NCBI GenBank assembly: GCA_947446575.1 | Contig: CANFHC010000026.1 | Coordinates: 1 to 49,002, forward strand | Reading direction: 5' to 3' | Source: Bacteriovoracaceae bacterium | GTDB taxonomy: Bacteria > Bdellovibrionota > Bacteriovoracia > Bacteriovoracales > Bacteriovoracaceae | Length of the DNA: 49,002 nt | Shown: piece by piece, positions 1 through 49,002 of the stretch | How positions within the stretch are numbered: position 1 is the first letter of the stretch | How the letters are laid out: each line of letters starts with the position of its first letter | Notes under the pieces: generated by a model | The model's input: the letters and a program-made list of their open reading frames with translations, nothing else | Database searches by the model: none | Told to the model about the DNA's origin: nothing | Made by a program: the position numbers and the translations under genes

Positions 1-54
1 AAAAAAATTTGCCATAAAGGGGAACTTTTTAAAAATTAACTTAGGACAATAATT

Positions 55-141
55 ATGATGCCAGAAGAAATGCAGGCAACTCTTGGAACTCTTCTTCTCT
101 TCTTTATGCTCATCACTATGATGTGCCTCAAAACATTTTAA
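55..141 (+). CDS. Tiny hydrophobic (single-TM) peptide, 28 aa
   Basis: A 28-codon ORF begins with two consecutive ATGs and ends in TAA. An AGGA box lies about 8 nt before the first ATG. The peptide has a short acidic start (MMPEEMQ) and then a continuous hydrophobic stretch from about residue 9 to 26 that is rich in Leu, Phe and Met. That would make one membrane helix. It lies 75 bp before the glutamine synthetase gene on the same strand, so it could be co-transcribed or a leader peptide. I do not recognise a family. The ribosome site and the composition are what support it; its size keeps confidence moderate. Confidence 0.4.
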   Translation: MMPEEMQATLGTLLLFFMLITMMCLKTF

Positions 142-216
142 GATTATTCTTTAATCTTCGTTTTTTAATACCTATAATTAGCGCCTGAGAGATGTTCATT
201 CAATCAGGAGGACTTA

Positions 217-2406
217 ATGCTTAGAGATTCTGTTTCAGGTTTACGTTCCAAAGCCACTTCTAGAACCCCACGCCATTTTGAAATTCCCAAAGACAATCGC
301 GGAATTGTTAAAAGAGTAAGTGATTACTACGGGGAACTCACTTTTGATTTCAAAACTTCAGAAGACATTTCTGATCTCATCAAAAAAGAAATCGTGAAAG
401 CGATTGATGCTGGTTTAGGAATTAAAAAGGAACACGCTGAGGCAGTAGCAAATGCAGTTACATCTTGGGCAGTAAAAAATGGGGCAACTCACTTTTGTCA
501 CTGGTTTCAGCCTCTCACTGGCGGGACTGCTGAAAAGCACGATGCTTTTTTTCAATTGAATAAAGAGGGAAAACCAATTGAGCGTTTATCAGCTTCTCAA
601 CTTATGCAAGGTGAGCCTGATGCTTCTTCTTTTCCTAACGGTGGATCGCGCTCAACTTTCGAAGCTCGCGGTTACACGACTTGGGATTTAACGAGCCCGA
701 TGTTTTTAATTGAGGCCATCAATGGTCGCACACTTTGTATTCCAACAGCATTCGTTTCTTATAACGGTGATGCTCTAGATATTAAAACTCCATTATTAAG
801 ATCAATTTCAAAACTAAATACAGTGGCTACTAAATTTTTAAATTTAGCAGGACACCAAGAAACGACTTCTGTTCATGTCACTTGTGGAGCTGAACAAGAA
901 TATTTCTTAATAGATAAAGCTTTTTATTTTGCTCGCCCAGACCTAGTTATGACTGGAAGAACTCTTTTTGGAGCTCTGACAACTCGTAACCAACAATTAG
1001 AAGATCATTATTTCGGGTTGATTCCTGATCGCATTCTGGCTTTCATGCAAGAACTTGATTATGAACTTCACCGTCTAGGGATTCCTTCTAAAACTCGTCA
1101 CAACGAAGTTGCTCCAGGGCAATTTGAAATGGCACCGATTTTCTCAGAAGCTAACGTGGCATCAGACAACAATCAAATGGTCATGACGACTATGAGAAGA
1201 ATTGCTGAAAAACACGATATGATGGTTCTTTTACACGAGAAACCCTTTGCTGGAATTAACGGATCTGGAAAGCACGTTAACTGGTCAATGAGTGATAACA
1301 CTGGTCTTAATTTACTTGAGCCTGGTTCAGAACCACAATCAAATTTAAGATTTCTAGCGACTGTAGCAATTATTGTTCAAGCTCTTCACCGTCACGCAAA
1401 ACCACTTCGCATGGCAATTTCTGGGGCTGGAAACGATCACCGTCTAGGAGCAAACGAAGCACCTCCTTCAATCATCTCTGCTTATTTAGGTGATACGCTT
1501 GGAAATATTTTTAAGTCAATTGCTGAAGATACAACTTTTTCTCCAACTAAAAATAAAGTTATTGATTTAGGAACAAATCAACTTGCTCAACTTCTGAAAG
1601 ACAACACTGATAGAAATAGAACTTCTCCATTTGCTTTTACTGGAAATAAGTTTGAGTTTAGAGCTGTTGGATCAAGTCACGCGATTGGTTTTCCAATGAC
1701 GATTCTAAATGCCGCTGTTACAGAAATCATGATGGAAGCCAACACTTACCTTGAAGCAGAACTTGCGAAGGGACAAAGTGTTGACCAAGCACTAACGAGT
1801 CTAACAAAAAAATTAGCGACTGAATCACATAATGCCGTTTTTAACGGTGATGGTTATTCAAAAGAATGGGTACAAGAAGCAGACAAAAGAGGATTGCCAA
1901 ATCTTCGCACAACTCCTGAAGCTCTGAAGACAATGACAGAAAAAGGAGCTTATGATTTCCTAGTGAAACTCGGAATTTTCCAAGCCGAAGAAATCGAAAC
2001 TCGTTATAATATTTTGCTTGAACGCTATATTAAAATTCGTGAAATCGAATTAGAAACGATGATTGACATGATTCATCAATTTGTTATTCCATCAGGTCTT
2101 GAATACAAAAATGTGTTAGCAAAAGTTATCAAAAACCAAGCGGCCATTAATGTAACATCGCATTTTGAAATGGAATCTTTTAAAAAAGTTTCTGCTAAAA
2201 TTGATGAAGTTTATGCTCTTTCTCAAAACTTAGGAAAAGAGTTAAATGGTAATCACGATGATCACCAGAAATATGCCGAAAAAATTGCAATGGAGCTAAT
2301 GGGCGTGAGTACGACAATTGCGACAATCTGTAACGAGTTGGAAGAATTAATTCCGAATCAATTTTACAGTCTGCCTAAGTACTACGATATGTTGTTTTTA
2401 AGATAA
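217..2406 (+). CDS. glnN: Glutamine synthetase type III
   Basis: The 729-residue product has the length and motifs of GSIII, the long dodecameric class, which makes glutamine from glutamate, ammonia and ATP in the cytoplasm. Visible signatures are EQEYFLID near residue 226, RHNEVAPGQFEMAP in the middle, the GSIII block GINGSGKHVNWS near 348, NDHRLGANEAPP near 406 and FTGNKFEFRAVGSS near 475-488. The C-terminal 200 residues are helical, as in this class. A full AGGAGG box lies 5 nt before the ATG. The gene is followed by a rho-independent terminator, so transcription ends here. No other ammonium-assimilation gene is in the window. Confidence 0.97.
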   Translation: MLRDSVSGLRSKATSRTPRHFEIPKDNRGIVKRVSDYYGELTFDFKTSEDISDLIKKEIVKAIDAGLGIKKEHAEAVANAVTSWAVKNGATHFCHWFQPLTGGTAEKHDAFFQLNKEGKPIERLSASQLMQGEPDASSFPNGGSRSTFEARGYTTWDLTSPMFLIEAINGRTLCIPTAFVSYNGDALDIKTPLLRSISKLNTVATKFLNLAGHQETTSVHVTCGAEQEYFLIDKAFYFARPDLVMTGRTLFGALTTRNQQLEDHYFGLIPDRILAFMQELDYELHRLGIPSKTRHNEVAPGQFEMAPIFSEANVASDNNQMVMTTMRRIAEKHDMMVLLHEKPFAGINGSGKHVNWSMSDNTGLNLLEPGSEPQSNLRFLATVAIIVQALHRHAKPLRMAISGAGNDHRLGANEAPPSIISAYLGDTLGNIFKSIAEDTTFSPTKNKVIDLGTNQLAQLLKDNTDRNRTSPFAFTGNKFEFRAVGSSHAIGFPMTILNAAVTEIMMEANTYLEAELAKGQSVDQALTSLTKKLATESHNAVFNGDGYSKEWVQEADKRGLPNLRTTPEALKTMTEKGAYDFLVKLGIFQAEEIETRYNILLERYIKIREIELETMIDMIHQFVIPSGLEYKNVLAKVIKNQAAINVTSHFEMESFKKVSAKIDEVYALSQNLGKELNGNHDDHQKYAEKIAMELMGVSTTIATICNELEELIPNQFYSLPKYYDMLFLR

Positions 2407-2418
2407 TAAGAAAGCTTG

Positions 2419-2449
2419 AAGGCCATCCTTGTGATGGCCTTTCTTTTTC
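2419..2449 (+). terminator. Rho-independent terminator after glnN
   Basis: A perfect 9-bp stem (AAGGCCATC / GATGGCCTT) with a 5-nt loop is followed by TTCTTTTT. It starts 12 bp after the glnN stop. Confidence 0.9.
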
Positions 2450-2670
2450 ATAGCAAATTTATTTCTTTCTCTAAAATAAATCAAAAAGATTAAAATTTTT
2501 TTCATAATGTTTGTCTGGTTGATTCTTGATCGTTAAAAGTACACCTCTAAAAATTTTATGCCCTCAGATTTTAAGCAATACCCACGTCGCTATGAAGAAC
2601 TCATGGTGATCTTTTCAATTTTTTGAAATCGTGTTTTAATAGATAGAATGATTATTCAAGGAGTGCATAA

Positions 2671-2934
2671 ATGTTTTTTAGGAAAATTCTTATAATTTGC
2701 CTATTTTTTCTTCTGTCCACAATCTTTTCAATTACCCTTGCCTCAGATAATGATGAAACGATTTTAAAAAGTAAAGATATGCAAAACCAAAATGTTTCCG
2801 GCCTTACTTCAGGATCTAATAACAACGAATCCATTTCACCTGAACAAGCTTTAGAAATTCAAAAACAAATGGCCACATTTAAAGAAAAACAACTTGAAGC
2901 TTTGAAAGAACTCGAAGATTTGGATAAAGAATGA
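2671..2934 (+). CDS. Small exported protein with charged coiled-coil tail
   Basis: This 87-residue product has an N-terminal signal peptide (MFFRKILIICLFFLLSTIFS, likely cut near ITLA). A polar Asn/Ser-rich linker and a Glu/Lys/Gln-rich amphipathic helix over the last 35 residues follow. AAGGAG lies 7 nt before the ATG. The stop codon overlaps the next start in an ATGA arrangement, so the two genes are translationally coupled. I do not recognise a family. The pairing suggests a small periplasmic partner of the next protein; that is inference. Confidence 0.7.
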   Translation: MFFRKILIICLFFLLSTIFSITLASDNDETILKSKDMQNQNVSGLTSGSNNNESISPEQALEIQKQMATFKEKQLEALKELEDLDKE

Positions 2935-3593
2935 ATAGAAATTTATTCTTTTTAATCTTTTTTTTCTTCAAGAATGCTTTTGCTGTTGATTATGTCATTG
3001 GCTCAGGATCAGAATTTAAAATGACCACCAACAAGGGTGAGTCAGCTGATTTGAGTATCTATATTACAGATTCAAGTTTTACTAAGCTCGGAGTTGAGTA
3101 CTTTTTTTCGGCAGGTGGAAGCTTTTTAAAAACAGAAGTTTGGCAACAGTTTCACTTGGGATTAGGCGGCAGTCGACTTACTCTTGATGATGGGTATATT
3201 TTATCAGATGATATGAAACGCCCAGAAATAATGAATAAGGAATTTATAGCGTCCAAGTCAGATGGAGTGAATGTCGAAGATTTTTTCTATTCGAAAAGCA
3301 GTGATATTGAGAAATTTAAGATCGGAGAAGAGAAAATCGAAGTTCCAGCCGGGACCTTACTTACCACTCATTATAAAAAAGCTAATAATGGACAGATTGT
3401 CGATTTCTGGGTTTCTGATAAGGCCGGTGCTATTGGGCTAGTAAAATTAATTTCCAGCGGAAGGACTGCCAATCAAAATTATAGAATTGAATTAATGAGT
3501 TTATTAAAAAACGTCAAGGCCAAGATTAATCCTACAGAAGCAGTTCCACTTACTGAAAAAGGAAAGTTTTTTTTGCGTCCTCGCTCTAAATAA
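2931..3593 (+). CDS. Secreted protein, unknown function, coupled to the preceding gene
   Basis: A 220-residue product starts inside the stop of the previous gene (ATGA overlap). The signal peptide is about 18 residues (MNRNLFFLIFFFFKNAFA). The rest is beta-rich. The stretch VPAGTLLTTHYKK followed by VDFWVSDKAGAIGLVKL resembles the curved beta sheet of LolA/DUF3108-like periplasmic proteins. That resemblance is by eye only, and no function is assigned. A long perfect palindrome covers its stop codon. Confidence 0.7.
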   Translation: MNRNLFFLIFFFFKNAFAVDYVIGSGSEFKMTTNKGESADLSIYITDSSFTKLGVEYFFSAGGSFLKTEVWQQFHLGLGGSRLTLDDGYILSDDMKRPEIMNKEFIASKSDGVNVEDFFYSKSSDIEKFKIGEEKIEVPAGTLLTTHYKKANNGQIVDFWVSDKAGAIGLVKLISSGRTANQNYRIELMSLLKNVKAKINPTEAVPLTEKGKFFLRPRSK

Positions 3594-3615
3594 ACTTGTT
3601 GCAACAAGTTTATTT
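3588..3615. terminator. 28-bp perfect palindrome over a stop codon, probable hairpin terminator
   Basis: Two perfect 14-nt arms (AAATAAACTTGTTG and its reverse complement) meet with no spacer and include the TAA stop of the preceding gene. In RNA this would form a stable hairpin on either strand. There is no long T run, so a protein-binding site is the alternative reading. Confidence 0.55.
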
Positions 3616-3664
3616 AAAGTAATCTATAATTAAAGGATAATATATTTTTAAGCGAGATCATGGA

Positions 3665-4759
3665 ATGTTCACAATAAGAAAAATACTCTTTCTTTTTCTA
3701 CTACCTCTATCTTTACAAGCAAAAGACTTTGCGAAGGGGTTTTCAAGACATCAGATAAATCTCGGACTAACCGGATTCAATATAAAAGAAGATTCTCTCA
3801 TCTCAAGAGGAGCCGCGACCAGTGTTGAGGGTGATTTTTTATACGGAGTTGATGAGGGGCTACTGTTAAGACTTAGTCCTATTGCAAGTTTTATCAGTGG
3901 GCAGCAGACGTCTAGAGATCCCCTAAGTCCATTGAGCAATTCCATTTACCTCAAAGAAGCATCATTTGAAAAACAACTCGGATTTGACTGGTCTATAAAG
4001 GCCGGCGTGCTTTATCAAAAAGAATTTTTACCGGCGATCTCTGGTTACACTAAGGCGTTTCCGGGAATTGGGATTCTCGCTCCTTTGAAATTGGGAGAAC
4101 ATTTATTAGAAGTACGTGCTCAGGCAGCCATACCAGCGAGCTCTGGACTTGCCTCAACATCTACCGAGCTGGAATCCAGCGCCTCAATTTATTCTGCAAG
4201 TGCATTTATAAAATCAAATTGGTCCAATCTTTTTACTACAACATTAAGTTTTTCTCGTTTTGGATTTAGCAAACTTTCAAGTGCAGCAGCTTCTGAATCC
4301 ATCAATAGAGGAAACACTGTTGTTAGTCCTTCGGTTAGTACAAAAGCGTTCGTCTATAAATATGAAGGAAATGAAATAACATTTGGAGGAGATTTTAAAG
4401 GAGAATTATTGGTTTTTAATTTTCTGACTAGTTTTATTAAAAACGATTCTGCTCCTAAAAAATTAAACCAAGGTTATTTTTTCTCCATTAGTCCTGGTTA
4501 TGTTTATTCATCTAACAATATCCTTCGTCCGCTTTTTGAACACTATCGTGTAGAAGCTGATGCAATGGTTGCAGCCTATTCAGACACAACTTACGGAAGA
4601 ACAAATAGGGATGGATATCGCTATGGAGTTGCGCTCGAGAAGGAAAAATATAGGATAAGTTTTATTTATGCAGATTCAAAACTCATTCAGAAAAATCCAT
4701 TTCAAAGTGTAGACAAAACTTATTTTATAAATCTCAATCTAGAGAATCTTTTTTACTAA
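3665..4759 (+). CDS. Predicted outer-membrane beta-barrel protein
   Basis: The 364-residue product begins with a signal peptide ending near SLQAKD. Alternating hydrophobic/polar strands continue to the end and finish in Tyr (NLNLENLFY), the C-terminal aromatic signature recognised by the Bam machinery. Repeated strand-turn patterns and Tyr/Phe girdles support a barrel of a dozen or more strands. The start has only a weak ribosome site (GCGAG). The family is not recognised, and a porin or transporter role cannot be told from the sequence. A likely -10 (TATAAT near 3625) lies upstream. Confidence 0.7.
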   Translation: MFTIRKILFLFLLPLSLQAKDFAKGFSRHQINLGLTGFNIKEDSLISRGAATSVEGDFLYGVDEGLLLRLSPIASFISGQQTSRDPLSPLSNSIYLKEASFEKQLGFDWSIKAGVLYQKEFLPAISGYTKAFPGIGILAPLKLGEHLLEVRAQAAIPASSGLASTSTELESSASIYSASAFIKSNWSNLFTTTLSFSRFGFSKLSSAAASESINRGNTVVSPSVSTKAFVYKYEGNEITFGGDFKGELLVFNFLTSFIKNDSAPKKLNQGYFFSISPGYVYSSNNILRPLFEHYRVEADAMVAAYSDTTYGRTNRDGYRYGVALEKEKYRISFIYADSKLIQKNPFQSVDKTYFINLNLENLFY

Positions 4760-4790
4760 TGTATATGTTTTAATCGGCTGAACACGGTCC

Positions 4791-4820
4791 GTCTAAAGTT
4801 TAGACATTTCACGACGAAAA
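4791..4820 (+). promoter_or_regulatory. 15-bp palindrome overlapping a sigma-28-like promoter
   Basis: GTCTAAA-G-TTTAGAC at 4791-4805 is a perfect inverted repeat. It contains TAAAGTTT, which matches the FliA (sigma-28) -35 consensus. Eleven nt later GACGAAAA resembles the -10 consensus GCCGATAA at 6 of 8 positions. Transcription would start about 75 nt before the lipoprotein gene. A motility-linked sigma factor or a dimeric repressor are both possible; neither is proven. Confidence 0.35.
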
Positions 4821-4902
4821 ATTTCGAATAATCATAGGGTTAATTTCAAGGCATAGATATTGCTATGTTAATGGGAAACGTACCTTTTTTGTGAGATTTG
4901 AA

Positions 4903-7900
4903 ATGCAAAAGTTGTTAAAACATTTATGTTCTCAAGTTGTCTTTTTTATTTTGCTTGCACTAGTTAGTGCTTGTTCAAAAAAAGTGGAAAATGTTGACTC
5001 TGGTAAGATGGCGACTTTTTACGTTGACAGCATTGAAGGGTCTAGTGAAATTTCTAAAGTGGATCCAATTTACTTTATTCCCAAAGAACGTCTTTATAAT
5101 TTCAAGACTTGTATTAAAGATATTATGCAATCAAAAGCTATTCAAGGGCAGTCTTTTAAAATTGAAGGTGGTGATGGCGGAAAAATTATTGAATCAGATG
5201 ATCAAGGTTGTTTGAACTGGAATGAATCGGTAGTATTTAATTTTCTGGCCCAATCAAATTATATAATTATTAATCGAACGATAGTGGCCAACGGACTTCA
5301 TAAAGGTTCAACTGATGTTCAATTTGCTATTAACCCTTGGTCTCATGGCGATGAATCTGGAGCAGTTGTAGATCCGAGAAAAAAGGCGGTTGCCGCCCTT
5401 TCAGTGGAGAAAGTTGGAGCTTCTGCATTTCTTGCTGAAAATACTCATTCACCTCTCTGGGCCATTACGCCAAGGGTTTCAATTGTTGAAGAAGAACTTT
5501 CTGCTAGTGGAGCTAAGATGGTTTTGAAATTTCAAAGCAAGCTCTCACTTGTTTTGAAAAATTCGGCGCAACAGAATATCCAGTATCCTCTCAGCAATGG
5601 AGCCTTTGACGTTGAAATGATTCTTTATAATGCAGTTATTGAAAATGGAAAAGAGAGTCTTATTCCAATTGTTTCATCAGCAGAAAAGAATATTGTTTTT
5701 TCACAGGACACATTGATTGCAGAATTCCCTTTTACATTGAATGCACTGCCAAGCAAGGGACAAATATTTTTGGGAGTGAAAATTTCTGCCTCTTCAAACG
5801 ATATTGGACTAGACCCTTTCGAAGGTGTTTATATGATTTCCAATAATCCATCTATAAAAATCGATAGTGCTCCTGTAATCGCTAAAAATCAAAGTTTTGC
5901 AGGAGTTAAATCTAAATTATATAGTAAATCTTCGGACGATAACGAAGCTAAAAAAGAGGATGTTAAACCAGGATTGGAAATCGACAAGCTCGATATTCGA
6001 TTCTTTAAAATCGGTTCCGAAAATACTACAGAGAGACAAGTCTTCTTCAATATCAAAGCTTGTATAAAAAGCAATCTAGATAAACGAGCAATTAGAGATG
6101 AAGTGTTTTCTGTTCAGACTATTTCGGGGAAAGCACCTATTGACTTAAAATCAAATCCTGAAGGCTGCCTCAGCTGGGATGATTCTGTCTGGCATAAGGT
6201 TTTTGCCAATGAAAGATTTATTAAAAAATCAATTAGAATTGCTCATACTGGGCTTAATTTAAATAAACAAATTGATGTCGTTCTAAATCCGTGGGACTCG
6301 GGAGCAAATTTCGCTCGAGATGAGCGATTTGTTGAAAATTTAAACTCTCTTAACTTGAATCCATCTTCTGAGAACGCCAAAATTCTCTTTGATAATTACA
6401 ACTTTGCGGTTGTAAATTACAAGTATGAAATTAACAAGAATCTAGATCTCACAATTGTGAAAAATGGAATCCTTTCCCTAAATGCAAAAGTTGTAAACCA
6501 TTCATCATTGTCAAATGGACGTGCGGGTTATGAACCGTTGCGAGATGGTAATTATCTTTTGAAATGGGCAGTCATAACATTTGATGGAAATGAAAAAGTT
6601 GATTCTGTTGTTAGCTCAGGTTCAAAAACAATCACAACGATTGGTGGCGAAATTAAAACGGAATTAGGTTTTAAAGTTTCTGCTTTTGATAAATTAAATA
6701 CTCGCTCAAGACTTATCACTGCTCTTTATACTATTAAAGAGTCAAAGAATAAAAATAGAACTGTTGAAATTGATCGCAGCAGTGGTCTTGAAGCAACTCC
6801 TTATATTGGTACGATAATTCTCAATCGCGATGAAGAAAGCCAGAAAATGATGAGGGTTGAAGCAAACCTAGGACTAGGCGATGGTGATTTATTTGACCGT
6901 CTGGCAATTTTTGGAAGTGGAGCAACAAATTCAACTTTAGCAATGGATAAGGTGCTTCGTAGTCAAAATCTTCAAAAAATAAATCTTGCTAATGAAAAAG
7001 ATTCACTGCTGTTAAGAGATGGATTAGTTAATCCTCTCAAATACTTTACCCTGAAAAACAATCCTGCTTACTATCATGAAGCAGATCAGAAACAAGCCTT
7101 ACCATCAGCTATTCTTTCTAGTTTTGCAAAATCAGGAAAACTTAATTCTGAATTGGCAGTCCAGTTCTGCTCATTCTGGTTTAATGATTATTTTAAACGT
7201 TTGGCCGTAGATAATAAATCAGTTGTTATCAATGAAGTCCTCACTCAACGCCTCGTTCAATCATGTGTTTCAAATGTGAGGAAAGATACAGGGCGCTTTT
7301 TTAAAACAGATAAAAAACTTATTGTGAAGAAAGTGGGAGAAATTAAATACCTTTCAGGGACAACAACAAATTTCAGCGTAGGAAATTCTTTTAGTATCGC
7401 TAAAGCTGATGCAACTACCAAATCACAAACTTGGTCATGGAGTAATTCAGTTGGATTATCGTTTGATCTTTTTGATATTTTTAAAATTGGTTCAACTGGC
7501 AGTTATGCTATTGCATCGACATCTTCAAAGTCTAATTCAACGAGCAGTACGGCGGTTGTAAATGCTTCGACATATATGTTTATGCAGTCAAGTGCATTTA
7601 ATATTGAACTGACCAGCTACGAGGAGTGCGCATCGATTCGACTGGCGCCGGAACTCTTTATTGGTTCAAGCAGTTCATTTAATTATATTTTCAACTCTGC
7701 AATGAAATCACAAGAAATTGCAAGGGTTACTACTTCTGGTTTCTTCATTTGTACCGGGATAGACAATACAACTCCGATCGTAAAGAAGGAAAACTACTAT
7801 CTAGTCACGCAAGATATGGGTTCAAAGGGTGGTGAACAAGATAGTTATAGAAGCGAGAATCAACAACTCTTTATGAATTTTAGAGGTCAAAATGATCTAC

Positions 7901-8055
7901 TCAACTTCCTTTCTATTATTCAGGGTTCCGTGAAAGGACCTACATCTTCAAGCGTGCTTGAAAATACTTCAAGTATGAATATCACAAGAACTGCTCGATC
8001 TCTTGGCGGTTTACCTAGCTGGGCAGGTGTTTATTCGGACAATGAAGAGAAGTAA
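4903..8055 (+). CDS. Large lipoprotein with internal duplication, unknown function
   Basis: The product is about 1050 residues. A lipoprotein signal peptide ends in the lipobox LVSAC, so it is lipid-anchored. Two copies of a roughly 110-residue module lie near residues 35-150 and 365-470. Each has a Cys in the motif F-K/N-x-K/T-C-I-K, a GCLxW motif and an NPW motif, separated by beta-rich sequence. The C-terminal 250 residues contain an ordered Cys pattern and a very Ser/Thr-rich amphipathic stretch (residues about 830-900) that looks like a membrane-inserting beta hairpin. I chose ATG 4903 over the in-frame GTG at 4891 because the signal peptide then starts MQKLLKHL. The family is not recognised; a surface adhesin or pore-forming role is only speculation. 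Confidence 0.75.
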   Translation: MQKLLKHLCSQVVFFILLALVSACSKKVENVDSGKMATFYVDSIEGSSEISKVDPIYFIPKERLYNFKTCIKDIMQSKAIQGQSFKIEGGDGGKIIESDDQGCLNWNESVVFNFLAQSNYIIINRTIVANGLHKGSTDVQFAINPWSHGDESGAVVDPRKKAVAALSVEKVGASAFLAENTHSPLWAITPRVSIVEEELSASGAKMVLKFQSKLSLVLKNSAQQNIQYPLSNGAFDVEMILYNAVIENGKESLIPIVSSAEKNIVFSQDTLIAEFPFTLNALPSKGQIFLGVKISASSNDIGLDPFEGVYMISNNPSIKIDSAPVIAKNQSFAGVKSKLYSKSSDDNEAKKEDVKPGLEIDKLDIRFFKIGSENTTERQVFFNIKACIKSNLDKRAIRDEVFSVQTISGKAPIDLKSNPEGCLSWDDSVWHKVFANERFIKKSIRIAHTGLNLNKQIDVVLNPWDSGANFARDERFVENLNSLNLNPSSENAKILFDNYNFAVVNYKYEINKNLDLTIVKNGILSLNAKVVNHSSLSNGRAGYEPLRDGNYLLKWAVITFDGNEKVDSVVSSGSKTITTIGGEIKTELGFKVSAFDKLNTRSRLITALYTIKESKNKNRTVEIDRSSGLEATPYIGTIILNRDEESQKMMRVEANLGLGDGDLFDRLAIFGSGATNSTLAMDKVLRSQNLQKINLANEKDSLLLRDGLVNPLKYFTLKNNPAYYHEADQKQALPSAILSSFAKSGKLNSELAVQFCSFWFNDYFKRLAVDNKSVVINEVLTQRLVQSCVSNVRKDTGRFFKTDKKLIVKKVGEIKYLSGTTTNFSVGNSFSIAKADATTKSQTWSWSNSVGLSFDLFDIFKIGSTGSYAIASTSSKSNSTSSTAVVNASTYMFMQSSAFNIELTSYEECASIRLAPELFIGSSSSFNYIFNSAMKSQEIARVTTSGFFICTGIDNTTPIVKKENYYLVTQDMGSKGGEQDSYRSENQQLFMNFRGQNDLLNFLSIIQGSVKGPTSSSVLENTSSMNITRTARSLGGLPSWAGVYSDNEEK

Positions 8056-8068
8056 GGCCGCGGAATGT

Positions 8069-9112
8069 TTATTTTTTTCCTAACCAATACTTTGAAAGAA
8101 GTCGGTAATGGGATTCAATATTTTGAAAACCCGCACCTTGTAATGCTAATGATGTTTCCCATATCGTATAGTCTTTAAAAAATGGTTCATGGTAATCAAT
8201 TGGAAAGTTGTTTAAAACTTCATTGAGTTTTATATCATCATTATTTTGAAGTGAATCACAAAATGCAAAAAGTCCTCCAGTTCTTAACACCCGTCTGCTT
8301 TCACTTAAAACATTTTCACGCACCGATCTTGGCAATTCATGGAAAAGATAAACAGCAAAAACCAAATCAAATTCACCTTCGTTGAATGGCAAATCTTCAC
8401 CGTATGCTTTTACAAACTCAACTGCAGGGGTATTTATTCTTTTTTTTGCCATCTCCAGATAAGGCCCTGAAGGATCACTAATGACATATTTTTCAACATT
8501 AAAACTTTTGCAGAAATCAATAGATGCTGTCCCGACACCAGCACCAAGTTCTAAAATCCGTAAAGGGCGTTCGCTAAAATTTTCACAACTCATTTTGTCT
8601 TTTAAAAACTTAATAAGCATTCTTCTCATTGGAGCTGCAGTGCCTGAGAAAAGGACTTCAACCTGATGTTCGTAAAGACTAGCTGATTCTGCGGAGAAGT
8701 AACCATCAGTTTGAAAGTGGAAGTTTCTGTTGAAATACTCTGGAATATTCTCGAGTGAAGAATCAAAATCTTTTTTCAAATTTAATTTTCTTCGTCGAGA
8801 TATCCTCAGAGAGTCAATAATCAATTTAGGCAATTTGAGAATATGATTTGTTGGAGATTTTGGAATAAGAACCTTGGCAGAGTAGTAACCATCAAGAATA
8901 TTTTGAGCATCTTCATTATGAATTCTTATTACATTTTTTTGTAAGTGCTCAATCAAGTCTTTGTCAGTTTCAGCTTTTGGTGGACGAACCATAAAAGAGA
9001 AAAGGTTGGATATCTGATACAATAATTTGTATTCCAAAGAATATAGAATTGTTTTAGATAAATTTATAGCGACAAAAGATGTTTTTCTAATTTTTTTCAT
9101 TTTATTGAACAT
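8069..9112 (-). CDS. Class I SAM-dependent methyltransferase
   Basis: The C-terminal half of this 347-residue protein is a Rossmann methyltransferase: motif I LELGAGVGTASIDF near residue 190, an acidic strand end (VISDPSG), then FDLVFAVYLFHELP and the post-motif VLRTGGLFAF. The pattern is that of the Methyltransf_11/25 small-molecule or lipid methyltransferases. The first 150 residues are not recognised. It is the last gene of a minus-strand run with the LCAT-like and DUF3833 genes, 94 bp after the former, which hints at a lipid substrate (inference). The in-frame ATG at 9100 is an alternative start; neither start has a strong ribosome site. Confidence 0.8.
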   Translation of the reverse strand: MFNKMKKIRKTSFVAINLSKTILYSLEYKLLYQISNLFSFMVRPPKAETDKDLIEHLQKNVIRIHNEDAQNILDGYYSAKVLIPKSPTNHILKLPKLIIDSLRISRRRKLNLKKDFDSSLENIPEYFNRNFHFQTDGYFSAESASLYEHQVEVLFSGTAAPMRRMLIKFLKDKMSCENFSERPLRILELGAGVGTASIDFCKSFNVEKYVISDPSGPYLEMAKKRINTPAVEFVKAYGEDLPFNEGEFDLVFAVYLFHELPRSVRENVLSESRRVLRTGGLFAFCDSLQNNDDIKLNEVLNNFPIDYHEPFFKDYTIWETSLALQGAGFQNIESHYRLLSKYWLGKK

Positions 9113-9206
9113 ACTTAACCACGTAGCTTATAATTGATAAAGTTAAAATCAACTGATGCATTTCATTTAGCATGAGACATCGCTTAGGCGTAATTTAGAA
9201 TAAAAT

Positions 9207-10376
9207 TCAAATTAAAAAAGCAGTAATTATTTTTTGCGATTCAATACTTTGAAGAACATTTAGGTGAGTCTTCTTTAGTCGGATTTCCTTAGTTTTAAGT
9301 TCTTTTAAGAATGAAGGTAATTCTAATGAGAAGTCGGGTACAGTTGAATCTCCATCACCATAAACATGTTCAGGGTTTATGGTGATTTTCCATTTTTTAA
9401 AATGTTTTGGGTAGTACAGAAATATATTAGCTGATGCATTTTTCTTTAACCAAACTCCATGATGAACAGTCTTTTGTCCATGACCGCTCAAGTACAAAAT
9501 AGGTTTTACTATTTTTGGTTTAATTTCTATCGGTGCATCCATTAATTGGTGAAAAGCTCTGGCCCTTGCAATGTGGTAATCTATAAATTTAATTCGAGCC
9601 TCATGCGCTGTTTCGCTTTCATTTGATAGCCCACAATTATCATGAAATAAACCATATCGATTGTTTTTCCATTTCATTGGGTTATGAAGATCAAGTGAGT
9701 GAAGTTCACCAGTTTCATCTTGAACTAAGTCTAACCCTGGTGGAGGAAGAAGATAATAACTGGATTCAAACGAGCTAAAAGCAAGTGCTGTTTGCATATT
9801 GTGATTGAGCCCGAACTTGATTCCATAATGCATATTACGGAATATTGCCATTAACCCTCTAAAAGGAGTGGCAGATAAAATGATTTTATCAAAGTGATTT
9901 ATACCTTCCCAGTTTTCCTTAGCTTTATTAAAATCTTGAATTCCATATCGCAAATAATAGCTCGTAATTAATGAGCCAAAACTGTGAGAAATTAATACAA
10001 GAGATGAGTCAGGGTGAAGACTTTTAGTTTTTTTAACTAATTCACTTAGTGCAATTATACCTAGCGCCGGATCGCGCCTCCAGTCCCAAGCGAGGGGATA
10101 AATTGTTTGTATTCCAATTTTATTTAAATGGGAAATTGTTTTATCGTAAGCATCTTCACGAATGAGACCGCCAAGAATTTTTTTATCATTAATGAGTGAA
10201 AAAGGTTTGAGTACGCTGGCACCAGGAATGATTATTCCTTCTATTGGTAGTGCGAGAGTTTTTTTCCCAAAAAGAACTTCTTTGGTATCGCCCCAGATTA
10301 GTTTTCCTGTTTTTTCATCTTGTAGTGTCGTTCCGTAGTAGCCTGGAACAAAAATGGCAACTTGCTTTTTTTTCAT
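9207..10376 (-). CDS. LCAT/PDAT-like acyltransferase or phospholipase (alpha/beta hydrolase)
   Basis: The 389-residue product matches the lecithin:cholesterol acyltransferase family layout. There is an oxyanion and lid region FVPGYYGTTLQD near the N-terminus, WDWRRDP near residue 97-103 and the nucleophile elbow ISHSFGS with Ser132. A late Asp lies in YGDGDSTVP (about 341), and His371 in KTHLNVL completes a Ser-Asp-His triad. Family members move or release acyl chains from phospholipids. No signal peptide is seen, so it may act in the cytoplasm. The gene starts 2 bp after the DUF3833 lipoprotein gene, so the two form an operon. Confidence 0.85.
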   Translation of the reverse strand: MKKKQVAIFVPGYYGTTLQDEKTGKLIWGDTKEVLFGKKTLALPIEGIIIPGASVLKPFSLINDKKILGGLIREDAYDKTISHLNKIGIQTIYPLAWDWRRDPALGIIALSELVKKTKSLHPDSSLVLISHSFGSLITSYYLRYGIQDFNKAKENWEGINHFDKIILSATPFRGLMAIFRNMHYGIKFGLNHNMQTALAFSSFESSYYLLPPPGLDLVQDETGELHSLDLHNPMKWKNNRYGLFHDNCGLSNESETAHEARIKFIDYHIARARAFHQLMDAPIEIKPKIVKPILYLSGHGQKTVHHGVWLKKNASANIFLYYPKHFKKWKITINPEHVYGDGDSTVPDFSLELPSFLKELKTKEIRLKKTHLNVLQSIESQKIITAFLI

Positions 10377-10378
10377 TA

Positions 10379-10918
10379 TTACTTTACTTTACGGATGCTC
10401 AAAATCACCTCACCTAAATTGATGAAAAATTTACTCATGTAAGAGTGATTTAGCAAAGTGTCTTCGTCTACTAAGTACATCCAGTCTTCAAACTTAACAT
10501 GGAGATGATTGTTTTCTTCAGGCAAGATAAGTGTGTAATTCCAAAATAAAGTATTTCCTGCTATTTTCCCAAAGGCCACACCTTTAACATCACTTGCTGT
10601 GCCCTCATAATTGTTTTCCGATATTTTTTTCAGCGTCCAAATTCTTTTAGACTTCGTTCCATCATTGTAAACAAAGTCCTCATTGAGTGTACATGTATTG
10701 TCTTTCCAAGAAGCATCCATTGTAACAACAAAAGTTTTTTTAACTTTATTGAATCTATCTTTAAAGAGTCCGTGAGCAATAAGTTTCCCATTAAAGAATT
10801 TTTCCAAGGATAAATTTGGTTTATTATTTTTATACGATTCAATAGAAGTGGAGCATCCCCAAAATGGAATTAAAGTAATGATGGCCAACAATCTGCCTAT
10901 TTTTTTTAAGTTTTTCAT
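10379..10918 (-). CDS. DUF3833-family lipoprotein
   Basis: This 179-residue product has a signal peptide ending in the lipobox WGC (Cys22). The body carries the DUF3833 pattern: LEKFFNGKLIAHGLFKDR, TLNEDFVYNDG, RIWTLKK, ASDVKGVAFG, GNTLFWNYTL and FEDWMYLVDEDTLLN. Function is unknown. In other proteobacteria DUF3833 genes often sit beside photolyase, cyclopropane-fatty-acid-synthase-like and DUF1365 genes in light/oxidative lipid-modification clusters. Here the divergent neighbour is also a photolyase homologue, and the downstream partner is an acyl-lipid hydrolase. GAG lies about 6 nt before the start. Confidence 0.85.
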   Translation of the reverse strand: MKNLKKIGRLLAIITLIPFWGCSTSIESYKNNKPNLSLEKFFNGKLIAHGLFKDRFNKVKKTFVVTMDASWKDNTCTLNEDFVYNDGTKSKRIWTLKKISENNYEGTASDVKGVAFGKIAGNTLFWNYTLILPEENNHLHVKFEDWMYLVDEDTLLNHSYMSKFFINLGEVILSIRKVK

Positions 10919-11045
10919 TCAAATCTCAATATTAAATTAATTATAATACTCGGAACACATGGCCCCTATAAATTAGTCTTGTTTTGGTTTCTGGTCAATG
11001 GGCAGAAGAAGTTAATGATCGCTCGGGGTAGACATTCGTTAATCA

Positions 11046-11073
11046 TTGATTTTTGCTATTGGCATTATATATT
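11046..11073 (+). promoter_or_regulatory. Sigma-70-type promoter of the photolyase gene
   Basis: TTGATT, a 16-nt spacer and TATATT (11068-11073) lie 19 nt before the ATG, giving a leader of only about 12 nt. Just upstream GTTAATGAT and GTTAATCAT form a loose direct repeat that could bind a regulator. Confidence 0.5.
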
Positions 11074-11092
11074 GCTTGGGTAAATTGTTTAT

Positions 11093-12604
11093 ATGAATGA
11101 AATTTTCATTATATTCGGGGATCATCTTTTTCCACTTCATTATTTTGAGAAGTACAAAACTCTTCAATTTGTCTCAATTGAATCATACAACCTTTGTGAG
11201 CACTATAAGTATCACAAAATGCGCTTAGCTTTTATTTTGTCGGCCAGTAGACACAAGTATTTTGAGTTAATCAATAATGGTTTTAAAGTAGATAGGATTT
11301 TGCTTAACGATGAAGACCAATCAAAAAATTACATCGAGAGATTAGCAAGTTATTGCAAAAAAAACCACATAACCAAAATCCATGCCTTCGAAAAAGAAGA
11401 TAAATTTTTTAGTAATGATCTTAAAAGATTTGCAGAAGCCCAAGAAATTGAATTAATAGCTTATAGAAGTCCGGCATTTTTGAATGGACATGCAGATTTT
11501 AAAACCTATTTACAAAAATATAAAAAACCATTTATGAAAAACTTCTACGAACAATCGAGGAAACGTTTCAACGTTTTAGTCGATAAGAACTTAAAACCTA
11601 TTGGTGGAAAGTGGAGTTTTGATGAAGATAATAGAAAGAAGCTAAAAAAAGATACATTTGTTCCAGAAATTAAAATAGGAAAAGTAGACTCTATCACTTG
11701 TGAAGTAATCACATTAATTAATAAAGAATTTTCGGATCACCCCGGGAGTTTGGAAGAGGATGGTTCAAATTTTATTTTTCCAGTGACAAGAGAAGATGCA
11801 ATAAAATGGTTGGATCAATTTTTAGAGAATCGATTTAATAATTTTGGAGAATTTGAAGATGCTCTTGCAAGTGAGTACGACTTTTTATTCCACTCACTTT
11901 TAAGTCCGTTGATTAATCTTGGGCTACTTACTCCGGATGAAGTTATAAACAAAAGTTTATCCTATGCTCGTGAGAATAATGTGCCATTAAATTCTCTTGA
12001 GGGGTTATTAAGACAAGTTATGGGATGGCGTGAATTCGTTAGAGGAATTTATCACGAGTTCAGCGAAATTCAAGATGAACGCAATTTCTTCAATCATCAA
12101 AGGAAATTATCTTCTGTTTGGTATGATGGTACGACCGGCATAATTCCTGTAGATAATGCTATAAAAAAAGTAACTAAATATGGATACCTTCATCATATAG
12201 AGCGCTTGATGGTAATGAGCAATGTAATGCTTTTATGCGAGATTGATCCTAAGGAAGTTCACCGCTGGTTTAATGAAATGTTTGTCGATAGCATGGACTG
12301 GGTGATGGGACCCAACGTGTATGGAATGGGACAATTTAGTGATGGAGGCATTTTTGCAACTAAGCCCTATATTTGTGGATCAAATTATCTTATCAAAATG
12401 AGTGATTATAAAAAAGGGAAGTGGAGTGAAGATATGGACGCACTTTACTGGAGCTTTATAAACAATAACAGAGATTTCTTTTCAAAAAATCCAAGACTTG
12501 CCATGATGGTTAATATTTTTGATAAAATGAGTGAAGAGAAAAAACAAAGTATTTTGAATTTATCTAAAATCGTCAAAGAGCGTCTTTCTTTTTTGTCGCC
12601 ATAA
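11093..12604 (+). CDS. Photolyase/cryptochrome homologue of the FeS-BCP family (cluster ligands missing)
   Basis: At 503 residues this has the full length and order of FeS-BCP/CryB-type (6-4) photolyases: an N-terminal Rossmann antenna domain starting IFIIFGDHLFP, then the helical FAD domain with LEGLLRQVMGWREFVRG, YGYLHHIERLMVMSN, DSMDWVMGPNVYGMGQFSDGG and ATKPYICGSNYL. In the family, four Cys bind a 4Fe-4S cluster. Here Cys382 (MLLCEID) is present. The block that normally reads SDYCxxC...CPFNxLYW is SDYKKGKWSEDMDALYW (437-453), which lacks three Cys and is shorter. It is probably still FAD-binding; whether it repairs DNA is open. Its 3' end overlaps the convergent methyltransferase by 32 bp. 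Confidence 0.85.
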   Translation: MNEIFIIFGDHLFPLHYFEKYKTLQFVSIESYNLCEHYKYHKMRLAFILSASRHKYFELINNGFKVDRILLNDEDQSKNYIERLASYCKKNHITKIHAFEKEDKFFSNDLKRFAEAQEIELIAYRSPAFLNGHADFKTYLQKYKKPFMKNFYEQSRKRFNVLVDKNLKPIGGKWSFDEDNRKKLKKDTFVPEIKIGKVDSITCEVITLINKEFSDHPGSLEEDGSNFIFPVTREDAIKWLDQFLENRFNNFGEFEDALASEYDFLFHSLLSPLINLGLLTPDEVINKSLSYARENNVPLNSLEGLLRQVMGWREFVRGIYHEFSEIQDERNFFNHQRKLSSVWYDGTTGIIPVDNAIKKVTKYGYLHHIERLMVMSNVMLLCEIDPKEVHRWFNEMFVDSMDWVMGPNVYGMGQFSDGGIFATKPYICGSNYLIKMSDYKKGKWSEDMDALYWSFINNNRDFFSKNPRLAMMVNIFDKMSEEKKQSILNLSKIVKERLSFLSP

Positions 12605-13829
12605 TTCCAATATTCCTTGGAGAGAGGGGCTCGTTAAAATACTGCTCAATGCAAACGTCGTAATTATTTTCTTCGAGGAAAATTCCTCGATCGAGCAATA
12701 TTGATATTTCCAAAACTCGACCTAATTGCCAACGGATAATATTACAGAGAAACATGACTCGTAATTCTTTTTGAAGATCATGGTCTTGATAAAAAAGATT
12801 AAAATACTCATCGCTAAAATGATGCTCAATTTTTAGCTCCGAAAGTTTTAATTTAATATAATCTGCAAATGACCCCCAATAAATTTTAATCGGGCATTCT
12901 CCCACGTCTATGACGGCATTATCTCCAAAATGTCTGGTAAAAAATAAATGAAGAGCATAACGATAATACTTAACTCGCTCTTTTGTGTCATATGTCTCTC
13001 GCGACATTTCAGCGTGAGAGCGGGTAGCCAATGTAAGTGCGTAGAGATTGTATTGAGGAAAATGATTTTCTTTATAAAAAGCAGAAAGCGGATAATCGGT
13101 AACAGGATTGAGACTGTGGTAACAACAGCCAAAACTTAAAAGTCCTGCTGTTTTGTGAGATATTGATTTTTCTATGAGAATATTGGCGAGTGCTCCGCAA
13201 GTATGCAGGCCTAATGAAAAAGCCTTAGGTGTAAAAATTTTTTTTAACTCTGCTTCATGAATGTCATTGCCGAAATTAATTGTTACAAATTTAACTTCAG
13301 CGCTTCCAGCGATTCTACGGTATTTTTTGAGTCTTTCAAACCCTAGGTGTTGAAAGTAAGCATCGCGATCCAGTGAGATTGAAGGGATGCTATGATAATG
13401 AGAGAGAATGCGCGATAAATGACCAACTCCGCCGCCAATATCAACAATATATTCAAATTGATTTATTTCTTTTAACTTTTTTAATATCGGAGCAATGATT
13501 TGAATTTCATGCTTCTTTTTTTGTTTCACGCCATTAAAGGCCCAATCTTCTAGGGAAATTTCATGATCTTTTTGGGCGATTGGAAGAATGCAGAGTTCGA
13601 GCACGGCCTGCATAAAACTTGCAAAACTCGACCCATTAATTCTTTCATTTATTTTTTTGCAATCAATCTCATAGAGTTCATCACTACTTAGTGAGTCAAG
13701 AAGTTCAATCCACTCCCGAGGATAAAATTCCACGGACTCGGGATAGGAATTCATTATTTCGTTGCTCCACATGGGAGAGTATTGATTGATGAAATCTCTG
13801 ATGAGTTGGGCCTGACTTTTTATATCCAT
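12573..13829 (-). CDS. METTL25/RRNAD1-like methyltransferase
   Basis: The 418-residue product shows the Methyltransf_32-type pattern: motif I YIVDIGGGVGHLSRIL, an acidic strand end SISLDRDA, FVTINFGND, then the family hallmark LGLHTCGALAN and FGCCYHSL. The eukaryotic relatives are METTL25/RRNAD1; the bacterial substrate is not known. It overlaps the photolyase gene tail-to-tail by 32 bp and is head-to-head with murD. Only 18 bp separate the two start codons, so each promoter must lie inside the other gene. The ribosome site is weak (GGTGG about 12 nt before the ATG). Confidence 0.75.
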   Translation of the reverse strand: MDIKSQAQLIRDFINQYSPMWSNEIMNSYPESVEFYPREWIELLDSLSSDELYEIDCKKINERINGSSFASFMQAVLELCILPIAQKDHEISLEDWAFNGVKQKKKHEIQIIAPILKKLKEINQFEYIVDIGGGVGHLSRILSHYHSIPSISLDRDAYFQHLGFERLKKYRRIAGSAEVKFVTINFGNDIHEAELKKIFTPKAFSLGLHTCGALANILIEKSISHKTAGLLSFGCCYHSLNPVTDYPLSAFYKENHFPQYNLYALTLATRSHAEMSRETYDTKERVKYYRYALHLFFTRHFGDNAVIDVGECPIKIYWGSFADYIKLKLSELKIEHHFSDEYFNLFYQDHDLQKELRVMFLCNIIRWQLGRVLEISILLDRGIFLEENNYDVCIEQYFNEPLSPRNIGIMATKKKDAL

Positions 13830-13847
13830 GGGAGGACAATACCACCC

Positions 13848-15203
13848 ATGATGGATTTACAAAATAAAAGAATTGCAGTGTTTGGAGTGGGAGTTTCGGG
13901 ATTATCAGCGCTGAGGCTTTTGCAGGCACTCGGGGCCGAGACCATTGCCATTAATTCAGGTGAAATTAACTATTGGGCAAAATCCCCAGGGGTCTTAGAT
14001 TTTACTCCCATGAATAATTGTTATGCCGAAAATGATCCTCATTTAGTTTCCGTTTTAAAGACAGTCGACTTAGTTATTTTATCTCCCGGGATTCCTCGTG
14101 ATCACGATCTGCTTAGTCCATTACACGACTTAAAAATTCCGGTTTCGGGAGAGCTTGAGTTGGCTTATCGCTATTTGGAATCAGTTAATAAATTAAAACC
14201 GATTGTGGGAATTACCGGAACAAATGGAAAAACAACCACGACAACATTCTTAGGTGAAATGATTGAATCGGATCACAAAAAAGTTTTTGTCGGTGGAAAT
14301 ATCGGCATTCCTTTTTGCGATTACGCTTTTGATATTTTTAGTGGCCTTGACGCTGTTGATTTTATTTTATTGGAACTCTCTAGTTTTCAATTAGAAAGTA
14401 TCGATCATTTTCAAGTTAATATTGCCATCATACTCAACCTTTACCAAAACCATGGTGAGCGTTATAAGAATATTGAAGATTATGGTCGCTCGAAATTTTT
14501 TATAACAAATAGATTCACCGATAACGATGTTTTGATTTATCCTGAAGATTTTCCTTTTGTGGCAAATTGGGCGCGCACTCAAAAAGGAAAAAAGCTATCT
14601 GTGAATACACTTAAACCAGAGTGCTCTTTTGATTTGTCTAAATTTAAATTGCCTGGCATTCACAACAAAGTGAATTTAAATTTTATTCTTTTGGCCGCAA
14701 AAGAAATGAAACTATCGAGTAATGCGATTCAAAAATGTATCGATACCTTTGCCGGCGTTCATCATCGCATTGAGTTTGTTGATGGGATCTTTGGACTACC
14801 TAAATTTAAGGCGTATAACGACGCCAAGAGCACTAATTGGGATGCAACCATTACTGCAGTCGCTGCGATGGAAGATATCAAGGCACCGCTGTATTTAATC
14901 ATTGGTGGAAAAAAGCGTGGACATGGGGATTCGATTTTGCCTTACCTGGATTTTTTAAAAGAGCGAGTGAGCTGTTTTTATCTCATTGGTGAGATGGCCG
15001 GTGAAATTGAAGCTGAAATAAAAGGAATTGTTCGATACAACAAGACTGAGACGTTAGAGGCGACTTTAATGGAAATGCGGAAGAATTTTAGTGAAGTTGA
15101 AGGGGTGCTACTATTTTCACCCGGATTTCCGTCTTTTGATCAATTTAAAAACTATGTTCACCGAGGTGAGCATTTCGTGGGTCTTGTTCGAGGCAAAATT
15201 TAG
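13848..15203 (+). CDS. murD: UDP-N-acetylmuramoyl-L-alanine--D-glutamate ligase
   Basis: The 451-residue product (counted from ATG 13848) adds D-glutamate to UDP-MurNAc-L-Ala in cytoplasmic peptidoglycan precursor synthesis. It has the N-terminal Rossmann motif IAVFGVGVSGLSAL and the Mur-ligase P-loop GITGTNGKTTTTTF near 121. Further motifs are LELSSFQLE, HHRIEFV, YNDAKSTNWDAT, IIGGKKRGHG and the C-terminal LFSPGFPSFDQF...RGEHF. The start was chosen because GGGAGGA lies 11 nt upstream and the fold begins just after it; an in-frame ATG further upstream lies inside the divergent gene. No other dcw-cluster gene is adjacent, so murD stands alone here. Confidence 0.95.
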   Translation: MMDLQNKRIAVFGVGVSGLSALRLLQALGAETIAINSGEINYWAKSPGVLDFTPMNNCYAENDPHLVSVLKTVDLVILSPGIPRDHDLLSPLHDLKIPVSGELELAYRYLESVNKLKPIVGITGTNGKTTTTTFLGEMIESDHKKVFVGGNIGIPFCDYAFDIFSGLDAVDFILLELSSFQLESIDHFQVNIAIILNLYQNHGERYKNIEDYGRSKFFITNRFTDNDVLIYPEDFPFVANWARTQKGKKLSVNTLKPECSFDLSKFKLPGIHNKVNLNFILLAAKEMKLSSNAIQKCIDTFAGVHHRIEFVDGIFGLPKFKAYNDAKSTNWDATITAVAAMEDIKAPLYLIIGGKKRGHGDSILPYLDFLKERVSCFYLIGEMAGEIEAEIKGIVRYNKTETLEATLMEMRKNFSEVEGVLLFSPGFPSFDQFKNYVHRGEHFVGLVRGKI

Positions 15204-15352
15204 CGAATAGGCTTCAAGTTATTCGTTGGAGACTCACTTGCCACATAGCGAGAGTTGGTGTGATGGCCAAGGTTTCTAAAATTATCAATTACCCCTACTT
15301 TAAACAAGAAGAGACCAACAATAATATAGATGGGATTGAGTTTTGATTTCAT
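15200..15352 (-). CDS. Possible small membrane protein, 50 aa
   Basis: The ATG at 15352 is preceded by GAGAAAAGAG, a plausible ribosome site about 4 nt away. The peptide starts MKSKLNPIYIIVGLFLFKVG, which would form one membrane helix, and continues as a polar tail of about 28 residues. It fills most of the murD-to-aminopeptidase gap on the opposite strand, and its stop overlaps the murD stop by 4 bp. The family is not recognised. Confidence 0.4.
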   Translation of the reverse strand: MKSKLNPIYIIVGLFLFKVGVIDNFRNLGHHTNSRYVASESPTNNLKPIR

Positions 15353-15370
15353 ATACTCTTTTCTCTGGGT

Positions 15371-15376
15371 TATAAT
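15371..15376 (+). promoter_or_regulatory. -10 box for the aminopeptidase gene
   Basis: A perfect TATAAT lies 57 nt before the ATG of the M24 gene. The -35 is poor (TTTCAT with an 18-nt spacer). Confidence 0.4.
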
Positions 15377-15432
15377 GCCTACGTCCCATATCGGCACAAT
15401 TTTAAGAAACTTTAGCAAAAAGGTTTGGTTTT

Positions 15433-17193
15433 ATGGCAAAAGAGCGATTTTTATCTCCCAAAGACATTCAAGAGAACATCTCGAAGCTTAAAAACTTCAT
15501 GAAATCCCAAAAACTTGATTCATTCTACATTTCGACTAATGATATTTTTCTTAATGAATATGTACCACTTCCTGATTCTCACCGCTATTACGTGTCTAAT
15601 TTTACCGGCTCAACGGCGGAGGTTATTGTCCCATTAAATGGCAAAGTAATTCTCTTTGTTGATGGTCGTTACTACGAACAAGCGGATTTAGAGGCTGATC
15701 TTAGTGTTGTGGAAGTTTTTAAATGCCCTTATGGGATGGGATTACAAACAGCGATGAAACAAATCATTGCTGAGCGCGGTCTAAAACATTTAGGTGTTGA
15801 AGGAGACCGTATTGATCTATCCCTTTTTAGAGAATTTGAAAAAGTGACGAAAGCCAAATCTTTTAACAACGCTGAGCTTCACCGCGTGATTGATTTTAAA
15901 ACGCTAGATTTTAATAAGACTATTTTAGAACTTCCCTTAGATTTAGTAGGCGAGAGTACTCTTTCAAAGTGTCAGCGCATTCTTGCCCCAGGTGAAGCTT
16001 TTTATATTACGGCACTCGATTCAATTGCCTGGATAACAAATCTTCGTCGTTTTGAAATGCCTTACCAAAGTACATTTAAAGCTAAAGCACTTGCCACTAA
16101 TGAGCGCGTTTATTTATTAATGGAAAATCTTGAAGGAAAAGTTACAAATCCAAACGTAGAAATTACACTTGGTAATTTTTCTAAAGTAGAAGATTTTTTA
16201 ACTGATATTAATTTTTGTGAAAATTTATTCGGTGATAAAAATAAAATTAAAAAAGTTTTTTATTCTGATAAATCAATGAATGTGGCCGATTTTGAAAAAC
16301 TAAAAACACATTTTGGTGAAGCAACTCTAGAAAACCGTCCAGATGGATTAGTTCCATTTCACGCTCATAAGAATCCTACGGAATTAAAATCGATGCTGAG
16401 CTCTTTTGAGCGCGGAGATCAGGCAATTTTTGAAACAATTACTTGGGTTAAAGATCAAGTGAAGAGTGGATCAAATATTTCCGAATTAGATTTTTTTAAT
16501 AAGACCAATGAATTTTATAAAAAGAACGGAGCTTTAGAGCAAAGTTTTAAAACAATTTCTGCCGTTGGAGCAAACTCATCTATCATTCATTTTTCTAACC
16601 CCAGTGCTGATGTGAAAGTCAAGGCCGGAGAGTTAGTGCTCTTAGATTCAGGAGGATACTTTGAATCGGGATACGCGACTGATACAACGAGGGCCTTTTT
16701 AGCTGGCGGATCAGCGAGCAGTCGTCAAAAAGAAATTTACACGACAGTTTTAAAATCAATTCTAGCAACTCAAAATGCCGTCTTCCCTGAAGGAAGTTGG
16801 GGAAGTTTAATTGATGGTCTTGCTCGTCAGCCCGTTTTTAAATACGGTCTTAATTACAACCACGGAACTGGTCATGGAGTAGGGATTAACGTGCATGAAG
16901 GTGGATACCGCCTATCAACAACGTCTTCAGTACCATTAAAAGAAAATACAGTAGGATCTATTGAGCCAGGAATTTATATTCCAGGATTCGGAGGGGTTCG
17001 TCTGGAAAACGTTGCGGCGATTGAAAAACACCCAAGCCTAAATGGCATGCTTCATTTTAGATCTCTCGTCTATATTGGATACGATCACGATTTAATCGAT
17101 GAAAGTTTAATGTCTGATCAAGAAGTAAATTGGCTTGAAGAATACGAGCGCGAGTGTCAAAAACGCGGACGAAGTTTTAAATACCGCAACTGA
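15433..17193 (+). CDS. Xaa-Pro aminopeptidase, three-domain M24B type
   Basis: The 586-residue protein removes N-terminal residues before proline and acts in the cytoplasm (no signal peptide). It has two creatinase-like N-terminal domains (YYVSNFTGSTAE, VDGRYYEQADLEAD) and a pita-bread catalytic domain. All five metal ligands are visible: Asp in LLDSGGYF (about 404), Asp in YATDTTR (about 416), His in HGTGHGVG (about 479), Glu in SIEPGIY (about 511) and Glu in RLENVA (about 524). The length matches the long eukaryote/bacterial XPNPEP1-like form rather than the 440-residue E. coli PepP. AAAAAGG lies 9 nt before the ATG. The last 37 bp overlap the convergent metalloprotease gene. Confidence 0.93.
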   Translation: MAKERFLSPKDIQENISKLKNFMKSQKLDSFYISTNDIFLNEYVPLPDSHRYYVSNFTGSTAEVIVPLNGKVILFVDGRYYEQADLEADLSVVEVFKCPYGMGLQTAMKQIIAERGLKHLGVEGDRIDLSLFREFEKVTKAKSFNNAELHRVIDFKTLDFNKTILELPLDLVGESTLSKCQRILAPGEAFYITALDSIAWITNLRRFEMPYQSTFKAKALATNERVYLLMENLEGKVTNPNVEITLGNFSKVEDFLTDINFCENLFGDKNKIKKVFYSDKSMNVADFEKLKTHFGEATLENRPDGLVPFHAHKNPTELKSMLSSFERGDQAIFETITWVKDQVKSGSNISELDFFNKTNEFYKKNGALEQSFKTISAVGANSSIIHFSNPSADVKVKAGELVLLDSGGYFESGYATDTTRAFLAGGSASSRQKEIYTTVLKSILATQNAVFPEGSWGSLIDGLARQPVFKYGLNYNHGTGHGVGINVHEGGYRLSTTSSVPLKENTVGSIEPGIYIPGFGGVRLENVAAIEKHPSLNGMLHFRSLVYIGYDHDLIDESLMSDQEVNWLEEYERECQKRGRSFKYRN

Positions 17194-17954
17194 TAATTTA
17201 TTAATGCAATAACGAGAAAGCCAAACAATAATCCCAGCCAAGTGTTGGGATTGTTTTTTGAGCCGTTCATATCGACAGATCCGCAGGTCACTGGTTGTTG
17301 TTTTGGATAAAGATAACTAATGCCATCGATATCATCTGAACCTAAAGCACTTCTCATATTGACGGTTGAATAATACATCAATGAATCTTTCACTGGGCTA
17401 TGACCAAGACCAAAAGTATGGCCTAGTTCATGAGCAATTATTGAAATCTTTTCATCGCGGCTTTTTGTTTTAAACGTATTGTTGGCCTGATCGTTAATCA
17501 TAATCAGAGATCCAACAATTGTTTTGCCAGAAACGTTGTTAGGAACTGTGACAGCGAGAACGCCAGAACCTGAATAATTGCCGGCATTTTTATTACAAGT
17601 GATTAGTACATCGGAAGATACTGCGAGGGCAGGAGTTGGGTCGCAAGATGTGCCTGTTAGACAGATAAGTCCAGTGGCAAAAGCTGTTGATGATGTCACA
17701 ACAGAGCCCATGCGAAGCTTTAATCGACTAGTTGGAGATCGGTTCCAGTATTGATCAACAGCGTCTCCGACAATTGAAAGCAATTCACTTTCATCTATTC
17801 CAATATTAGTACAACGATCCAATGCAACAGTTGATTGATGAACATTGACTTTCACTTCATTTTGTCCAAAAACCAATGTTGAAGTGTTGTTCAAGGTAAA
17901 AGAGTGGGCGTTAGCACTTATAATTAAAAAAAGAATCAAATATATAAGTTTCAT
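17157..17954 (-). CDS. Matrixin-type zinc metalloprotease with C-terminal membrane anchor
   Basis: The product is about 265 residues from ATG 17954, which has GGAGAA about 8 nt upstream and starts directly with the signal peptide MKLIYLILFLIISANAHS. The zinc site HELGHTFGLGH is complete and is followed by a Met-turn (DSLMYYS), as in M10/matrixin metzincins. The C-terminus has a Cys, an Asn-rich spacer, then WLGLLFGFLVIALI as a membrane helix and a basic tail. That layout resembles C-terminal sorting/anchor tails. The gene follows the outer-membrane protein gene by 1 nt (operon). The basic tail lies within the 37-bp overlap with the aminopeptidase gene. Confidence 0.85.
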   Translation of the reverse strand: MKLIYLILFLIISANAHSFTLNNTSTLVFGQNEVKVNVHQSTVALDRCTNIGIDESELLSIVGDAVDQYWNRSPTSRLKLRMGSVVTSSTAFATGLICLTGTSCDPTPALAVSSDVLITCNKNAGNYSGSGVLAVTVPNNVSGKTIVGSLIMINDQANNTFKTKSRDEKISIIAHELGHTFGLGHSPVKDSLMYYSTVNMRSALGSDDIDGISYLYPKQQPVTCGSVDMNGSKNNPNTWLGLLFGFLVIALINYQLRYLKLRPRF

Positions 17955-17955
17955 T

Positions 17956-18549
17956 TTAAAATTCTCCAAAGTGATACGTTCCATTTATCGCAATGGAATA
18001 AGCGCGGTCTTCGCTAGAGGTCAAATTGAAAATATAAGTGTGCAAATCTGCACTCCACTCTCTTGTAAAATCTAATCCTGCACCTAAATTGAGAATAAAA
18101 TTTCGAGTAAAGACGCTTGAGTCTGGCAAAGGGAAGGACGAAGTTGAATTTCCATTATTTAAATCTTCTGTACCACCACTTCCGGATATTCGCGTAAAGA
18201 ATAATCCCAATCCAACAATTAAATGGAAATTTGTTAATTTGTATTTTGCGTTGGCGAGAATAAAAAGACTCATTTTAGAGATATTTTCATCGCGGGCACT
18301 TTTAGGAATTGAAAAACCAAATTCTGGAGCGATTAAAAATTCTGGTGAGACGGAGTAATCGATCGAGCTAGCAAAATAAGGATTAAATTCACAAAAATTC
18401 GTTCCTCCATTTTCATCAACTTGAATTTTTCCAACATATTCACAGAGATTCCCAACGGAGAGTGTAGCATCATAGGCCCGAGATTTTTCAGGGGTGAAAA
18501 GTACAAGAAGAATTCCGAGCAATACAATAAGGTATTTATTTTTTTTCAT
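17956..18549 (-). CDS. Predicted small outer-membrane beta-barrel protein
   Basis: The 197-residue product has a signal peptide (MKKNKYLIVLLGILLVLFTP, cut near SRAYD). Alternating strands include FHLIVGLGLFFTRI and FILNLGAGLDFT, and the C-terminus is YHFGEF with a terminal Phe. This matches an 8-stranded OmpW/OmpA-like barrel in size. It is first in a two-gene unit with the metalloprotease. Function is unknown. Confidence 0.7.
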   Translation of the reverse strand: MKKNKYLIVLLGILLVLFTPEKSRAYDATLSVGNLCEYVGKIQVDENGGTNFCEFNPYFASSIDYSVSPEFLIAPEFGFSIPKSARDENISKMSLFILANAKYKLTNFHLIVGLGLFFTRISGSGGTEDLNNGNSTSSFPLPDSSVFTRNFILNLGAGLDFTREWSADLHTYIFNLTSSEDRAYSIAINGTYHFGEF

Positions 18550-18642
18550 ATTCGCTTAGTATTCTTTCAAATCATAGGGTAATATGGCAATGTTTAAACT
18601 GAATTAATTCTTATGTAACCTCCATCCTCAAAGGAAAATTCT

Positions 18643-19761
18643 ATGTTTGATAATTTCCAAATTCCCGAAAATTTAATTCCTAGTGACCCTCGTTTTGGCT
18701 GTGGTCCTTCTCTTGTTCCGACCGAATTTCTGCACATGCTAGCTAAAACCGGTGTGCATTATATGGGAACAAGCCATAGAAAACCTGCTGTAAAAAATGT
18801 TGTCAGAGAAATCCAAGAAGGATTGATGAAATATTTCAATGTTCCTTCAGATTATTTAGTCGTGCTTGGTAATGGTGGAGCAACACTTTTATTTGATATG
18901 ATTGCGCTTGGAATTGTTGAGAAAAAGGCCACTCATTTTACTTGTGGAGAGTTCTCAGAAAAATGGTACAAATCTTCAAAACTTGTGCCATGGATTCAAA
19001 CAGAACAAGTCAGTGTTGAATTTGGTAAAGGTATCAACGGAGTTGCAGTTGCTGGATCTGATTTAATTGGTGTGACATTAAATGAAACTTCAACAGGTGT
19101 TCAATTATCTGCTCTTCCAGTTGTAGATGAAAATACAATTTTAGCAGTTGATGCTACTTCAGGTGGGGGACAATGCCCATGTGACGTTTCTAAAACAGAT
19201 ATCTATTTCTTTTCTCCCCAAAAAGTTTTCGCAAGTGACGGAGGTCTTTGGGTGGCGATCATGTCTCCAAAAGCTCTAGCTCGCGCTAAAAAAATTGCTG
19301 CTGATAAATCTCGTTACGTTCCAGATATCATGAATTGGAATAACGCTATTTCTAACTCTGAAGCGAATCAAACTTACAATACTCCGGCCCTTACAACATT
19401 GTTTATGATGAATGAGCAAATTAAAGGCATGAATATTTTAGGTTACGAAAAAGTAAAAGAACTTGCTCAGAAAAAAGCCGATCTTCTTTATGGATGGGCA
19501 GAATCTAAGCCGTACCTTTCTTGTTATATTGCTGAAAAAGAATTTAGATCAGTAGCAGTTGCAACAATCGACGTAGATCCAAAAGTAAACGTAGATGACA
19601 TTATTAAATTCTTAGAAAAGAAAAAAGTAGTTTACGGAATTGATGGTTACAGAAAATTGGGAAGAAACCAATTTAGAATTTCTATGTTCCACAATATCAC
19701 TTATAACGATCTTGAGAAATTGACTGGATTGTTATCGGTGATGATTGAATCAAAATTATAA
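18643..19761 (+). CDS. serC: Phosphoserine aminotransferase, actinobacterial-type
   Basis: The 372-residue class V PLP aminotransferase converts 3-phosphohydroxypyruvate to phosphoserine in serine synthesis. Visible features are FGCGPSLVP at the N-terminus, GTSHRKPAVKNVV (substrate/phosphate binding), VVLGNGGATLLFD, AVDATSGGGQ and the PLP lysine Lys194 in SPQKVFASDGG. The GTSHR and SPQK patterns match the Mycobacterium-type SerC subfamily better than the E. coli type. AAAGGAAAA precedes the ATG. A strong terminator follows, so it is monocistronic. Confidence 0.93.
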   Translation: MFDNFQIPENLIPSDPRFGCGPSLVPTEFLHMLAKTGVHYMGTSHRKPAVKNVVREIQEGLMKYFNVPSDYLVVLGNGGATLLFDMIALGIVEKKATHFTCGEFSEKWYKSSKLVPWIQTEQVSVEFGKGINGVAVAGSDLIGVTLNETSTGVQLSALPVVDENTILAVDATSGGGQCPCDVSKTDIYFFSPQKVFASDGGLWVAIMSPKALARAKKIAADKSRYVPDIMNWNNAISNSEANQTYNTPALTTLFMMNEQIKGMNILGYEKVKELAQKKADLLYGWAESKPYLSCYIAEKEFRSVAVATIDVDPKVNVDDIIKFLEKKKVVYGIDGYRKLGRNQFRISMFHNITYNDLEKLTGLLSVMIESKL

Positions 19762-19769
19762 AAAAGTGT

Positions 19770-19797
19770 AAGGCCCTCGCAAGAGGGCCTTTTTTTT
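19770..19797 (+). terminator. Rho-independent terminator after serC
   Basis: A perfect 9-bp stem (AAGGCCCTC / GAGGGCCTT) with GCAA tetraloop is followed by a run of Ts. Confidence 0.95.
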
Positions 19798-20010
19798 GAT
19801 CAATATATTTAAATTACCCAATGCTTTTTAAAAAAACATCTTCGATATTAGCCATTTATAAAATTGTACCCTTTTTCAATTTGCAATCTGATTTATAATT
19901 TGATTGAAAATACTCCATCTTATCAATTAATCTGTAAAAATTACTCTTATCGTTGAGATTTTCTATGGAAATGATAAATAACTTTTAAGATTTAATCATC
20001 TGGAGTCTTT

Positions 20011-20577
20011 ATGAAATTCTTAAAATACTTATTACCATTTTTAGCCTTCAATGCAATGGCCACTCAGGTCCAAGTCACTCTAAATACAGAAGGGTTTAAT
20101 GCTCTTAAGCTAAAAAATACAACTGTAAAATTTGAATCAACCAATCCAGCTTGTTCAAGACTAATTGTCGGGCCACTTGGGCTTCCACTGATTGTGAAAA
20201 AAATTGAAAATACCTCATCAAGCATTCGGGCCATAAATGATAAAGCGGTTCTTGTTGAATTTAATACAGAGTATACAGGTAACGATTTTTGCCTTTACCG
20301 ATTTGTGAGCGCCTCTGTAGTATTTGATAATTCAAATTGGCTTTCACTGACATCTACAGAAGGGAATGAGTCGGCTCAAAATGCATCTCAATTGGATTTG
20401 TTCAAGAATGAAGGTGCTCGCTTCGAAGCCAGTTGTCTTAAGACGCGATGTAAGCGCTCAGTTAATGGAAGGAATATAGATTCCAGTACAAATAATCTCG
20501 TTGAGTTTTATCTGAACGGAAAGACCTTAAAAGAGGCTAGCTCACTGCAATCTGAAATCAGCATTAGTTTTAAGTAA
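20011..20577 (+). CDS. Secreted protein of unknown function
   Basis: A 188-residue product with signal peptide MKFLKYLLPFLAFNAMA and a beta-rich body. Four Cys (NPACSRL, DFCLYRF, ASCLKTRCKRS) could form disulfides in the periplasm. GGAG lies 6 nt before the ATG. The family is not recognised. Confidence 0.7.
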   Translation: MKFLKYLLPFLAFNAMATQVQVTLNTEGFNALKLKNTTVKFESTNPACSRLIVGPLGLPLIVKKIENTSSSIRAINDKAVLVEFNTEYTGNDFCLYRFVSASVVFDNSNWLSLTSTEGNESAQNASQLDLFKNEGARFEASCLKTRCKRSVNGRNIDSSTNNLVEFYLNGKTLKEASSLQSEISISFK

Positions 20578-20644
20578 GAGTTGAAGTTCAATCTTCGCTC
20601 TTTGTTAAAAAACAATATCCAAGATATTATAAATGTTTAAATAG

Positions 20645-20673
20645 AAGGGTGAATAATTATTATTCTTCGCCTT
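20645..20673. terminator. Weak hairpin between convergent genes
   Basis: GAATAAT-T-ATTATTC is a 15-bp palindrome, and the flanking AAGG and CCTT extend the stem with mismatches. It lies between the secreted-protein gene and the convergent pseudogene, so a bidirectional terminator is plausible. Confidence 0.35.
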
Positions 20674-20711
20674 TAATTATTCATTTAGCTGAACAAGGCT
20701 TTAATATTTAT

Positions 20712-21014
20712 CTAGAAGCTTAGAAGTTCTTTAGTTGAAATTATGTTACACGTTTTATTTTGAGCGACCACGTGCCAAACAGAACCACCACTCTCATCAG
20801 AAACTGTGACATAATAGGTTTCAAATTGATCTAAAGGATATGTACCAAAGGCCAAGTTGGATAACCTTCCTTGATAGCGAACTTCTAAGACTCCAGAATT
20901 TTAATTTTGTTTTGATACAATTTTATTAATCTTATCTTCAACTGCCTTAGAGCAAGAGTTAGCGTATGTAACATTTCCAATCATTAAGAAAGAAAGTAAG
21001 AAAAAAAATTTCAT
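20712..21014 (-). pseudogene. Secreted-protein gene broken by one in-frame stop
   Basis: Read on the minus strand from ATG 21014, the frame gives a good signal peptide (MKFFFLLSFLMIGNVTYANS) after an excellent ribosome site (GAGGAG, 4-5 nt away). It is interrupted at codon 38 by TAA (20901-20903). The same frame then stays open for 62 more codons (NSGVLEVRYQGRLSN ... ISTKELLSF) to a TAG at 20712-20714. One base change would restore a 100-residue secreted protein. A recent nonsense mutation, a sequencing error or stop read-through would all explain it. The family is not recognised. Confidence 0.65.
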
Positions 21015-21174
21015 AAACACTCCTCAGTATCCCGTTTTGCGTGGGAGCACAGCTGTTTGTTAAAATTGAATAAGTCATATTATAAAAATGTATCGAATGC
21101 TTGTTTTTTGAAATTTTTACATATCTTTGATAATAAGAAGTGTGTGTGTTTAAAAACAGATGGCGTTTTAAAAA

Positions 21175-21300
21175 GTGACCTCAAGAAAATTATCAGAGTC
21201 GCCGCAGGCATTCCTTTTTTTATAATTAGATATATTGGTATTAGTATAGAAAGGGGGATTCTCTATCTCAATCATTTCTCCTCAAAGTTAACGCTGTCTT
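21175..21300. repeat. Dispersed intergenic element, copy A
   Basis: The left block (21175-21220) runs GTGACCTCAAGAAAATTATC then AGAGTCGCC, AGGCATTCC and a T run. GGGGGAT follows at 21253, and a degenerate right block (ATTTCTCCTCAAAGTT) near 21274. Copies B-F lie at 25209, 29736, 35815, 39421 and 42967. It lies upstream of the FIST gene. A short ORF over this element is not taken as a gene. Confidence 0.55.
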
Positions 21301-21536
21301 AAATTCCGAGTTTGCCATTTTTTTTAATTTTTAAGTTTAGTATGGCTTGATCAATAGTGGATGATTTCAATCTTGAGGTTTGTCTTTTATGGCTTAATTC
21401 TGTCAAAAAAATAATAAATTTAAGGATTATTTCTAACTTTATCTGCATTAACTTAAGATAATCTAAAGTTAAATTTTTTTATGAACTGTTGTAAAATGAA
21501 TCATTATTAAAGTTTTAGATTAAATGAGATATTGCA

Positions 21537-22670
21537 ATGAGCTTAAAAATAATCAATTCTTTTTCAGTCAATCAAAGTGGTGAACAGGCACTTGAGGAAA
21601 TAGCAAAAGCTATTTATGTGAATGAGCCAAATATTGCCATGCTCTTTATTTCTAATAATTATGATTTCTTGAGCCTTGGGAAAAAAATTAAAGAATTATT
21701 TCAAAATACACTTGTTATTGCGTGCTCAACAGCTGGAGAGATTGGAGTTGAAGGTCATGTAGAAAATTCAATTACTGGCATGTCTTTAAAAAGTGATCAC
21801 TATTTGATAAAAAATATTTTCATTAAAAATTTAAAAAATCTTGAAGCTAATGAACTGAATGAATATCATGATCAGATAAAAGATTTCGTAGAAGAATATA
21901 AATCAAAGAGTAACTACAAGGCATTTTCGACGTTTCTAATAGATGGATTATCAGTCAAAGAAGAAATTGTTTTAGGATTACTTGATACAATGCTTCAGAG
22001 AATTCCCTTGGCGGGAGGATCGGCCGGAGATGGACTTAATTTTCAAAAAACTTATGTCTACCACGATGGAGAGTTTTTAGAAAATTCCGCTTGCTTGACT
22101 CTCTTTGCTACTGACTTACCCTTCAAGCTATTTAAGTCTCAACATTTTTCAAAGTCGGATGTAAAATTAGTTATTACGGAAGCTGATCCAGAGGCGAGGA
22201 TAGTAACAGAAATCAATGGAGAGCCTGCTGCAGAGGCGTACGCAAAAATTTTAGGGATTAGTATTGAGCAATTTGATGCCATGGTGTTTTCTAAATATCC
22301 ACTGATGTTAAATATTGGTGGGCAATATTACGTTAGGAGTATTCAAAAAGTTAATCAGGATAAAAGTTTAACATTTTATTGCGCTATTGATGTTGGTTTA
22401 GTTCTAACTCTTGCTACTCGTGAAAGTATTTCAAAATCAATTGAGGATATTTTTAATGAGTTAAATAAAGAAATAAATACTTTGGAAGGCTGCCTCTTAT
22501 TTGAGTGTATTTTGCGACGTTTAGAAATTTCAGATATGTCTCAAGCTGAGAAAGAAAAAATATTTTCAATTTATAAAAAAAATAAATCTATTGGATTTCA
22601 TACTTATGGAGAGCAGTTTGGAGCACTACATATAAACCAGACACTTACAGGTATTGCTTTTGGAAAATAA
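21537..22670 (+). CDS. FIST-domain sensor protein
   Basis: The 377-residue product has the FIST_N domain (about residues 30-210, with CSTAGEIG and LAGGSAGDGL) and the FIST_C domain (about 215-360, ending IGFHTYGEQFG). FIST proteins are thought to bind small ligands such as amino acids. No signal peptide or membrane segment is present, so it senses in the cytoplasm. The gene overlaps the next, a histidine kinase, by about 11-17 bp. The two therefore form a two-protein version of the FIST-kinase sensor often seen as one polypeptide. Upstream is intergenic repeat A. Confidence 0.9.
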   Translation: MSLKIINSFSVNQSGEQALEEIAKAIYVNEPNIAMLFISNNYDFLSLGKKIKELFQNTLVIACSTAGEIGVEGHVENSITGMSLKSDHYLIKNIFIKNLKNLEANELNEYHDQIKDFVEEYKSKSNYKAFSTFLIDGLSVKEEIVLGLLDTMLQRIPLAGGSAGDGLNFQKTYVYHDGEFLENSACLTLFATDLPFKLFKSQHFSKSDVKLVITEADPEARIVTEINGEPAAEAYAKILGISIEQFDAMVFSKYPLMLNIGGQYYVRSIQKVNQDKSLTFYCAIDVGLVLTLATRESISKSIEDIFNELNKEINTLEGCLLFECILRRLEISDMSQAEKEKIFSIYKKNKSIGFHTYGEQFGALHINQTLTGIAFGK

Positions 22671-23922
22671 ATTAAAAACTGCTGAAGATTACGAGTTAGA
22701 GATATTAAAACTTAAGCGCATTAATACTGCTCTCATGACTAGAGTTGAAAAAAGTACATCTCTGCCCGGTGGAGCTTATTCACTTTTTGAGTCTAATATT
22801 TTGCTAAGTAAGGAAGTTTCTTCTCGGACTCTTGATTTGAATAAATTAAATGAAGCTTTAGAGGGGGACAAAAATAAATTAACACAAATATTAATGGCTT
22901 TACCTGGTAATAGCGTAATTTTTAACGAAGATCTTTTTATCCAGGAATTTTTTACTGGAACCAGCCAAAATGTATTTAACTTTAAAATTGCCCAGCAAGT
23001 AGAAAGCTATTTCTCAAATGATTTTAATACTTGGCTCAGAGATTGTTTAGCATTAAATAAATTAATTGATAGCTTTGAAAGTCATGTTTATAAAGAAAAT
23101 AAATATTTCAATTTTACTTTTTCAAAAATTAATGAAAATAGTTATATTATTTTTGCAAGAGATATCACTGAGGATGTGAATTCACAAAAAGTCATAAAAG
23201 AGCAAGATGCGATGATTATACACGCTTCCAGACTTGCATCCTTGGGGGAGATGGCCGGAGGAATAGCTCATGAAATTAATAATCCACTCACTATTATTGA
23301 TGGGTATGCCAAAAGAATTTTGAAAGTCCTAAGACACAAAAAAATCGAAACACCAGAGCTAGTTAACTATTCAGAAAAAATAATTCAAACAGTTATTCGA
23401 ATTGCAAAGATTGTAAATGGATTAAAGCAGATTTCTAGAAATGGCGCAGAGGACGAGCAAGAATTAATTCTGGTTGAAGATTTAATCCATGAAGCTCTAG
23501 GTTTGTCGAACGAAAAATTTAGGCATACTGGAGTCTATTGTATTGTTGAATCACAAGAGAGTTGGTACATCAAATGCAAACGGATACAGTTTTCTCAAGT
23601 TTTAATTAATCTATTAAATAATTCATTTCATGCAATAAAAGACCAAGATGAAAAATGGATAAAGTTTATTTTAAAAAAAGTCAGTAGTGACAGAATTAGA
23701 ATATATTTGATTGATTCCGGGCATGGAATTGAGGAGATTATCCTGCAGAAAATATTTCATCCATTTTTTACTACAAAGAAAATTGGTGAAGGCACAGGGC
23801 TCGGAATGAGTATTTCTCGAAATATTGTTTCGGCTCATAATGGCTTTTTAGATTACGAATTATATGAAGGGAATACTTCTTTTTATATTGAAATTCCATT
23901 TGTTTCTGTAGTCATTTCTTAG
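22654..23922 (+). CDS. Cytoplasmic sensor histidine kinase, partner of the FIST protein
   Basis: This protein of about 420 residues has an N-terminal coiled coil (about 1-80), a PAS-like segment (about 85-175), a HisKA dimerisation domain with GIAHEINNPLT (phospho-acceptor His206) and a HATPase domain (NLLNNSFHAI, DSGHGIEEI, FFTTKKIGEGTGLGMS). There is no membrane helix and no receiver domain. Two TTG codons (22654 and 22660) can start it; AGG before them suits 22660 slightly better. Overlap with the FIST gene implies coupled translation and a physical complex. No response regulator is adjacent. Confidence 0.9.
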   Translation: MLLENKLKTAEDYELEILKLKRINTALMTRVEKSTSLPGGAYSLFESNILLSKEVSSRTLDLNKLNEALEGDKNKLTQILMALPGNSVIFNEDLFIQEFFTGTSQNVFNFKIAQQVESYFSNDFNTWLRDCLALNKLIDSFESHVYKENKYFNFTFSKINENSYIIFARDITEDVNSQKVIKEQDAMIIHASRLASLGEMAGGIAHEINNPLTIIDGYAKRILKVLRHKKIETPELVNYSEKIIQTVIRIAKIVNGLKQISRNGAEDEQELILVEDLIHEALGLSNEKFRHTGVYCIVESQESWYIKCKRIQFSQVLINLLNNSFHAIKDQDEKWIKFILKKVSSDRIRIYLIDSGHGIEEIILQKIFHPFFTTKKIGEGTGLGMSISRNIVSAHNGFLDYELYEGNTSFYIEIPFVSVVIS

Positions 23923-24331
23923 AAAAAGGTGAGGATAATCTTCATGGTGAGGCGATCAATGACCTTTTGTTTTAAAAATCATAAATGCTTTATCGTACGA
24001 TGGAGACATAGCAGTTAAAGACAAGATTAGACTTACATCTATTAATTATAATTCGTGTTGAATTTAAATTATATCAAATTGCAGAATTTGTTTAAATGAC
24101 ATTCCGACAGAAAAGGATATGTTCTATAGTGATTACTATTCTTTTGAAGAAAAAGATCGTAAGAAACATAAATTCAAAACAATTTTTTAGCTATGATAAT
24201 TTCAGAAATAATTTCAGAAGTTGATCCTCAAAAAAATGAAGGAGACTGAAAATTGATAAGGTCTTGAACTAAAGGTTTTAACAACCAGGGTTACTGGATT
24301 TAAAGAATAATATCAGTATCCAAAGTTCAAA
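23923..24331. other. 409-bp stretch without an intact gene, possible decayed coding DNA
   Basis: In one plus-strand frame there are two protein-like pieces, about KIINALSYDGDIAVKDK and onward (from about 23976) and NDIPTEKDMFYSDYYSFEEK and onward (to about 24190). They are in the same frame but separated by TGA and TAA. This could be the remains of a small gene after the FIST-kinase pair. No RNA or repeat was seen here. Confidence 0.3.
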
Positions 24332-24359
24332 ACTCCAGCAGACCTTGGTCTGCTGGAGT
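24332..24359 (-). terminator. Strong hairpin terminator of the collagen-like gene
   Basis: A perfect 13-bp stem (ACTCCAGCAGACC and its complement) closes on a 2-nt loop. On the minus strand it is followed by TTTTG, and it lies 17 bp after the stop of the collagen-like gene. Confidence 0.8.
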
Positions 24360-24376
24360 CTATTTAACTATTTCAA

Positions 24377-25075
24377 TTAAGCTGCACAATTACTGTTTTC
24401 TGCATTATTATTTTGACATGAGTTGCCTGGTGCATCTTGGTCACCATTACCATATCCATTATTTCCCTTTGGTCCCTGAGGTCCCTGAGGCCCGTCAGTG
24501 CCTGGAGTTCCAGGAGTTCCAGGAGTTCCAGGATCACCTTGAGGTCCTTGTGGTCCTTGAGGTCCAGTAGCTCCAGTTTCACCAGCAGGACCTTGCTTAC
24601 CATGGATTTTAGTACAAGCAATAATAAGAATCATTACACCTAGAATTAAAGCACAGTGTGCGCCCATTCTTCCTCCAGACCAACTTGCACCATGCGAATA
24701 AGTGTTATTGAGTTTTGAAAGAGTGAAAGCGCGTGCTGCTTGAGAATCCATTTGATTCTCATCAATCACCTTAGTGATTTCATTAATTTCATCTTTTGTT
24801 TTTTTATCTTTAATTTTATCCATAGTGAATTGAACTAATTCTTTATTCGTTAAACCATGTTTCTGAAGTGACGAAATATTTTTTTCGAATTCATTCAGTG
24901 TTGCATTCATAAATTTTGAATCAGATTGATCCCACTCTACATTGAGTTTGTAATTCAATTCATCAAAAGTTCTGTTCAGTTCATCTGCTAGCGCAAATGA
25001 TTGCTGAACGGGCGTCACTGCATAGGCCTGCGTAAATGCTGTGAGTAATAATAAGGCAGTCAATTTCTTTAGCAC
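24377..25075 (-). CDS. Collagen-like exported/membrane protein
   Basis: The 232-residue product has a GTG start with GGGAGG a few nt upstream. It has a signal peptide ([19 protein letters not shown]), a charged helical region (about 25-130), and a hydrophobic segment [16 protein letters not shown] near 143-158. About 16 Gly-X-Y triplets follow (GPQ, GTP, GDP types), then a Gly/Asn/Cys-rich tail. Gly-X-Y runs form triple helices, so a trimeric stalk on a coiled-coil base is likely. No collagen-modifying enzyme is nearby. The Pro-rich repeats give a locally higher GC and short 9-bp DNA repeats. Confidence 0.85.
24505..24535. repeat. 9-bp tandem repeats in the Gly-Thr-Pro coding stretch
   Basis: Three near-perfect copies of GGAGTTCCA encode consecutive Gly-Thr-Pro triplets on the minus strand. 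Such repeats can gain or lose whole triplets by slippage without a frameshift. Confidence 0.7.
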
Positions 25076-25208
25076 AAGTACCTCCCGATAATTTTTAAAA
25101 GCACGGAAGATGATTTAAAGGTTTTATTTTAAATTAACAAATACATAAAAAGAATGGAAAATAGAGTTTTTTAGAACAGGATAATTAGAATATTTTTTAA
25201 ATAAGTAA

Positions 25209-25317
25209 GCGAAAAAATTGTGAGAGCCACCTAAGGCGTTCCTTTTTCTCCCAAGGGGGATAATTTAGTATTTCCAAAAATGCAGTTTAGTGATCTAATT
25301 TTACCTAAAGTCAGGAT
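25209..25317. repeat. Dispersed intergenic element, copy B (most complete)
   Basis: All three blocks are present: left (GAGAGCCACC, AAGGCGTTCC, T run), middle (CTCCCAAGGGGGATAA, then AGTATTTCCAAAAATG at 25267-25282) and right (ATCTAATTTTACCTAAAGTC). The 16-nt middle core is identical to copy E. The element ends about 20 bp before the DUF2237 gene, so it may carry that gene's promoter. Confidence 0.65.
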
Positions 25318-25338
25318 TATTTTAAAATAACGGTAGGA

Positions 25339-25875
25339 ATGAAATTGAGTACTACTTTTTTTAGACTTTTTCTTTTTCTATTTCTATTTCTTTTTGCCTT
25401 TTTAGTCTCTGCTAAGGAGATTGAACCTATTTGTCACCGAAATATCGATAAAAATTCGCCCCCGGTTTGCCTGGGGATTGGAGGAAAGCCAACTATGATT
25501 AATGAGAATAGCCAAAATCCAAAAAATGTTCTCGGGAATCCACTTGATGGGTGTGGTCGCGATCCATTGACGGGATTTTACAGAACAGGATCTTGCCTTA
25601 CAGGTCCCGAAGATTTGGGAGTTCACACGCTTTGCGCAGAATTAACTCAAGATTTTTTAGATTATACAAAATCCAGAGGAAACAATCTCTCTACACCAGC
25701 TCCTCAATATGGGTTTCCTGGGCTTAAAGCGGGACAGCGATGGTGTTTATGCGCGGCCAGATGGCTAGAGGCCCACGAGGCAGGTGTTGCTCCGCACGTG
25801 ATTTTATCTGCGACTCATCAGAAAACTTTAGAAGTCGTTCCTTTGGAAATATTGAAGCGTTATAGTAAAAAATAA
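25339..25875 (+). CDS. DUF2237-family protein with a signal peptide
   Basis: The C-terminal 120 residues match the DUF2237 family closely: NVLGNPLDGCGRDPLTGFYR, CLTGPEDLGVHTLCA, YGFPGLKAGQRWCLCAARW and HQKTLEVVPLE. Family members are normally short cytoplasmic proteins of unknown function. This one has about 60 extra N-terminal residues. They begin with a Leu/Phe-rich signal peptide ending near VSAKE and include two extra Cys, which points to export. GGTAGG lies only 1 nt before the ATG; the in-frame TTG at 25345 has better spacing and may be the true start. Confidence 0.85.
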   Translation: MKLSTTFFRLFLFLFLFLFAFLVSAKEIEPICHRNIDKNSPPVCLGIGGKPTMINENSQNPKNVLGNPLDGCGRDPLTGFYRTGSCLTGPEDLGVHTLCAELTQDFLDYTKSRGNNLSTPAPQYGFPGLKAGQRWCLCAARWLEAHEAGVAPHVILSATHQKTLEVVPLEILKRYSKK

Positions 25876-25897
25876 TGAAAAATATTTTTTTCTAATC

Positions 25898-26797
25898 CTA
25901 AAATTTCCACAACTCGCTCACGACTCTGTAGGTGTTTGCATAAGCTTGTACACTGAGCTCTATAGGTTTTGCATATCCTCCACCTAGGGCCAATGAAATA
26001 GGTATTTCTCTTTCGTGAGCGGCCGACAAGACCATTCGGTCACGTTCCATTAATCCAGAAAAAGTTAAATTCAAATTGCCTAAAACATCTTCTTTTAAGG
26101 GATCAACACCCATTTGATAAAAAATAAAATCTGGATTAAATTCGAGAGCAATAGCGAGAGCTGATCTAAGTTTCGATAAGTATTCTGCATCTTCAGTTCC
26201 ATTTTCCAAACCTATATCAATGGTTGAAGGAATTTTTTTATATGGATAATTCTTTTCTCCATGAAGGCTTAAAATAAAAACCTCTTTGTCATTGGCCAGA
26301 ATACTTGAATTCCCATTTCCTTGATGAACGTCTAGATCAATGATTGCAATTCTTTGGGCAAGTTTTTCAGATAGTAATAGTTTTGCCGCTACAGCAATAT
26401 CATTGAATACGCAAAACCCTTCTCCGCGATCGGCATGAGCATGATGGGTGCCTCCAGCGAGATTTCCAGAAATGCCGTCTTTTAAGGCTGCGCGAGCAGC
26501 ACTAATGGCCCCTCCCACTGTTGCGCGCGATCGCTCATAAAGTTCGGGGGACCAGGGAAAGCCAATTCTTTTAATAATATCTTTTGGAACGAGTCCATCT
26601 CTCATTTGTTCAATGTATTCTAATGTATGACCAAAGAGTAATTCATCAATACTAGCAAGTGGACTTTCAAAAATCATATCAGATTGTATAATTTGATTAG
26701 AGACTAAATAGTCGCGAAGCATTCGATATTTTTCAATGGGAAAGCGATGTCCTGCGGGAAGTGGGAGCTGATATTTTTCGCTAAAAAATATTTTCAT
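25898..26797 (-). CDS. Histone deacetylase-family amidohydrolase
   Basis: The 299-residue arginase/deacetylase-fold protein is of the type found in AcuC and class IV HDAC-like bacterial enzymes. The zinc and catalytic residues are visible: GGTHHAHADRGEGFCVFND (His-His pair), DLDVHQGNG (Asp and His), the later Asp in MGVDPLKED, and the C-terminal LALGGGY. Such enzymes remove acyl groups from lysine or polyamines in the cytoplasm. The start at 26797 is the first ATG of the fold. It converges with the DUF2237 gene (22 bp between stops). The actual substrate is not predictable. Confidence 0.9.
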   Translation of the reverse strand: MKIFFSEKYQLPLPAGHRFPIEKYRMLRDYLVSNQIIQSDMIFESPLASIDELLFGHTLEYIEQMRDGLVPKDIIKRIGFPWSPELYERSRATVGGAISAARAALKDGISGNLAGGTHHAHADRGEGFCVFNDIAVAAKLLLSEKLAQRIAIIDLDVHQGNGNSSILANDKEVFILSLHGEKNYPYKKIPSTIDIGLENGTEDAEYLSKLRSALAIALEFNPDFIFYQMGVDPLKEDVLGNLNLTFSGLMERDRMVLSAAHEREIPISLALGGGYAKPIELSVQAYANTYRVVSELWKF

Positions 26798-26991
26798 GAA
26801 TTAATCCTACACTTTTATTGATCAAAGACAATTGAAGATGGGCACTAAAAGTGGTTCCAGCCAGCATACTCATCGGGGAGCTTTGCGTATTACTTCTGGA
26901 GTGAAAAAATTGATTTAATCTTTTAGATATTGAGTGAATTAAAATTTCTATGAATATGATTTCTCCGTATTTGTGAAGTTTTCTTACTTAA

Positions 26992-27522
26992 TCATCTTTT
27001 TTGCTGAGGCACTATTGTTAAATTGTCTACAGGGTAGCCAATAACTTCTATTTCTTTAATAATTTTATCTAATTTAGCTTTAGAGACTTGTTGGTCTTTG
27101 GTCATAATCCATAAGTATTTCTCAGAAGGAACGCCGATGGCAGTCCACTTATAATCAGGATCAAGTGCAATAACGAGGTAATCAAATTTCAAAGGCCATA
27201 ATGGAGAAATTTTCCAATGAGCGTTGGTCTTTGTATTTTCAATATAACCTGTTTGAGGAATTTTTTTTAATTTGCCATCAAAACCCCCTTGGTTATAACT
27301 AAAATCGATTTCAATATTTTGTTTTTGCTCATTCCAAGTATATTTTTCAATTGCATTAGTTACATCTTTTTCCAGAGGAGTAAAACGTCCAGCTTGTACA
27401 TACCAAGAAGTCATGAATCTATCGCGATCGACATAATCAACGGTTTTAAAATTTTCGGCTTTTGCATTAACCGCAGTTATTAATGAAGCAAATAGACTCA
27501 CAAACAAAAGATTCTTTTTCAT
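26992..27522 (-). CDS. Lipocalin (Blc-like), first of two
   Basis: A 176-residue lipocalin with signal peptide (MKKNLLFVSLFASLITAVNA). FMTSWYVQAGRF replaces the usual G-x-W signature, then YNQGGFDGKL, AHWKISPLWPLKFDYLVIAL and DPDYKWTAIGVPSEKYLWIM, the last being the typical Blc block. Bacterial lipocalins bind lysophospholipids or other lipids in the periplasm or outer membrane. There is no lipobox Cys, so it is probably soluble. GGGAGAA precedes the ATG. Confidence 0.88.
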   Translation of the reverse strand: MKKNLLFVSLFASLITAVNAKAENFKTVDYVDRDRFMTSWYVQAGRFTPLEKDVTNAIEKYTWNEQKQNIEIDFSYNQGGFDGKLKKIPQTGYIENTKTNAHWKISPLWPLKFDYLVIALDPDYKWTAIGVPSEKYLWIMTKDQQVSKAKLDKIIKEIEVIGYPVDNLTIVPQQKR

Positions 27523-27562
27523 TGGTTCTCCCGAATAGTAATAACTAATTCTCAGTAGCAGA

Positions 27563-27589
27563 AGATTTAGAAAAGTTCATTCTAAATCT
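27563..27589. repeat. Inverted repeat between the two lipocalin genes
   Basis: Two perfect 10-bp arms (AGATTTAGAA / TTCTAAATCT) are separated by 7 nt. It may be a weak terminator for the upstream lipocalin or an operator for the downstream one. Confidence 0.45.
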
Positions 27590-27679
27590 TTAATTACTTC
27601 CAATTTTTACATGGTTTTTTTATAGAAAAATTGTATTCAATAAAATTCCAAAAAAAAATCGTAAATCTCCCTTAGGTTA

Positions 27680-28222
27680 TTACATTTTTTCTGGTGGATA
27701 AGGCGCACAGCCGTCTTGAACTTGCATTTCTAATTTTTCAACAGGTGCTCCATTTGAAGCAGCTTCAGTTAGTGCTTTTTTATAATCTTCTGCACTCAAT
27801 TGTGGATCACGAGACATTACGTATAAGCTGTAGCCGTATTTATCAGATACAACAGTCCAATTATAATCGGCGTCTAGAGCAACAACCCAGTAAGATCCTG
27901 TTAGTGGTGCACCTTTAAAATGAACGTCAAATTTTGTGTAACTGTTATCGAGAGGACTAGCATAACCCCCGATACTTACAAGCTTTCCACCAACTAAATC
28001 TTTATTGCATGTATTATAAACTCCAACTGTATTATTTGAACTCGCACTTAGAACTTGTCTAGCACAAGCACAGCTTGGTTCAAAAATGATTGGGCGACTT
28101 GAAATTCTATACCATGTACCAATAAATTTTAGAGGATCAACAGAACTGACAGTCTTAATTGAACTGGCCAAACTTAAGCCAGAAAAGATCAAGCAAATAA
28201 AGGCTATTATTATTGTTTTCAC
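27680..28222 (-). CDS. Lipocalin (Blc-like), second of two
   Basis: The 180-residue product has a signal peptide (MKTIIIAFICLIFSGLSLAS), the lipocalin signature FIGTWYRISSRP, a Cys-rich early strand (SCACARQ, NTCNKD), GSYWVVALDADYNWTVVS and YSLYVMSRDPQLS. A C-terminal Cys in VQDGCAPYP probably closes a disulfide. It is a diverged relative of the adjacent lipocalin, in the same orientation with 157 bp between them, so a tandem duplication is likely. It has more Cys than its neighbour, which suggests a disulfide-stabilised extracytoplasmic protein. Confidence 0.88.
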   Translation of the reverse strand: MKTIIIAFICLIFSGLSLASSIKTVSSVDPLKFIGTWYRISSRPIIFEPSCACARQVLSASSNNTVGVYNTCNKDLVGGKLVSIGGYASPLDNSYTKFDVHFKGAPLTGSYWVVALDADYNWTVVSDKYGYSLYVMSRDPQLSAEDYKKALTEAASNGAPVEKLEMQVQDGCAPYPPEKM

Positions 28223-28627
28223 TATTCAATCTCCCTTGTTGAAAAATTAATTAACACCTTAAACAATTATCATTTTACAATTGATAATTCAACATTAACG
28301 CACAGACTGTTTCAGATGATAGTAGATTATAAATTTGGGCATAGTGTGAAGTTGCTATGATTTCTCGAACAAGCTTTTGAAAATAGAAAATTTAGGATCT
28401 GATTCTCACTTTTTCAATGAGGCAAGAAGTTTTAAAAGCCTTGAAAATTAAATAGTATTTTATAATTAAAAAAGGCTAAAAATAGTTATCGTTAGCAATT
28501 CAATTATTTTTCCTGTTCAACAAAATAGTGTTGTCGATATAAAATATAAGGAAATTATAAAAAGATTTCTTTTTGAGCTTAGAATGATCATTCAGTATTT
28601 CTAAAAATTTAGATTAGTGTTCAAATC
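28223..28627. other. 405-bp intergenic region with two inverted repeats
   Basis: AATTATCA...TGATAATT (28265-28289, 9-nt spacer) lies just before the second lipocalin gene and could be an operator. GAATGATCATTC (28582-28593) is a perfect 12-bp palindrome beyond the end of the HD-GYP gene. No convincing ORF or RNA was seen. Confidence 0.4.
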
Positions 28628-29575
28628 TCACCTAGATTTTTTCTTTGTCAACATCTCCGTAAAACTTTTTAGGAAAATGGGATCGTAATGACCGATATCA
28701 CCATTCATGATCTCTAGAGCTTCAAGAGGTTTTTTATAGGTTGTTCTATATGAAGTATTAGAAATTAGAGAGCAAAATCCATCGGCGATGGCCACGATTT
28801 TAGCCGGCGGAAAGATCAAGTAGTGTGCCAAACGGTTGGGATAGCCTCGACCATTGTGTTGCTCATGATGCTGAATAATAATTGATCTCACATCCGAGCT
28901 TACCGACTTGCTATGATCAATAATCTTTAGGCCTAATTGGGGATGATCCTTTAGTTCCTCCCATTCAGTATGTGATAAGACTTCATTTGTCGATATCTTT
29001 GGATCGATTCTGGTGTGTCCAACATCATGAAGAAATGCCCCTAAACCAATGGAGAGCAACGTTCGCTCCGAAGAAATCCCATTTAACTTTGCCAAAATAA
29101 TTGAAAAAATGGATACCATGTAAGAGTGCTTGAGAAGATGACTATTAGAGGCCATCGCCTTAAAAATATTTACGGTCAGCATGACATCATTTTCTAACAT
29201 GTTGAGTGAATTCTTTACATTGTGAACGGCCAAATCAATATTAATATTGACTTCATCATTTTCAACATCGAGATGTTCCAAGTTAAATTCTAGTCCTGCT
29301 TTCATAATTTCGATAATATTTTCTGTTGGCAAATTTTCATCAATGCTTAAATTTTGTATAAATTCTTCAAAATTATATTTCTCTGATCGATTGATAAACA
29401 AGGTCTTCACATTTTGGAGTTCATAGCGAATGAGTTGCTCAATATCATGAGTAGAATTTTTCTTATAAATATTTGTGTATTTGCCTTCCGCTCTTTCTAA
29501 GTAAACATCAAAAGGCAATGAACTTTTAAAGCTACAAATAAATTTGGTGGAGACGGCAATGAATTGATTAATCAT
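28628..29575 (-). CDS. HD-GYP cyclic-di-GMP phosphodiesterase
   Basis: The 315-residue cytoplasmic protein has a complete HD-GYP active site: His150, FLHDVGH (His183, Asp184), His211 in KDHPQLG, QHHEQHNGRGYP (His236, His237, GYP 244-246) and Asp264 in IADGF. The N-terminal region (1-130) has LPFDVYLERAEGKYTNIY, a pattern also present in the degenerate HD-GYP regulator at 35940-37292, so the two share an input domain. It is expected to cleave c-di-GMP. It is divergent from a histidine kinase, with repeat C and an operator-like palindrome between them. Confidence 0.9.
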   Translation of the reverse strand: MINQFIAVSTKFICSFKSSLPFDVYLERAEGKYTNIYKKNSTHDIEQLIRYELQNVKTLFINRSEKYNFEEFIQNLSIDENLPTENIIEIMKAGLEFNLEHLDVENDEVNINIDLAVHNVKNSLNMLENDVMLTVNIFKAMASNSHLLKHSYMVSIFSIILAKLNGISSERTLLSIGLGAFLHDVGHTRIDPKISTNEVLSHTEWEELKDHPQLGLKIIDHSKSVSSDVRSIIIQHHEQHNGRGYPNRLAHYLIFPPAKIVAIADGFCSLISNTSYRTTYKKPLEALEIMNGDIGHYDPIFLKSFTEMLTKKKSR

Positions 29576-29735
29576 CTCTGTATTGTATAGCTAATCACTT
29601 TTTGGAGTATTTATTCCTTAAACTACTCATACTTTTAAAGACTTAAAAGAGGCTCAAGCCTAGGCTAAAAAAACTTTGTAAACAAAAAGTGCCTCATTTA
29701 TTAGTCGTGATACTTTTTTGCACGAGAATGAAAAA

Positions 29736-29804
29736 GTGACCTCAAAAATATTAACAGAATCGATCAAAGGCGCTCCTTTCTAATTTCATCTAAAGTCTGG
29801 AGAC
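29736..29804. repeat. Dispersed intergenic element, copy C (middle block missing)
   Basis: The left block (GTGACCTCAAAAATATTAAC, AGAATCG, AAAGGCGCTCC) joins directly to the right block (TCTAATTTCATCTAAAGTC). The G-rich middle block is absent. It lies between the divergent HD-GYP and histidine-kinase genes. Confidence 0.55.
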
Positions 29805-29888
29805 ACTAAAGTAATGTGATCGGGGATTAGTTTTTAATAAAAGCGAATTATTAGAAGAATGGGGTAATTATTTTTATCGACTTCATCA

Positions 29889-29903
29889 CGCACAATCTGT
29901 GCG
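29889..29903. promoter_or_regulatory. Operator-like palindrome upstream of a histidine kinase
   Basis: CGCACA-ATC-TGTGCG is a perfect 6-bp inverted repeat in AT-rich DNA, 31 bp before the kinase ATG. TAAAAT (29922-29927) ends 7 nt before that ATG, so the palindrome lies at about -31 to -46 of a leaderless start. Confidence 0.4.
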
Positions 29904-29934
29904 CTAATTTTAAAAATGAGCTAAAATAATATAT

Positions 29935-31098
29935 ATGAGTAAAACTTTAGAGAATTCAGAGCTTCGTGAACTTGCTTTAAAATTCAGTGACAGAACTGAA
30001 TTACTAGAGGCCATTGATCAAATGCTCACTTTTAAAAGCAAAGAAGCAGAAGCCCTGCGTTCAGAATATGAACGGCTTAACGTCATTATTGATCTAATTC
30101 CCAATACTATTTCTTGGGTTAATCGAGATATGACATATTTTGCAGTCAATAGATCCCTGGCCGAAACTTGTGAAGTCGAGCGTTCAGAGTTTGTTGGTAA
30201 ACCGATTGGCTTCCATACGAAAGAAAAATTTTTTCATGATTTCGTGATCGATCTTTTTAAATCTTCAAGCAATACCATTTATCGAGAACTCCAGGCAAAA
30301 ATTGGTGAAGCTGAACATAGTTATCTCGTTACTGGAACTAAACTTCAAGATAAAGATAAAGCGGTTGTTATTGGAGTGGATATAACCGAATTAAATCAAT
30401 TAAAAGGCCATGTTTCATTTACCGAAAAACTTGCAACCCTAGGTGAGATTTTTGCGGGAATCATTCATGATATCAACAATCCTTTAATGATGATCGAGGG
30501 AAATGTTACGCGAATACGTAAAAAAGTTGAAGATGAAGAAATACTGACTTTGCTTGCAAAGATAGAAATGGGTTCTAAGAAAATTTCAAAAATAGTTCAA
30601 GGGATTAAGGTCTATATTCGTCAAGATGGAGAACAGCCTTATCAGTCGGAGAATTTCGGCAGTATAATCGACGATGCCATAATTATTTGCGAGAACAAAT
30701 TAAAAGAGCAACATGTTGAATTACGAGTTGATCCACAATTAAATGCTATACAACTTAATTGTCATTTTACCCAAATTTTTCAGGTTTTTGTAAACCTGAT
30801 CACCAATTCTATTGATGCCATAAATACTTTGCCTGAAAAATGGATTGAGCTATCTTTGATTGAAGATAATTTAGAAACAGGCCTGGTTAAAATGAAGTTC
30901 TCTGATTCCGGCACTGGGATTCCCAAAGAGCTTCAAGAGAAAATTTTCAATGCATTTTTTACAACTAAAGGTAGAGGTGTCGGTTCTGGACTTGGGCTAT
31001 CACTCTGTAAAAAAATTCTCGAAGACCATAGCGGTGGCCTTGCTATCGATAATACGCAAGCCCATACAACTTTTATAATTTCTTTAAAAAAATCTTAA
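29935..31098 (+). CDS. PAS-domain sensor histidine kinase
   Basis: A 387-residue cytoplasmic kinase. It has a short coiled coil, one PAS domain (about 45-150, with IPNTISWVNRDMTYFAVN and IGVDITE), HisKA with GIIHDINNPLM (His178; the usual Glu after His is Asp) and HATPase (NLITNSIDAI, DSGTGIPKEL, FFTTKGRGVGSGLGLSL). No receiver domain or membrane segment. No Shine-Dalgarno is visible and a -10-like box sits 7 nt before the ATG, so the mRNA may be leaderless. The signal and partner regulator are unknown; the HD-GYP gene is divergent. Confidence 0.9.
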   Translation: MSKTLENSELRELALKFSDRTELLEAIDQMLTFKSKEAEALRSEYERLNVIIDLIPNTISWVNRDMTYFAVNRSLAETCEVERSEFVGKPIGFHTKEKFFHDFVIDLFKSSSNTIYRELQAKIGEAEHSYLVTGTKLQDKDKAVVIGVDITELNQLKGHVSFTEKLATLGEIFAGIIHDINNPLMMIEGNVTRIRKKVEDEEILTLLAKIEMGSKKISKIVQGIKVYIRQDGEQPYQSENFGSIIDDAIIICENKLKEQHVELRVDPQLNAIQLNCHFTQIFQVFVNLITNSIDAINTLPEKWIELSLIEDNLETGLVKMKFSDSGTGIPKELQEKIFNAFFTTKGRGVGSGLGLSLCKKILEDHSGGLAIDNTQAHTTFIISLKKS

Positions 31099-31289
31099 AT
31101 TACGAAGCAATTCTTTGGTAAACGAGTGCACCTGCTTTTGATGTTGGTTAGGAAATCATTTGATTTAGTGACCTCATAGAGTTTTTGGGATACTCTTTCT
31201 TTTGAGCAGAAGAATAAAGTAAGAAAAATGCACCAGTATAAAATGATCTTCAACATTTTCCACGTTACAAAGAAAAACCTGGCTTTCAT
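31099..31289. other. Gap upstream of the glycosyltransferase promoter
   Basis: I see no convincing gene in this AT-rich stretch. GTGACCTCA at 31167-31175 matches the start of the dispersed element and is followed by a small hairpin (AGAGT/ACTCT). It may be a very decayed copy. Confidence 0.3.
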
Positions 31290-31320
31290 TTGACAACCAG
31301 ACACTGCAAGAGAATATAAT
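31290..31320 (+). promoter_or_regulatory. Sigma-70 promoter of the glycosyltransferase operon
   Basis: A perfect TTGACA (31290-31295) and a perfect TATAAT (31315-31320) are spaced 19 nt apart. The leader would be about 80 nt and contains the hairpin AGGTTTTT-GAG-AAAAACCT (31373-31391) just before the weak ribosome site TGGGA. Confidence 0.6.
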
Positions 31321-31409
31321 AAGTATATTAAACAGTTTTAATCCATAGAGCCTGACCAAAATTATCAACGTTAGGTTTTTGAGAAAAACCTGCCTGGGAT
31401 ATCTGCTAA

Positions 31410-32762
31410 ATGAGTATTCAAAAAATTAAAATATTAATTATTCGAACAACCGAAGAAAGTTCTTGGGGCAGTTGTCGAGTAATCTCACCGAACTTGCAAA
31501 AAACTTATCAGCATCTCTCTAAAGAAATATTTGAAATTCGCTTTTTTGATATTACCGAAAAGTTTTTACTCGAGGATCTCAAGACTAATTCTAATCATAT
31601 GAGAAATTTGGCAAATATGATTATTCAATTTGAGCCTGACGAGCTTGTGTTCGTCGATCATTTGCCTCATCCTTTTAAAATACTATCAGTGCTTCAAATG
31701 TTTTTGACTAAATCTCAATTTCCAACCTTGGTATTTCATATTTATGGAGATTTTTCTTATTTTGCAAGTGATTGGATTAAATTCGCACTCAACTTTCCTG
31801 AACAAAAAGTGAAATTCATTGTTGCCTCTGAATCACAATTAAAACTTTTAAATTATTTTTCTAAAAACTCAAATTGTAATTCTCGTTTTTTATTTCCGGT
31901 TAATTCTAACGATTATTTTTTTAATTCGGACGAAAGAACAGAGTTAAGAAAAAAAATGAATCTAGCCGAAGATGATTTTGTGATTTTATATTCTGGAAGA
32001 ATAAGTTTACAAAAAAATGTCGACCTCATTATTGATGAATTTAGTAATTTAAATGATCTTTCTCCTGGAAAAGTTCATCTATGGATAGTTGGATCTTTTG
32101 ATGACCTTGGAGCTAATTTCATGGGGGTCAATAATCTTCCTGGATATATGTTTCATAAGATTCAAGAGATTTTAGATCTACTGCCTCCTCATTTAAGAGA
32201 AAAAATCACTTTCTGGGGAAATCAAAAAAAAGAAATGTTGAGAAAGATCAACAATGCCTCAGATCTTTTTATAAGCCTGAGTTTATATCATGATGAAGAC
32301 TTTGGAATGTCTCCGGCAGAAGCACTTGCGACAGGCCTGCCTACTTTATTGACAGACTGGGGAGGCTACTCTTCTTTCATGTCAAAAGAGTGGTGCTCTG
32401 ATCTCGTTCCCGTCAATATTACCCCATTTGGTCTTGAAATCAGTGCTTTTAAAATGGTTGAATTCATAGAAAATACTCTTAAAGCAAAGGTCGATTTTTC
32501 CAAAAGAAAACTTTGGTCTGATAAATTTTTAAAAGAATTTTCAATTGAAGGAAGCTCCTGGAAATTAGCTGAGATTTTAAAAAATGAAACATCTACTTTT
32601 GATGGTTTTTCTTTTGGCTTAAAATTCTATCAAAAAGAGTTTGGTCACAGTCTTTGGAAATTAGGAAAAGAAATTAGCGAAGAACTAACTCCCTCATCTG
32701 AAAATTATTATTATCAAGTTTATCAAAATTATATTTCTTTAAATGGTAGAGTAAATGAATAA
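31410..32762 (+). CDS. GT4-like glycosyltransferase
   Basis: The 450-residue GT-B enzyme has an N-terminal acceptor domain. Its donor domain is recognisable from FVILYSGRISLQKNVDLII, VHLWIVGSFDD, ITFWGNQKKEMLRKINNASD and the E-x7-E type block EDFGMSPAEALATGLPTLLTDWGG. GT4 enzymes transfer sugars from nucleotide donors to glycans or lipids. No membrane helix is present. The next gene starts inside its last codons (8-bp overlap), so the pair is translationally coupled. Its sugar and acceptor cannot be told; the SGNH-like genes nearby would suit a surface-glycan pathway (inference). Confidence 0.85.
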   Translation: MSIQKIKILIIRTTEESSWGSCRVISPNLQKTYQHLSKEIFEIRFFDITEKFLLEDLKTNSNHMRNLANMIIQFEPDELVFVDHLPHPFKILSVLQMFLTKSQFPTLVFHIYGDFSYFASDWIKFALNFPEQKVKFIVASESQLKLLNYFSKNSNCNSRFLFPVNSNDYFFNSDERTELRKKMNLAEDDFVILYSGRISLQKNVDLIIDEFSNLNDLSPGKVHLWIVGSFDDLGANFMGVNNLPGYMFHKIQEILDLLPPHLREKITFWGNQKKEMLRKINNASDLFISLSLYHDEDFGMSPAEALATGLPTLLTDWGGYSSFMSKEWCSDLVPVNITPFGLEISAFKMVEFIENTLKAKVDFSKRKLWSDKFLKEFSIEGSSWKLAEILKNETSTFDGFSFGLKFYQKEFGHSLWKLGKEISEELTPSSENYYYQVYQNYISLNGRVNE

Positions 32763-33756
32763 AAATAAAGAAACCCGCGTTGTATCCTGGGGATATGACT
32801 TAATTAGAAATATTTTTTTAAATCATAGAGAAGATTATGATTTCCAAGAAGACCTTTACCGCAACTACCTCTCACCATTCATGAAAGACATCTTTGGAAC
32901 TCATACACCTGTTTATATTTTTGGCGGCCAGGAAATTAAGTTAATCGTTGAGAAGAATATGCTCACCTTCAGAGATGGTCTACTTCCACTAACTATCTTT
33001 TTTAAAGAAGCTAATGTAGATCAATTCGCTCCAATTATTGCTATTCATAAAGATTACCATTTCATCGTTCCAGATGAATGGAAAAAGAAAGTTATTTATT
33101 ACGATATCAATTCAAAACGTAAATACAGCAAAAACTCACTTCCCAAAAAAATCCTTATTACTGGGATGATGAACTCTGCCCTTTCAGAACCACGTGAATT
33201 TGAAAAATCACTAGAGAACCTGGCACAAAAAGTAGGCGTCAATAATTTAGAGAAAATAGAAATTTCCTGCTTTTGCCCGAGTAAACGAAATGATTTATGG
33301 GGAGGCTGGGAAGAAGAAAATGTTTTGCGGTATTCGCAAGCAATTTTTCAAAAACTTAAATTAGACATTAAAGTTCCAGAGTGGAAGCACATCATTCAAG
33401 AAAGTGATTATACAGACACTCTTTACTATGAGATCAATAATGGCTTTTTTATAAAAGACAGCTTCCCACTTCATCATATCCTTGCCAAAGGAGCTGGACT
33501 ACTCGCAGATGATGAATCACTGACAAGTTCGCAATTTAAAATTAAAAATGAAATTGCCCTCTCGCTCTATCACTCAATTCGTTTTTATGATTGCGATTAC
33601 TCAACGAATGATCCCTTTGAAACCCAAGTTGAGGACTTGGAATACTTTAAACAAATAAGTGCCATCGAGAGCAAAAATAAAAAATTAAACTTTAGATGGG
33701 AAGAGTGGTATGCCTCTTACATTAAGAAATATTACTCAGCCGCCATCGAAAAATAA
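32755..33756 (+). CDS. Unknown protein coupled to the glycosyltransferase
   Basis: A 333-residue soluble protein without signal peptide or membrane helix. It is rich in aromatic and charged residues, with KKILITGMMNSALSEPREFE in the middle and a conserved-looking ISCFCPSKRNDLWGGWEEEN. I do not recognise the family. The 8-bp overlap with the GT4 gene implies a joint role, for instance a second sugar-handling enzyme or a partner subunit. Confidence 0.75.
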   Translation: MNKNKETRVVSWGYDLIRNIFLNHREDYDFQEDLYRNYLSPFMKDIFGTHTPVYIFGGQEIKLIVEKNMLTFRDGLLPLTIFFKEANVDQFAPIIAIHKDYHFIVPDEWKKKVIYYDINSKRKYSKNSLPKKILITGMMNSALSEPREFEKSLENLAQKVGVNNLEKIEISCFCPSKRNDLWGGWEEENVLRYSQAIFQKLKLDIKVPEWKHIIQESDYTDTLYYEINNGFFIKDSFPLHHILAKGAGLLADDESLTSSQFKIKNEIALSLYHSIRFYDCDYSTNDPFETQVEDLEYFKQISAIESKNKKLNFRWEEWYASYIKKYYSAAIEK

Positions 33757-33786
33757 TGAGGATATTTATTTTTTTTTGAGAACTGC

Positions 33787-33954
33787 TTAATGCAGCTCAC
33801 TCGTTAGCAACTCTATCTTGATTGCAAGTTGATGGTTAATTTCGGTCATTCCAATATTTTGTTTAACTAATTGTGAAATTTGCTCATTCTGTTTCGCCGC
33901 AAGATTCTGTCTTTGCTTGGTTGCCGAGGGCCAAGTCTTCGAGGTACGGAGCAT
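33787..33954 (-). CDS. Possible small ORF of 55 codons, or remnant
   Basis: On the minus strand an ORF from ATG 33954 gives a protein-like amphipathic sequence (QNLAAKQNEQISQLVKQ, then IELLTSELH). It fills the space after the truncated hydrolase gene. There is no ribosome site. It could be a coiled-coil small protein or the tail of a lost gene. Confidence 0.3.
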   Translation of the reverse strand: MLRTSKTWPSATKQRQNLAAKQNEQISQLVKQNIGMTEINHQLAIKIELLTSELH

Positions 33955-33992
33955 CTAAAGGGAGAATTGAGTATTTAATTTTTTATGGTGAA

Positions 33993-34436
33993 TTAGTCAT
34001 GATTTTCATTGGTGAGTTTTTCTAAATCCCAGATCTTTTTAAGAATGATGTCGTGATGATAAAAAGGAATAAGGTGATCCATTCCTGGAAGTCTTTGAAT
34101 AAGAAGAGGTGAAGCGTTGATTAAGACTTTTTCGGCAAAATCCGCAGTCTTTGGATTAACAATTTTATCGGCGAGACCTTGAATTATAGCTACAGGCATT
34201 TGGAGAGTTGGCCATTTGGGATAAAGCTCACTTAATTGACTAGGCAGATTGGCACTTTCATAAGAGCTGACGACAAAATCATGAGGAAGTAGATGACGGA
34301 TGAGCCCCCATTGAGCTGGAAAATTATACCATTTAACTTTTTCAAATTGGGCACAAAGTGTTCCTGATACTAAGAGCATAGAGCTTATATCATCTGGAAA
34401 ATTTATTGCAATGAACATACTTTTTATTCTCGTCAC
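33993..34436 (-). pseudogene. Alpha/beta hydrolase, N-terminally truncated
   Basis: The 147 residues match only the C-terminal half of an alpha/beta hydrolase: the strand MLLVSGTL, a lid region, MPVAIIQGLADKIVNP (acid residue loop) and LPGMDHLIPFYHHD (catalytic His). The nucleophile elbow (G-x-S-x-G) and the whole N-terminal core are missing. The reading frame begins with a GTG without a ribosome site, 24 bp after the stop of the upstream gene. A 5' deletion that left a remnant is the simplest reading; a true short protein is less likely. Confidence 0.6.
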
Positions 34437-34460
34437 AGCGAGAACATTTAGTGGATACTA

Positions 34461-35684
34461 TTATTGAAGATTTTTTTTCAATTGATCTAAATCGATATTT
34501 TGTAGTTCTCTCTCTTTAGTTCCTTCAAAATTGATTACCAATTTGTAGGGACTGTCTTCTTGAAAAAGAATATTCGCTACATCACTTGGAAAAATAGTTA
34601 CATGCCCTAGCTCTTTATTGGTTTTAAATTGATCTTTGTTATAAACCAAATAAATCAGCTCAGTGCAAAGAACAGTATCTAATTGAAGTACATCAAAATT
34701 ATAATTATAACCTTTTCCTACCTGCTCTAATCCGCGTTTTAGTTGAGCTGACACCTCGTTAATGTCATTAAAATCGCCATCACGTCTCATCACCATAACT
34801 TCATCAATATTTAAAAAATGCTCTATTGTATTTATTTGAACACCGTTAATTAGTGCTTCCAGAATCACTTTGCCGCTCTCAATTGCATTATGATAAGGAA
34901 CAATACTTGGATCATTCCACATTCCATTTTCAAGCAATTGCTCTTTTGTCCCAAGATATATTCCGCCGTGACTAAAATGTCCTGGAATGAATTGGCTAGA
35001 AAGAGTAAATGGAGTTCGGCATAAAATAATATCCATCGGCTTTAATCTATCTTTTAATAGTTTAGTGGCCTTATCATTTTTATAAAGCGTTCCGTTTCTA
35101 AGTCTCAATGGTGTTGCAACATTTCCAACTGCAAAACTTAGAAAACTAGTTGTATTGTTAAATGCTCCAATTATCGAATCAATCAGGCCATGAGTGCTTT
35201 GATTGGTTTGGTTTTTTAAGAGTTCGTTGATCTCGCGAGTTTCTCGACCCCACTCATTAGTCGTATCTTTTTTAGAAAGACTCTTCAATGCTGCCTTCAT
35301 CATTCGTCTGACTCTTCCATCGGTGTGATAAAATTCGCGATAAAAATTATCGACTTGTTTTAAAAGAAGATCGCGAGCATTCAAGTCAATCAAGAGAGAA
35401 TTTATTTCATGATTTACAATGAGAGTGTGATTCATTTCGTAAAGATCGCTGCCAACAAAATCATTAACATTATTAAATTTTAAAATCAGTTGTTGATTAT
35501 AAAGACTACTTTGTTGATTAAAATCTTCAGCGGCCATCATGATAGCATCAATATTTTGTGAATTCTGATTAAGTATATTTTCTATTTTTGTAAGATTTTC
35601 GGCATATTGAAGTATATCAAAATCCGCCGCCTGCAAAGAGCTTGTAAGAGCTGTGAGTCCCAATAAAAATACTAAAGTTTTCAT
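34461..35684 (-). CDS. Exported permuted papain-fold (YiiX/NlpC-P60-like) hydrolase
   Basis: A 407-residue product with signal peptide MKTLVFLLGLTALTSSLQAA. A helical N-terminal region (20-200) precedes a C-terminal domain with the order His then Cys: PGHFSHGGIYLG (His239) and DTVLCTELIYLVY (Cys340). MDIILCRTP precedes the His. This order is that of circularly permuted NlpC/P60 amidases (YiiX/YebB-like), which cut amide or acyl bonds in peptidoglycan or lipids in the periplasm. A cell-wall role would fit a predator or an ordinary wall-remodelling enzyme; the substrate is unknown. Confidence 0.82.
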   Translation of the reverse strand: MKTLVFLLGLTALTSSLQAADFDILQYAENLTKIENILNQNSQNIDAIMMAAEDFNQQSSLYNQQLILKFNNVNDFVGSDLYEMNHTLIVNHEINSLLIDLNARDLLLKQVDNFYREFYHTDGRVRRMMKAALKSLSKKDTTNEWGRETREINELLKNQTNQSTHGLIDSIIGAFNNTTSFLSFAVGNVATPLRLRNGTLYKNDKATKLLKDRLKPMDIILCRTPFTLSSQFIPGHFSHGGIYLGTKEQLLENGMWNDPSIVPYHNAIESGKVILEALINGVQINTIEHFLNIDEVMVMRRDGDFNDINEVSAQLKRGLEQVGKGYNYNFDVLQLDTVLCTELIYLVYNKDQFKTNKELGHVTIFPSDVANILFQEDSPYKLVINFEGTKERELQNIDLDQLKKNLQ

Positions 35685-35814
35685 AAAGAGAATTGTAAAT
35701 TAAGCAAAAAATTTAGCAAGAAAAGTCACTTCCCCCTGTAAATATTACAGAGAGAGGATTCTTAATGTAGTTGAATTAATTCATAAGGTTACAGGATGTG
35801 TTGGATGCAGACAT

Positions 35815-35907
35815 AAGCAGGAGCGGTTGTCAGTTTTCTCCAAAGGGGGTAATTAGAATTTTGATCTTTTGTAAAATAGTGCTCTAGTTTTTTCTATAGT
35901 CTCAGCT
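35815..35907. repeat. Dispersed intergenic element, copy D
   Basis: A partial left block (AGGAGCGGTTGTCAG), the middle block TTTTCTCCAAAGGGGGTAAT and the right block CTCTAGTTTTTTCTATAGTC are present. Right-block spacing to AAGTAAT matches copy C. It lies upstream (on the minus strand) of the permuted papain gene. Confidence 0.5.
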
Positions 35908-35939
35908 ATAGAAAGTAATTTATTTGCAATTAATATTAG

Positions 35940-37292
35940 TCAGGATTTTAAGAACAAGTTTTTTAATACATTAAAAGATTCTTTGAAATTCCCTTTATTA
36001 TATTCTGCTTCTTCAAATGAATAAAAGATCATATTAAAGTCTGCTTTATCTTCATATTTCAAAATATATTTAGCCAACATTCCACTAAGAATAAATAAAG
36101 CACTGAGAGGACTAATCTGCAAATAATTTAACTTTCGCGGAAAGCCTTGTCCTCCGGGCATCTCGTGCTGTTCCAAAATTATTTTTTCAACATCTGATGT
36201 GCTGATTTTTAATTGCGATAGGATTTCCAAAGATCGATGTGGATGGTTCAAGTAATTCTCTATTGCTTTAGTCGTTAATGTCTGTTTTTTATTCATAAAG
36301 TCAGAATAATTGGTAATCATCATCACATCTATTGAATCCAATGCGATATTCTGAAAAAAGCAAGCAGTCACTAATTTATCGAGGACAGTTTCATTAAGCC
36401 AAGAAATTTTTGAAGAGAGAAGCCCACAAATAGTCGAATGAGCGACATAAATTCTAGAAGGATAATCTCCCGTTAAATTTAGTCGTTTCCAAAAGTTTTC
36501 TATTTTGTCGTTTTTGATTAATTCTTTTACAGTATTTTGAATTGAATCTTTGGCAATACTAACGAGCTCTTGTGAGAATCCATATATTTTTAACAAAGAC
36601 GTAACTTGAGAATGGATTTCAAGCATTCGGATATCAATTGGTTTTTTACTATCATTAATGATTTTGACGAGGGCAGAGTTAACAACTTTGATTAAATCAG
36701 CTTCATGCTTACCCCTTGGCGCATAAAGCTGATACACATTTTTATGAACATATTTTTCTAAATCCTGTTCACCAAAAACTTCTCCTTCTCGTAAGCATTT
36801 TAAAAACTTTTGTTCTGACAAGGAAAGATAAATATCACAAGGCATCTCACTGATCAAAAATAAAAGATTAATCATGATTGGAACATATTCTGATTGAGTT
36901 GAAGAGATGGCTTCCGAGTTAACTTGAAAATCTTTAGCGATTAACTGCGATAATTTGTTGATACCTGATTCTATATCCGGCTTAGTAATACTGAAATAGA
37001 TTTTATCTTTTTGATAGTCATTGGGCATGTCTTCTGGAGCAACTGATGAACAAAGCACGAACTTCGTTATTTTTTGAGCTTTTTGGATAAACCTTAAAAC
37101 GTCGCTTCCATTGCCGTTAGGCATGTTGTGATCGCAAATACAGAGATCAAAATCTTCTTTTTTTAGCAACTCAATGGCCTCAGCACCAGCTATGGAGGTG
37201 CTGAGACTGGTACGCATTTTAAATTTGCTTTCAATAAAGAACGTTATTATCTCAATGATATCAACGTCGTCATCTACTATTAAAATTTTCAT
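35940..37292 (-). CDS. Response regulator with degenerate HD-GYP output domain
   Basis: The 450 residues have a receiver domain (1-120) with the acidic triad MKILIVDDDVD, phospho-acceptor Asp54 in CDHNMPNG and Lys104. Residues 140-200 carry MPCDIYLSLSEQKFLKCL, matching the N-terminal domain of the HD-GYP protein at 28628-29575. The C-terminal HD-GYP fold is worn: His-Asp is replaced by Gln314-Asn315, the second pair reads QHE (375-377), GYP is GFP (383-385), and the late metal Asp is lost. His285 and His350 remain. It probably cannot hydrolyse c-di-GMP and may act as a binding or partner protein. Confidence 0.85.
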   Translation of the reverse strand: MKILIVDDDVDIIEIITFFIESKFKMRTSLSTSIAGAEAIELLKKEDFDLCICDHNMPNGNGSDVLRFIQKAQKITKFVLCSSVAPEDMPNDYQKDKIYFSITKPDIESGINKLSQLIAKDFQVNSEAISSTQSEYVPIMINLLFLISEMPCDIYLSLSEQKFLKCLREGEVFGEQDLEKYVHKNVYQLYAPRGKHEADLIKVVNSALVKIINDSKKPIDIRMLEIHSQVTSLLKIYGFSQELVSIAKDSIQNTVKELIKNDKIENFWKRLNLTGDYPSRIYVAHSTICGLLSSKISWLNETVLDKLVTACFFQNIALDSIDVMMITNYSDFMNKKQTLTTKAIENYLNHPHRSLEILSQLKISTSDVEKIILEQHEMPGGQGFPRKLNYLQISPLSALFILSGMLAKYILKYEDKADFNMIFYSFEEAEYNKGNFKESFNVLKNLFLKS

Positions 37293-37471
37293 TTTTTAAA
37301 ACTTTTATTGGAGTTTATGAATTACTCACTTATCGGTTAGGTTCTAGAAAAACTTCAACAAACTTATTGAAATCACAAAAATAGGGTATATCTTCATTTA
37401 AAATTAGCGCTTAAGATTGATATTTAACTAAAAAAACAGTCTTTATTGGTTACTCGAGAGGCGTTGTTCTA

Positions 37472-37498
37472 ATTGTTCCCATGGTCACAGTGAACAAT
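37472..37498. repeat. Inverted repeat after an SGNH-like gene
   Basis: ATTGTTC and GAACAAT arms (7 bp) are separated by 13 nt. It lies 18 bp beyond the 3' end of the minus-strand SGNH gene, with no T run. GAGGCGTTGTTC just before it resembles the left block of the dispersed element. Confidence 0.3.
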
Positions 37499-37515
37499 CT
37501 TTAATTGATAAGTCC

Positions 37516-39288
37516 TCAGGGGGATTGGATGAAGTGAGTCTCTTTTAAATATTTAAGTATTCTAGCAGCTACAATCTGATGACCTTCTGGGCTGAAATGA
37601 TCATCACTTGATCCTTTATAGCGCCCTTGCAAATACATAAAATCACGCTTCAACAAATCAGGATACTGGAGCAGAATTTCGTTAAAGTGGTCTATTAAGT
37701 CAACTTTTAATTCTTTGGCAACTTCCCTTATCGGGTCATTTTCTCCTTTATTAAAATTAGAGTTTCTTAATGGGGGATAGGTTTGAAGAACTACTTTGAC
37801 TCCCATAGAATTAAAAAAATTAACAATCAAAGCAATGTCGTAGTGTCTCCAGTTTTGGATAGCTTCAATTGAGGGATGGTAAAAAGGTGAAAGGTTCTCG
37901 ATTAGGCCTAAGCTTTGAAGCCGCTTTAATTTATCTTGCAAAGTAAGCTGCATTTTTTTACTGCATAAATAAAATTTAGAGTCGAGTTCATCTTTAAAGC
38001 TATAAATTTGGTTAAAGGGATCTTCTTCTATTGCATGATAAAGCGTAAGGCATGCAAGGTCCTCCTCTCCGACATACCTAAGAGCATTGGCTCCTATTGA
38101 ATATATACGTGAACGATCTATAAGATATGAGTGATTGGCAAAGAGGTTTATTAATTCTTGTTTATCTTTTATAAAAGATTCTTCAGAAGTAAATTGTTTG
38201 AAGGTTTTTGATAACTCGATGGCATTTCTGATTGTTAGCAATTTTTGTATAACCGGAATTGATTTTATGAAGCTTAATTGATTCTTTAAGTAACTCATCC
38301 ATTGTTGTTGATAAGATGGATCTATGGCAATTTCTTTTTGATAAAAAAAATATAAGGGATTAGTTGCCTTTAATTTATTTTTTTCTGAAGAGTTTGAGAG
38401 AAATTGTCTTTCGATAAATAGATTTTTATTTTGTTTAAAGTTTAAAAAAGCAAAATCGACCAATGAGCCTTTGGATGCTTTAAAAAACAAATAAAGATTA
38501 ATGGCCCTCTCTGAAAGTTCATTGTAGCACTTTCCGTAACAAGTCAGTTGGTTTAAATCTTCAATGTAGTACTCTAAAGGGTATTTAAGATTAAGGGCAA
38601 GAGAGATTCGTGTTTCGCGCAAACTAATATTTCCAGGGTGTTTTTGAAGAATCTCTTTTGATGTTTGAAAGAACGTTATAAGCTCCTCTTCAGAGGCAAA
38701 TTCGCGGTAATCTTTTTTGATGCTTCCATCAATATTTCTAATTTTTTTAAGCAAATGAAAAGCAAAATTAGGATCTGAAAGCATTGAGTTTTGATTAATC
38801 AATTTATTGTCCTTTAATTGATATAAAGAATAGGAAATAAATGAAAATATTCTTGAATGCTTTAAGAATATTGAAACAAAAGAGCTTTTTTGATCATTAA
38901 CAATTGAAGGATTGTTCGTAAACTGATTGTATCCATAAAAGTTCCAGGCATTAGGTTGTCCAATCATTAAAAAAACTATTTTTGGATTGAAATTAATCAG
39001 AGAATTTAATTGCTCTTTAATGAGGGACGTATTGAGACTGTAGTCAGAGAAATTAATTATGTTATATAAGTGACCAATGTTTTTCTCAACTATCTTTGAA
39101 TAGATTTGATCTTTTTGAACGAGCGGCCCGGCGGTATATGAATTTCCAATAATTAAAATAGACTTATGATTTTTGCCAATGACTCCATTCTCGTTACGAG
39201 TACGCAATATTGAGAATAGGCCTAAACTCATCTCTCCCAAAGCAAAAAAGAAAATAAAACCTATGAGGAATGCGAGAGTTTTTTTCAT
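37516..39288 (-). CDS. Long SGNH-hydrolase-like exported protein, paralogue 1
   Basis: A 590-residue protein with an N-terminal signal anchor (MKKTLAFLIGFIFFFALGEM). An SGNH fold is split by a long insertion. The nucleophile block ILIIGNSYTAGP (Ser50) and the block VFLMIGQPNAWNFYG (Asn) come first. Then about 300 residues of helical, repeat-like sequence follow, with paired Cys (LTCYGKCYNEL; LACLTLYHAI). The late block DDHFSPEGHQIVA (Asp, His) comes near residue 570. It would face the periplasm as an esterase or O-acetyl transferase/esterase, as in AlgX/DltD-like enzymes. It is a close paralogue of the 43127-44905 protein. Confidence 0.8.
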   Translation of the reverse strand: MKKTLAFLIGFIFFFALGEMSLGLFSILRTRNENGVIGKNHKSILIIGNSYTAGPLVQKDQIYSKIVEKNIGHLYNIINFSDYSLNTSLIKEQLNSLINFNPKIVFLMIGQPNAWNFYGYNQFTNNPSIVNDQKSSFVSIFLKHSRIFSFISYSLYQLKDNKLINQNSMLSDPNFAFHLLKKIRNIDGSIKKDYREFASEEELITFFQTSKEILQKHPGNISLRETRISLALNLKYPLEYYIEDLNQLTCYGKCYNELSERAINLYLFFKASKGSLVDFAFLNFKQNKNLFIERQFLSNSSEKNKLKATNPLYFFYQKEIAIDPSYQQQWMSYLKNQLSFIKSIPVIQKLLTIRNAIELSKTFKQFTSEESFIKDKQELINLFANHSYLIDRSRIYSIGANALRYVGEEDLACLTLYHAIEEDPFNQIYSFKDELDSKFYLCSKKMQLTLQDKLKRLQSLGLIENLSPFYHPSIEAIQNWRHYDIALIVNFFNSMGVKVVLQTYPPLRNSNFNKGENDPIREVAKELKVDLIDHFNEILLQYPDLLKRDFMYLQGRYKGSSDDHFSPEGHQIVAARILKYLKETHFIQSP

Positions 39289-39420
39289 GTTTTACTAAGC
39301 GAGAAGGACAAAATGGTCAAATTTTTTTACATTTTTTGAGATTAATTTTTTATTAAAAAATTGTAACAACCAATAAGTCAAAAAGCAATTTCGTGAACTT
39401 GACGTGCACGAATTTTTTAC

Positions 39421-39490
39421 AAGAGGGGGAAGTTCAGTATTTCCAAAAATGTCGATGAGTGTTCTAGTTTCACCTAGAGTACTTGAGGGA
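39421..39490. repeat. Dispersed intergenic element, copy E
   Basis: The middle and right blocks are well kept: AGAGGGGGAAGTTC, then AGTATTTCCAAAAATG (39436-39451, identical to copy B), then GTTCTAGTTTCACCTAGAGT. The left block is lost. It lies between the divergent SGNH-like and radical-SAM genes. A 71-codon ORF across it is not taken as a gene. Confidence 0.6.
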
Positions 39491-39622
39491 TGTGATTTTT
39501 GTTTCACTTTTTGGTATCACCAGACAAATGAAGAGCGATTTGTTGAGATTCTTTTTTTTTGTGACTCGCAACAAATGACAGATCTCACAATTTTTAAAGA
39601 CTCTCAAATGAATAATTAAATA

Positions 39623-39652
39623 TTGCAAGTCGCTCTTGCTCAATTATATAAT
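39623..39652 (+). promoter_or_regulatory. Promoter giving a leaderless radical-SAM mRNA
   Basis: TTGCAA (39623-39628), an 18-nt spacer and a perfect TATAAT (39647-39652) end 6 nt before ATG 39659. The +1 would be at or next to the A of the start codon. No Shine-Dalgarno is present, which fits leaderless translation. Confidence 0.6.
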
Positions 39653-39658
39653 AAAGCT

Positions 39659-41050
39659 ATGTACTACCTAGAGATAAGAGATATTCCAGAGACTATTAAT
39701 AATTTAATTCAAAAAGATGAGTTTGTTTTTTTAGAATATGATAATTCCCATTTTTGGGATCCTGATTTGAAGTCCATAGAGCATATTTCCAATATTTCTA
39801 CCCTGACCTCTCGTTTTTTTGTATACATGAATTTAAAAGATGAAAAAGTTTACTTAGAAAACCCTGTTTATAATATTCCCTCGGTAAGATGGATAGGGGT
39901 TCCAATTGAAGTGGGCTCAGGGGATAAATTAAGTGCGGCGAGAATTTATTCTAATATTGATGAAAAAAGTATTAAGCAATTTGAGCTCTACAAAGAAATT
40001 ATCCAGAAAGAATCGGTCATTCCTGTCTTTAAACCTACCTTAAATAGATATCAGTTGGGGCCTACCTTGCTGAAATTTTTTCAATCTTATAATTTGGATT
40101 TTGCTTTCATCCATCCTGTCACTGATAAAAAAGATGAAATGGTCCTCATTATTCGTGAAGCTTTTGAATATCTTCGCCTAAGGGGTTTTAGAAAACATAT
40201 CTACTTCACTTATAATTTAGATTTTGACATGTGGAATGCGAAAACTTTTAATACTTTTTCTGGATTAAAAAGCGTTCATATGGATCTCTCTAATAAGTGC
40301 ACCCATTCATGTGTTTTTTGTGGATTATGGGGACCTGATTTCATTGATGCCCTAAGGGCGCAAGAAGGTGGAGTTCTTACCCCTGGCACAAAAAAATTCA
40401 TGAATCAACAAATCTCATTCGATCGTGCTCTCGCCATTATCCAGAGTGTTCCGGAGACCACAAATAATGTTCAGTTAGGTGGTGCTGGAGATCCTCTGAC
40501 TCATCCTAATTGGCTTGAGATCATTACGGCCTGGAGAACGAGAGGATTTGAGACGGAAGTTCTTTCTAATTTTGAGTATCCTAGTTTTTTGCAATTAGAG
40601 GCCCTCCACGCTCTGGCGCGTGGTAAAGCTCGCTTAGCTTTTTATGTTAATATTTCAGCTGCGACTCCTGAAACTTATACTTTAGTTAGACCTCGCCAAA
40701 GCAATGAGACTTTTGACAAAGTTATTTTGAACCTCGCTTATATGAGAGGATTGGAGCAAAGGGATGGCTTTGGAGTAAAATTCACTCTAATTCATATTAT
40801 TAATTCCTTAAACTATCACGAACTTGTTAAAATGGTTGAGCTCTCTTACACCCTCCGTTCTGGTGTTTGGTTGAAGCCATTAGAAATTCATAATGATATT
40901 CATCGTAAATATTCAATTCCCAAAGACAAGTATGATGAATACAAAGAATATATTAAATTGGCCTTAGAAAAAGTAGATCAATTAAATGTGAAAATGCATG
41001 GTAGAGAATTTCTGGAGGCCATAATCAACAGTCAATCGATAGAGAGTTAG
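39659..41050 (+). CDS. Radical SAM protein lacking its own SPASM domain
   Basis: The 463-residue product has an unrecognised N-terminal region of about 205 residues, then a radical SAM core. The cluster motif is CTHSCVFC (Cys214, 218, 221), followed by VQLGGAGDPLTHPNW (the GGE-like SAM-binding strand), LSNFEYP and YVNISAATPETYTLVRP. The core organisation is that of SPASM/peptide-modifying enzymes. It ends 25 residues after the barrel with no Cys-rich C-terminal domain. A separate SPASM-only gene lies at 42427-42885. The start was set at ATG 39659, which coincides with the predicted +1; an in-frame TTG at 39623 lies in the -35 box. Confidence 0.85.
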   Translation: MYYLEIRDIPETINNLIQKDEFVFLEYDNSHFWDPDLKSIEHISNISTLTSRFFVYMNLKDEKVYLENPVYNIPSVRWIGVPIEVGSGDKLSAARIYSNIDEKSIKQFELYKEIIQKESVIPVFKPTLNRYQLGPTLLKFFQSYNLDFAFIHPVTDKKDEMVLIIREAFEYLRLRGFRKHIYFTYNLDFDMWNAKTFNTFSGLKSVHMDLSNKCTHSCVFCGLWGPDFIDALRAQEGGVLTPGTKKFMNQQISFDRALAIIQSVPETTNNVQLGGAGDPLTHPNWLEIITAWRTRGFETEVLSNFEYPSFLQLEALHALARGKARLAFYVNISAATPETYTLVRPRQSNETFDKVILNLAYMRGLEQRDGFGVKFTLIHIINSLNYHELVKMVELSYTLRSGVWLKPLEIHNDIHRKYSIPKDKYDEYKEYIKLALEKVDQLNVKMHGREFLEAIINSQSIES

Positions 41051-41173
41051 AAGAGTGATTTTGACTTTTTTATAGATGAAGAGTTTCTTGAAATTATTTT
41101 GCTAAACAAAATGAATTCGATGCCGAATTTATTTTCTCTTTCCTCACCTGATAATCTTTTCTTGTATCGTATG

Positions 41174-42427
41174 TTAATTTTTATTCTTATTTTTAGTTTC
41201 GCAGAAGTAATAATTGCCATGATTATCATAAAAGATTAAGTCGTGAACTTTTCTTTCATGGCTGTACATTTTACTGATTGCTGAAAACTCTTTGTCTTTT
41301 AAGAAACTTAGTTCCTCTGAAATATCAACAAAGTGATCACCAACCTTCGTTACAAGTGTAAAGTTATATTCTTTTTTGACAAAATTCTTAAGCCCTCGCG
41401 ACTTTAGGCACAGAAGTGAGTCGGGATCTTGCCCACCCGAATTAAGGATAACATCTTCAACTCTGTAGAACCAACTATCCGTTTCAGAAATAAGTGGGCC
41501 TTTATTGTCAAAATGAGAAAATTTTCCATTTTCTTTTTGAAGATAAAGCTCAACGATTCCATGTTGTACCGAAGCGTCGTGATAGAGAGCAAGAAGGTGA
41601 TCGTGTTGGTCACCTGAAAATCGAATAGATTTCATTTCGATACAGGCCCAATTATCTCCGCCTCTTCGCTGTGGGAGTGTTTCAATATTTTCTTTAAGAA
41701 AGAAGCCATTGCCATCATTTTTTAAAACTAAATCATTTGGACTAAAAAAATCATCACCCTGTGATCCGAGAGCAAGATGGAGCTTTCCTTCAAAGTCTCT
41801 AAATTTGGTGCCTGAAAGTGGTTTGAAGTTTAGCTCTTCAATGAGATGAGGAATTCTTTCAAGATTTCGAGAAAGTTTGTTATTAGAAAAGCTCAGGAGA
41901 GCAGGAAGTTTTGTATCCATCAAATCAAATATGACCAGTTCTGGTACCCCATCTCCATCCCAATCACCAGAGCATCCAGCAAAAGTATTACCAAGCGGGT
42001 AGTCGATAAAATCAGGGATTTCTACAAAAGAGTCTCCATCACTTTTAAAAAAGACATTTTTTGCTCCTGGAAATGGACTTTGATCAAAACCGTGATCAAA
42101 GACAACTAAATCCAAATAGTCCTTGCTTGTGAAATGATCTTGAAGATAATTTCTTGCATGAACAAAGCCTCGGTCAAATTCAAAAAATTTTTTTTTCATT
42201 ACTAAACGATTACTTTTTGAATGAAAGCTTGAATGAAAAACAGGCCAGAATCTATTTTCTAAAGGGAGTTTCAAAGAGGTTAATAAGAATGTTTCCTCTG
42301 CCTTTTCCTGAGTTTTGACTCGATAAAGATCATGAAGATCTCTCTCTTCTAGATTATTGAGAAAAAGATAAATTTTAAATTGTTCTGTCTCTCCACAGAA
42401 AAATTTTTTATCATTAAATAAATCCAT
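41174..42427 (-). CDS. Cytoplasmic FG-GAP/VCBS-like beta-propeller protein
   Basis: A 417-residue beta-rich protein. Repeated blade motifs include VVFDHGFDQSPFPGAKNVFF and GDWDGDGVPELVIFD, a calcium-loop D-x-D-G-D-G. LALGSQGDDFF and LLALYHDASVQHGIVELYL follow, then LIFYDNHGN at the end. No signal peptide is present, unlike most FG-GAP proteins and unlike its paralogue at 46179-47516. Its ATG overlaps the stop of the SPASM-only gene (TAATG), so the two are co-translated and probably act together. The role may be a substrate or scaffold for the radical-SAM/SPASM pair; that is inference. Confidence 0.75.
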   Translation of the reverse strand: MDLFNDKKFFCGETEQFKIYLFLNNLEERDLHDLYRVKTQEKAEETFLLTSLKLPLENRFWPVFHSSFHSKSNRLVMKKKFFEFDRGFVHARNYLQDHFTSKDYLDLVVFDHGFDQSPFPGAKNVFFKSDGDSFVEIPDFIDYPLGNTFAGCSGDWDGDGVPELVIFDLMDTKLPALLSFSNNKLSRNLERIPHLIEELNFKPLSGTKFRDFEGKLHLALGSQGDDFFSPNDLVLKNDGNGFFLKENIETLPQRRGGDNWACIEMKSIRFSGDQHDHLLALYHDASVQHGIVELYLQKENGKFSHFDNKGPLISETDSWFYRVEDVILNSGGQDPDSLLCLKSRGLKNFVKKEYNFTLVTKVGDHFVDISEELSFLKDKEFSAISKMYSHERKVHDLIFYDNHGNYYFCETKNKNKN

Positions 42428-42885
42428 TACTTTTTCGAATCTTCCTTCTTAATAAATAAATTATCTGCTGAGTCTTCCCATTTTTTATTTAAATTATCTG
42501 CAAATCCTTTATTGAGTGGGATGTGAGGGCAAATTTGACAGAAGGAAAATTCAGCATCGTGCAAATGGAATTTCTTTTTGTGGATACTTAAAAATTTTGC
42601 TCGCCAAGCATTGTATTCAGCAGAGTGCCAGATATTGTCGAAATCTGTTTCATTAATATTGCCTAGTGAAAAAGGAGAGACACAGCAAGGCTTGACTGAA
42701 CCATCCACTTCAAAGCGGGTATAGCTAAAACCAATGGTGCAGGGAATTTGTTGCATTAGCTCAGCAGGATAATCACCATTGATGGCCCCTGTCTGCACAG
42801 TGGGTGCTTCAGGAGGGGATTCAGTGAGTGAGGCATCTGAAATTTCTAACGATTCTATTTCTAAATTATTGTCTTCTATTTTCAT
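42427..42885 (-). CDS. Stand-alone SPASM-domain protein
   Basis: The 152 residues match the SPASM Cys-rich domain that normally forms the C-terminus of radical SAM enzymes: IPCTIGFSYTRFEVDGSVKP then CC, LGNINETDFDNIWHSAEYNA, and CQICPH. These Cys would hold auxiliary 4Fe-4S clusters. There is no radical SAM barrel. The first 40 residues are acidic and Pro/Thr-rich. The gene is translationally coupled (TAATG) to the FG-GAP gene, and the nearby radical SAM protein (39659-41050) lacks exactly this domain. A split enzyme is the likely meaning. Confidence 0.85.
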   Translation of the reverse strand: MKIEDNNLEIESLEISDASLTESPPEAPTVQTGAINGDYPAELMQQIPCTIGFSYTRFEVDGSVKPCCVSPFSLGNINETDFDNIWHSAEYNAWRAKFLSIHKKKFHLHDAEFSFCQICPHIPLNKGFADNLNKKWEDSADNLFIKKEDSKK

Positions 42886-42966
42886 TAATAAAGTTTATCC
42901 AAAAAGTGCTAAAAAAAGTATCTAAATAATTAACTTCATTTCATAGTAGCCAAAATTTTTAAAAAA

Positions 42967-43108
42967 TGCCGTTAAAAAATTATCAGAGTCCTCCGGTAGC
43001 GTTCCAATAAATTAGAACAATACAAATTCGCTCGATTAGTTAAGCTGCCCATATTATTTTGATCGGATTGCTTTTCTGCGAATGCTTTGTCATTTTTAGG
43101 TCAGGATT
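42967..43108. repeat. Dispersed intergenic element, copy F
   Basis: The left block (GTTAAAAAATTATCAGAGTC, then GGTAGCGTTCC, 42971-43003) and a short right block (TTTTTAGGTCAGGATTA, about 43093-43109) are separated by about 90 bp of other sequence. It lies between the SPASM gene and SGNH paralogue 2. Confidence 0.5.
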
Positions 43109-43126
43109 AAATATGATGCTATTGGA

Positions 43127-44905
43127 CTATTTAATATAATTATTAGTTCGTAAATATTTCAGTATTGCATCTGCTACGAGCTGATGACCTTCAGGACTAA
43201 AATGATCGTCTGTCGTACCTTTTAACCGCCCTTGCAAGTAGATTTTGTCGCGTTCTTTTATGTCAGGATACAACTTTAGCGTCTCGTTAAAGTGATCAAT
43301 TAAGTCAACATTGAATTTTGTTGCAATTCGCCTTATAATCTTATTCTCTCCTCTGTCTTCATTATCAATACGACGTGGAAGATATGTTTGAAGAACAACT
43401 TTTGCACCAATTGAATTAAAGAATTTTACAATAAAAGCAATGTCGTAATATCTCCAATTTTGTATACTTTTATAGCTTGGAGCAGAAAAAGGTGTAAAGT
43501 CTTCGAAAATACCATTTTTCTTGAGTGTTATCATTTTTTCATCAATTGTTTGCTGCATTTTTTTACTACAAAGTTGATATTTTGAAGATAGCAGCTCTTT
43601 AAAGCTGTAGATCGAATTATATGAGTATTCCTCCAGTGCATTGTAAAGTGTAAGGCAGGCCAGATCATTTTCCCCCATTTCGAAAAGTGCATTCGCACCT
43701 AAAAGGTAGAGACGTGGGCGATCTATAAACTCCAAATGATTGCTAAAGAGTTCAACCATACCCACTTTGTTTTTAAGGAAATCCTCGTTCGGATCAAATC
43801 CTTTTACAGTATTGGTTAAAGTATTGGCCAATTCGATAGAATTTCTTAAGTCTAATAACTTTTGTGTTGAAAGAGATGATTTTAAAATATTTGTTTGAGT
43901 TAATAAATAATTTAACCATTTCACTTCACTCGATTTGTCCTTTGTTAATAATTTTTGATTTGATGACATTGAATTTGATTGGAGTGGAGTTTCTTTCTCC
44001 GAATAGATACCAAGATTACGTCTTTCCAAAATGATATTTTTATTGAAATTTATATTTAAAAAATCAAGGTTGATTAATTCATAATTGTGTTGCTGATTAT
44101 TTTGAAGATTCAAATAATACTGAAGAGCAATTTCTGCAATCTCATTGAAACAATTTCCATAACAAGTTAACTGATTTATATCTTCGATTAAAAACCTTAG
44201 AGGATAATTAAGATTGGCAGCTAAAATTATTCTTTTTTGACGAAGGCCTATATTTCCAGGTTTTTTCGCAAGACTAGTTTTTGAGAAATCAAAAAATGTT
44301 GTTATTTCTTTGAAAGAAACTTGTGAGCGATAATTAATTTTTAATTTACCTTCACCATTACTAATCTTATTAAGAAAAAGCTGAGTGAGGCTTTGATCTG
44401 TGAGAGCGTTGTTTTTTTGCGTATGACTGTTCTTGATTTGATAGAATGAATATGAAAGGAAGGCAAAGGTTCTTGAGTGCTTTGATAAAGTTGACAGCAG
44501 TGAGACCTGTGTATTATTTTTAATTGATGTTTTCAGAAAGTTATTGTACCCGTAAAGGTTCCAATTATTAGGCTGGCCGATCATTAAAAAAACAATTTTA
44601 GGATTTAGTTTTACAAGGCTTTTTAATTTTTCCTTTATCAAGGCTGTGTTTAAGCTATAGTCTGATATATTAATGACATTATAGAGATGACCGATTTGGT
44701 TTTCTACTTTTATTGAATAGATTTCATTTGGTGAAACAAGTGGACCTACAGTATATGAATTCCCTATGATTAAAAGGGACTTATTATTTTTTAAACTTAC
44801 TTCAAGTGGGTAATGATCTCTAACAAGGGAAAATATCCAAAATCCGGCTTCACTTAGAGTCAAAAAGAAAATTATACCCAATAATAGGGAGATTAACTTT
44901 TTCAT
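43127..44905 (-). CDS. Long SGNH-hydrolase-like exported protein, paralogue 2
   Basis: A 592-residue protein with the same plan as paralogue 1: signal anchor MKKLISLLLGIIFFLTLSEA, LLIIGNSYTVGP (Ser50), VFLMIGQPNNWNLYG, a long helical insert with LTCYGNCFNEI and LACLTLYNALEE, then DDHFSPEGHQLVA. The invariant Ser/Asn/Asp/His positions are kept in both copies, so both are probably active. The insertion differs most between the copies. The two genes bracket the radical-SAM/SPASM/FG-GAP group in the same orientation. Confidence 0.8.
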   Translation of the reverse strand: MKKLISLLLGIIFFLTLSEAGFWIFSLVRDHYPLEVSLKNNKSLLIIGNSYTVGPLVSPNEIYSIKVENQIGHLYNVINISDYSLNTALIKEKLKSLVKLNPKIVFLMIGQPNNWNLYGYNNFLKTSIKNNTQVSLLSTLSKHSRTFAFLSYSFYQIKNSHTQKNNALTDQSLTQLFLNKISNGEGKLKINYRSQVSFKEITTFFDFSKTSLAKKPGNIGLRQKRIILAANLNYPLRFLIEDINQLTCYGNCFNEIAEIALQYYLNLQNNQQHNYELINLDFLNINFNKNIILERRNLGIYSEKETPLQSNSMSSNQKLLTKDKSSEVKWLNYLLTQTNILKSSLSTQKLLDLRNSIELANTLTNTVKGFDPNEDFLKNKVGMVELFSNHLEFIDRPRLYLLGANALFEMGENDLACLTLYNALEEYSYNSIYSFKELLSSKYQLCSKKMQQTIDEKMITLKKNGIFEDFTPFSAPSYKSIQNWRYYDIAFIVKFFNSIGAKVVLQTYLPRRIDNEDRGENKIIRRIATKFNVDLIDHFNETLKLYPDIKERDKIYLQGRLKGTTDDHFSPEGHQLVADAILKYLRTNNYIK

Positions 44906-45062
44906 CTTAATAATAAAAATAGTAAAATTAGTTTCTGCTTTCTGATGGAATATCGAACGGGTTCCATAAATTTCATCCGTAATGGTCTAGTTTTTTAAAT
45001 CGAGTCTCTTTTTATTTTAATATATAGTATTTAAATTATATAATATAATTGGAATTAAATTA

Positions 45063-45077
45063 ACTCATTAAATGAGT
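45063..45077. promoter_or_regulatory. 15-bp palindrome in a divergent promoter region
   Basis: ACTCATT-A-AATGAGT is a perfect inverted repeat within the very AT-rich 253-bp gap between two divergent SGNH-type genes. It could be an operator for either. No gene or other structure is seen in this gap. Confidence 0.4.
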
Positions 45078-45158
45078 ATAAAATTTGATTTTTCTTTTTT
45101 ATAACAAAGCATTTTTGAAGGACCTTGCCAATTTATCATCTAGGATCAACTACAGGCC

Positions 45159-46142
45159 ATGAATAGAAATCTTTTAAAATGGGGGGGCGGCTTTTTAGTT
45201 CTCCTCAGTTTATTATTCTCACTCAATCGTTTTTTTAAAAATAAACGATTAAATGAAATGCACTGGAGAGATGTGGGGGGACAAGAACTTATTCTGCGGC
45301 GCAATGGCTTAGAAAAGTTAAATCCTCATATGTCTTTGCGTTCACTTTTATTAGACCATAAGTCGGAAATGACTAAATTAAAAGAAGGCAAGCTGGTCTA
45401 CAGAGCGGTTTATACAGTTGATAAAAAAGGTTTTCGAATTAGTAAAGCTACAAATCTTCCTGGTAAAACAAAACATTTTTTAATTATTGATGGGTCGATC
45501 GCTTTTGGAGAAGGCTTAAATGATGATGAGACAATCCATCACTTGATAAATATGAGAAGCAAAATATATGAAGCCTATGAATTAGGATTTTTAGGTTACG
45601 GTCCTCAGCATAACTGGCTTAGATTTAATAGTAAGCAGCTGGGCTTTGATATCCATCAAAAAAGAGGATCTGCCATTTTAATTACTCACGCTCAGGATTT
45701 TAGAAGATTGATTGGAACCCTTGATCATTTAATCTACTCGTCTAATTTTCCCCTGTTGGTTGAATCGTCACCTGGAAAATTTGAACATAGGGGAAATTTT
45801 ATCAATAACGGAACCCTCCTTCAGAGAATAGCCGCCAGATTTTGCGTTCCATTTTTATTTTGCAAAAAATTTATGGCAAAGTCCTTCAAAGGTCCTGATG
45901 AGAACCAAGTAGCCTTCGCGGCCAGATTGTACGATTCAATTGAAAAAATGTATCGAGAACAATTTGATGTAGAGGATCTTAAAATAGTTTGGGTTGGAGA
46001 AGAAGACGTAGCAATTTTTAAGAAATTTTCAAAAATAAAAATCATAAAAATTCCTTTCGATAGAATTGATTCTAGTCATCCCAGTGCACAGGGGGCAAAA
46101 GAAATTGTCGATTTTCTTTTCTCTCAAAAAATCATCTACTAA
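45159..46142 (+). CDS. Shorter SGNH-hydrolase-like protein with signal anchor
   Basis: The 327-residue product has an N-terminal membrane anchor (LLKWGGGFLVLLSLLFSLNR). An SGNH-type core has HFLIIDGSIAFGEGLNDDET (nucleophile Ser in a G-x-S-x-x-x-G-x-G context), FLGYGPQHNWLRF and the end block DSSHPSAQGAKEIV (Asp/His). It lacks the long insertion of the two paralogues above. The coding DNA has a G7 run at 45181-45187 (codons 8-10), which could slip. Ribosome sites are weak (AGGATC, 13 nt away). The next gene begins 36 bp later. Confidence 0.78.
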   Translation: MNRNLLKWGGGFLVLLSLLFSLNRFFKNKRLNEMHWRDVGGQELILRRNGLEKLNPHMSLRSLLLDHKSEMTKLKEGKLVYRAVYTVDKKGFRISKATNLPGKTKHFLIIDGSIAFGEGLNDDETIHHLINMRSKIYEAYELGFLGYGPQHNWLRFNSKQLGFDIHQKRGSAILITHAQDFRRLIGTLDHLIYSSNFPLLVESSPGKFEHRGNFINNGTLLQRIAARFCVPFLFCKKFMAKSFKGPDENQVAFAARLYDSIEKMYREQFDVEDLKIVWVGEEDVAIFKKFSKIKIIKIPFDRIDSSHPSAQGAKEIVDFLFSQKIIY

Positions 46143-46161
46143 TTACTTTTAAAAGCCTCTG

Positions 46162-46170
46162 TGCTATCCT
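46162..46170 (+). promoter_or_regulatory. Extended -10 element before a leaderless start
   Basis: TGCTATCCT is an extended -10 (TGn-TATnnT) that ends 8 nt before ATG 46179. TTACTT 16 nt further upstream is a weak -35. No Shine-Dalgarno is seen. Confidence 0.4.
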
Positions 46171-46178
46171 TTATTTCA

Positions 46179-47516
46179 ATGAATGCATTTCACTTTATTA
46201 TTATTTTTTTATGTCTTGTGACTTCTGCCTCATCCCAGACAATAAATGGATCATTGCCTACCACTCAAGAGAATCCCCTGATGGATATATATTCCATAGA
46301 TCTTGATGGAGATGGCACAGATGAATTGGTAGCGACAAGCTTAAATATCAAAAATCGTAAACTTCCATCCGCTATAAAAGTTTTTAAACTTTATGAGCAG
46401 GGGAAATTTCAGGATAGAACGACAGATTTTTTTAAAGTGATACCTAAGCTCTTTCATGCTCGACACCTTTTGTTTATCCCAGATTTTAGCGCGGGTCTGC
46501 CAGCTCTTTTTATTTCAGATCATGGCGCTGATTTTGCTCCCTTTGAAGGAGCTATTTCTAAGCTTTTTGTTTTAGATAAAAAATCTCATAAATACCTTGA
46601 TCAGACTCATCAATATGGCCTTGATCATAATAAGGGCTTTACTTTTGCGAGCACTTTTAACCACACAGGAGTCAATAAGCGAGCACTTCTTGTAAAGGCC
46701 AATATGTTGGCTGTTCCTGAAAATGCAATGAGAGTTAAGATTATCGATGGACGCAAAGTCACAATGAGACAGAAGATGCTGGGACCGATGAGCCAATTTG
46801 AGATTCAGGAGCTTTCTGCAAAAAATAAGTTTAAAAATATTATCGATACTTTTGATCAATTTCCTGCCAGTAAATGTTTTATGAATGCTTTGTTTGCTGA
46901 TTTTGATGGTGATCAGGAAGATGAATTAGTAATTGGTGGATGTGACTTGACTCAAAAAAGTGAAAGATATATCGATCATGATCTCATTTTAAAGAAAAAG
47001 CAGGGGAAACTTGTTGCTTGGATATCACTTCCCAAAAGAAACGATGAGGATCTCTGGGGTGTAGCGGCCCTATACGCAAAAGATCTTTTTAATTCTAAGA
47101 GAAATGATTTAGTTGAAGTCATTTACAATAATAAATTTTCAAAAGGAAAGGTAAATATTTTTGAAAATGTTGAAGGAGAAAAGTTCAAACTAAATCAGCA
47201 ATTTACTCCCGATATAAAAGATGCTGATTTTTTTATTCCTTGGGTGGTTTTAATAGATATTAATAATGATCACCAACTGGATATTATTGGAACCTATCGT
47301 TTTCTTCAGGAAGGTAAACCTTATAAAAAAGATGGTGATACATTTTTTGTCTTAAAAAATACTGGAAAGACTTTTATTCAAGAAAAAATGACTTTTCAAA
47401 TTCCACGCGGATCCTTGATGATAAATGCCGTTAAAATGAAGATAAAGAATAGGGAACACCTCGCTTTCATAGATGTGAATGGAAAAATTTATATTATTGA
47501 TCCGAGTAATAAGTGA
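46179..47516 (+). CDS. Exported FG-GAP/VCBS beta-propeller protein
   Basis: The product is about 445 residues from ATG 46179, which begins the signal peptide MNAFHFIIIFLCLVTSASSQ; an in-frame GTG at 46161 lies in the probable promoter. It has several calcium-loop blades: DLDGDGTDELVA, DFDGDQEDELVIGG and DINNDHQLDIIG. SDHGADFAPFEGAISKLFV matches the blade VVFDHGFDQSPFPGAKNVFF of the cytoplasmic paralogue. A seven-bladed propeller in the periplasm or on the surface is likely. The pairing of SGNH and FG-GAP genes is seen on both sides of the cassette. Confidence 0.78.
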   Translation: MNAFHFIIIFLCLVTSASSQTINGSLPTTQENPLMDIYSIDLDGDGTDELVATSLNIKNRKLPSAIKVFKLYEQGKFQDRTTDFFKVIPKLFHARHLLFIPDFSAGLPALFISDHGADFAPFEGAISKLFVLDKKSHKYLDQTHQYGLDHNKGFTFASTFNHTGVNKRALLVKANMLAVPENAMRVKIIDGRKVTMRQKMLGPMSQFEIQELSAKNKFKNIIDTFDQFPASKCFMNALFADFDGDQEDELVIGGCDLTQKSERYIDHDLILKKKQGKLVAWISLPKRNDEDLWGVAALYAKDLFNSKRNDLVEVIYNNKFSKGKVNIFENVEGEKFKLNQQFTPDIKDADFFIPWVVLIDINNDHQLDIIGTYRFLQEGKPYKKDGDTFFVLKNTGKTFIQEKMTFQIPRGSLMINAVKMKIKNREHLAFIDVNGKIYIIDPSNK

Positions 47517-47523
47517 AAGAATT

Positions 47524-47652
47524 ATGAGGAAGGGAGCACCAAGATTACTTATTATTGAATGGCTCAAATATTCGGCACCTATGGTTTGTTTAACTTATCG
47601 ATCTCCAACCAGAATTAGAGAAGTTAAAGAATATTCACCTCCACCTTATTGA
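47524..47652 (+). CDS. Possible 42-aa peptide
   Basis: An ATG with a weak upstream GAAAGA is followed by 42 codons that look protein-like (LLIIEWLKYSAPMVCLTY, then a basic and Pro-rich tail). It lies between the FG-GAP and FecR genes. No family is recognised. Confidence 0.3.
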   Translation: MRKGAPRLLIIEWLKYSAPMVCLTYRSPTRIREVKEYSPPPY

Positions 47653-47701
47653 ATCCACTTATACTCTAACGATACCTGTTGATATGGAAATGGAGCAACT
47701 A

Positions 47702-49002
47702 ATGAATCTTAAAAGTGTATTAACTATTATTCTCACTATATTAATCTCAATTAGCGTGGATGCTGAAGACAAAAAGGGAGTTGCCTCTGTTCTTCTGTTA
47801 AAAGGAAAGGCAACAGCGAAGCTTGCGGATGGAAGTCAAGTGACTCTGAAGTTAGATCAAGTATTACCTGAAGGTGCTGAAATCTCGACTGCGCCCATGA
47901 GTTTTGTGAAGCTTATTTTTATTGATAAATCAGTAATCAATCTTGGACCTTCAAGCGAAATGCTGATCCAGGCATTTCCTAAAAAAGAAGCGGGGATTAT
48001 TAAATTAATTCAAGGCCAAATTCGAGCAGAGGTGACAAAAAATTACATGGAGATGGATGATAAATCCAAAAGTAAGCTTTATATTCAAACTAAATCCTCG
48101 GCGATGGGAATTCGGGGAACTGATTTTCAGGTCAATTACAATCCCCAAAACCAAAACAGCTCACTTATTGTTTTCGAAGGCAAAGTCGTCATGTCCCACG
48201 TTGACCGCGCCAATCAAAATGATGTTTTTAATCAACAAAAGCTTGAGATGCTCGTTTCAAGCACTACGGCCGTACTTGTAAAACAAGGGCAATTTTCAGC
48301 GGTAAACTTAAATGTTTCAGACCGGGCCCTCGTTCCCACTAAGCTTGCTCCCAAACAATTAGATGCCTTGAAGGACAATACAACCGGTCTTGAAGGAGAT
48401 GCTAAAAAATCTAAAAAAGAATTTAGAGAGATTGTCCCACCAGGAATGGACAGCTCTACTTTTATTAACACATCACCAGAGGCCATTAAAAAAGAATTGG
48501 AAAGTGCTAAAACGACTTTTAACAACTCAACTCACGAGTATAAACCTGCTGCAGGATCTATCATAGATTTGAAAACAGTTAATATTATTGCTCCCCCGGC
48601 TGATGCTAAGTTTGATTCAGCAACTAAGACTTTTGTCATTGGAGAAAATTTTGGAAAAATTGATAAGAATTCAGGAGAATTTGTAGCTCCTAAAGGTTTT
48701 GAACTCTCTCAAGGCGGGCAATACGTATCCGTAGATGCCAACAAAAACACTGCGAATTCACCTCCAAATACATCGGCAGGTGTCTCACCGAGCGTGCCGT
48801 CAACTGTGCCCCAAGATAAGTTCAAATCCTTACCAGAAAATGGAAGTAAACCAGAAGAAACCTTCACCCAAATTTCTCCCAACTCGGGGCCCATTTCTGT
48901 CCAAAGTGAAGCAGTCAAAACGGAAGCCCCATCTCAGAAAGTAGAAGCTTCTCCAATGGCAGCAGCTCCGGTAGCAGCAGCTCCGGTGGCAGCAGCTCCG
49001 GT
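47702..49002 (+). CDS. FecR-domain exported protein, 3' end beyond the window
   Basis: The frame is open for 433 codons to the right edge with no stop. GGAG lies 6 nt before the ATG. A signal peptide (VLTIILTILISISVDA) is followed by a FecR domain (about 30-180): VLLLKGKATAKLADG, FVKLIFIDKSVINLGPSSEM, IIKLIQGQIRAEV and TKSSAMGIRGTDFQVNY. Then comes a long low-complexity Pro/Ser/Thr/Lys region, and at the edge tandem Ala-Ala-Ala-Pro-Val repeats. FecR domains of this type are often found in surface or periplasmic structural proteins of Bdellovibrio-like bacteria rather than true iron regulators. A full-length product could carry more repeats outside the window. Confidence 0.85.
   Translation, partial: MNLKSVLTIILTILISISVDAEDKKGVASVLLLKGKATAKLADGSQVTLKLDQVLPEGAEISTAPMSFVKLIFIDKSVINLGPSSEMLIQAFPKKEAGIIKLIQGQIRAEVTKNYMEMDDKSKSKLYIQTKSSAMGIRGTDFQVNYNPQNQNSSLIVFEGKVVMSHVDRANQNDVFNQQKLEMLVSSTTAVLVKQGQFSAVNLNVSDRALVPTKLAPKQLDALKDNTTGLEGDAKKSKKEFREIVPPGMDSSTFINTSPEAIKKELESAKTTFNNSTHEYKPAAGSIIDLKTVNIIAPPADAKFDSATKTFVIGENFGKIDKNSGEFVAPKGFELSQGGQYVSVDANKNTANSPPNTSAGVSPSVPSTVPQDKFKSLPENGSKPEETFTQISPNSGPISVQSEAVKTEAPSQKVEASPMAAAPVAAAPVAAAP
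48959..49002 (+). repeat. 15-bp tandem repeats (AAAPV) at the window edge
   Basis: Three copies of GCAGCAGCTCCGGTN, the last cut by the window edge, encode Ala-Ala-Ala-Pro-Val. The array may continue beyond the window. Confidence 0.85.

Follow-up and report, generated by a model that had tools for sequence, protein, structure and literature searches.

Radical SAM enzymes of the twitch/SPASM type are normally single proteins in which the catalytic barrel and the auxiliary domain are joined. A locus from a Bacteriovoracaceae bacterium raises the question of whether these two parts can be divided between separate polypeptides and still belong to one enzyme. Within the window (the whole stretch of DNA analysed, 49,002 nucleotides), a radical SAM gene and a small gene for an auxiliary domain lie convergently on opposite strands, with a propeller gene between them (Table 1).

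Table 1. Features of the window relevant to the split radical SAM locus.
Feature	Position	Strand	Remarks
GT4 glycosyltransferase and partner protein	31410..33756	+	homologues downstream of the pair in relatives; displaced here
SGNH/GDSL-like membrane-anchored protein, flanking neighbour, putative role	37516..39288	-	
Radical SAM catalytic subunit	39659..41050	+	463 aa from ATG; Pfam PF04055 and CTHSCVFC motif
Cytoplasmic FG-GAP-like propeller	41174..42427	-	417 aa; TAATG-coupled to the twitch gene
Free-standing twitch subunit (auxiliary [4Fe-4S], predicted)	42427..42885	-	152 aa; C49/C67/C68/C116/C119
SGNH/GDSL-like paralogue, other flank of the block	43127..44905	-	52% identity to the 37516..39288 product
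SGNH-like protein, neighbour	45159..46142	+	relatives found at L065 and L149
Second FG-GAP propeller protein, neighbour	46161..47516	+	relatives adjoin the pair in L065, L130, L131 and L150

Results

Gene and domain anatomy

The ORF positions and three-gene layout of the original prediction were borne out by the ORF coordinates, as was, by the sequence at the overlap, the TAATG in which the stop of the small gene meets the start of the propeller gene. An alternative start for the radical SAM ORF is a TTG at 39623. The stretch from there to the ATG (39623-39659) holds a promoter-like TTGCAA-18-TATAAT, which ends 6 bases 5′ of the ATG and would imply a leaderless transcript; promoter consensus matches around these positions showed no excess over shuffled sequence. 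The block as a whole is flanked by the two SGNH/GDSL-like paralogues in the same orientation, and a relative of the third SGNH-like protein (45159..46142) precedes the radical SAM gene at one locus (L065) and follows an N-twitch gene at another (L149).

The hallmark of the radical SAM superfamily is a CX3CX2C motif within a partial TIM barrel. The 463-aa protein carries CTHSCVFC at residues 214-221, inside a match to PF04055 (residues 210-395; 39.1 bits, Pfam cut-off 29.5), and is a member of the superfamily by this motif and by the fold matches of a fused homologue (Z about 20-24), with SAM cleavage as its predicted activity. The claim that it has no C-terminal auxiliary domain held: Pfam detected no auxiliary-cluster domain past the barrel, and the protein stops at the point where fused homologues go on. 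Its N-terminus (about residues 1-200) is a predicted TIM-like domain that, taken alone, gave middling TIM-barrel matches (best Z, 11.6, to a designed barrel), so no function was assigned from its fold. A profile of the barrel family found no sequence match in the PDB.

The 152-aa protein had been described as essentially only a SPASM domain. It is indeed a bare auxiliary-cluster domain (PF13186, residues 49-120; 49.3 bits, cut-off 21.5), but of the twitch type. The full SPASM motif comprises seven cysteines (CX9-15GX4C-gap-CX2CX5CX3C-gap-C) and two clusters, while a twitch domain has one cluster (PMC6231123). Only five cysteines occur in the 152-aa protein, all are conserved in its homologues, and their spacing (C-x17-CC-x47-C-x2-C) was constant in all 10 of the split homologues checked. 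A profile of the small proteins matched BtrN in the PDB (E = 2.5e-7), aligned across the same C-x17-C. Because there are only five cysteines and because of the BtrN match, the protein was assigned as a free-standing twitch domain, with one predicted cluster, rather than as a two-cluster SPASM domain.

For the propeller, the FG-GAP match (PF13517) reached 23.8 bits, below the Pfam cut-off of 26.9, so that of the label ‘cytoplasmic FG-GAP propeller’ the propeller part is well founded, on clear propeller relatives, but the FG-GAP assignment is sub-threshold; relatives in L131 and L150 score above the cut-off. A viperin-like defence function, suggested by a weak PADLOC match (pVip, 19.7 bits), was rejected, as the remaining anatomy and the neighbours do not fit.

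Distribution and fusion of the two genes

Loci were sampled from named Bacteriovoracaceae and Bdellovibrionales assemblies and then by order- and phylum-wide searches covering 369 Bdellovibrionota genomes. The barrel gene was present in 20 of these and the twitch gene in 18, all 18 carrying both (hypergeometric, 1e-28, for related genomes whose counts are not independent and with relatedness uncorrected). In the two genomes with a barrel gene only (G032 and G141), that gene is truncated by a contig end. Co-occurrence in relatives, which the original prediction had proposed as a check, thus held for every twitch-positive genome, and with the pair conserved in 18 genomes the arrangement is no chance observation. 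Twitch relatives were absent from the phage records, plasmid records and viral contigs searched, and a phage or plasmid origin was rejected on this ground.

Sixteen split loci were found, compared to five fused ORFs (G005, G011, G105, G107 and G352; 585 aa and 533 aa in the first two). At every split locus besides the window, barrel and twitch genes are adjacent on the same strand, and in same-genus relatives the twitch gene is immediately downstream of the barrel gene. Where starts are clear, the gap between them is about -86 to +18 nt; many of the genes overlap (-4 to -86 nt), and 12-18 nt separate the ORFs in G006, G012 and G132. The auxiliary domain placed C-terminally on the same polypeptide, which defines twitch/SPASM enzymes, is lacking at the 16 split loci, the window among them. 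The propeller gene directly follows the twitch gene in G006 and G012, as in the window, so the window barrel gene is inverted relative to these.

A maximum-likelihood tree was built from concatenated barrel and twitch proteins (G105 excluded as truncated), a tree with long branches and only distant fused outgroups. The fused state is scattered among the split rows, with four changes, at least two of them forced by well-supported branches; the barrel and twitch genes have fused several times. The distance matrices of the two proteins were closely matched (r = 0.94), and in G116 and G117, where the pair is duplicated, the copies retained their cognate partners. One locus (L130) holds two paralogous pairs (6334-8134 and 17102-18899); an N-twitch radical SAM gene comes after one of them and an exported FG-GAP gene after the other. 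At L149:3007-4635, a distant fused paralogue of radical SAM and auxiliary domain (542 aa) lies directly upstream of a split pair. G001 has, besides two complete pairs, a third barrel gene without an adjoining twitch gene (L060:9001-10386), which may act alone or borrow a twitch subunit in trans.

A close homologue of the barrel with an auxiliary domain of its own had been named in advance as evidence against a two-part enzyme. Such homologues do exist, though in a special form: the domain that they carry is orthologous to the free-standing one, which weakens the claim of a categorically new arrangement and strengthens that of two halves of one enzyme. The split pair is best read as a known type of enzyme in two-subunit form, explained and supported by its fused relatives, for which a physical complex, its clusters and its substrate are proposed below.

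Predicted fold and genomic neighbourhood

An AlphaFold2 model was made of the single-chain fused homologue from G005 (pLDDT 85.4, pTM 0.87). In a single superposition, residues 195-581 of this model aligned with BlsE (Z = 24.1, 303 residues, 3.3 Å), with DesII (Z = 23.3) and SkfB (Z = 22.9) near-tied as runners-up. For the fused form, the model supports a canonical docking of twitch domain onto barrel, and from this single chain we infer that the same docking may extend to the split pair.

Among these matches, DesII acts on a TDP-sugar and SkfB is a peptide enzyme. The pair’s common neighbours in relatives are glycosyltransferases (GT4), an ABC-2 type exporter and an N-twitch radical SAM protein (NF033640). 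The substrate of BlsE is a glycosidic sugar acid (PMC3715490) and that of BtrN an aminocyclitol (PMC9012708). Because of the neighbours and of the folds and substrates of BlsE, DesII and BtrN, a sugar or nucleotide-sugar substrate is favoured, most likely a sugar of an exported surface polysaccharide, activated by a nucleotide or linked to a lipid; with SkfB near-tied, this is a lean rather than a proof. In the genome of the window, the rest of the cassette of the relatives (M16 peptidase, HemW-like protein, N-twitch radical SAM protein and GT4) is on contig C5 (L148), without the pair, and with the polysaccharide cassette mostly on that other contig the proximity evidence is weak there. The same contig has two further cassettes of GT4 and a 333-aa partner (L148:9989-16341) besides the one in the window.

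Discussion

Taken together, co-occurrence, adjacency in other genomes, repeated fusion, matching distances and the model of the fused homologue support the two-part enzyme of the original prediction, and the two genes probably encode two subunits of a single radical SAM enzyme, with the twitch domain carried by a polypeptide of its own and a sugar as the likely substrate. In such an enzyme, the 463-aa subunit would bind the substrate as well as the [4Fe-4S] cluster that cleaves SAM, and the 152-aa subunit would dock where the C-terminal twitch domain sits in BlsE, DesII and BtrN, supplying one auxiliary cluster that would serve probably as electron acceptor or substrate anchor. In the window organism, with the catalytic gene inverted relative to the twitch-propeller pair, the parts would meet after translation.

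The overlap of reading frames in many loci could suggest that the split is only apparent and that programmed frameshifting or readthrough yields a fused protein at most split loci. This is very unlikely: the ORFs with 12-18 nt between them argue against it, and in the window, where the two genes lie on opposite strands, joining is impossible and the parts must work in trans. The rearrangement, seen at the window locus alone, and the polysaccharide cassette on contig C5 without the pair would also be expected if the window pair were the decaying relic of a rearranged operon, yet both ORFs are intact, all invariant residues and cysteines are kept and the distance from relatives is ordinary, and we consider decay highly improbable. 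It is somewhat easier to imagine, though still improbable, that the barrel is complete alone and that the 152-aa protein acts as an independent iron-sulfur carrier of electrons, serving either this barrel or several of the pathway’s radical SAM enzymes. Electron transfer between molecules has been documented for another radical SAM enzyme, PapB (PMC10470005), and the lone barrel gene in G001 is compatible with this reading. It fits poorly with repeated fusion at the canonical position of the C-terminal domain, with the strict co-occurrence and the cognate partners kept by paralogous pairs, and with the way in which the fused form superposes on enzymes made of one chain.

The propeller bears on what the enzyme acts upon. 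A two-part protein maturase whose target is the TAATG-coupled propeller here and exported FG-GAP proteins in other lineages would account for the propeller directly after the twitch gene in three genomes, for more distant FG-GAP genes directly after the twitch gene in G143, G116b and G117b and beside the fused gene in G352, and for strong matches to the close cytoplasmic propeller in pair-positive genomes only; SkfB among the near-tied best folds points the same way. Only about one locus in three, however, has an FG-GAP gene next to it, and the lack of a propeller beside about two thirds of the loci (including G001, G002, G005, G011, G132, G349 and G247) means that a propeller cannot serve as substrate in general. 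Moreover, some lineages would have a cytoplasmic target and others an exported one. As the close propeller is strong in three genomes only, the role of accessory partner is likelier for it than that of general substrate, and we regard a propeller maturase as unlikely. The role of the propeller as a general maturase target is accordingly doubtful, and the word ‘maturase’ itself, which implies a peptide or protein substrate, sits uneasily with folds and neighbours that lean to carbohydrate. RiPP peptide maturases are marked by a RiPP recognition element and a precursor peptide; in the window system the N-terminal domain is predicted to be TIM-like, and no precursor peptide came to notice in the course of annotation.

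What the auxiliary cluster does in SPASM/twitch enzymes has been asked for a long time and is hard to test, since the domain is covalently attached. With a natural separate twitch protein, and fused homologues as controls, the cluster-bearing part of the proposed two-subunit enzyme can be omitted, titrated, mutated and swapped. A broader and rather doubtful extension is that some radical SAM enzymes form an obligately heteromeric class, whose free, exchangeable auxiliary subunit can serve more than one barrel in trans (for example, the lone barrel in G001); if true, the auxiliary cluster would be a separable module. Domain order and linkage are in any case loose in the superfamily, the auxiliary domain being C-terminal, N-terminal (NF033640) or in trans.

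Comparison with known systems

A literature search, with most subscription journals outside its scope, found no papers on free-standing SPASM or twitch subunits. Over barrel and twitch jointly, the fold of the fused homologue is closest to those of BlsE and DesII, but each is one polypeptide of about 15% identity with other N-terminal parts and a known substrate. The NF033640 N-twitch proteins likewise combine twitch and radical SAM domains and are co-located with the pair in many relatives, and their halves are weakly matched by the small protein and the barrel of the window; their twitch domain, however, is N-terminal on the same chain, and membership was rejected with the window proteins far under the family cut-off (17.8 and 26.8 bits; at least 170 required). 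The Spiro-SPASM protein (TIGR04321) is a weak match with an N-terminal extension of similar length before the barrel, but is one polypeptide, and the window score is far under its cut-off. BtrN, a twitch radical SAM enzyme (2-deoxy-scyllo-inosamine dehydrogenase), is the closest solved sequence relative of the 152-aa protein, sharing the C-x17-C spacing and a GNI...IWH region; it differs in being one polypeptide and in having no comparable N-terminal domain, and its auxiliary cluster has four cysteine ligands (PMC6231123, PMC9012708). The LipS1/LipS2 lipoyl synthase resembles the pair in that two proteins jointly replace a one-protein radical SAM enzyme (PMC9585515). Each of LipS1 and LipS2 binds two [4Fe-4S] clusters and performs one step (PMC9585515), whereas in the window system one subunit is the auxiliary-cluster domain only.
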